IMG/VR virus record: IMGVR_UViG_3300032893_000218
Location: 1-31,492 of that record
Length of the DNA stretch: 31,492 nt
Reading direction: 5' to 3' (one strand)
Origin: a virus
Shown here: in pieces, positions 1-31,492 of the stretch
How positions within the stretch are numbered: position 1 is the stretch's first letter
Layout: each line of letters opens with the position of its first letter
Notes under the pieces: generated by a model
What the model was told of the DNA's origin: nothing
Database searches by the model: none
The model's input: the letters and a program-made list of their open reading frames with translations, nothing else
Translations under genes and position numbers: made by a program

Positions 1-619
1 CTTCCGGTAAATTAAGAACTGGACAAATATCAGTTCCAGTATCTGAAGTAGTCGGAATTCCAAGAGTTATATTTTTCGCTGAACCCGTCCCAATTGTTTG
101 AAGTGTTATTTTTGCACTTGTGATTTCTCCAGACAATGAGAATACAAGTCCTGCCGCTGTAATTGCTGCATTATTAAGACTTGTTACAATAGTTTCCATA
201 TTAGTCAAATCCAATTCGCCTATTACTATTTCTTGAGATGCGGCACTATTGACAATAGCTCTTAAAATATAATCAGGCGCCGTTAATTTTGTAAGATCAA
301 CATTATTAATGCTGAATATAGTCGCTGGCTGAGCATCAGCGTCTTGTTTTCTCGGAATGATGACAAGAAATCCTCCTCCGCTTAATATATTTGGATTTTG
401 TCCAAATACCATCAATCCTAAAGCATATGTTTTTGAATTGCTTCCAAAATCATTTGCTATAGAATTTGTCTCTTTATATATTCCATAATCTCCATATGTT
501 GAAGATATAGGCTCTTCATCGGTTATCATAGCAAGAGCAGAGGTATTGACATTAGCCAATCCTTTTAATGCTGCAAGCATGGTAACTTGAATTACATTAC
601 TAATTGATAATTTACTCAT
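1..619 (-). CDS. DUF3383-like tail sheath-type protein (partial, C-terminus outside window)
   Basis: The frame is open from an ATG at 619 to the window edge, giving 206 codons of the N-terminus. The ATG overlaps the stop of the upstream neck gene as ATGA, so the start is well supported. The segment 'NDFGSNSKTYALGLMVFGQN' followed by a Gly-rich turn and 'FLVIIPR' matches the pattern I know from DUF3383 proteins: an 'FG..S..Y' motif, then 'FF.Q.P' and a strand ending in R. DUF3383 proteins are found in contractile-tailed phages at the position of the tail sheath. Its place directly after the neck/tail terminator gene fits. Function as sheath is inferred from family and order. The missing C-terminus prevents checking the rest. 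Confidence 0.7.
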   Translation of the reverse strand, partial: MSKLSISNVIQVTMLAALKGLANVNTSALAMITDEEPISSTYGDYGIYKETNSIANDFGSNSKTYALGLMVFGQNPNILSGGGFLVIIPRKQDADAQPATIFSINNVDLTKLTAPDYILRAIVNSAASQEIVIGELDLTNMETIVTSLNNAAITAAGLVFSLSGEITSAKITLQTIGTGSAKNITLGIPTTSDTGTDICPVLNLPE

Positions 620-1098
620 GATATTTTTTCCTCCTTTGGAAATTTATCAAAATAATCAACGATTGTTATTTTTGTTTTTATATTTGAAATTGTCACCGAA
701 ATTCTATATCGATGCAATGCGCTTCCTCCTTCAATGAAACTTAGGTCTAATATATTATTATTTCTGAATATTCTTATTTGATATTGCTCCTGTATTTGCA
801 AAGAATAACAAGAAGTCAATGCCATTATGACTTCCTCTTTTCTTTCCATAGCCTCACGGCTTTTACTTGTAATATCTATATCAAGATTTGAAAAAGAAAC
901 AACTCCTTTTATTTCTGTATTATCGTTCTTATTGTAATTATTGGTATTCGCTAATATATGCGCTTGTCTTGTTGAAATAATAACATACATATTATTGTCT
1001 TTTGGCGCATAATAATTTTGCGAATATAAAATTACTCTCTTTGGGTCTAATGTCAAATCATGAGTTATTATATCTGCTAATATTTCATCAATTTCCAT
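616..1098 (-). CDS. Phage neck / tail terminator protein (gp12-like, LIC_12616 type)
   Basis: A 160-residue protein starting at an ATG with AGGATAAT just upstream. Recognisable elements are 'DPKRVILYSQNYYAPKD' near the N-terminus, a strand 'MYVIISTR', and 'SREAMERKEEVIMALTSCYS' in the middle, where the R.EVl.AL.S.YS pattern is typical of phage neck terminator proteins. 'LHRYRISVTI' closes the fold as a final strand. Family members cap the tail tube and join it to the head. The stop overlaps the start of the sheath-like gene (ATGA), so the two are translationally coupled. Assignment rests on motif recall and gene order. Confidence 0.65.
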   Translation of the reverse strand: MEIDEILADIITHDLTLDPKRVILYSQNYYAPKDNNMYVIISTRQAHILANTNNYNKNDNTEIKGVVSFSNLDIDITSKSREAMERKEEVIMALTSCYSLQIQEQYQIRIFRNNNILDLSFIEGGSALHRYRISVTISNIKTKITIVDYFDKFPKEEKIS

Positions 1099-1099
1099 A

Positions 1100-1171
1100 T
1101 TATCCTACGAATGACAAAAAATAACCATGCCGATCAAAGTTTTCTAAAGTTCCATCTCTTACTCTGAGGGT
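1100..1171 (-). other. Coding-like frame after the 73-aa gene; possible displaced C-terminus
   Basis: In the frame next to the end of the upstream 73-residue gene, an open stretch of 23 codons reads 'RVRDGTLENFDRHGYFLSFV' and stops just before the neck gene's ATG. It has no start codon or ribosome site of its own and overlaps the end of the 73-residue gene. The composition (charged turn, aromatic final strand) looks like the natural C-terminus of that gene. A single-base indel around 1160-1171, a sequencing error, or frameshifting would join the two. Confidence 0.35.
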
Positions 1172-1380
1172 CTATTATCAGCAAAATTCTCTGCTGAACA
1201 AATCCATTGATTTCCATTAGCTCCACAAGTATTAATAATTATTTCATTATTCATACCGGAATAAGGCTCTTTAAATCTGGCACATCTTGTATCACATGGG
1301 CCGTTAATTCCTTCGCAAAATACCTGCACCTCCAATCCGTTCCTTGGAACAGTAAATTTATAATCATTTGTTAACACCAT
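1159..1380 (-). CDS. Small cysteine-containing phage protein, possibly frameshifted at its end
   Basis: A 73-residue ORF between the tail fibre and the neck gene, with an ATG at 1380 preceded by AAGGAGTAATAAA, a good ribosome site. It contains five Cys residues (a C..C pair in 'CDTRCARF', and later 'NTCGANGNQWICSA') but no family I recognise. The position suggests a small structural or assembly protein of the neck or tail. The reading ends abruptly in 'DNRPSE', and an adjacent frame (1100-1171) continues with coding-like sequence up to the next gene, so the annotated C-terminus may be an artefact of a frameshift. Confidence 0.6.
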   Translation of the reverse strand: MVLTNDYKFTVPRNGLEVQVFCEGINGPCDTRCARFKEPYSGMNNEIIINTCGANGNQWICSAENFADNRPSE

Positions 1381-1395
1381 TTTATTACTCCTTAT

Positions 1396-3732
1396 TTAAA
1401 GATATAACCAAGTCCCGTTTAATGACAAAATTACCCAAAGACCTGATGTAGATATACGTACAAGTGTAATCGAAGCTCCTTTTGTTTGACTATACGCATT
1501 AATAAAAAGACCTGATGCTGTTTTAATCTTATCTGTACCTCTGGTACCAATCCACAACGCTGCGCTATTTTGAGGTTCAGTGTGCATTGTAAACATTAAA
1601 AAATCACCATTAATACCCCCACTCCAATTAGGTAAAAAAAAACCAATATTTCCTATACAACCAGTTGTTGGATGCAACATATAATGACTGCCAGTTGTAC
1701 CATCAGGAATTGTGTAAGTAGGGATTACTATTCCTACACCTGTTCCAGCAGAATGACACGCCATATATTTAGTGGCTCCATTACCAGATATATCAGTACC
1801 AGATGCCCCTGCAGTAGCATAAGTATAAAAACCATACAAACCTGATAAATCTACATCAGTAATAATAAAACGATTTGTAGACCAAACTATTGTAGCATTA
1901 GAAAGACCTGTTACTGTACGAAAATTTGTTTGAATAATAGACGCAACATCTGCCATCGTATTACATGAACTAAAATTCAAACCAGTGAAACTATAAATAG
2001 TCCCACGCACTGATAATTTCCATGAACCATTAGTTACAGACTTCCATGTAGCTACTACTGATACAGCATTTGTCCCGCCATTTATTGAGCCAGAAGTCCA
2101 ACTAACCATAGTCATATCAATAAAATTATATCTTAATGTAGTTTTTTGTATATAACTTAAATCAAAATAAGTTTTCAAAACTGATTTTATATTAGCCCAT
2201 GTCAATTTTTTTAAAATATTGGCAACTGAATCCCAAAATCCAAACTCATCAGCATCAATAGGGGTATCTTTCAAAGTAGTCCGATGAATTATATTTCCAA
2301 TACTCTGATCAGTTTCATTTCCACTATTTGTATTACTTGTATTTCCTATTACTGTTAATTGTGCATCTGTTACATAACGCTTATCTGTAGAATCAGAAAC
2401 ATCAGATGTAGATAAACTTGCTAACGCAATTGTTAATAAATGATGCACCACATCTTCAGTAATTATTATTTTATTTCCTGCAACTATATTTTTAAACTGT
2501 AAGTCAACTCCTAATTTTTGCTCATATAATCCATATCCCAAAGTTCCTATATTTGATGCAGTATTAATTTCTCCACCACTTCCACCAATACCACCACTAC
2601 CAGCTTCGGATAATCCCAGTTTACCAGCACTTCTAAAAACCGCTTCGTTTGAGTTATTAAGATCAGTACAACCTTTTTTAATAATTAACCATGCTCTAAA
2701 AACATCATAAGAATTATAAGGATTAATAACAACTGGATTACGCAAGGCAGCAAATGCATCACCTATTGTTGCATAGCATACTTGTCCATATTGAACATCA
2801 TTTATAACCGTTGGAGAATAAAATGAAATAAGTTGAATTGTAAAAGGTGTTTCATCAGGAACTAACGCTAATGTACCACTACCATCATCCCAATGATTTG
2901 GATCAATAAAAGTAGTTGCAGAGCTATCATTAAACCATTTGCTGTCTTTTGAAGGGTCCTGATAATAATAATAAAAAGTAACAGGCGACTCCAATTCTGA
3001 AGGTACTACGTGAGGATCACGTTTAAAATTTTGATAATTTGCATTGCCGTCAAATACTTTTCCAGCCGATCTTTCTATGGTCAAACCTGTTAAAGGCGCA
3101 TAATCATTACCAATAATATTAAATTGACCCCAATTTTCAATAAAATCATTTAATTGTGATTGAATTGAGTTATTATAAAAAGGTTCTGTATAAACAAGAT
3201 TGACTCCTGTGGTTTCTCCCGTATGATCAATCCAGCCTATTGCTACTAATGATCGTCTTTGCAAATCAGTAAGAGGATCAACTGCAAAAATTATTTGTTT
3301 TTCTACATTAAGATTAACATAAGTTGTATCAGATTCATTTATAAAAGGATCAACGATATCTATAAATTCTACATCTTCCCAAGTTAAAAGCGTCCTTATG
3401 GGATTAATAGCATCTGTGAAATTATCAACTATAATGGCGGCTCCAGCGGAAATGTTAAATTTAGTTGGATCAATATTTTTTGAAATAATCCCCCCCATAA
3501 GTAGCCCGGTAGAATTTATATTATTTATATCTGATATGGAAATATCTTGCCATTCAGTATCATAATCAGAGTTTGATTTTTTAGATAATATTTGTTTAAT
3601 TTTTCCGCCAGAAGGTATTCCTATTCCAGGATCACCTTTTATTCCATTTACGATAACAACTTCAATCGAAGAATTTTCTATAATAGTATCTATAGGATTA
3701 GCATCTTCAATAATAACAGATATATTACTCAT
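1396..3732 (-). CDS. Large tail fibre / receptor-binding structural protein
   Basis: A 778-residue protein. Near the N-terminus a short collagen-like segment 'VNGIKGDPGIGIPSGGKIKQ' is followed by 'ILSKKSNSDYDTEWQDI', a combination common in phage tail fibre and baseplate proteins. The centre carries 'RYVTDAQLTVIGNTSNTNSG', a motif repeatedly seen in fibre shafts. The C-terminal third, rich in S, T, G and aromatics and ending 'GLWVILSLNGTWLYL', has the look of a receptor-binding or trimerising head. It begins inside the last codons of the upstream 110-residue gene (ATGA overlap), so the two are coupled. Its place between connector and neck genes is unusual: fibre genes normally follow the baseplate. 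Role inferred from composition and motifs. Confidence 0.7.
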   Translation of the reverse strand: MSNISVIIEDANPIDTIIENSSIEVVIVNGIKGDPGIGIPSGGKIKQILSKKSNSDYDTEWQDISISDINNINSTGLLMGGIISKNIDPTKFNISAGAAIIVDNFTDAINPIRTLLTWEDVEFIDIVDPFINESDTTYVNLNVEKQIIFAVDPLTDLQRRSLVAIGWIDHTGETTGVNLVYTEPFYNNSIQSQLNDFIENWGQFNIIGNDYAPLTGLTIERSAGKVFDGNANYQNFKRDPHVVPSELESPVTFYYYYQDPSKDSKWFNDSSATTFIDPNHWDDGSGTLALVPDETPFTIQLISFYSPTVINDVQYGQVCYATIGDAFAALRNPVVINPYNSYDVFRAWLIIKKGCTDLNNSNEAVFRSAGKLGLSEAGSGGIGGSGGEINTASNIGTLGYGLYEQKLGVDLQFKNIVAGNKIIITEDVVHHLLTIALASLSTSDVSDSTDKRYVTDAQLTVIGNTSNTNSGNETDQSIGNIIHRTTLKDTPIDADEFGFWDSVANILKKLTWANIKSVLKTYFDLSYIQKTTLRYNFIDMTMVSWTSGSINGGTNAVSVVATWKSVTNGSWKLSVRGTIYSFTGLNFSSCNTMADVASIIQTNFRTVTGLSNATIVWSTNRFIITDVDLSGLYGFYTYATAGASGTDISGNGATKYMACHSAGTGVGIVIPTYTIPDGTTGSHYMLHPTTGCIGNIGFFLPNWSGGINGDFLMFTMHTEPQNSAALWIGTRGTDKIKTASGLFINAYSQTKGASITLVRISTSGLWVILSLNGTWLYL

Positions 3733-4061
3733 ATTATTTTAACCGATCCTTCTAATACAACTCTATCTATATTGTTATTATCCGTCCATCTTAATAACCA
3801 ACGATAAGTTTCTACATCTCGTAATAAGGGACTCAATTTATCACAAAATATATTAATTTTACCATCAGATAAATTTATATTATTAACTTTAATTTCAATT
3901 TTATTTGTTTCAAGGCTATCCAGAAAAACATAACTTTCAAATGTATATCCAGTCAAATCTATTGAAAATGTTAATATTTTATCGAGAATATTATTTGAAC
4001 CAAGAATTAAATTTAAAATTCCCGGTTGCTCATTATATTCCGCTGGACTTTTTCCAATCAT
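3729..4061 (-). CDS. Small beta-rich protein, BppU N-terminal-like
   Basis: A 110-residue protein. 'TFSIDLTGYTFESYVFLDSL' followed by an alternating strand pattern and the end 'YRWLLRWTDNNNIDRVVLEG' 'SVKII' resemble the immunoglobulin-like modules found at the N-terminus of baseplate/fibre proteins such as BppU. In those, a strand ending 'tyrW.l.wtd..g...tvl.G...v' is typical. It lies directly upstream of the tail fibre gene and overlaps it (ATGA), so it probably acts with the fibre, for example as an anchor. No catalytic residues are visible. The BppU link is pattern-based and moderate. Confidence 0.5.
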   Translation of the reverse strand: MIGKSPAEYNEQPGILNLILGSNNILDKILTFSIDLTGYTFESYVFLDSLETNKIEIKVNNINLSDGKINIFCDKLSPLLRDVETYRWLLRWTDNNNIDRVVLEGSVKII

Positions 4062-4399
4062 GTTTTCTCTACATAGTCTTCAATAGCATCGTATACCATT
4101 ACTCCTGATATCGACCAATCAGAAATACCATCAATTTTATATATTTTATTAGCAATTATTATTTTATCATCATGTTTTAATTTAAATGTACTTTCACAAT
4201 ATATATTCGCCCATCTCCATGATCTACTCTCTTCTGGTTTTCTGGAAACTTTTTCTTGAGGCATTGGAACTGCCATAATACGCAAAACATAATCATCCTT
4301 TAATTCACTTATTTTATGATCAATTATATCTTGAGTTATGATTACTACTTTTTGTCTTCTCCAAAATCCACGTAATCCAATTCTTACTGACGGTATCAT
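4058..4399 (-). CDS. Head-tail connector / head-closure-like protein
   Basis: A 113-residue protein with many charged and aromatic residues. The segments 'VPMPQEKVSRKPEESRSWRW' and 'IIIANKIYKIDGISDWSISG' 'VMVYDAIEDY' follow a pattern I associate with phage head-closure or stopper-type proteins: 'RW.W...e......l..dD.i...g..Y.v....dws..Gy..Y...ed'. The gene sits between the gpG/gp10-like gene and the fibre-associated gene, overlapping both by a few bases. The expected place of a head-closure protein is between the DUF4054 adaptor and the tail terminator, which fits. Function is inferred. Confidence 0.5.
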   Translation of the reverse strand: MIPSVRIGLRGFWRRQKVVIITQDIIDHKISELKDDYVLRIMAVPMPQEKVSRKPEESRSWRWANIYCESTFKLKHDDKIIIANKIYKIDGISDWSISGVMVYDAIEDYVEKT

Positions 4400-4887
4400 A
4401 ATCCACCTACTTTAGACGTAATAGATTTCCTAAGTGTGCCATCATCAATAAGTATTGCGGTCGATCTTTTTTTTCTTTTTGCAGTCTCTTTTTTAATTGG
4501 TTCCCATGTTCCAAATCCCGATGAATCGAATGCTCCCTGGATTACCCCCTCACATGCTATGCCAATAACCGTCAATAATTTTTTAACCGTGAAATCTTTT
4601 AAATCTTTAAAGTTAAAAACCTTATCCGATACTTCTTTTTCTATTTCTTTTTGTTTCAATTCAATTGGCATTTTTATAAAAGATCGTTGCGGAATATTTT
4701 GCTCAATATTACCAAATTCATGAACTGCACCATATCCGGCTACGCTTGCGCCATCTTTTGTAGTTTGTTCACCGAGGACGCCAACATCAACGTAACCTTT
4801 ATCAGTGAATTCTTTTATCAATTTTTCTAATAAAGTAAAATCTCCTGTAAGAGAACATCCATTTTTATTAATATTAAATCCGCTCAT
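4396..4887 (-). CDS. HK97 gp10 / gpG-type virion morphogenesis (neck) protein
   Basis: A 163-residue protein. 'VDVGVLGEQTTKDGASVAGY' then 'GAVHEFGNIEQNIPQRSFIK' is the hallmark of the gp10/Mu gpG-like family, whose signature is 'ia.yga.nEfG...iP.RsFir'. The C-terminal 'ILIDDGTLRKSITSKV' matches the closing 'l.dtG.L..si....' of the same family. These proteins act at the head-tail junction or in tail completion. The gene overlaps both neighbours by four bases, inside a compact connector operon. Confidence 0.75.
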   Translation of the reverse strand: MSGFNINKNGCSLTGDFTLLEKLIKEFTDKGYVDVGVLGEQTTKDGASVAGYGAVHEFGNIEQNIPQRSFIKMPIELKQKEIEKEVSDKVFNFKDLKDFTVKKLLTVIGIACEGVIQGAFDSSGFGTWEPIKKETAKRKKRSTAILIDDGTLRKSITSKVGGL

Positions 4888-5309
4888 TTTTGAGTTTTTC
4901 CTTTTGCATTAAAAGCTGCAAACATATACGGCTTTGATAGCATCAAAAATCTTAATCCATAAGATGTTGTTGAATAAATTGCGCATTCTCCTTGTTTACA
5001 CCAATCTGGTATATCATGCGATATAGAAATTCCGCCGGCAGATTTTGAACTTACATTATATTGACTTTGCCCGCCTGTATCCGCCGTGTCCGTATTTATC
5101 AAAACAAAATGAGCCGTTAAATATAATAGCGCCGTTTTCATTACATCATTTACATCTAGTGAAGGATATAAATCGTAATTAAAACTTAAATCTGATTCCG
5201 TGATTCCTTTTATAATATCAGTATTAGTTATATCCGGTATTTCAGTGCCAAATATAAAATCTCTTGCAAAATAAGATTTAAAGTCATCTATTGTTATAAC
5301 GGCTTTCAT
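4884..5309 (-). CDS. Head-tail adaptor, DUF4054-like
   Basis: A 141-residue protein. 'IDDFKSYFARDFIFGTEIPD' 'ITNTDIIKGITES' then 'DVMKTALLYLTAHFVLINTD' is the helical pattern of DUF4054 adaptors: 'F...Fp.f......I...i..A' followed by '...a..ylaAH.l'. These proteins bind the portal ring as the first connector. The gene follows the major capsid protein after a short gap that holds a GIY-YIG fragment. The start ATG overlaps the stop of that fragment. Confidence 0.6.
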   Translation of the reverse strand: MKAVITIDDFKSYFARDFIFGTEIPDITNTDIIKGITESDLSFNYDLYPSLDVNDVMKTALLYLTAHFVLINTDTADTGGQSQYNVSSKSAGGISISHDIPDWCKQGECAIYSTTSYGLRFLMLSKPYMFAAFNAKGKTQK

Positions 5310-5398
5310 ATTGCTTCTCGATATATTGAATTATCTTTAGAATTTTGTCCGATATAAATTTTGCCGTTTATTGTATTTGTAATTTTATAAATATTCAA
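5306..5398 (-). pseudogene. GIY-YIG endonuclease N-terminal remnant
   Basis: A 30-codon frame starting at a TTG (5398), with AGGATAAT upstream, reads 'NIYKITNTINGKIYIGQNSK' and ends at a TGA that overlaps the ATG of the DUF4054 gene. 'IYKITN.iNGKiYIGq' is the start of the GIY-YIG nuclease domain (GIY-like strand, then YIG). The rest of the domain, including the catalytic Arg and Glu region, is absent. It sits in the 148-base gap between major capsid and adaptor genes and resembles the longer fragment at 14498-14668. Most likely the relic of a homing endonuclease. Confidence 0.6.
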
Positions 5399-5457
5399 AA
5401 TATTATCCTAATAAAATATGAGGAAAGTTTTTATAACCTTCCTCATTATATACTACC

Positions 5458-6486
5458 TCAATAAGTTATAGGGGTGATGGCATCGAAATACATTACTTCG
5501 GGAACGCGATTAATCAAGACGCCCGAATATTGTCCGTAAGCACCCTGCGCCCATTGAATCTGATCGCCAGTATCAGCGGAAAGCATATTGAAATCGATTG
5601 GTATTGGCATCGAAAGAGTTTCAGGATCATTCCTATACAATACATATCGATCTTTTGTAAGACCTCTTGTAGAGTTTCTGTTTGCCTGACAATAAGCAAC
5701 ATGACGAACCTTGAATTTGTCATTCTGTGTAATTTTCTTGAACATATTTTCAATAACTTCAATTTTGAGTGCCAACGGATTAACAACAGTTGTATCACCT
5801 ACAAAATCACCGAGTCCGAGAAAATCGGAAGTTGGTATCAAAAAAGTATCTGGCATAACTGTATTATTACAGTTAGCCCAATAAAGAGTAAGAATACTCT
5901 GAATGAATGTTTTGAGTTCAGCAACTGTCATTTGTGAAATTGGAACTGCGATAAGACTTGTATTGACAGTAACATTTGAATTGTTTATTAATCCTGGCAT
6001 TGTCGTAATTATCGGATGTCCGAGAAATGCTTGTTTTTGGAGACCCAAATCCCAATCTTTTTTCAAAGATTCGATTCTTCCCTGGACAACATCCCATTTT
6101 CTTGTTGCCATTGCCTGTTTTACTTCTATGACTGTCCAATTTACCTTTTTCATCCACAATTGAGTAGGTATTCTGTTAGGTTCAAGAAATGAACTGACTT
6201 CTGCAATTCTTCCCTGTGAAGGGTTGGCATTTACATCACCCGCATAAAAATCTCCACCAGTCATAAATTCCATATTCTGAACAATTTCACTTCCAAAAGC
6301 ACCTTCGCCAACGTCGATTGGTACAAAATCCGCAAAAGGAATTTCGTAAAATTTTTGTTGGATGACTACACTTCTTATATAGGATAGCGTATCAATCGCT
6401 ATTTGATAGGCGGCGCTGTTCGGATCAAACGCCCCATTTGAATTCATAAAAAGTATATTATCATATGACATATTTTTTTTAGGCAT
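5458..6486 (-). CDS. Major capsid protein (DUF2184-like)
   Basis: A 342-residue protein from an ATG at 6486 preceded by AAGGAGAAAAAT. A longer frame exists upstream but overlaps the previous gene and lacks a ribosome site. The opening 'FDPNSAAYQIAIDTLSYIRS' then 'FYEIPFADFVPIDVGEGAFG' 'SEIV' and a Gly-rich loop is the pattern of DUF2184 capsid proteins, an HK97-fold family. 'LNNSNV'-type peptide-product phrasing ('IITTMPGLINNSNVTVN'), the spacing domain with 'DTFLIPTSDF', and the end 'VLINRVPEVMYFDAITPITY' also fit. It follows the protease/scaffold and decoration genes, the standard order. It has no long leader, so the arm-scaffold is probably supplied by the separate scaffold gene. Confidence 0.85.
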   Translation of the reverse strand: MPKKNMSYDNILFMNSNGAFDPNSAAYQIAIDTLSYIRSVVIQQKFYEIPFADFVPIDVGEGAFGSEIVQNMEFMTGGDFYAGDVNANPSQGRIAEVSSFLEPNRIPTQLWMKKVNWTVIEVKQAMATRKWDVVQGRIESLKKDWDLGLQKQAFLGHPIITTMPGLINNSNVTVNTSLIAVPISQMTVAELKTFIQSILTLYWANCNNTVMPDTFLIPTSDFLGLGDFVGDTTVVNPLALKIEVIENMFKKITQNDKFKVRHVAYCQANRNSTRGLTKDRYVLYRNDPETLSMPIPIDFNMLSADTGDQIQWAQGAYGQYSGVLINRVPEVMYFDAITPITY

Positions 6487-6496
6487 ATTTTTCTCC

Positions 6497-6994
6497 TTAA
6501 GTTGCCGCAACTGCGGTATCGGCTTGATATAATTCGACCCTGATTATATTGTTTGTTACGCCTTTATCTAAAGCAACTCCGATTGTAGTATATCCGGTTG
6601 TTACATTTTGTATCTGTCCAATATATGAAAGATTCAATGAAACTTTAGAACCACGAGAAATAGCCTCATGACATTGAAAATACATCACAGCGCCCGGTCT
6701 CGCTACATCAAAACTTTCTCCCGGTGAATTTGCATTTTTCTTAATATTAAATGTTTTAATACCATAAAGTCGATCATAGTCATTTGTTCTTTTATCGACA
6801 ATAGGAATACCCTGCGCATCCATATCGGAAGCTCCAAGATCAGTTAATAGACATCCTTCACCTGGCAACATGGTCAATGTCGAAGTGGCTTCAGGATTGT
6901 ATCTTACGTGAATTATTGAACCTTCAGGACATCTTGAAAGATCAAGTTGACCTGGAACGGGTGTTTTATCAAATTGATTGCTATATACGCTCAT
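6497..6994 (-). CDS. Head decoration / capsid cement-like protein
   Basis: A 165-residue protein located between protease/scaffold and major capsid, the usual position of decoration proteins. 'ARPGAVMYFQCHEAISRGSK' 'VSLNL' followed by 'TIGVALDKGVTNNIIRVELY' matches the pattern of small beta-barrel virion proteins, in which a strand like 'G..v.v....G.v......iGvald.a' precedes the C-terminus. Its ATG overlaps the stop of the upstream protease/scaffold gene by four bases. Function is inferred from order and fold-like pattern; no residue-level signature is decisive. Confidence 0.6.
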   Translation of the reverse strand: MSVYSNQFDKTPVPGQLDLSRCPEGSIIHVRYNPEATSTLTMLPGEGCLLTDLGASDMDAQGIPIVDKRTNDYDRLYGIKTFNIKKNANSPGESFDVARPGAVMYFQCHEAISRGSKVSLNLSYIGQIQNVTTGYTTIGVALDKGVTNNIIRVELYQADTAVAAT

Positions 6995-7500
6995 TTATTC
7001 CCCCTTGTTCCATATTTCTCTGACCCGACGGCAATTCTATCGGCTTTTGTACTAATTACAATTTGATAACCATTAGCCTGACTTTTTCCCATAGCATTTT
7101 CAAGTTTTTTAAAATTATTTTGTTTTTCCTCTTTCTTTTTTTCGTCTTCTTCATCTGCATTATCTTTTTCTTTTTTTTTGTCTGTCTCTTCATTTGTCTT
7201 CATTTTATTGCGCTTGTAGCTGTCCGCAAGTGCAGAAGCCTTTATTTTTTGACCGTTGACATTAATTTCATCATCTGGATTAATCATTTTTTGTTCTTGC
7301 TGTTCAGCTACATAAATTTCAATAAGTTTGCTTAAAGGAACTTGTTCGCCGTCAATGTCAATATATGATTCTTCGGCATTTATCATATCGAGTTTTTCTT
7401 CGGTTCCTGGAGGTTGCATTTCTTTACGTTCCTTATCCTCCACTTCATTTTTTTTCTCTTTAGGGAAGAAAAAATTAAAAACTTTTCCCTTTTCTGCCAT
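6991..7500 (-). CDS. Nested in-frame scaffold protein
   Basis: Within the protease/scaffold gene an ATG at 7500 ('MAEKGKVFNFFFPKEKKNEV') is preceded by AAAAAAGGAGAACAATAAT, a strong ribosome site in the middle of a coding sequence. Translation from it gives a 169-residue Lys/Glu-rich protein that corresponds to the scaffold half. Lambda makes its scaffold Nu3 from an internal start in the protease gene C, and the same logic fits here. The strength of the internal site is seen in the sequence; the product itself is inferred. Confidence 0.6.
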   Translation of the reverse strand: MAEKGKVFNFFFPKEKKNEVEDKERKEMQPPGTEEKLDMINAEESYIDIDGEQVPLSKLIEIYVAEQQEQKMINPDDEINVNGQKIKASALADSYKRNKMKTNEETDKKKEKDNADEEDEKKKEEKQNNFKKLENAMGKSQANGYQIVISTKADRIAVGSEKYGTRGNK

Positions 7501-8064
7501 ATTATTGTTCTCCTTTTTTATCGAATTAAGGTATTCTGACCATAATTCGCTTGCTTTTGAATTCTGAATTTCTTCTGGAATTCCGTACACCTTAGCGCCT
7601 TCATAACGAGGATTGTTTACAATCGCCATATGCGTATATATGCCGTTCTTTACCTCTCCGTCATATTCAAATCCATGCCATTTGCCACCTTCTGCCATTT
7701 CAGTCGGTTTATATGCACAACTGGCGGAAAACCCATCTTTAATGTTTTGTTGAGTTGAAATATTCCAGATCATACAATCAGCATAGCACCAGCCATTATC
7801 AAGCCATCCGCAATCATATATTACTCCGTCGGCTATAGAATACTTTTCATCGTCGCTCAACTTAAACGCTTCTTCAGCACTCAAAGTTTTATGTTCTTCA
7901 TTAACAATTGGTTTCCCAATGAATGAAGATCGCATACGATCAAGAGTATCTCTCGACACAAATACTGTCCCGTCATCGACATCTTCGTATGAGCAGACAC
8001 CAGGTTCGATAAATTCAATCCGGTAACGTTTAGGATAATTATTAGTTCCTACAGAATATTCCAC
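6991..8064 (-). CDS. Prohead protease fused to scaffold (DUF2213-like)
   Basis: A 357-residue protein. The best start is a GTG at 8064 with GGAG five bases upstream. Longer frames would begin inside a terminator hairpin. The N-terminal half (about residues 1-190) follows the DUF2213 pattern: 'VSRDTLDRMRSSFIGKPIV' then 'EEHKTLSAEE', 'WCYADCMIW', 'KDGFSASCAYKPTE' with a Ser candidate nucleophile, and 'YTHMAIVNNPRYEGAKV' with a His. This is the herpes-type prohead protease layout. The C-terminal half is Lys/Glu-rich and coiled-coil-like, as in a scaffold, with a long KKKEKDNADEEDEKKKEE run. An internal ribosome site probably yields the scaffold alone (see 6991-7500). The gene has its own promoter and terminator-like leader. 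Confidence 0.7.
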   Translation of the reverse strand: MEYSVGTNNYPKRYRIEFIEPGVCSYEDVDDGTVFVSRDTLDRMRSSFIGKPIVNEEHKTLSAEEAFKLSDDEKYSIADGVIYDCGWLDNGWCYADCMIWNISTQQNIKDGFSASCAYKPTEMAEGGKWHGFEYDGEVKNGIYTHMAIVNNPRYEGAKVYGIPEEIQNSKASELWSEYLNSIKKENNNMAEKGKVFNFFFPKEKKNEVEDKERKEMQPPGTEEKLDMINAEESYIDIDGEQVPLSKLIEIYVAEQQEQKMINPDDEINVNGQKIKASALADSYKRNKMKTNEETDKKKEKDNADEEDEKKKEEKQNNFKKLENAMGKSQANGYQIVISTKADRIAVGSEKYGTRGNK

Positions 8065-8076
8065 TAAAACTCCAAT

Positions 8077-8113
8077 AAAAAAGGGAGAACTAAGCAAACT
8101 GCTTAATTCTCCC
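8077..8113 (-). terminator. Terminator-like hairpin between promoter and protease gene
   Basis: On the minus strand the arm GGGAGAATTAAGC pairs with GCTTAGTTCTCCC across a short loop (one mismatch) and is followed at once by TTTTTT, the signature of an intrinsic terminator. It lies about 60 bases downstream of the promoter at 8170-8197 and ends only a few bases before the ribosome site of the protease gene. It therefore acts either as an attenuator of the head operon or as a terminator that must be overridden. Confidence 0.75.
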
Positions 8114-8135
8114 TAACGGATTTTTTCTCACTAAG
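8111..8135 (-). promoter_or_regulatory. Conserved leader box, copy 1
   Basis: On the minus strand this reads CTTAGTGAGAAAAAATCC followed by GTTAGGG. The same 25 bases with one change occur at 19143-19167, at the same place relative to promoter and hairpin. The final GGG is the start of the terminator stem. It is not part of the promoter and is not coding, so conservation implies an RNA- or protein-binding role in the leader. Confidence 0.6.
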
Positions 8136-8169
8136 GTGAATTATACTTATGAAGAAGTATCTATTCCTT

Positions 8170-8197
8170 ATTTTACTACCAATTTAACTTTTGTCAA
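8170..8197 (-). promoter_or_regulatory. Sigma-70-type promoter for the head operon
   Basis: TTGACA (8192-8197) and TAAAAT (8170-8175) are separated by 16 bases on the minus strand. The spacer ends TTGGTAG, nearly identical to the promoter at 19190-19217. A 6-bp hairpin, ATACTT/AAGTAT, lies just after the expected start site and could protect the 5' end of the transcript. It would drive protease/scaffold and the genes to its left. Confidence 0.75.
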
Positions 8198-8205
8198 GCA
8201 AAATG

Positions 8206-8376
8206 TTAAATTTTTATGATAGGTTCTATTTTTTCTTTTTTATCTTCTTCAATACGTTCCGATTCATGTTTTTCAATTATTCCTTTCCCATCACGTGCTT
8301 TTATAAGAATAGTTCCATATTGAAGATTTGCTATAGCCTGTTGTAATTCTTTTATTTGAAATGGTGTTAGTTGCAT
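8206..8376 (-). CDS. Small DUF2292-like protein
   Basis: A 56-residue protein starting at ATG 8376 and overlapping the previous gene by ten bases. 'LQQAIANLQYGTILIKARDG' followed by 'KGIIEKHESERI' fits the short DUF2292 pattern: 'l..al..i.yGsv.i.v.dg.v..ie..ekiR'. Members are small proteins of unknown role found in Firmicutes and their phages. It is the last gene before the head-operon promoter and has no terminator of its own. Confidence 0.6.
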   Translation of the reverse strand: MQLTPFQIKELQQAIANLQYGTILIKARDGKGIIEKHESERIEEDKKEKIEPIIKI

Positions 8377-8558
8377 ATTTTGTCCATTTCAATAATATCT
8401 ATATCTTTCTCATTATACCAATTTGCCGTATTATCATTTTTTTCTATATCTGGTATGTTTTCTATTTCTTTTTCTATTCGTTTTAATAAATCTATGTTTT
8501 TGTCAGATAATATATTTTTTAAATCATTTATATCTATAGAATTTTCTTTTTCTTTCAT
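8367..8558 (-). CDS. Small highly charged protein, unknown function
   Basis: A 63-residue protein, acidic and Asn/Lys/Ile-rich ('LKNILSDKNIDLLKRIEKEI' then 'ENIPDIEKNDNTANWYNEKD'), predicted largely helical. The ATG at 8558 follows the radical SAM stop by a few bases, with AAGGAATTTAC upstream as ribosome site. The gene overlaps the DUF2292-like gene. I recognise no family. Placement at the end of the sugar/radical SAM cargo block suggests it belongs to that transcription unit. Confidence 0.55.
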   Translation of the reverse strand: MKEKENSIDINDLKNILSDKNIDLLKRIEKEIENIPDIEKNDNTANWYNEKDIDIIEMDKICN

Positions 8559-8567
8559 GTAAATTCC

Positions 8568-9632
8568 TTATATAAAATTAATATGTTTTGGTTCTTTTTT
8601 AATACAATAATTAATAAATTCATTTTTATTTTCAAACATACAGGGTAATCTACATTGCCGCATCGGATTATGTTTAAAATAAAAATCTTTTTTTTCATTA
8701 CTATTCCAAAGTTCTTTAAATGTTTGATTATTTAAATCACCAATATAACCTAAATCATTATATGCTAAGGTACAACAAGTATATACTTTAAAATCAGCTC
8801 CAATATAAATAACTAAATCTTTCATGGGACAATTATTATAATCTTGTTTTTTATTAAACATATTCCCAATTCTATCATCAAACAAATTAAAAACATCAAA
8901 TTTATTATCTGCTAAAATTTTAGCTTTTTGAGACAATATTTTAGCTTCTTTAAAAAAAGAATTAAAATAATTAAATCCTTCAGGTTGAAATGCAGCAGAG
9001 ATACGTACGTTATCTACGCCAATATCTTTAAACATTTTAACCGCATCATATATTTCTTTATAGTTTTCTTGACAAACGACAAAACCTATCCCTATTATTG
9101 TATCATTGCTTTTATTTTTTATTAATTTTTTAATATTTTCAATCATTTTATCATAATGAAATTCTGGAGCATTTTTTAATTTACAATAAGTTTCTTTTGA
9201 ATAAGCATCAACTGAAATTCTTATCCATTTAGATTTGTTTAATATTTCAATCAATTTATCATTTAATAATATTCCATTAGTTACTAAAGCTAAATCCATA
9301 TTATTATCTATTGTTTTTTGAAATATTTCGTTTATATTCGGATGACACAATGGTTCTCCACCACCTGTATATTGAATGGCTTTTATATTACATTTATATA
9401 AGCAATCCAATAGACTTAATATTTTATCAGTTGGTATATAATCCTTTTCATTAAAATGCTGATTAGACTCATTTCCTGTAATTCTATACGCACAAAATTT
9501 GCATTTTTGATTGCAAAAATTAGTAGGAATTAAATGAACTTGAATTGGATATAAAAAATCTTTATTTTTTAATCTATTTATTATTTCTGGATGATGTATT
9601 AATTTATATGGACTATATTCATCTTTTATCAT
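8568..9632 (-). CDS. Radical SAM enzyme with SPASM-like C-terminus
   Basis: A 354-residue protein. 'NFCNQKCKFCAYRITG' gives the radical SAM CxxxCxxC cluster (Cys40, 44, 47), and 'YTGGGEPLCHP' is the GGE motif that binds the SAM amino group. 'LVTNGILL' and 'IRISVDAYSKETY' are further barrel strands. The C-terminus has spaced Cys residues ('NNCPMKD', 'VYTCCTLAY', 'QCRLPCMFEN') typical of SPASM/twitch auxiliary Fe-S domains. Relatives modify peptides, sugars or tRNA; the substrate cannot be read from the sequence. The start has AAAAAAGGATGATTAAAT upstream. Neighbours are glycosyltransferases and a methyltransferase, so a role in building or altering a virion or cell-surface glycan is possible but inferred. 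Confidence 0.8.
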   Translation of the reverse strand: MIKDEYSPYKLIHHPEIINRLKNKDFLYPIQVHLIPTNFCNQKCKFCAYRITGNESNQHFNEKDYIPTDKILSLLDCLYKCNIKAIQYTGGGEPLCHPNINEIFQKTIDNNMDLALVTNGILLNDKLIEILNKSKWIRISVDAYSKETYCKLKNAPEFHYDKMIENIKKLIKNKSNDTIIGIGFVVCQENYKEIYDAVKMFKDIGVDNVRISAAFQPEGFNYFNSFFKEAKILSQKAKILADNKFDVFNLFDDRIGNMFNKKQDYNNCPMKDLVIYIGADFKVYTCCTLAYNDLGYIGDLNNQTFKELWNSNEKKDFYFKHNPMRQCRLPCMFENKNEFINYCIKKEPKHINFI

Positions 9633-9734
9633 ATTTAATCATCCTTTTTTACTACATTCGGTTATTGTTGCATTATATTTATTCTCCATTTTTTTTAAAT
9701 AAATATTTCGTTTAATAATACTTATTATAAGTAC

Positions 9735-9878
9735 TCAATTAATAGAACAATATATAGAAACTAAAATAATGCCTCCAATAAATTTAAATACAGTTCCATG
9801 AAATGTAATTAATCTAAAAATAAAATATATTGGACCTAAAATAATAATGCTCAATAAAAGTATTCCTAAAATACCCAT
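9735..9878 (-). CDS. Small membrane peptide, possibly truncated by an in-frame TGA
   Basis: A 47-residue reading from ATG 9878: 'MGILGILLLSIIILGPIYFI' then 'FRLITFHGTVFKFIGGIILV' and a short end. There are two hydrophobic segments, so it is probably a membrane hairpin. After the TGA at 9735-9737 the same frame stays open for 32 more codons to 9639 ('IKRNIYLKKMENKYNATITE' 'CSKKG'), ending right at the radical SAM ribosome site. The natural protein may thus be 79 residues with a nonsense mutation. No clear ribosome site precedes the ATG; AAAAGG lies further upstream at the end of the glycosyltransferase gene. This explains most of the 270-base gap. Confidence 0.45.
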   Translation of the reverse strand: MGILGILLLSIIILGPIYFIFRLITFHGTVFKFIGGIILVSIYCSIN

Positions 9879-9903
9879 AATTATAAATTGAATAATTTTT
9901 ATA

Positions 9904-12900
9904 TTATCGATCCTTTTCAGTTTTATTTAAAACATATGCACTATTATTTTGTCCAATATGTTTACAAATGTCTTTAGGAAAATATGCTACAAAATAACCT
10001 TTTTCATGAAAACGTTTTGAAAATTCCCATTCAACCAATTTTGATTCTTTTAATTTCCCTAAAGGTTTAATATCTCTAAATAATTGTATGCCCGGATTAA
10101 GATTCCAGCCAATCCAAGCAGGCTTTCCTTCTTTATCTTTTGAATATTTATTATAATTATATTTATAATATTCGATATTGTCAATCTTTAATAATTTTTG
10201 TCCGACTGCCCCATTATCTCCCCATCTGAAAACAAATTCCTTGATTGATTGATCGTTATCCATTATTTGTAATGCTTTTCTGATAAAATTATCTTTTACA
10301 ACAAATTCCCAATCATCTTCACATTGAAACCAATAATCAGTCTTAATCTCATCAAATAATATATTTATACTTTTCCCATGTCCTTTGTCTATTTCTGTTT
10401 TTTCAATAAATTTATATGGTTTACCCGTTTTATTTAAAATAGCAATCATTCTTGATATATCAGATTCACTTGAACAATCGTCTACGACGATCAAATCTTG
10501 AATTAAATCTAAATCTAAACAATTATCAAAAAACGATTTTATGGTTCTTTCAAATAAATCATATCTTTTACAAGTTGTAAATGTCATTGTCATTTTAATA
10601 TCTGTTTGATATAGTTTGTCCAATAGTCCCCATTGTTTTCCGACATTTCTTTTAATTATGCCTTTTCTTTCATTATATAACTTTTTATTATATTCAACTC
10701 TTTTTTTTATTTCTTCATCTGAATCTTGATGGTTAAATATTCTATCATGCCATAAATGAATTATAAAGGCATCTACTTTTAAATATTTATTGCCATTTAA
10801 TATAAGTCTATCCATCATATCAGTATCATCGTATGCAATACCTATAAAATCCTCATCATATCCGCCTATTTCCAACCATTCAGATTTTCTGAATCCCATC
10901 ATAAATGGCAATAAGGTATTTAAATCTGCACATTCTTTTTCAATAATGTTTTCTGTCATTTCTCCTTTTTTAAGATATACCATTAATTTATTATAAGCAT
11001 CATCTTTTGCATGATTAGGTATAGTCATTATTTTATTTTCTAATATTAAAGGTCTAATAAAATTATCTACTGTTTCATTAAAAGAATAAATTTCAGCGCA
11101 CATCATTATAATATAATCACCATTAGATTGTTTCACACCAATATTTAAAGCATAGCTGGGACAACGCCAATAATCAGGATTCTTTTTTGTTATCCATGTT
11201 TCAATATATTTTACATTTTTATAATTACCGATTAAATCTTTTATTTCTTTTTCATCATTGCCTTCATCTAATATTAATATTTCATAATCATAATTTTTTT
11301 CAATATTTTGTTTTGATAATGATTCAAGATTCCATTTCAAAAGATTTGTTCTATGAAATGTTGTAATAATAATACTTATTTTAGGTTTATCAATTTCTTG
11401 ATATGGGGATTTCGAAAATATTTCTTTTTTTTCATTTTCCATTTGTTCCGGGATAAGATTCATTCCGACATTAATATTTTGATCATTATAAACATAGAGA
11501 ACTTTATCAATGAATTTAGAATGCTTATTTCCTGCCATTTCAAGCATTGGAGTCATAAAAGCAACGTCATCGGATCTATAATATTCACCTTTAGAATTTT
11601 TCAAATCATCTTCTTTTATATTCTTCCATAATTTATATTTAAATGTTTTTAGATGCGATGTTAACCATTTACCATTTTTGCGAATAGATTTTGTATCAAC
11701 TTTTTGACAATAATTTGAATAAGTTTTACTTGTCGGCTCAAATTGTCCATAAGTTATCCAAACATTATCTTTATTATAAACATCATTTAAATATGATAAT
11801 ACATTATTATCCGAAAGCCAATCATCACCATCCACCATAATAATTATATCTTCATCATCTTTACATATTTCATATATTCCAATTTGTATGTTTTTTAATT
11901 TAGAATTATTTAAAACATTTTTAAACATAATATTATTTTCATTATGATTAAATCCTTCGCTATACATTTCGACATTACTGTTATTTATAATAATCCAATC
12001 CCAATTTTTATAAGTTTGATTTTTAATAGATTCATAACATTTCATGAAATAATCGTGATCTCTTTTATCAAATGAATTTATCGTTGTAATTATTTTAAAT
12101 TTATTTTCTTTAAATTGTTTATAATAAACATCAAGATATGAAGTAAGCGTATTATTATATTTATGATAATTATTTTCATTTAAATTATTGATATATTTTT
12201 CTGCTAATTTATGCCCTGCGTACCAATGTAATCCTATGCTATTTTCAGGGATAGAATTGCATTCATTGAATATCTTTTCAATGTTTAAAGAATCATAAGG
12301 ATATACAATATCCATATCTATATTTTCATATCGATATGATTCTAAGACTTTAATATTATTAAAATTAAATTTTGCAAACAAATCCGGTCCGGCGGATTGA
12401 TATTCATGAATCTTAAAATTTGCTTTGGCATAATCAAATAAATTTTTGAAAAATACATTTTCTGGGGCAGACATTAAAAATCCGCATGAATGATAACCGT
12501 TATTAAAGCATAGCCATAAAGATTTATTATAATATTTGATTTGATTTTTATTAAATGCGGTCATTGGCTTTATATAAATTATATCATTATCAGACCATAG
12601 CCCGCCTAATTTCCATAATAAAAACCAGCGAATAAAATCTGATTTGAAATTTTCCGGTATGTCTACAGGAATATTAACAGATTTAAAATCAAATGGCTTT
12701 ATCTTAATTTCTGGATAATTTTTTCGCATATAATCAAAATAATCAGGAGTATTTATTTTATAATCTTGCTCGCCTGTCTTCCAGGTGATAGAGCCTTCAT
12801 AATGATTCATTGGAACATATAATCTTATTTCCCAGTCAGGATTAAGTTTGTGAAAAGAAACCATTGACATCATACGCAAATAAGGCAATGTTTTATTGCC

Positions 12901-13143
12901 CCAATAAAAACTGCATATTTTAGGAATGTTTAATAGTTTCCATTCTTGCCCGTTGTCAAATTCATCAATTGAATTTTCTTTTATTATCTTTAAATCTCTC
13001 GGATAGGCTTGTGTTAATTGCATCGCTCGATTAAGATCAATCATTACTTCATCATTATGAGCAAGGTTTATTTTCCTATTATTTATATCGACAATACCTG
13101 AGTATGTAGATTTACCATAATTTTTAATTTTTACCGATGGCAT
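9904..13143 (-). CDS. Four-domain glycosyltransferase
   Basis: A 1079-residue protein. Residues 1-50 form a small beta-type phage module ('MPSVKIKNYGKSTYSGIVDI'). Residues about 70-340 resemble the DXD-sugar-binding/OCH1-like family, with 'RWFLLWKLGGLWSDNDIIYI' (DND at 185-187). Residues 348-570 are a GT-A family 2-type domain with 'IIIMVDGDDWLSD' (DGD at 438-440). Residues 588-845 are a second GT2-like domain ('ISIIITTFHRTNLLKWNLES'), in which the DXD position reads 'IIMMCAEIYS' and may be degenerate. Residues 849-1079 are a third ('MTFTTCKRYDLFERTIKSFF', 'WFQCEDDWEF') that is closely similar to the separate enzyme at 13777-14526. Such an array suggests stepwise assembly of an oligosaccharide on a virion protein, DNA or host glycan. 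Acceptor and sugars are unknown. Confidence 0.8.
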   Translation of the reverse strand: MPSVKIKNYGKSTYSGIVDINNRKINLAHNDEVMIDLNRAMQLTQAYPRDLKIIKENSIDEFDNGQEWKLLNIPKICSFYWGNKTLPYLRMMSMVSFHKLNPDWEIRLYVPMNHYEGSITWKTGEQDYKINTPDYFDYMRKNYPEIKIKPFDFKSVNIPVDIPENFKSDFIRWFLLWKLGGLWSDNDIIYIKPMTAFNKNQIKYYNKSLWLCFNNGYHSCGFLMSAPENVFFKNLFDYAKANFKIHEYQSAGPDLFAKFNFNNIKVLESYRYENIDMDIVYPYDSLNIEKIFNECNSIPENSIGLHWYAGHKLAEKYINNLNENNYHKYNNTLTSYLDVYYKQFKENKFKIITTINSFDKRDHDYFMKCYESIKNQTYKNWDWIIINNSNVEMYSEGFNHNENNIMFKNVLNNSKLKNIQIGIYEICKDDEDIIIMVDGDDWLSDNNVLSYLNDVYNKDNVWITYGQFEPTSKTYSNYCQKVDTKSIRKNGKWLTSHLKTFKYKLWKNIKEDDLKNSKGEYYRSDDVAFMTPMLEMAGNKHSKFIDKVLYVYNDQNINVGMNLIPEQMENEKKEIFSKSPYQEIDKPKISIIITTFHRTNLLKWNLESLSKQNIEKNYDYEILILDEGNDEKEIKDLIGNYKNVKYIETWITKKNPDYWRCPSYALNIGVKQSNGDYIIMMCAEIYSFNETVDNFIRPLILENKIMTIPNHAKDDAYNKLMVYLKKGEMTENIIEKECADLNTLLPFMMGFRKSEWLEIGGYDEDFIGIAYDDTDMMDRLILNGNKYLKVDAFIIHLWHDRIFNHQDSDEEIKKRVEYNKKLYNERKGIIKRNVGKQWGLLDKLYQTDIKMTMTFTTCKRYDLFERTIKSFFDNCLDLDLIQDLIVVDDCSSESDISRMIAILNKTGKPYKFIEKTEIDKGHGKSINILFDEIKTDYWFQCEDDWEFVVKDNFIRKALQIMDNDQSIKEFVFRWGDNGAVGQKLLKIDNIEYYKYNYNKYSKDKEGKPAWIGWNLNPGIQLFRDIKPLGKLKESKLVEWEFSKRFHEKGYFVAYFPKDICKHIGQNNSAYVLNKTEKDR

Positions 13144-13150
13144 TTATTTT

Positions 13151-13780
13151 TTATCTCCTATATTTTATAGCATACCATAAGGTATTGATTCCTTCAAATG
13201 ATAATGGTTCTGATAACCAAACAAATTTACCATATTTATCAAATATGCTTTTCATAAACTCTGGGCTTCTTCCGATAGCGCCACACATTTGCATTTCATC
13301 ATTGACCGGTTTTTCATCCATATTATTCCCATCTTTTGCGCTTGCAAATTGCATGGCAAATACTCCCGTTTTGTTTAAGCATGGCATCATCATTTTTATT
13401 TGATAATTTAAATCTTCATTATTCATGTGCTGTGAAACAAGATGAGAAATTATTAAATCAAAATAATCTTGCGGTATTTTATCATAATTTTCTGGCGTAT
13501 AACCTTCGATTATAATTCCTTCCATTTTGTCGATTGCTTTTTGTGAAATATCGGCAGCGTAAATATTATCAGTTATATTTTTTAATTGTTTAATATCATT
13601 CCCGCTTCCAATACCTATAACTAAAACTTTCATGTCTATTTTAAAAGTTGTATCTAATAATTGATGAATTTCTTTAAATGGCTGATTAGATAACCAATAT
13701 TCACAATTCATTCCATTTTGTTTCATGTCAGTATTTGAATATTCGTAGTTCATTTCCCAGAAATCTTTTATTTTATTCAT
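13151..13780 (-). CDS. SAM-dependent class I methyltransferase
   Basis: A 209-residue protein. 'MKVLVIGIGSGNDIKQLKNI' is motif I (the Gly-rich SAM loop), 'IYAADISQKAIDKM' carries the acidic residue for the ribose, and 'FDLIISHLVSQHMNNEDL' matches the post-motif/motif IV region of small-molecule and sugar methyltransferases. 'MMPCLNKTGVFAMQFAS' is the next strand. No target-recognition domain or DPPY/NPPY motif is present, so DNA methylation is unlikely. Lying between two glycosyltransferase genes and overlapping one (ATGA), it probably methylates the sugar or the glycosyl acceptor. The substrate is inferred from context only. Confidence 0.75.
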   Translation of the reverse strand: MNKIKDFWEMNYEYSNTDMKQNGMNCEYWLSNQPFKEIHQLLDTTFKIDMKVLVIGIGSGNDIKQLKNITDNIYAADISQKAIDKMEGIIIEGYTPENYDKIPQDYFDLIISHLVSQHMNNEDLNYQIKMMMPCLNKTGVFAMQFASAKDGNNMDEKPVNDEMQMCGAIGRSPEFMKSIFDKYGKFVWLSEPLSFEGINTLWYAIKYRR

Positions 13781-14526
13781 TTATTTGTTCCATTTAAAAC
13801 ATACGCACTATTCCCAGTTCCTAAATGTTCGCAATAGTTAATCGGGAAATATGCTATTCGATAGCCAGCTTTCCAGAATTGCCTTGAATAATTAAATTCA
13901 AAGCATGGCTCACCGATTGGAAACTTTCCAAGTTTTCTTATTTCCTTAAAGTTCCAAATTGCCGGATTGAGATTCCAACCGCACCAGGCAGATCGACCTT
14001 GCGAATCTCTATTATGGCATCCGGTATATTCATATTTGATATAATCAAAATCATTAATATTTTTATATTTGGAATTTTCAAAATATCCTCTTGTTAATTT
14101 TTGGTCAATTGCCATAATATCAGTTGTTCTCAAAAGGACTTGTTTTATTGATGGATCATTATTCATTATCGCAATAGATTTTGTTATGTAAAAATCGGGT
14201 TTAATAAAAAGCCAGTCATCTTCTAACATAAGAATATAATCAGAGGCTATCATATCATACATAATATTTAAACTTTGAGGATGACCTTTATCAGATTCTT
14301 TTTTTTCTTTAATTATATATGGAATATTTATTTTGTTTAAAATGTAATTCATTTCTTGAATATCTTCATTTATCGAATTATCATCAATTAAAATAATATT
14401 TGAAATAAACATTTTGTCTAAACAATTATCAAATAATGATTTGATTGTTTTTTTAAAAAGTTCTAATCTTTTACATGTTATCAAACACAAAGTTATTTTA
14501 TCCAATTTTAAATATTTCCCATCCAT
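13777..14526 (-). CDS. GT2-type glycosyltransferase, paralogue of the last domain of the 1079-aa enzyme
   Basis: A 249-residue single-domain GT-A enzyme. 'ITLCLITCKRLELFKKTIKS' opens the nucleotide-sugar fold, 'IILIDDNSINED' is the usual second strand, and 'YILMLEDDWLFIKPD' carries the acidic metal-binding motif. 'SAWCGWNLNPAIWNFKEIRK' and 'YFPINYCEHLGTGNSAYVLN' align well by eye with residues 849-1079 of the neighbouring 1079-residue protein, pointing to duplication. The start ATG lies inside a truncated GIY-YIG frame (14498-14668). The weak upstream sequence suggests either coupling to that frame or a reduced expression level. Confidence 0.75.
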   Translation of the reverse strand: MDGKYLKLDKITLCLITCKRLELFKKTIKSLFDNCLDKMFISNIILIDDNSINEDIQEMNYILNKINIPYIIKEKKESDKGHPQSLNIMYDMIASDYILMLEDDWLFIKPDFYITKSIAIMNNDPSIKQVLLRTTDIMAIDQKLTRGYFENSKYKNINDFDYIKYEYTGCHNRDSQGRSAWCGWNLNPAIWNFKEIRKLGKFPIGEPCFEFNYSRQFWKAGYRIAYFPINYCEHLGTGNSAYVLNGTNK

Positions 14527-14668
14527 ATTTTTTAATTGCTTTTATAATAAGAATACCACTACCCCAATATTTTTTAAAAATATTTCTTGAATATTGTCCA
14601 ATATAAATTTTATTATTTAATAGATTTGTTATTTTATAAATTATAAATTTTTGAGGATTACAGGTCAT
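14498..14668 (-). pseudogene. Truncated GIY-YIG endonuclease
   Basis: A 56-codon frame from ATG 14668, with GGGAGCAAAGA as ribosome site, reads 'FIIYKITNLLNNKIYIGQYS' then 'KKYWGSGILIIKAIKKYGWE'. The first part is the GIY-YIG strand pair, and the second is the 'yyGSG..l..AikKyG..nF' helix of phage homing endonucleases. The frame stops soon after, in the first codons of the glycosyltransferase gene, so the catalytic Glu and DNA-binding regions are missing. It looks like a gene cut off by the insertion of the sugar cluster. Its N-terminus resembles the remnant at 5306-5398. Confidence 0.65.
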
Positions 14669-14703
14669 TCTTTGCTCCCATAATTTTTATGCGATGTCGC
14701 ATA

Positions 14704-15555
14704 TTATTTAAATTTGATAAACAGTAGTAATGCAAGACAGATGCTTGCCAAAAGTTCAATCGTAAATGATGGTATAAAAAAATATATCATCAATAAAGTT
14801 CCAGAAAATAATTCCTTTTTTTCATTAATGATTATATCGGAATTATTTAATAGTGTCAACTTATTATTTTTCAATTTTTGCAATTCATTATCTTTTTCAA
14901 TTATTTTATTTTCAAAGCCGTTTTTGCCATTAAGATTCCAATAATAAAAAGCATATTGTTTGTCATCTTTATCCGTCACGGAAAGTATTTGCCTCTGTCT
15001 ATCCCGTTCGGTTTTTAATGACGTCAATTCATCATTCAAGGTTTTAATGTTGTCATCAATATTGTTTAATTGAACATTGTCCTTTTTAGTTTGAATCATG
15101 GATTTTGAATAAATATTCTTATCCTGATATTTATCATATTGATAATATAATATTGTCGCCGTATTAAATACAAATAGAAGTAAATATAAAAATAAAAATA
15201 ACCAACTTAATCCATTTTTTTTAATCCAGAAAAATATCCATACTTCAAAAGCGACTATAGCCATAATCATAAAAGCAAATGAACATATAAAAGCGTCGAT
15301 TGGTTCTTTACTTTTTAAATTGCCATAATAATTATATTTAATGCCTATATAAATAAAAGCGATTCCGACAAGTCCTATAATGATTTTGAAAATAACAAAC
15401 ATTATTGAAATATTTTTTTGCTTCTTTTTTTGTTCTTTTGGCTTTTGTGACGACGTCGTCAGTTCGGGTTCAAATATGTCTGGAATAATTTCGGGCATTA
15501 TTTCTGAACTCATTTTTTCTTCTTCTTTCTTTTCGTTGGGATATTCTCTAATCAT
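14704..15555 (-). CDS. Membrane protein with coiled coil, unknown function
   Basis: A 283-residue protein. After a charged N-terminus (Glu/Lys-rich to residue 48), hydrophobic segments occur at about 49-74, 86-110 and 116-137, and a fourth at 251-280. Between the third and fourth is a heptad-like region ('LNNIDDNIKTLNDELTSLKT' and 'NKIIEKDNELQKLKNNKLTL'), suggesting a coiled coil outside or inside the membrane. The start could also be the ATG at residue 15 ('MSSEIMPEIIPD'); neither has a clear GGAG. No family recognised. Lying straight after the MuF gene, it might act in superinfection exclusion, DNA entry or anchoring of head parts, but this is speculative. Confidence 0.6.
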   Translation of the reverse strand: MIREYPNEKKEEEKMSSEIMPEIIPDIFEPELTTSSQKPKEQKKKQKNISIMFVIFKIIIGLVGIAFIYIGIKYNYYGNLKSKEPIDAFICSFAFMIMAIVAFEVWIFFWIKKNGLSWLFLFLYLLLFVFNTATILYYQYDKYQDKNIYSKSMIQTKKDNVQLNNIDDNIKTLNDELTSLKTERDRQRQILSVTDKDDKQYAFYYWNLNGKNGFENKIIEKDNELQKLKNNKLTLLNNSDIIINEKKELFSGTLLMIYFFIPSFTIELLASICLALLLFIKFK

Positions 15556-15558
15556 AAT

Positions 15559-16596
15559 TTATATAATAAGTGGAATACTTACGCACCTGCATAAAAAGGC
15601 TCGCCCAGGATGTTGTAATTCTCCGCCTATATTGCTCCTGCTTTTCCATTTATTATTTTTTAAATCATCTAAACTATCACAATAGACTGTCGGATCATCA
15701 TATTTGCAATATTTACCATTCATAACATAATGATTCATATGCCCAGGATTTGGCTCATACAATCCTCCGGGCGCTCCGACAACCCGATTATCATGTGAAG
15801 TTGACCAGCGATAATATTTGATTCCCGAATCCGTAAATCTTGTTTCTCTCAATGTACTCATAAAAATTGAAGTTTCTTGTCTGGCTAAGAATTTTGCCTT
15901 TGCTTTAGAAGTTTCAAATTCATTTTGTATCATTTCAATTAGTTTATCTTTACGATAACCATCCATTGCCGATTTTGATACCATATCTCTCAATCTTTGT
16001 GTCTGAACTGTATCCCAGCATAATTGAGGATTGTCTTCATTGACGATATACAATTTCATGTTCTCATTGTATTGCTGAATAAGTTTTAGTCGAATTGATT
16101 CATTTGGAGTGTAATTAATCCCCAGTGATTTATACTCTGCCGATAAAGTTTTTTCAATTTGATCGGCTGTCCAATCCAATGGCAACTTTAAATCTTTAAT
16201 CCTTTTTTTCATTTCATCAGACATAGAATCAATTCGCTTTTCAAGTTCTTTATGTAGACGTTCGCTTTTTGTGTTCGCATTTACCGACATAGTCCTTACA
16301 TCATTCGGCAATAAATTTAAATCTTTCACTCGAAAACATTTGCTTCTTGAATCATATTTAGCAAATTTTGATAATTCTTTTGACGTTTGAATTGTAAACT
16401 TACCAGTAAACTTTCCATCTTTATATACAATTTGACCTTTTGATATTTTTTCAAGAAGTAATTTTGATGAATTTAATAGTTCTTTTGAATTATAAAATTT
16501 GTCTGATAATAATTCTTGAATTGGTATATAATAAACTTCCCAGAATAATTTTGATAATATTTCTTCGATAGGAATATATTCGTTTGTTATTTTCAT
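15559..16596 (-). CDS. MuF / SPP1 gp7-like head morphogenesis protein
   Basis: A 345-residue protein. The C-terminal region 'AKFLARQETSIFMSTLRETR' then 'YYRWSTSHDNRV', 'HYVMNGKYCKYDDP' and 'HPGRAFLCRCVSIPL' is the MuF domain: 'R.E....n..r...a...G...y.W....d.rvr..H..l.g....fd.p........HPg..i.CRC'. The N-terminal two thirds are helical and specific to this group. Family members are minor head proteins injected or involved in portal/procapsid assembly. The gene starts in an ATGA overlap with a small zinc-type gene. Confidence 0.8.
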   Translation of the reverse strand: MKITNEYIPIEEILSKLFWEVYYIPIQELLSDKFYNSKELLNSSKLLLEKISKGQIVYKDGKFTGKFTIQTSKELSKFAKYDSRSKCFRVKDLNLLPNDVRTMSVNANTKSERLHKELEKRIDSMSDEMKKRIKDLKLPLDWTADQIEKTLSAEYKSLGINYTPNESIRLKLIQQYNENMKLYIVNEDNPQLCWDTVQTQRLRDMVSKSAMDGYRKDKLIEMIQNEFETSKAKAKFLARQETSIFMSTLRETRFTDSGIKYYRWSTSHDNRVVGAPGGLYEPNPGHMNHYVMNGKYCKYDDPTVYCDSLDDLKNNKWKSRSNIGGELQHPGRAFLCRCVSIPLII

Positions 16597-16754
16597 TTTA
16601 TATTTTCGAGTTCACACCATTCGGGAATACTTTTATAATCATCATAAAATAATATTTTATCACATAATTTGCATTTATATTCAACCGCGTTATGTTCCCA
16701 TATACGATAAGGGCATTCTTCACAAGTTATTATTTTGAGATTTATTTGTTTCAT
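16593..16754 (-). CDS. Small zinc-finger-like phage protein
   Basis: A 53-residue protein from ATG 16754. 'ITCEECPYRIWEHNAVEYKC' then 'KLCDKILFYDD' and 'IPEWCEL' give a C..C...C..C arrangement with the closing 'IP.WC.L' often seen in small phage zinc proteins. Probably binds one zinc ion. The stop overlaps the MuF start (ATGA). Ribosome site is a modest AACAGAGAA. Function unknown. Confidence 0.65.
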   Translation of the reverse strand: MKQINLKIITCEECPYRIWEHNAVEYKCKLCDKILFYDDYKSIPEWCELENIK

Positions 16755-16762
16755 TTCTCTGT

Positions 16763-16888
16763 TTAAATTCTATCCTCTAATGCTAAAATATATCTTGCCA
16801 TGAATGTCATTATTGTCGGTACTTTGTCTTTTGTCGTCCGTTGATATTCAACAAACTTATTTACAAAATCATCGTATTTATCATTCAT
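16763..16888 (-). CDS. Small protein, unknown function
   Basis: A 41-residue protein starting at ATG 16888, overlapping the end of the upstream 173-residue gene. 'NDKYDDFVNKFVEYQRTTKD' then 'KVPTIMTFMARYILALEDRI' reads as two amphipathic helices. No family recognised. It is supported by its tight packing between two genes and its composition. Confidence 0.5.
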   Translation of the reverse strand: MNDKYDDFVNKFVEYQRTTKDKVPTIMTFMARYILALEDRI

Positions 16889-17402
16889 TCTGTGCCTCTA
16901 TTCTATCATCAAGTTCTTCTTCAATATTATCAATTTGTATACAATAAGAATGTGCCTGTTCATAAGTAATTCCAAATTTCCACATCAAAATAGGTTCTTC
17001 AAATTCATGTCTTAATGTATTACTTCCATGCGCTAACCATATTTCAAACTCTGGACAATATTCTGGATTTGCCATCCAGTTTGTACCTTCAAGAAATTCA
17101 GGATCATAATTTTTCTTCACATAATCAGGATCAACTTTAAATATTTTTATTTCAGGTAAGACATCGCTTTCAAGCGATCCGAGATATATTTTCCATGACT
17201 CTGAATTATATTTAAAAACATTTTTTTTATTTCTATGTATTTCAATCATGTTCTTTTTGTCTCTCCACATCGAATAACAAATAGCAGATGCTTGTTCTTG
17301 ATTCTTTGCTGTACCTTCTTTTAGAACAATAGGGATACAAGCAGAAACAAACGATTGTTCATCTTTGAAGTCTTTTGGATTAGGAATAGTATTTTCCTCC
17401 AT
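16881..17402 (-). CDS. Phage structural-region protein of unknown function
   Basis: A 173-residue protein. The N-terminal 'FVSACIPIVLKEGTAKNQEQ' then 'ASAICYSMWRDKK' is a helix pair I have seen in phage proteins near portal/MuF genes ('..C......e......qa.aiCy..w'). The second part, 'DPEFLEGTNWMANPEYCPEF' 'EIWLAHGS', then 'HEFEEPILMWKFGITYEQAH', resembles a small metal-peptidase-like fold in which a 'HE..E' helix is expected. Here 'RHEFEEPI' retains H and E. Catalysis is not certain. The role may be in head assembly, inferred from position between portal and MuF. Confidence 0.5.
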   Translation of the reverse strand: MEENTIPNPKDFKDEQSFVSACIPIVLKEGTAKNQEQASAICYSMWRDKKNMIEIHRNKKNVFKYNSESWKIYLGSLESDVLPEIKIFKVDPDYVKKNYDPEFLEGTNWMANPEYCPEFEIWLAHGSNTLRHEFEEPILMWKFGITYEQAHSYCIQIDNIEEELDDRIEAQNE

Positions 17403-17413
17403 TAAACAAATAT

Positions 17414-17578
17414 TTATTGTAATTTATATCCTTCTTCTCCGTCTCGTATTTTATCAATAAGTTCATAAAAATCTTCTTCTGAATGTTCATCATATACTTT
17501 TTGAATTTTTTTATCAACTTCGTTTAATTTATCTTGATTTACGCCTATAATATCAGGAACAAATTCATCTTTTGTCAT
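17414..17578 (-). CDS. Small acidic helical protein
   Basis: Taking the ATG at 17578 gives 54 residues: 'MTKDEFVPDIIGVNQDKLNE' then an acidic helical stretch ending 'IDKIRDGEEGYKLQ'. A longer frame to 17635 is open, but its extra N-terminus coincides in a different frame with the better-supported 43-residue gene, and it lacks a ribosome site. It overlaps that gene by 14 bases; it could also be the continuation of it after a frameshift. Function unknown. Confidence 0.45.
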   Translation of the reverse strand: MTKDEFVPDIIGVNQDKLNEVDKKIQKVYDEHSEEDFYELIDKIRDGEEGYKLQ

Positions 17579-17696
17579 ATCCAACAGATGTTTTTTTATG
17601 TTCACTTCCATCGCTCCAAGTATGAATTTCACCAATTTTGGCTTTAGAATTATTATAATAAAATATTTTTCGATTATCTTTATAATAAAATAACAT
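17565..17696 (-). CDS. Short phage protein with KIGEIHTWSDG motif
   Basis: A 43-residue frame from ATG 17696, just after the portal stop. AAAAGGAT (in the last portal codons) makes a good ribosome site at the right distance. 'KIGEIHTWSDGSEHKKTSVG' resembles a beta-hairpin motif found in small phage proteins next to portal genes ('kvGei.tw.DG...rKt..G'). In those relatives the sequence usually continues a few residues, while here it ends 'YDKR' at a TGA. The end may be disturbed by a frameshift into the next ORF. Confidence 0.5.
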   Translation of the reverse strand: MLFYYKDNRKIFYYNNSKAKIGEIHTWSDGSEHKKTSVGYDKR

Positions 17697-17700
17697 ATTA

Positions 17701-19104
17701 TTATCCTTTTAATAACATTTGATTAAAATTCGGTTTTATTGCATTCGCTCGCTTTATACCAATTTGCGGTATGGGATTTTGTGGTTGATCTCCGTTCGGT
17801 TGTTCTGCTTTATCTGGTATCGCCGATTCATCAACATCTATTGTAATAATGTTTTCTTTCTTTGCCATTTCAATAGATTGTGGATGATTTAATATTCCCG
17901 CTTGATATAAAGCAATTATTCTATTGGTCTTTGAAGCTTTTACGGATTCTTCATCTACAGATGAAAGTATTCTTAACGACGGGAACTTAATTTCAAATGT
18001 CGGGACATAACCATATCGTCGGATAAAAAGAATTTTTAATATCTTCTTAACAATAGGTTTAATCTTTGTTCTAATTTCACTTTCAATCATTGCATTGTAA
18101 TTTTCAATATCATCTTCGCCAGAATTAAAACCCGCAGCACTTATACCAAAAAGTTTGGTTACTGGCATATTCACGGCTCCAGCAATTCCAATTCTGTTTT
18201 CTCGTTTAACTTCTGCAAGTCCCGCAAAGTTCAACGTTTTTTGATCGTATTTATCATTAATGTCCATGACAATGGCATTAAGATAATTTTTAATCTCATT
18301 CATCGTTTGAACACGTTGTCGAACCGCTTGAACACCACCAGGATTGATAAGTTTTGAAGCGAGGTCTTTTATATAATAAACATCAAGTTTTGATTCATCA
18401 AGAATCTCGTAAAGCACATCATCGGTTTTTAAATAATTATTAAGGTCTCGAATTAAGCATTCGGCAACCGACATACCCCATCCCTTAAGTTGTCGACGAA
18501 TATATGCCGGAGCTTTTTTGCCTCTGCAAGCCATTACCCGTGATCGATGAATCTTTTGTCCATATATAAAATAATAATCGCTACTGCCAAGATCAAGATA
18601 TTGATTTTCAATATCTTCAAACGCACTGCCAGTCATGGTTAATATCCATCGATCTGCATCATAAAAAGCAATTTTCCCATTATGTAAAGAATCAATATCA
18701 AGTTTTTCTTCTGGGTCTTGTTCTGTATTAATTACAACTCCGCCACCACCAAAAAGGCGACCCCATGTAAAAGTATCTAAAATTGTATCCCAACAATGGT
18801 AATCATCCCAATCGTCAAGGATTTCTTTAATTTCATCATTCCCAACTTCACCGCTTTCAATTTCTACGCCTTTTGATATCGCATCTTGTACTGGTATTTG
18901 AATAGCACGTTGAAAAATTGAATTGCCTGTATAAAGATATGTAAGAATAATACGATTAATTGTTATAAGTGAATAATTATTTGCGTATCCAATTGTTCCA
19001 TAATCAGATAATTGACTACCGCCAGTCATCAATTTAATTCCAGCTGCAAGTTCAGCATATGAATTACTAAACTCTCTGTTAATATGTCGATGCCGTCTAC
19101 TCAA
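17701..19104 (-). CDS. Portal protein (DUF1073-like)
   Basis: A 467-residue protein. The start is a TTG at 19104 with TGAGGC upstream. 'YTGNSIFQRAIQIPVQDAIS' 'KGVEIES' then 'TFTWGRLFGGGGVVINTEQD' and 'VTKLFGISAAGFNSGEDDIE' 'NYNAMIESE' are signatures of DUF1073/portal proteins: the P-domain opening, the wing strand and the 'lfG.sp.G.n.tg..d..nY' loop. It forms the dodecameric channel through which terminase pumps DNA. The C-terminus is Pro/Gln-rich. It is preceded by a dedicated promoter and leader (19122-19217), so portal onward is a separate transcription unit from terminase. Confidence 0.85.
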   Translation of the reverse strand: MSRRHRHINREFSNSYAELAAGIKLMTGGSQLSDYGTIGYANNYSLITINRIILTYLYTGNSIFQRAIQIPVQDAISKGVEIESGEVGNDEIKEILDDWDDYHCWDTILDTFTWGRLFGGGGVVINTEQDPEEKLDIDSLHNGKIAFYDADRWILTMTGSAFEDIENQYLDLGSSDYYFIYGQKIHRSRVMACRGKKAPAYIRRQLKGWGMSVAECLIRDLNNYLKTDDVLYEILDESKLDVYYIKDLASKLINPGGVQAVRQRVQTMNEIKNYLNAIVMDINDKYDQKTLNFAGLAEVKRENRIGIAGAVNMPVTKLFGISAAGFNSGEDDIENYNAMIESEIRTKIKPIVKKILKILFIRRYGYVPTFEIKFPSLRILSSVDEESVKASKTNRIIALYQAGILNHPQSIEMAKKENIITIDVDESAIPDKAEQPNGDQPQNPIPQIGIKRANAIKPNFNQMLLKG

Positions 19105-19121
19105 TTTTGCCTCATTAAATT

Positions 19122-19142
19122 AAAAGGCTTCACAAAGAAGCC
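19122..19142 (-). terminator. Terminator-like hairpin between promoter and portal gene
   Basis: The minus strand reads GGCTTC TTTGT GAAGCC followed by TTTTAATTT: a 6-bp GC-containing stem with a short U-tract. It lies between the promoter at 19190-19217 and the portal ribosome site, equivalent to the stronger hairpin at 8077-8113. Confidence 0.6.
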
Positions 19143-19167
19143 CCCTAATGGATTTTTTCTCACTAAG
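19143..19167 (-). promoter_or_regulatory. Conserved leader box, copy 2
   Basis: On the minus strand this reads CTTAGTGAGAAAAAATCC then ATTAGGG, differing from copy 1 (8111-8135) at a single base. It abuts the terminator-like stem in both places. Confidence 0.6.
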
Positions 19168-19189
19168 TAAAATCGATGAATATATCTTT

Positions 19190-19217
19190 ATTTTACTACC
19201 ATTCCGTTTTTTGTCAA
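19190..19217 (-). promoter_or_regulatory. Sigma-70-type promoter for portal operon
   Basis: TTGACA (19212-19217) and TAAAAT (19190-19195) with a 16-base spacer ending ATGGTAG. The upstream ACATTTTACT and the stretch TGGTAGTAAAATAA are shared with the promoter at 8170-8197, so these two are probably co-regulated late promoters. Confidence 0.75.
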
Positions 19218-19232
19218 GTAAAATGTACTTTA

Positions 19233-21653
19233 TTATAATGGAATATCCCAAATAGAAATTTCTAAATATTTTTCTGCTCTTGCAATTATATACGCTTCGC
19301 AATTTTTAACCAATATCTCATTTGCATAATAACAGGTATCATGTTCAACAGAGATGTTTATTACTTCTTGCATAATTATTTCTTGTTGACGAGCATGATA
19401 ATGAACAGAATCTAACAATATTACTTTTTGATTCAAATTCTTTCTTGCACCATTCACATTTTTTATAATACTTTCTTGATTGTCTATATTTTGATTGTGA
19501 TTTTTTAATATTTTCTTTATTGTTTTTTTTCCAACATTCAAGACTGCAGTTTTTTTCATAAATTGTTTTATTAATCCATGATTTTTTCCCGATTTCAACC
19601 CATTTTTCATGCGATATTTTTTTTCTCGATTCATTTGCCAAAAGTCTAATTTTTTCAAGATGTTTAATATTTTTATCGTAATATTCTTTATTTTTATTCT
19701 TTTTTTTTGAATGATATTGCATGTGTTTATCTTTTGCCATAAGCATAAGATTTTCAATATTATTATTGAAGGTATTTCCATCAATATGATGAACACAATA
19801 GCCTTTAGGTACGCTTTTATTATTTTCTTTTTCCCATATTGCGACATGTAGTAATTTTCTATTGTTTTTTTGTTTACCATTCCCTGAGAAATAATATTTA
19901 CTGCTTTGTAAAATCCAATACTTTTTCCCGTCAAATTCTTTATAATTATCCATAAAAATCTCCACGATAATAATTGATAGGCAGAAGCTTTTATTATATC
20001 ACGGGTAGAACATTTAATCAAGTCTTTTATTCCTGTTCTGGTAAATATTTTATGAGTCGGAGTTCCTTTTAATCCTATATTTTCTATTACAACTGATTCT
20101 GATTTTATTATATTTAATATTTTTCTTTTTCCAAAAGGCGTTATAACATAATCACCTATTTTTAATTCTTCAATTGGCGTATTTCCTTTTGGGGTTAATA
20201 TCAAAGTACCTTTTACAAAACATAAATTAGGACTTTTCTTTCCTGCTTTTTTATCAATAATAATTTTACCACTTGCACTTAATTTATGTTGAGGCTGAGA
20301 AAGTTCATTAATAAATTTATTAAAATATTGATTATCTTTCATATCTTCAATAAATATTATTTTTGAAGGATCATGATCTTTATTGTTTATATATCGATAT
20401 GTTTGAATAAATTCTTCTCTTACTTTCCAATATGCTTGACTTTTAGCATTTTCAAATAACATTTTATTTGGTTGGTCATTAAAATCTGATTCATCAGGAC
20501 GAATAACTCCCGATCCAGCATTCCAACCAATTAATTGAATCTTGCTTTGTTGACCTTCAATCAGTTGTTTAAGCCTAATTTTTGCTCCCGCTCCTATTCC
20601 TATTGAATCATAATGAATTTCGTCTGCTCCAAGTTCAATTGCTTTTTTATATGCTTTTTCTGAGGCATCTCCTATATCACCTTCAATCCATTGAGATATA
20701 TATTGAACAACATTGCCGTTAACAAATACAATCGCTTTCGCATCTGTTCCGTCATCGGCGGTATCAAAACCAAGTATTTTTTTCCCGTATATTTTTTTGT
20801 CGTGCGTTCTTGCAGATATTACCCAAGAGGGATTAATGACAACTGATTCAACAGATGCTTGCGGATTACGATTGATTTCACGTTCAAATATATGCATCAA
20901 TCCTTCGCTAAGCGCTTTTTCTTTTTTCTTATCATACCATTCTTGTGTATGTATCGGATTTTGCCACCAGTCAAATATAAATGTCGGCGTACTTCCTGAT
21001 TGGATTTTATTGAAAAAAACTGTATCTGTCCCGGCGTGAGTGCTTATATCAATAATACAATCAGAGGTTTCACTCAATGCGCCTTCAATTATCTCAGGAT
21101 GTTCGTAAAATGCACTTTCGTCCTTAAAAAGCATTGATTTCCTGCCGCCCCTCGGTTGCTCTCCTGATAATCCTGATATTGAACTGTCACCATTTTTTAT
21201 AAGCATATAACTTTGTTGCAATGCCAGTTTAATACTCCCTGGCAAATTATCAATTATAAAACGAGCCTTTTCCATAAGTGAATCCATCTCGCCTTTTTTA
21301 TCAACTGCATCAGATTTATACGAATAGAATCCTATTGCACTGCCTTTTTGAAAAAGTAACATCCATATCGAAAATGCCACAAAGCACCACGAAGCGCCAA
21401 CATCACGGCATTTATCGACAATCCCGTTTTCTTTTAATTTATATCGTTCCCATAGCCAGAAAATAAATTCATTTTGTCGCTCATATAAAAAAAATGGGAT
21501 CTTTTTAGAATCCTTTCGACGTGGATCATAAGTCCACACACATAAATTTATAAAATCTATACAAGATTCTGGCAATGGCAAATAAAAACTTTTTAAACAT
21601 TTATCAAAATAATCAGCATCATTTTCAAATTTAAGCCTATTCAAATATGTCAT
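19233..21653 (-). CDS. Terminase large subunit interrupted by an intein
   Basis: The precursor has 806 codons: N-extein 477 residues, intein 307, C-extein 22. ATPase motifs are visible: 'VDKCRDVGASW' (Walker A-like, residues 81-89) and 'KSMLFKDESAF' (Walker B, Asp178-Glu179). The nuclease domain has 'ILGFDTADDGTDAKAIVF' (Asp297) and 'EIHYDSIGIGAGAKIRL' (Asp349). The last nuclease motif is split: after splicing it would read 'KKSPNLCEAYIIARAEKY', the usual 'sPdl.DA...a' site. The enzyme packages DNA by ATP hydrolysis and cuts concatemers. The start overlaps the small terminase stop (ATGA). The intein must splice to give an active nuclease site. Confidence 0.85.
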   Translation of the reverse strand: MTYLNRLKFENDADYFDKCLKSFYLPLPESCIDFINLCVWTYDPRRKDSKKIPFFLYERQNEFIFWLWERYKLKENGIVDKCRDVGASWCFVAFSIWMLLFQKGSAIGFYSYKSDAVDKKGEMDSLMEKARFIIDNLPGSIKLALQQSYMLIKNGDSSISGLSGEQPRGGRKSMLFKDESAFYEHPEIIEGALSETSDCIIDISTHAGTDTVFFNKIQSGSTPTFIFDWWQNPIHTQEWYDKKKEKALSEGLMHIFEREINRNPQASVESVVINPSWVISARTHDKKIYGKKILGFDTADDGTDAKAIVFVNGNVVQYISQWIEGDIGDASEKAYKKAIELGADEIHYDSIGIGAGAKIRLKQLIEGQQSKIQLIGWNAGSGVIRPDESDFNDQPNKMLFENAKSQAYWKVREEFIQTYRYINNKDHDPSKIIFIEDMKDNQYFNKFINELSQPQHKLSASGKIIIDKKAGKKSPNLCFVKGTLILTPKGNTPIEELKIGDYVITPFGKRKILNIIKSESVVIENIGLKGTPTHKIFTRTGIKDLIKCSTRDIIKASAYQLLSWRFLWIIIKNLTGKSIGFYKAVNIISQGMVNKKTIENYYMSQYGKKKIIKAYLKAIVFIILMEIPSIIILKILCLWQKINTCNIIQKKRIKIKNITIKILNILKKLDFWQMNREKKYRMKNGLKSGKNHGLIKQFMKKTAVLNVGKKTIKKILKNHNQNIDNQESIIKNVNGARKNLNQKVILLDSVHYHARQQEIIMQEVINISVEHDTCYYANEILVKNCEAYIIARAEKYLEISIWDIPL
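19302..20222 (-). other. Intein inside the large terminase gene
   Basis: The N-terminal block 'CFVKGTLILTPKGNTPIEEL' 'KIGDYVITPFGK' (Cys1) and the B block 'GTPTHKIFTRTGIKDLIKC' (T..H) are Hint-fold splicing motifs. The C-terminal block 'VEHDTCYYANEILVKN' followed by Cys(+1) of the C-extein marks the other end. The penultimate residue is Lys rather than the usual His. About 200 codons between the two splicing halves, in the terminase frame, are Lys/Ile/Asn-rich and do not look like a protein domain, because a homing endonuclease is encoded there in another frame. Confidence 0.8.
19345..19953 (-). CDS. HNH homing endonuclease nested out of frame in the intein
   Basis: A 202-residue protein from ATG 19953, with GTGGAG five to six bases upstream as its own ribosome site. 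'LLHVAIWEKENNKSVPKGYC' 'VHHIDGNTFNNNIENLMLM' then 'KHMQYHSK' is the HNH_3 motif of phage homing endonucleases (His-His-Asn-His). The C-terminus has 'CEWCKKEFESKSNIVRFCSL' 'SCSS', a zinc-finger-like DNA-binding element. It uses a different reading frame from the terminase/intein, and both frames stay open through all 609 bases. It ends 'NKHLC' inside the first part of the C-terminal splicing block. It would cut intein-less terminase genes and promote spread of the intein. Confidence 0.8.
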   Translation of the reverse strand: MDNYKEFDGKKYWILQSSKYYFSGNGKQKNNRKLLHVAIWEKENNKSVPKGYCVHHIDGNTFNNNIENLMLMAKDKHMQYHSKKKNKNKEYYDKNIKHLEKIRLLANESRKKISHEKWVEIGKKSWINKTIYEKNCSLECWKKNNKENIKKSQSKYRQSRKYYKKCEWCKKEFESKSNIVRFCSLSCSSTRNNYARSNKHLC

Positions 21654-22075
21654 TTATGCAAATCTTCATACATCTTTTTTGCTTCTTCTTCGGTTAATTT
21701 TGAATAATCTATATTTAAATTTTGTTGCAATGTTTTTTGTTTTATTTCTTGTTTAAGATAATCTTTACGCCCATATATTTTTGATTTCCGCCGTGCCAAT
21801 ATTTCAAGTGCAAATTTTGGATCAGTGCTTATTCCAAGTGCTACCGAATCTTCGCAAAGTCCGAAAAACTCTTCTGTGCCCTGCCTAATCTTATCTAAGA
21901 ACGCTAAATGACTCGGTTCAACAAACTTTCCGTCTTTTTCATCTTTTTTGTATTTCTCATAACTCTGATAACTGACTCCAACAAGCGTACAAATAACAGT
22001 CAATGTTTTACCACTTTTTGCAAGTTGATAAGCCCTTTGTATTTGAGCATCAGTTATTTCTCCCCTAAGTTTCAT
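21650..22075 (-). CDS. Terminase small subunit
   Basis: A 141-residue protein. The N-terminal helix-turn-helix, 'ITDAQIQRAYQLAKSGKTLT' then 'VICTLVGVSYQSYEKYKK', is the usual DNA-binding motif of small terminases. 'FALEILARRKSKIYGRKDYL' matches the downstream 'a..lL..r....w..' segment, and a coiled C-terminal tail follows. It recognises the packaging site and activates the large subunit. The ATG has GAGGATAGA upstream, overlaps the ParB-like gene, and its stop overlaps the large-subunit start. Confidence 0.75.
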   Translation of the reverse strand: MKLRGEITDAQIQRAYQLAKSGKTLTVICTLVGVSYQSYEKYKKDEKDGKFVEPSHLAFLDKIRQGTEEFFGLCEDSVALGISTDPKFALEILARRKSKIYGRKDYLKQEIKQKTLQQNLNIDYSKLTEEEAKKMYEDLHK

Positions 22076-22686
22076 TCTATCCTCATTACAACTTCCATAA
22101 AATATTTTTCAATTAAATCTATATTATCTTTAAAATTTATTTCTTCGATAACCTTAAATAATTTGTCGTTCTCTTTTATTTTACGTTTCACCGATTTGAC
22201 TATTTGCTCGTAACGTAAATATGCTGGTTCATTTTCAAACTTTAAGACCACATATTTATTAAATTGCGTGTTTTCTTTAATTTCCTTTTGTTTTTGTTCA
22301 ATATTGACCTTTATCTGTTCAAATACGTCTTTATATTCCTGTCCAAGATGGTTCTTTTGAAATTCATATAAGCGCTGTAATGCAGAAAAGTTTCTTTTCT
22401 TCACTGCGCTACAAAAATCTAAAGTTACTTGCTGAAGATCATTATCATTATTAATATTTTCAATTACATCGACTTTTATTTTTCCTTCAACTTTTTTATA
22501 TCGTGTATTCCCATCAATGGCTATATATTGCCCTTTCTTACTATAATCTTCACAAACTAAAAGACATCCCCTCAATCCCCATTTTTCAAGACTTTTATCA
22601 AGTATTTTCTCTTCGTTTGAATCAAATGGATTCTTAGGATTGAAGGGATTATTAATAATCTGGTCTGAATTGATTTCGATAATCAT
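22072..22686 (-). CDS. ParB/Srx-like protein
   Basis: A 204-residue protein. The N-terminal 'IINNPFNPKNPFDSNEEKIL' 'DKSLEKWGLRGCLLV' then 'YIAIDGNTRYKKVEGKIKVD' is a ParB N-terminal (nuclease/CTPase fold) signature: 'NP.NP....e...L..Sl...G....l.v......y.iidGn.R'. The rest is charged and helical. Phage ParB-like proteins lie near terminase or replication genes, where roles in DNA binding, nicking or modification are proposed. Adjacent to a radical SAM enzyme and terminase genes, it may prepare DNA for packaging or modification. This is inferred. Confidence 0.65.
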   Translation of the reverse strand: MIIEINSDQIINNPFNPKNPFDSNEEKILDKSLEKWGLRGCLLVCEDYSKKGQYIAIDGNTRYKKVEGKIKVDVIENINNDNDLQQVTLDFCSAVKKRNFSALQRLYEFQKNHLGQEYKDVFEQIKVNIEQKQKEIKENTQFNKYVVLKFENEPAYLRYEQIVKSVKRKIKENDKLFKVIEEINFKDNIDLIEKYFMEVVMRIE

Positions 22687-22695
22687 TAGATTCTT

Positions 22696-22818
22696 TTACC
22701 TTTTACCAGACCTACCGCCAGCTCTTGCCGGAGTTCCCGGAGCGCCTACACCGCCCCCCCATGACTCTTGATACAATGCAATGCTGTCTAAAATTGCTTT
22801 AATCCATGTCAAAATCAT
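22696..22818 (-). CDS. 40-residue Gly-rich peptide between radical SAM and ParB genes
   Basis: From ATG 22818, with AAAAGG six bases upstream, the reading gives 'MILTWIKAILDSIALYQESW' then 'GGGVGAPGTPARAGGRSGKR'. The first 20 residues form an amphipathic helix; the last 20 are Gly/Pro/Arg-rich. It overlaps the 3' end of the radical SAM gene by 20 bases and is followed directly by the ParB-like gene. The layout of a conserved-looking helix plus Gly-rich tail next to a radical SAM enzyme resembles a RiPP precursor, but a small structural or membrane-active peptide is equally possible. No family recognised. Confidence 0.6.
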   Translation of the reverse strand: MILTWIKAILDSIALYQESWGGGVGAPGTPARAGGRSGKR

Positions 22819-23956
22819 TTTTTAACCTTTTAATACGCTTAACCTGTTCTATTATAATATCCTGGAAAGGATAATAATAAAGTGTCTCTTGTGTTCGATC
22901 TCGCCCAAGGAAATAAATCGTATTTGAAAATCCGGTAAATGATGCTATTTCTTCTGGATTCTCCCAACAAAATTTAACATAATCTTTGTAAGCAAAAGTG
23001 TCTGGAAGTCGTTTTTGAGTAAAATTATCAAGACATCTTACATCCTGTTTCCTGATAGTTATATCAAGGAATTGATCTTTAAACCTTTCATAAAACATAT
23101 CAAAAGAAACGCCTTCCGCTTCTTCTTGCCATGTTAAATCATAATACTCTTTACTGAAAATGTCAAGATCGCTTCCGATTAATATCGGTTTGCCGAAATG
23201 TTTTTTTAAAATATCTCCATATGATGGTGTTTTAATTGAGAAAATGTTTTTTGATCTAACTGAAATTTTATTTTTAATGGCAAATTCCATGATAGGTCTT
23301 AATTTTATATTTTGACTTCTTGTTAATGAATTTATTTCTTTTGAATTGGCATAGATATTCTTAATCCCATGTAATGGCTGAATAATATATCCAATTTCTG
23401 GATTTTTTGACATGAATTTTATTATTTCTTGATTGGAAATATATTTTGATATAACCGGATTAAATCCGACATTAATCATAATACCTTTTTTCTTTAATTT
23501 TTTAATAAGATTTAATCTGTTTTCAATAGATGGGGCTTTCTTCTCCAATAGTTTCGCTGAATCATCAAATGAAGTTATCGTAATATAAACTACATCTTTC
23601 TTGGTCACTATTTTCAGGAACCATTCTAAATCTTCTTCGGAATGATAACCTTTTGTTTGATAGTATATAGGAAATCCGGCATCCCGTAACATTTGAATTT
23701 CAGATTTGTATGTTTCTTTATCGTTACAATTAAAAAAATCTGATGTATTTGAAATACAAATAGGATAACGATTTTCAAGATAATATGATAATAAAGAACC
23801 ATCATATTTTTTATTTATAGCGTTCTCAATTTGTTTTATGGATGTTTTTTTATCTTTACTACCGACAAAACAGTACCGACATTTATTCAAACAATCACCA
23901 ATATCTAAATGCAATGGTATTGGAATACTATAAACACCATGAAGTTTTATACTCAT
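22799..23956 (-). CDS. Radical SAM enzyme (SPL-like)
   Basis: A 385-residue protein. 'LDIGDCLNKCRYCFVGSKD' supplies the CxxxCxxC cluster (Cys22, 26, 29). 'YPICISNTSDFFNCNDKET' and 'AGFPIYYQTKGYHSEEDLEW' follow the spore photoproduct lyase/Rv2578c-type pattern, with strand 'YITITSFDDSAKLLEKKAPS' and 'RLNLIKKLKKKGIMINVGFN'. SPL-type enzymes repair or alter DNA bases by radical chemistry. A phage copy next to ParB-like and terminase genes could act on DNA or on the adjacent small peptide. The target is not visible. The start overlaps a 26-codon leader ORF (ATGA). Confidence 0.75.
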   Translation of the reverse strand: MSIKLHGVYSIPIPLHLDIGDCLNKCRYCFVGSKDKKTSIKQIENAINKKYDGSLLSYYLENRYPICISNTSDFFNCNDKETYKSEIQMLRDAGFPIYYQTKGYHSEEDLEWFLKIVTKKDVVYITITSFDDSAKLLEKKAPSIENRLNLIKKLKKKGIMINVGFNPVISKYISNQEIIKFMSKNPEIGYIIQPLHGIKNIYANSKEINSLTRSQNIKLRPIMEFAIKNKISVRSKNIFSIKTPSYGDILKKHFGKPILIGSDLDIFSKEYYDLTWQEEAEGVSFDMFYERFKDQFLDITIRKQDVRCLDNFTQKRLPDTFAYKDYVKFCWENPEEIASFTGFSNTIYFLGRDRTQETLYYYPFQDIIIEQVKRIKRLKNDFDMD

Positions 23957-24033
23957 TTTATTTTTTCCATGTCATTCAAAATTTGATATTGTTCTTCTTT
24001 ATTATCTATTATAAAATATTTATCTATAATCAT
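23953..24033 (-). CDS. 26-residue leader ORF coupled to the radical SAM gene
   Basis: ATG 24033 has AAAAAAAGGAACATATT as an excellent ribosome site and encodes 'MIIDKYFIIDNKEEQYQILN' 'DMEKIK'. The stop overlaps the radical SAM ATG (ATGA). That enzyme gene has no separate strong ribosome site, so its translation probably depends on this leader. It is the first ORF after the promoter at 24192-24220 and two hairpins. Confidence 0.6.
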   Translation of the reverse strand: MIIDKYFIIDNKEEQYQILNDMEKIK

Positions 24034-24057
24034 AATATGTTCCTTTTTTTAAAAAGT

Positions 24058-24132
24058 GCCGGCTAACTGAATTAAAAAATTATAAAAATATTCATCAGCC
24101 GGCTAAAAAAAATCCTGTATGTCGGGAGGATT
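24058..24132 (-). terminator. Tandem terminator-like hairpins in leader of radical SAM operon
   Basis: On the minus strand AATCCT...AGGATT (24111-24132) is followed by a run of T, and a second inverted repeat GCCGGC...GCCGGC (24058-24103, arms extended by CTGA-type pairing) is followed by CTTTTT. Both lie between the promoter and the first ribosome site, so readthrough must be conditional or inefficient. Confidence 0.6.
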
Positions 24133-24191
24133 ATTTTAAAAAATTTCTAATAATCTCAATCTAAGGGTTATTTAGTAACCCTAATATTTAT

Positions 24192-24220
24192 ATATTATAT
24201 CTAATTTAATATTTTGTCAA
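24192..24220 (-). promoter_or_regulatory. Promoter for radical SAM / ParB / terminase operon
   Basis: TTGACA (24215-24220) and TAATAT (24192-24197) with a 17-base spacer. A 7-bp hairpin AGGGTTA/TAACCCT (24164-24182) sits at the expected 5' end of the transcript. Confidence 0.75.
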
Positions 24221-24253
24221 ATCTATAATTCTATTTTATCGATTTCATTTTTT

Positions 24254-24418
24254 TTATTTTATTTCGCATATTTCATCAATTTTAAAAGATATTTCATTAC
24301 TATTCAAATCTTCATATTTTGTAATAATTTTATCTATAGCTTCATTTTCATCCTTTGCTTCAATTATATCTGTCCTTAATATTTTTAATGTTTGCGTGCT
24401 TTCTATTTTATATTTCAT
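24254..24418 (-). CDS. Small acidic protein, unknown function
   Basis: A 54-residue protein from ATG 24418, overlapping the helicase stop (ATGA). 'LKILRTDIIEAKDENEAIDK' then 'IITKYEDLNSNEISFKIDEI' is a beta-alpha-beta-like pattern with 'eA.deneAi.ki', common in small phage proteins downstream of replication genes. No specific function recognised. It is the last gene of the replication operon. Confidence 0.6.
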   Translation of the reverse strand: MKYKIESTQTLKILRTDIIEAKDENEAIDKIITKYEDLNSNEISFKIDEICEIK

Positions 24419-25689
24419 TTATTGATATTATAACTTTTCTCAAATCTTTTTATGTCTGTCCTAAAAGTGAAATATTCTTTACTCAATTCTCCATTTCTAT
24501 TTTTAGAGACCTTAATCCCTATATCTCTTTTTGAGAACTCTCCGTCAACCGCATAATTTATCGTCCACAATAAGAATATTATGTCGGCATGATATTCAAT
24601 ATCTCCGTTGCCTTTTATGTGTGAATTTTCGGGTTCAATATTCTTCCCAGTGCGATTCAGTGCTACTACTTCAACAACCGGGATATTTAATTCTTTTGCA
24701 AGTGATTTACTTTCAGCTGATATAATTTCGAGTCGTTCATATGCTTGATTAACTCCGGGCAATCGTAAGTAATGCAAGTAGTCAATGTACAAACATTCAA
24801 TATTATACTTCTTTTTCATGATAATTGCTTTGTCTTTGATCTCTTGCCAGTTCCTGGTTGAATCGTAAACATATAATTTCTTTTCATACAATTGGACTAA
24901 GGCTTTTGAGATTGCATCTTTTTCCGAAGTCTTTATTAAATTTTTTTGTAGCAATTTCGGATTAACCCCGGCGACCATGCAAGCCATAAGTAAAAATATT
25001 TTCTTCTTCGGCATCTCGCAACTAAAAAATCCTATTGACATATTTTTTCTCATTATTTGATTTTGAATAAGGCTCATTACAAAACTGGTCTTCCCGACAG
25101 ATTCTTGACCCCCGATCAAAACGTAATCAGTCTTATCATATCCGTCGTTATTTTCCTGAATCTTTTCAAACCCAGAATAAACTTTCTCCTCGATAAGATT
25201 CGCTTGTAAGTTTTCAACAATCTTGACGTATTCTTTTTTCCCGTCTTCAATTTCCGCCTCATCCGGCGTCTGAACTTCCTGTATTATCTTTTCAACTTCC
25301 ACTTTTATTTCAATCGCACTTTGTCCGTTTATGGTCTTTAAATATGTCTGCAATGTTCTTTTAAGATATTCTTTTATTAATATTTCGAGATAGAAATTGG
25401 CAACCATGCAAGTATCAAAATATTTATCCTGAATTTTCGATAAATCCGAAGAGAAGAAGTTCTTATTAACTAAAATATAATCTGCAATCATTAAATAATT
25501 ATAATCATGATTTACACTTTCAACTTTTGAAATTATATCCAATAATTTTATTGAACTTTCGGTAATAAATATATTCCGATATTTCATAATTATATTAAAA
25601 TATTTGTTATCTCGCATCAAAATACTTAATAATTTTTCCTCTGTTTCTTTTATCGTTGTTTTATTTGGACTATATCGTTGTTCAGTCAA
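24415..25689 (-). CDS. DnaB-type replicative helicase
   Basis: A 424-residue protein from a TTG at 25689 with GGGGAGGA five bases upstream. An earlier in-frame ATG has no ribosome site and lies deep in the upstream gene. Walker A 'LIGGQESVGKTSFVMSLIQN' is near residues 193-202, 'IGFFSCEMPKKKIFLLMACM' is the H1a/sensor strand, and Walker B 'IECLYIDYLHYLRL' has Asp near 303. 'VVALNRTGKN' and 'HADIIFLLW' correspond to the later DnaB motifs. The N-terminal half is helical as in DnaB. It unwinds DNA at the phage fork and is loaded by the adjacent initiator. Confidence 0.85.
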   Translation of the reverse strand: MTEQRYSPNKTTIKETEEKLLSILMRDNKYFNIIMKYRNIFITESSIKLLDIISKVESVNHDYNYLMIADYILVNKNFFSSDLSKIQDKYFDTCMVANFYLEILIKEYLKRTLQTYLKTINGQSAIEIKVEVEKIIQEVQTPDEAEIEDGKKEYVKIVENLQANLIEEKVYSGFEKIQENNDGYDKTDYVLIGGQESVGKTSFVMSLIQNQIMRKNMSIGFFSCEMPKKKIFLLMACMVAGVNPKLLQKNLIKTSEKDAISKALVQLYEKKLYVYDSTRNWQEIKDKAIIMKKKYNIECLYIDYLHYLRLPGVNQAYERLEIISAESKSLAKELNIPVVEVVALNRTGKNIEPENSHIKGNGDIEYHADIIFLLWTINYAVDGEFSKRDIGIKVSKNRNGELSKEYFTFRTDIKRFEKSYNINK

Positions 25690-26425
25690 AATGTTCCTCC
25701 CCATCAATCCCGATGTATCTATGTGGTTCATTTGGTTTGTTTGCAAGATCATATTTTATCTGATCGGGCATAATTTTTTTATCAATTTGATAATCTTCGA
25801 CTTTTGGATAATTATTTATGAAAGTAGCGAAATTCTTAATATATGTTTGGGATTTTTTACAATCATCCAAATATAAAGACATGGCTTTTAAAAGATAATC
25901 AGTTCCTTTTTCTTTTATCAATTTTATTAATTTATCTTTCTTAAAATTACTTCTATTTGTATTCTTATTTCTTAATAGACATTTAGGCGGATACGCCGAT
26001 TGAATTTTTTTTATAGAAGAATCAATTATAGAAGAATCTTTGTTCTCACTTTTGAGTGAGACGGGGTTATATGTTTCGGGTGAAAGGGGGTTATACTTTT
26101 CGGTGAGACGGTCATACTTTTCGGTAAAACGGTAACAAGAATAAGTTCCACCTATTTTATGACATTTATGAATCAATAATCCAATATCGCAAATTTTTTT
26201 CATTCTTTTTGCAAGTGCAATTTTGTTGTTTATTTTTAAAATTGGCAAATTGTCTATAATAGATTGATAGTTAATCCAAAGATATTCTTGATTATCAATA
26301 ATAAATTTTTTCATTTTTTGAGTATGCCAAAAATCAATTATCCATCTTAATATAATTGCGTCATTTGCATCTAATCCTAATTCGCATAAATATTCTTGAT
26401 TTAATCCTTCAATTGTATATTTCAT
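25682..26425 (-). CDS. Winged-helix replication initiator (lambda O / DnaD-like role)
   Basis: A 247-residue protein. The N-terminal 'ELGLDANDAIILRWIIDFWH' then 'YLWINYQSIIDNLPILKINN' 'KIALAKRMKKICDIGLLIHK' is a winged-helix pattern shared by phage replisome organisers. The centre carries short repeats ('RFTEKYDRLTEKYNPLSPET') encoded by iteron-like DNA (26057-26132). The C-terminal 'LIKEKGTDYLLKAMSLYLDD' 'CKKSQTYIKNFATFINNYPK' resembles the helicase-loading domain of DnaD-like proteins. Directly upstream of the helicase, it probably binds the origin and loads it. Confidence 0.7.
   Translation of the reverse strand: MKYTIEGLNQEYLCELGLDANDAIILRWIIDFWHTQKMKKFIIDNQEYLWINYQSIIDNLPILKINNKIALAKRMKKICDIGLLIHKCHKIGGTYSCYRFTEKYDRLTEKYNPLSPETYNPVSLKSENKDSSIIDSSIKKIQSAYPPKCLLRNKNTNRSNFKKDKLIKLIKEKGTDYLLKAMSLYLDDCKKSQTYIKNFATFINNYPKVEDYQIDKKIMPDQIKYDLANKPNEPHRYIGIDGEEHFD
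26057..26132 (-). repeat. Iteron-like repeats, candidate replication origin
   Basis: On the plus strand three units start TGAGACGG or TGAAAGGG and end TTTCGG: 26057-26080, 26081-26103 and 26104-26124 (24, 23 and 21 bases), with a fourth partial unit TAAAACGG. They lie inside the initiator gene. In lambda and several other phages the origin iterons lie within the initiator gene. Supporting: AT-rich flanks. Repeats are visible; origin activity is inferred. Confidence 0.55.
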
Positions 26426-26442
26426 TTTATATTCCTTTTAAT

Positions 26443-26970
26443 CTATTTTTGATTATTTGTTTTTCTCCAATTATGTAAAATCCCAAAAGAATAAGTAACA
26501 ATATTATTTACTTTTTTTACGTATCCAATTTCTAATGCTTCTTTAATTTTTTGTATTGTAAATATTTTTAAAAATTGTTTATAAGAAAGTTTATCATGTA
26601 AAGTAAGAGAACTTTTATAAGTTAAAGAACAATAATATTTTTCTATTTCATCAACATCATTATTTATACTGTTTTCTTCTTTTTTCAAATATTTATTATA
26701 TTCAATTAGTTGTTCTCTTTTATTTTTTATTTTTTCATTTAAATAATCTATATCATCTCTGCATATTTTATCAATTTTATTTTTACCTTTACCGCGATTA
26801 CAATCAAAACAGCTTGTAATTAAATTGCTTATATCGTCGATTCCTTTTTCAAATTTTGGAGTTATGTGATCTACTTCTAAAACAACATCAGGCACTTTAC
26901 GACCACAATATTGACATTTAAATCCATCTCTTTTGAAAATCTCAAATCTTAATTTTTTTGTTATTGCCAT
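26443..26970 (-). CDS. HNH endonuclease
   Basis: A 175-residue protein from ATG 26970, with AAAGGAG five bases upstream. An earlier in-frame start lies inside the leader hairpin and is rejected. 'LRFEIFKRDGFKCQYCGRKV' then 'LEVDHITPKFEKGIDDISNL' 'ITSCFDCNRGKGKNK' is the standard HNH domain: two CxxC zinc pairs and the DH...N...H-type core. The C-terminal half is helical and may contact DNA or replication proteins. It lies in front of the initiator gene and may be a free-standing homing nuclease or a recombination nuclease. A highly structured leader lies upstream. Confidence 0.8.
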   Translation of the reverse strand: MAITKKLRFEIFKRDGFKCQYCGRKVPDVVLEVDHITPKFEKGIDDISNLITSCFDCNRGKGKNKIDKICRDDIDYLNEKIKNKREQLIEYNKYLKKEENSINNDVDEIEKYYCSLTYKSSLTLHDKLSYKQFLKIFTIQKIKEALEIGYVKKVNNIVTYSFGILHNWRKTNNQK

Positions 26971-26982
26971 TAAAACTCCTTT

Positions 26983-27085
26983 CAAAAATAAAAGCCTCAA
27001 CTATTGCTTCTGGTTGATAAGACCAACATCGGAAGAAATTGTTAAAAACTTCCAATTAAAGCAATAGTCAAGGCTTTAACAATTT
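26983..27085 (-). promoter_or_regulatory. Structured leader with competing hairpins (attenuator candidate)
   Basis: A 19-base arm (27059-27077) pairs with 26991-27009, allowing two G-U pairs, and is followed on the minus strand by TTTTATTTTTG, a terminator-like end. Inside are smaller hairpins GGAAG/CTTCC and TGGTC/GACCA-type. An 11-bp perfect inverted repeat, AAATTGTTAAA/TTTAACAATTT (27075-27085 with 27036-27046), overlaps the first arm by three bases and would compete with it. This is the layout of a terminator/antiterminator switch. It ends just before the HNH ribosome site. Confidence 0.6.
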
Positions 27086-27111
27086 TTTATCTATACAAAT
27101 AGACATTCAGG

Positions 27112-27129
27112 TTTATCACTCCTGATAAA
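27112..27129. promoter_or_regulatory. Inverted repeat at transcript start, possible operator
   Basis: TTTATCA CTCC TGATAAA forms a perfect 7-bp inverted repeat with a 4-base centre. It lies just downstream of the -10 element of the promoter at 27133-27161, so it could be a repressor site or a 5' hairpin. Confidence 0.45.
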
Positions 27130-27132
27130 TTT

Positions 27133-27161
27133 ACATTACTTCATTTCCTTTTTTTTGTCAA
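27133..27161 (-). promoter_or_regulatory. Promoter for HNH / replication operon
   Basis: TTGACA (27156-27161) and TAATGT (27133-27138) with a 17-base spacer on the minus strand. It precedes the structured leader and the HNH, initiator and helicase genes. Confidence 0.75.
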
Positions 27162-27176
27162 TCTAAATCTTTAAAA

Positions 27177-27338
27177 TTAAAAATTAATCTGATGTGTTTC
27201 TTCCCACATCTTTTTTAAGTCTTCATCAATCTTTTTTTTATCCATAAACCAACCACAATTTAATTTTTCTTTTTGAACTTTCTTTTTGACATTGCAAAAA
27301 ATACGCATGTAATTATAATAACAGTCTTCACAGCTCAT
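27177..27338 (-). CDS. Small cysteine protein, possible zinc binder
   Basis: A 53-residue protein from ATG 27338, with AAAAAAGGAAGTTATAAA upstream. 'MSCEDCYYNYMRIFCNVKKK' then 'VQKEKLNCGWFMDKKKIDED' contains four Cys (C3, C6, C15, C28) that could bind zinc. The rest is Lys-rich. A 16-codon ORF overlapping its start by ATGA (27335-27385) may couple it to the upstream gene. Function unknown; it is the last gene before the replication promoter. Confidence 0.6.
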   Translation of the reverse strand: MSCEDCYYNYMRIFCNVKKKVQKEKLNCGWFMDKKKIDEDLKKMWEETHQINF

Positions 27339-27381
27339 TTTATAACTTCCTTTTTTCTCGCTTTAGAATTATTTTTGACAT

Positions 27382-27651
27382 TCATATTTCCTCTGCATCT
27401 ATTAACCAAATAAAATCACTATTAGCCGCATTGCAATCATTCTTTTTTCGAGGATAAAAAATATAATCAAAGTCACTTGCTACCGAAGCCCAAATTGTTG
27501 CATTTTTGAAAATAAAATTATCCTGACAATCCGCCAAATGCCCTCCATGATACCAAATCTTGACGCTATTGAAATTTGGATTTTTAATAAAATTCCCCAT
27601 TTGTACTAATATTTTACGTGTATCGTTAAAATCATGATATTTAGATTTCAT
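27382..27651 (-). CDS. Hypothetical phage protein
   Basis: An 89-residue protein from ATG 27651, with AAAGGATATTAATT upstream. 'VKIWYHGGHLADCQDNFIFK' then 'ATIWASVASDFDYIFYPRKK' and 'SDFIWLIDAEEI' show alternating strands with many aromatic residues, suggesting a small globular beta fold. I recognise no family. It lies just after a terminator-like hairpin. Confidence 0.55.
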   Translation of the reverse strand: MKSKYHDFNDTRKILVQMGNFIKNPNFNSVKIWYHGGHLADCQDNFIFKNATIWASVASDFDYIFYPRKKNDCNAANSDFIWLIDAEEI

Positions 27652-27653
27652 AA

Positions 27654-27788
27654 TTAATATCCTTTACCGTTGTCGATTACGCTTTGATCTTCTTCATTTA
27701 TAAAACATCTAATTCTTGATCCATTTAATCCTTTTAAAAAGATGGGCGACGTTTTACTGGGGAGGCGTCGCCCTATTGTGTAAATCAT
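27654..27788 (-). CDS. Possible 44-residue ORF across a terminator hairpin
   Basis: From ATG 27788 the frame reads 'MIYTIGRRLPSKTSPIFLKG' then 'LNGSRIRCFINEEDQSVIDN' 'GKGY' and stops two bases before the next ATG. The second half looks coding, but the ribosome site is weak and the first half is made of a GC-rich hairpin with T-run (27736-27773). Either a small gene contains a terminator, or the coding look is chance. Confidence 0.35.
   Translation of the reverse strand: MIYTIGRRLPSKTSPIFLKGLNGSRIRCFINEEDQSVIDNGKGY
27736..27773 (-). terminator. Rho-independent terminator after the NinG-like gene
   Basis: GGGCGACG and CGTCGCCC form a perfect 8-bp GC-rich stem with a 14-base loop, followed on the minus strand by ATCTTTTT. 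It ends the early operon shortly after the NinG-like gene. There is no T-run on the other side, so it acts on minus-strand transcription. Confidence 0.65.
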
Positions 27789-27796
27789 CCAATTTT

Positions 27797-28210
27797 TCAC
27801 TCGTAAGAGCTACTTTCGGAATTTAATTCAATTTTTTTTAATTTTTTCTTATAAATATTAATCATAGTTTGCAAATCAGAATTTGAAAATTTGACTACTG
27901 ATTTATGTTTTATATACAATAGATCAAATTTTTTCTTACCAAACTTATTTATGTACCAGTTAAAATAAGGATAAGAATCGTACTCATGTCTAAGATTGCA
28001 TCCCATACATTGAACAAAAACATTGCTTTCGTCCCATTTTGTCGATAAATTGACAGACGAAAAAACGTGACCAGCCGTGGAATTATTTTGACTACCACAA
28101 ATAACACAAATATTATTTCCTTTCAACCTGATATATTTATTGAAAACTTGCGTCAATTCAAGTTTAAGTTTTTGATATGAAGGCTTTTTATTCATTTTTT
28201 GCTTTTTCAT
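27797..28210 (-). CDS. NinG/Rap-like recombination protein
   Basis: A 137-residue protein from ATG 28210, with AAAAGGGTGA upstream. 'NICVICGSQNNSTAGHVFSS' then 'TKWDESNVFVQCMGCNLRHE' is the zinc/HNH-like core of the NinG family: C..C, aGH, 'd..N...QC..CN'. 'PYFNWYINKFGKKKFDLL' also matches. NinG-type proteins (Rap in lambda) act on Holliday junctions or branched DNA in phage recombination. The N-terminus is Lys-rich. It overlaps the upstream gene by 23 bases. Confidence 0.75.
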   Translation of the reverse strand: MKKQKMNKKPSYQKLKLELTQVFNKYIRLKGNNICVICGSQNNSTAGHVFSSVNLSTKWDESNVFVQCMGCNLRHEYDSYPYFNWYINKFGKKKFDLLYIKHKSVVKFSNSDLQTMINIYKKKLKKIELNSESSSYE

Positions 28211-28385
28211 CTTCACCCTTTTTTATTAGGTATCTTTTTATTTCATGGAATTCTTTAGCAATATTTTTAAAATATTCTATTTTATCTTTATTTGGACGAT
28301 TTTTTATTAAATGCATCCTCAATTCATTTTTAAAGTCTTTAATATACTCTTTTAGAAAATTTTTATAACGTTCATCAATAGTCAT
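28188..28385 (-). CDS. Small Lys/Glu-rich helical protein
   Basis: A 65-residue protein from ATG 28385, with GAGAGGAATTGGAAA upstream. Longer frames overlap the DUF1367-like gene fully and are rejected. 'YKNFLKEYIKDFKNELRMHL' and 'IEYFKNIAKEFHEIKRYLIK' are amphipathic helices. It is too short and low in complexity to assign. It overlaps both neighbours, so it is probably expressed with the recombination genes. Confidence 0.55.
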   Translation of the reverse strand: MTIDERYKNFLKEYIKDFKNELRMHLIKNRPNKDKIEYFKNIAKEFHEIKRYLIKKGEDEKAKNE

Positions 28386-28806
28386 TTTCCAATTCCTCTC
28401 TTGATACTTTAAGCATTTTTGTAAGTAAATCAATTGCACAATTATAAAACTTTTCAAATTTTTTTTGCCCCATTTTTTGAAACGATATACTATCTGGAAT
28501 AATTCTCTTCTGTCCATGTAGATCAATTATTTCTTTTGTATATCCTAATTCATATTTTATAGAAATATGAAGCATTTCAACATTTAAACAACCAAAATTA
28601 TTATAATGCTCAATAATATCTTCAAGGATTGACCAGTATTTATCATGATGTTTTTTATTACGCTCATAATCCCATGAAATTTTAATTTTTTCATTGACTT
28701 TGATTTTTTTATATTCCTCAATATCTTTTTCGGATACTGGAAATAGTCCTGTAATGTTGCCAAAACTATTTATTATTTCTTTAGCATTACATTTTATCAA
28801 AGTCAT
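28375..28806 (-). CDS. DUF1367-like protein
   Basis: A 143-residue protein. The ATG at 28806 overlaps the upstream stop (ATGA), supporting this start over a longer frame. 'NITGLFPVSEKDIEEYKKIK' then 'WDYERNKKHHDKYWSILEDI' matches the DUF1367 pattern: '..l.P....d.e....lk.g.......RN..fh.kff.ll'. Members are common in phage recombination/replication regions next to NinG-type genes, as here. Their function is unknown. Confidence 0.6.
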   Translation of the reverse strand: MTLIKCNAKEIINSFGNITGLFPVSEKDIEEYKKIKVNEKIKISWDYERNKKHHDKYWSILEDIIEHYNNFGCLNVEMLHISIKYELGYTKEIIDLHGQKRIIPDSISFQKMGQKKFEKFYNCAIDLLTKMLKVSREELENDY

Positions 28807-29036
28807 TTTTTGAATTCCATTATTTTTTCTGTTGTATAACAATAATTTTTGGGATTTCTTTCATAACATTTATTACATTGTTCACAAATTACTTTATAAA
28901 TCGGCTCACATTGTGAAAAATCTTCACAGCAGGATATAAAATCATCGATGCTACATACACATCTAATATCAGAAAAACAAAGCCCATAATAATTATTTTT
29001 TTTCAAATAATCTAAAATAATATCTTTTACGTTCAT
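28803..29036 (-). CDS. Small cysteine-rich phage protein
   Basis: A 77-residue protein. 'IILDYLKKNNYYGLCFSDIR' then 'CVCSIDDFISCCEDFSQCEP' and 'CEQCNKCYERN' give nine Cys. The 'gl......C.C..ddf..C.....C.p.y' arrangement is a known type of small phage protein of unknown role, probably binding zinc. It overlaps the genes on both sides by four bases. Confidence 0.65.
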   Translation of the reverse strand: MNVKDIILDYLKKNNYYGLCFSDIRCVCSIDDFISCCEDFSQCEPIYKVICEQCNKCYERNPKNYCYTTEKIMEFKK

Positions 29037-29419
29037 TCTAATTCCTTTGATATATACTTTAATTCAAGATGTATTATTAATTGATCTATTTGACTTAATA
29101 GATGCCATTGTTCGCGAGTATATGGATTTTTGAAATTTAACTTAGTTTCATTCCATTCACCATTGACAAATATAATTTGAAATCGTTCGCCTTCAAAAGC
29201 ATATAGATAAACATCAGTTTTTAAAACATTTATTGGTTCGGGAAATACAGATTCGTATTTTTTTTCATCAGGTATAATTTCACAATCAGATTTTAATATA
29301 CCACAGTTCGTCCCTTTTTCATAATAACGATCATTATAAGAATCATTAATTTCAAATGTTTCACCAATTCTATCTTTATACCATACATCACTATTACATT
29401 TAATTATTTTTACTTTCAT
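29033..29419 (-). CDS. Hypothetical phage protein with beta-barrel-like N-terminus
   Basis: A 128-residue protein. 'MKVKIIKCNSDVWYKDRIGE' then 'TFEINDSYNDRYYEKGTNCG' 'ILKSDCEIIPDE' follows a pattern found in many small Firmicute phage proteins: '.KvKii......WY...iG..f.V.......yyv......i...DceiI'. This suggests a small SH3-like barrel. The C-terminal half is specific. The role is unknown. The ATG overlaps the next gene's stop region, and it lies downstream of the SSB-like gene. Confidence 0.55.
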   Translation of the reverse strand: MKVKIIKCNSDVWYKDRIGETFEINDSYNDRYYEKGTNCGILKSDCEIIPDEKKYESVFPEPINVLKTDVYLYAFEGERFQIIFVNGEWNETKLNFKNPYTREQWHLLSQIDQLIIHLELKYISKELE

Positions 29420-29511
29420 TTTTTACCTCCTTATATTAAATATTTCTTTAATTTAAACTAAAAAATGGCACATAACACAAAATCAAATAACTTCTAATTT
29501 TCATAATAACT

Positions 29512-30090
29512 TCAAAAAGGGATAGATATATCTTCGGCAAATGGATTATCATGATTCATTACTTCCGGTTTATCCGAAATATTATACGGATTATCTGATT
29601 GTAAACCGCCTTTAATTTTTTCGTCATATATCCATTGTGGCATATATTCTTTATTAAGTTCCGGTTTCATAATTTCATATTTGTCTTTCGGAAGACGCAT
29701 AATTGACGTTATCTTAGGTCGTCCGGTTTTAGATTCACCAACATTCAACAGACAATTTGCACCGATAATTTTTTCAAGATCAAATCCTTTTGATTCTTCT
29801 TCGGTAAAATCAATACCTCGCCATGCAACCAAATCTTTATATAGATTCGATTTGTTCATAAGATTTGCAGTATAACGTTTTGTTAATACAAATCTTTTAC
29901 CGGCGAATTCTCCTTTTGAAATTGTAGCATTAAGTTCCCACATGATAATAATTTGATGAACATTTTTTTTCTGCCCTTGGTATTCCTGTTCATGAAATCC
30001 AATATCGTAAACATTAGAACATACTGCATTGATAACACCAATTGGCGCTTTTTCAAAATCTTCACCTGTTTTTTTAACAATTAAACTCAT
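29512..30090 (-). CDS. Phage single-stranded DNA-binding-type protein
   Basis: A 192-residue protein from an ATG with AAGGAGTTTAAAA upstream. The core 'HQIIIMWELNATISKGEFAG' then 'KRFVLTKRYTANLMNKSNLY' 'KDLVAWRGIDFTEEESKGFD' 'LEKIIGANCLLNVGESKTGR' matches a phage replication-region family related to DUF669-type OB proteins. The C-terminus 'HDNPFAEDISIPF' resembles the acidic tip of bacterial SSB (DD.IPF), which recruits partner proteins. It probably coats ssDNA for recombination or replication. A palindrome at 30119-30137 lies in its promoter region. Confidence 0.65.
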   Translation of the reverse strand: MSLIVKKTGEDFEKAPIGVINAVCSNVYDIGFHEQEYQGQKKNVHQIIIMWELNATISKGEFAGKRFVLTKRYTANLMNKSNLYKDLVAWRGIDFTEEESKGFDLEKIIGANCLLNVGESKTGRPKITSIMRLPKDKYEIMKPELNKEYMPQWIYDEKIKGGLQSDNPYNISDKPEVMNHDNPFAEDISIPF

Positions 30091-30118
30091 TTTTAAACTC
30101 CTTAAAACTAATATTTAA

Positions 30119-30137
30119 AATTAACAAACTGTTAATT
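30119..30137. promoter_or_regulatory. Palindromic operator-like site upstream of the SSB-type gene
   Basis: AATTAACA AAC TGTTAATT is a perfect 8-bp inverted repeat with a 3-base centre. It overlaps a TATAAT-like sequence on the minus strand, but no convincing -35 element accompanies it. Confidence 0.4.
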
Positions 30138-30177
30138 ATATTTCAAACAACCTTTCTAAAACTGATAACAAATTACT

Positions 30178-30237
30178 TTAAATGCTTATTTCTTTTTGCG
30201 ATTTTTTAAATAATTCACTTAATTGTTTTGTTGTCAT
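30178..30237 (-). CDS. 19-residue ORF coupled to RHH gene
   Basis: ATG 30237 overlaps the stop of the ribbon-helix-helix gene (ATGA), with AAGGAAATGGAGAATAAATT upstream as ribosome site. It encodes 'MTTKQLSELFKKSQKEISI'. It is too short to assign; it may be the leftover start of a larger DNA-binding protein. Confidence 0.3.
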   Translation of the reverse strand: MTTKQLSELFKKSQKEISI

Positions 30238-30368
30238 AATTTATTCTCCATTTCCTTCTTGATAATGGCTATGACATATTCCTTTATTGTATTATAACCC
30301 TTTTTTAATATGTCATATTTCATTTTTTCTTTGAACTTATCGTCAACTTCTACAATTATCTTTTTCAA
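30234..30368 (-). CDS. Small ribbon-helix-helix-like DNA-binding protein
   Basis: A 44-residue protein. The start is a TTG at 30368 with GAAAGGAA upstream. 'KKIIVEVDDKFKEKMKYDIL' then 'KKGYNTIKEYVIAIIKKEME' is the CopG/Arc pattern: an N-terminal strand of alternating residues ('kiivevdd'), helix, 'kGy.ti.eyv', and a second helix. Such dimers act as repressors or copy-control proteins. It may bind the nearby palindromes (30119-30137 or 30562-30573), which is inferred. Confidence 0.6.
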   Translation of the reverse strand: MKKIIVEVDDKFKEKMKYDILKKGYNTIKEYVIAIIKKEMENKL

Positions 30369-30441
30369 TTTTTAATTCCTTTCGTTGTTCTTTTATTTTA
30401 TTTGAAAAATCATCACTGATAGGCACATCCATATATTCATA

Positions 30442-30528
30442 TTAATTTTCAAATATATATAATTCTTCTTGGCAATTAGGGCAAATTCCCCCAGGAAGTT
30501 TTGTTCCACAATTTTCACAAGCAATCAT
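30442..30528 (-). CDS. Zinc-ribbon peptide, likely truncated by an in-frame TAA
   Basis: From ATG 30528, with AAAGGATATAATAT upstream, the frame encodes 28 residues: 'MIACENCGTKLPGGICPNCQ' 'EELYIFEN'. Two CxxC pairs form a zinc ribbon. After the TAA at 30442-30444 the same frame continues with coding-like sequence, 'YEYMDVPISDDFSNKIKEQR' 'KELKIEKDN', to 30343. So the original protein was probably about 60 residues, interrupted by a nonsense change. Confidence 0.55.
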   Translation of the reverse strand: MIACENCGTKLPGGICPNCQEELYIFEN

Positions 30529-30548
30529 ATATTATATCCTTTCAATCT

Positions 30549-30576
30549 ATTATAAGACATTACAAATATTTGTCAA
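30549..30576 (-). promoter_or_regulatory. Consensus promoter with palindromic operator
   Basis: TTGACA (30571-30576) and TATAAT (30549-30554) with a 16-base spacer, the best consensus match in the window. A perfect 12-bp palindrome, ACAAATATTTGT (30562-30573), overlaps the -35 and spacer and is a likely repressor site. The leader to the zinc-ribbon gene is very short and has no hairpin. Confidence 0.75.
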
Positions 30577-30594
30577 CAAGAAAATTAAATATTT

Positions 30595-31077
30595 TTATTT
30601 TATCTGCAAATTATAATTTTCTTTTAATTCCGCTCCTTCAATTATGACACCATTTTTGAGCGCAAGTTTTATTAATTCTTTTGACGGCACTTTTTCAATT
30701 ATGATATATTCATTTGAAAGTTTTTCAATATTATCAATTGAAACAAATTCCGATTTTCTAAATGATAATGAAATTACAGAATCCTTTAATTTTTCATCTT
30801 TTGCCATTGAATCAGATATGTAGTTCTTAAGAAAACTCATTTTGCTTTGTAGTGACTTTCTTTTCTTTTGAAGTCGTTCGACTTCTCCGGCAATGGCTTT
30901 TTCCTCAACTTCAAGATTTTTATAATACCGCCCGCAATTCAGAAGTTTTTCTTCTTTCATAATTATTAGATCATTGATCTGTTTTGAAAGATCACTTGAA
31001 ATAGTTCCATCTTCTGAAATGTCATAAATCTTTTGTAATGTCAATTCAATTTCTTTATTAATCTCATATAATTTCAT
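30595..31077 (-). CDS. Siphovirus Gp157 family protein
   Basis: A 160-residue protein. Long N-terminal helices with 'EEKAIAGEVERLQKKRKSLQ' 'SKMSFLKNYISDSM' then a strand region 'DSVISLSFRKSEFVSIDNIE' and the end 'LIKLALKNGVIIEGAELKEN' 'YNLQI' match the Gp157 family: 'e..ai..Ei.RL..rk', 'lk.yl...m', 'f.i..rks..v', 'K..lk.G..v.Gael......i'. The family was linked to phage resistance in Streptococcus and is usual in the early/recombination region. The molecular function is not established. Confidence 0.8.
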   Translation of the reverse strand: MKLYEINKEIELTLQKIYDISEDGTISSDLSKQINDLIIMKEEKLLNCGRYYKNLEVEEKAIAGEVERLQKKRKSLQSKMSFLKNYISDSMAKDEKLKDSVISLSFRKSEFVSIDNIEKLSNEYIIIEKVPSKELIKLALKNGVIIEGAELKENYNLQIK

Positions 31078-31105
31078 ATTACCCCCATAATTCTCAATGT
31101 TATTT

Positions 31106-31336
31106 TCATTTCATTTCCTTCATATATTTTGCGAATGTTTCAATTTCTGGTTCATCCTCAATCTCTGATATAAAATCCTTACATCTCTGCATATATCGAC
31201 ATTCTTGGCAAACATTCAATGCCTGATAAACATGACAATCAATTAGAAGTTGTTCGTCTGTTGCATGGCAATAACATCCATTATGACACCAGAAATTACA
31301 TCGATCTTCATTGTTATTGTTTGTGCATATTTTCAT
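31106..31336 (-). CDS. Cysteine-rich early protein
   Basis: A 76-residue protein from ATG 31336, with GAAGGAGGGAAATTAATAAA upstream. A longer frame exists but lacks a ribosome site. 'EDRCNFWCHNGCYCHATDEQ' and 'VCQECRYMQRCKDFISEIED' carry about ten Cys and two His in C...C and C..C spacings, suggesting two zinc or Fe-S sites. The C-terminus is acidic. No family recognised. It lies next to the Gp157 gene. Confidence 0.6.
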   Translation of the reverse strand: MKICTNNNNEDRCNFWCHNGCYCHATDEQLLIDCHVYQALNVCQECRYMQRCKDFISEIEDEPEIETFAKYMKEMK

Positions 31337-31390
31337 TTTATTAATTTCCCTCCTTCTCATTTTGTATTTTTCGAAATTCAAAATTATCTT

Positions 31391-31492
31391 CTATTTTTCA
31401 ATTAAATTATCAATAATTAAAATACCTTTTACACGTGCTTTCCCTTCTTTTCTATCTATTGCAACACCCCAATCATCGTATTTCACAAATAC
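31391..31492 (-). CDS. C-terminus of a gene entering from the right edge
   Basis: An open frame of 33 codons from the window edge to a TAG at 31391 reads 'VFVKYDDWGVAIDRKEGKAR' 'VKGILIIDNLIEK'. The alternation of charged and hydrophobic residues suggests the end of a small beta-type protein. The N-terminus is outside the window, and no family can be assigned. Confidence 0.5.
   Translation of the reverse strand, partial: VFVKYDDWGVAIDRKEGKARVKGILIIDNLIEK

Follow-up and report, generated by a model that had tools for sequence, protein, structure and literature searches.

A two-copy 25-base box between promoter-like sites and stem-loops ahead of the portal and head protease genes of an uncultured phage

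Our analyses showed that the 25-base box CTTAGTGAGAAAAAATCCRTTAGGG occurs twice in an uncultured phage, once between terminase and portal (copy 2) and once between a block of cargo genes and the head maturation protease (copy 1). In both leaders, the order of elements is promoter, box, stem, Shine-Dalgarno sequence and start codon, with the Shine-Dalgarno sequence directly after the stem. We tentatively favor an attenuation leader in which the box, possibly as a hairpin, would be read by a factor controlling readthrough, in analogy to the LoaP-controlled dfn/mln operons, although we would rate this reading at a little short of an even chance. The window, i.e., the whole 31,492-base IMG/VR record, is probably a genome fragment, and its minus strand carries all genes with family matches. 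Along transcription, early-type genes (Gp157, DUF1367, NinG and a DnaB-like helicase) are followed by a terminase that carries an intein-like Hint domain, the portal and a minor head protein. Beyond these lies the cargo, with glycosyltransferases, a methyltransferase and a radical SAM protein, and downstream of it the head protease, the major capsid protein and a neck protein. The "head operon" of the initial annotation is more precisely described as the head maturation protease, ORF 6497-6994 and the major capsid protein. The assigned protease start agrees with that of the orthologue in L091, the closest syntenic relative. As separate observations, the terminase large subunit (806 aa, 19233-21653, minus strand) has its intein-like insertion with Hint_2 from residue 478, and two similar fragments at 5329-5392 and 14578-14641, 78% identical in DNA, resemble GIY-YIG endonuclease N-termini and are perhaps homing-gene remnants.

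Table 1. Elements of the two leaders and the genes behind them, in window positions
Feature	Position	Strand	Basis
Portal-leader promoter, TTGACA-16-TAAAAT	19190..19217	-	11/12 match; promoter-like site at the same junction of L091
Box copy 2, CTTAGTGAGAAAAAATCCATTAGGG	19143..19167	-	Pattern search of the window
Stem 2, GGCTTCTTTGTGAAGCC, then TTTTAATTT, weak terminator-like	19126..19142	-	Sequence, folding; not reported by terminator scan
Shine-Dalgarno GAGG and portal TTG start	19102..19113	-	Sequence, ORF, family match
Portal protein gene	17701..19104	-	phrog_146, E 1e-74; TTG start 19104
Protease-leader promoter, TTGACA-16-TAAAAT	8170..8197	-	11/12 match; promoter at the same junction of L091
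Box copy 1, CTTAGTGAGAAAAAATCCGTTAGGG	8111..8135	-	Pattern search of the window
Stem 1, 15 bp, then T-tract, strong intrinsic-terminator-like, foot overlaps box	8082..8114	-	Terminator scan, folding
Shine-Dalgarno GGAG and head protease GTG start	8062..8073	-	Sequence, ORF, family match
Head maturation protease gene	6991..8064	-	phrog_2229, E 1e-7; orthologues in relatives; GTG start 8064

The initial annotation had reported two box copies with one difference, each downstream of a near-identical promoter with a 16-base spacer, and both statements were confirmed, with the boxes lying on the minus strand. CTTAGTGAGAAAAAATCC followed by RTTAGGG gave exactly two matches in the window at up to 3 mismatches, against a mean of 0.00 in 100 dinucleotide shuffles. 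The copies agree in 24 of 25 bases (96%), and local alignment of the two upstream regions scored 22 at the box, whereas 600 cross-genome control pairs reached 13 at most, with a 99th percentile of 11. The sequences between promoter and box align no better than shuffles (101 of 500 were as good), nor do those past the box (242 of 500), in accordance with the earlier remark that the stem sequence is not conserved. Because this identity sits beside flanks that align no better than shuffles, selection acting on the box and not on its flanks would be the simplest reading. A promoter-leader cassette might merely have been copied between the junctions, the boxes staying alike by chance or gene conversion and having no function. 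Promoter region and box indeed align as a single homologous unit, and the box is not known elsewhere in the collections searched. Such plain duplication is nevertheless very unlikely, as uniform drift would hardly preserve the box next to a spacer and a stem that no longer align, and both promoter positions are ancestral in the phage family.

Beyond the shared hexamers, TGGTAGTAAAATAA is found exactly in both promoter regions. The distance from promoter to box is 32 nt in the protease leader and 20 nt in the portal leader, and box and start codon are 38-46 nt apart in the two leaders. This arrangement could also be read at the DNA level, with the box as an operator about 30-55 bp past the start point, where a phage protein would block or release RNA polymerase and TTAGTG..TTAGGG would provide two half-sites. 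The box lies close behind both promoters, and its two TTAGKG repeats are 18 bp apart. Given the unequal promoter spacing, the lack of an identified repressor in the genome fragment and a stem right against the box that an operator leaves unexplained, we regard this explanation as improbable.

The terminator-like stem that had been placed directly against both boxes proved to be of unequal quality. Stem 1, a 33-nt stem-loop of -21.9 kcal/mol with T6, passes the terminator scan, whereas stem 2, a 17-19-nt stem-loop with 6-7 bp and -8.5 to -10.1 kcal/mol, fails it. By sequence, the terminator between promoter and gene is thus strong in leader 1 and weak in leader 2, and the strong one, located between promoter and Shine-Dalgarno sequence, supports attenuation. 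The final box bases TTAGGG overlap the stem foot, and therefore box and stem are not separate elements. Alternatively, stems and box might be mature 5' UTR structures that slow the decay of the abundant head mRNAs or adjust how readily ribosomes bind, with no regulated termination at all. This would fit the position of the stems immediately before the Shine-Dalgarno sequences and the poor terminator tail of the stem 2 hairpin. Copy 1 moreover allows pairing of the box UCC and the A-tract with the Shine-Dalgarno region GGAGUUUU, with pair probabilities of about 0.9 for UCC. Copy 2 shows no such pairing, however, the box is conserved while the stems are not, and a strong intrinsic terminator such as stem 1 with its T6 would not be expected in a pure stabilizer. 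We hence consider a stabilizing or translational leader unlikely, yet it stands first in our order of alternatives, followed by short RNAs, the DNA operator, plain duplication and a leader peptide.

On its own, the box is predicted to fold into a weak hairpin with an A-rich loop, which is no better than shuffles for copy 1 (z -0.7) and modestly better for copy 2 (z -2.0). The one variable base is G or A, either of which pairs with U; in the frame GTG AGA AAA AAT CCR the same change is synonymous. Since U pairing is kept and the change is silent, it cannot discriminate between a hairpin and a peptide. In the latter case, the box would open a short ORF, GTG AGA AAA AAT CCR TTA GGG ((M)RKNPLG), of 13 and 20 codons in the two leaders, and translating ribosomes would open the stem. 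The frame is the same in both copies, and in copy 2 the TGA of this ORF overlaps the portal TTG. Nonetheless, with a GTG that lacks a Shine-Dalgarno sequence in either copy and reading frames that diverge after seven codons, a leader peptide appears the most improbable of the alternatives. We also considered mutually exclusive antiterminator and terminator structures. These fit copy 1 with its AGGG overlap, but in copy 2 the box hairpin and the terminator core coexist, and we rejected them as a shared mechanism.

The two leaders were compared with those of related phages. About 170 related loci were gathered via portal and major capsid protein scans; single-sequence scans with the major capsid protein and a glycosyltransferase found no relatives, whereas an alignment query for the capsid protein did. 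L091 shares the gene order of the window, with the giant glycosyltransferase and a radical SAM gene in place, and its portal and capsid proteins are 59% and 56% identical. Before its portal gene lies a promoter-like site with TATAAT (TTTGCT-17 by eye, TTGCTT-16 in the scan), and before its protease gene TTGATA-16-TATAAT, while neither box nor terminator was found at these two junctions. Box and stem have thus been added to a promoter pair that is conserved. In another relative, L003, terminase and portal nearly touch.

We then counted, for nine orthologous genes, promoters that would leave next to no leader. A match had to reach at least 9/12 with a spacing of 16-18 and to end 5-7 nt ahead of an ATG close to the aligned start. 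Such sites precede the protease in 22 of 95 and the portal in 9 of 68 cases, and the seven other genes together in 2 of 294, counts that are drawn from related sequences and do not represent independent events. The background further upstream has a mean of 1.31 (protease) and 0.90 (portal) per three-base bin. This promoter placement is clearly confined to portal and protease, which marks their two junctions as conserved promoter sites. Promoters so placed set the transcript start at the ATG or a few bases away, which suggests that portal and protease mRNAs are leaderless in many relatives. At these sites, the lineage of the window accordingly has a predicted leader that contains box and stem, whereas in many relatives hardly any leader would be left. 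Loci with promoter matches 5-7 nt before the ATG include L094, L097, L100, L113, L123, L133 and L134.

The promoter positions also bear on the idea that the leaders are sources of two short terminated RNAs of about 70-90 nt, with the box as seed or protein-binding site and with portal and protease expressed by readthrough from upstream genes. The distance from promoter to terminator would suit a small RNA, and leader 1 folds far better than its shuffles (z -5.9). In the relatives, however, the promoters at both junctions lead directly into the genes, and terminator 2 is weak. Box pairing with a trans-acting RNA, which the initial annotation had offered as an option, gained no support either, because duplexes of the box with phage translation starts were no better than those of shuffled boxes (188 of 200 were as good). 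We thus find short RNAs a rather improbable product of these leaders.

Returning to attenuation, leaders of comparable build occur in other branches. Eight other loci (L023, L179, L054, L078, L082, L064, L046 and L015) have a strong terminator at most 45 nt from the start of the protease gene. In three branches (L015/L017; L046/L062/L064; L179), a promoter-like site is followed by a shared hairpin that differs from the box, YGGAAWAACCG, a terminator and then the protease gene. This hairpin is located at 8047 in L015, 2819 in L062, 4158 in L064, 4173 in L046 and 12461 in L179, and the three branches are divergent. Near the protease start, terminators are as frequent in antisense as in sense orientation (11 of 116 each), and they precede another gene, o4396, in 10 of 68 cases. 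The overall excess is hence not strong and the recurrence of protease-leader terminators in relatives suggestive only. Rfam searches gave no match, and no known riboswitch or other Rfam leader matched the window at E up to 5. Structured leaders are also found before other genes. In relative L004 (3912-4065), a promoter, a structured leader and a terminator directly precede a glycosyltransferase gene and lack the box. In the window, a promoter and a very stable leader (26985-27140, minus strand, z -6.3) directly precede an HNH endonuclease gene; the leader has a closing stem of about 20 bp and two inner hairpins, AAAUUGUUAAA and UUUAACAAUUU could form an alternative helix, and neither an Rfam match nor a relative in the phage collection was found. 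A further promoter with a structured leader and two terminator-like stems (24040-24200, minus strand, z -3.7) precedes a small ORF and the radical SAM gene at 22799-23956.

Absence of the box from related genomes had been named in the initial annotation as one result that would refute the idea, and as far as searched the box is indeed absent from them. The exact 25-mer was found neither in IMG/VR nor in GTDB species genomes, and with up to 7 substitutions no promoter-linked match appeared in the loci compared. In the full records of 50 relatives, the 18-mer core with up to 3 mismatches matched 11 times in 6 records, fewer than a reversed control pattern with 22 matches in 8 records. Leader DNA gave only short matches in the phage collection, at E 0.1 or worse. 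Several candidates were discarded: the 18-mer core in IMG/VR matched two near-identical contigs near a tRNA gene, had neither promoter nor terminator there and was judged a chance match; a degenerate hairpin-shaped pattern matched once, antisense within a long ORF; and the near-identical promoter pattern matched four contigs, all unrelated. The box is thus lineage-specific within the collections searched, and it may simply be young, the portal of the nearest relative being only 59% identical.

Among described systems, the LoaP-dependent dfn/mln operons of Bacillus velezensis come nearest, two operons with a nearly identical 5' leader hairpin and each with an intrinsic terminator (PMC12691694). 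As in these operons, the phage has an element common to two leaders and a stem ahead of the genes. In contrast to the dfn/mln hairpin, which has a UNCG loop and is read by a NusG paralogue, the phage box forms a weak hairpin with an A-rich loop, one of the phage terminators is weak, and no NusG paralogue was found among the searched proteins of the fragment. We therefore draw an analogy and do not claim membership. HK022 putL and putR are likewise two related phage RNA elements past two promoters that act on termination (PMC9378689). They are about 70 nt long, form two stem-loops and belong to early operons, whereas in the head operons of our phage only 25 nt are conserved, the rest aligns no better than shuffles and the stem that follows is terminator-like and not conserved; membership fails on size and structure. 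The lambda nutL and nutR sites are also present in two copies, between the promoter and the first terminator of two operons (PMC4496710), though of early and not of head operons. An N-like protein was not found among the searched proteins of the fragment, N proteins being short and divergent. The SAS/ESAS of cluster K mycobacteriophages are repeated sequences upstream of selected gene starts (PMC3203893); the SAS, a motif of 13 bp, sits at the translation start and is present in many copies, in contrast to our two-copy box, which abuts a terminator-like stem and precedes the start codon by 38-46 nt.

Assuming attenuation, both copies would serve as 5' leader control elements of two capsid-gene transcription units. 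RNA polymerase would start at the two matched promoters, make a short leader of unrelated sequence and then the box, which on the nascent RNA may fold into the small A-loop hairpin or remain single-stranded. Right after the box and before the ribosome-binding site, transcription could end at the promoter-proximal terminator or hairpin, unless a trans-acting factor of phage or host origin reads the box and allows readthrough. The portal and the protease/capsid units would thereby be released together. Recognition of the box in nascent RNA, as initially suggested, is plausible in that the leader anatomy is real, selection on the box is the simplest reading and promoters are kept at both junctions. 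Shared leader control is supported by boxes that occupy corresponding positions in the two head-gene leaders while spacers and stems are unrelated, and the promoter positions conserved at portal and protease and not at the seven other genes, as well as the hairpin and terminator in protease leaders of other branches, count for the attenuation reading. Against it stand the mere two copies in one partial genome, the lack of the box in the relatives searched, a box hairpin that in copy 1 is no better than chance, stem 2 as a poor terminator and the fact that no antiterminator of the N, Q or NusG/LoaP type was recognized among the searched proteins.

In a broader and rather doubtful scenario, the two head-gene promoters, leaderless in many members, would repeatedly have gained lineage-specific RNA boxes and terminators, and a new kind of antitermination factor would time capsid synthesis. 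Should readthrough depend on the box, a common switch, acting once transcription is under way, would govern portal and capsid synthesis. The conserved promoter pair, with mRNAs that would often start at or near the start codon, is found in mostly uncultured phages and provides a concrete place to look for the timing of their capsid production.
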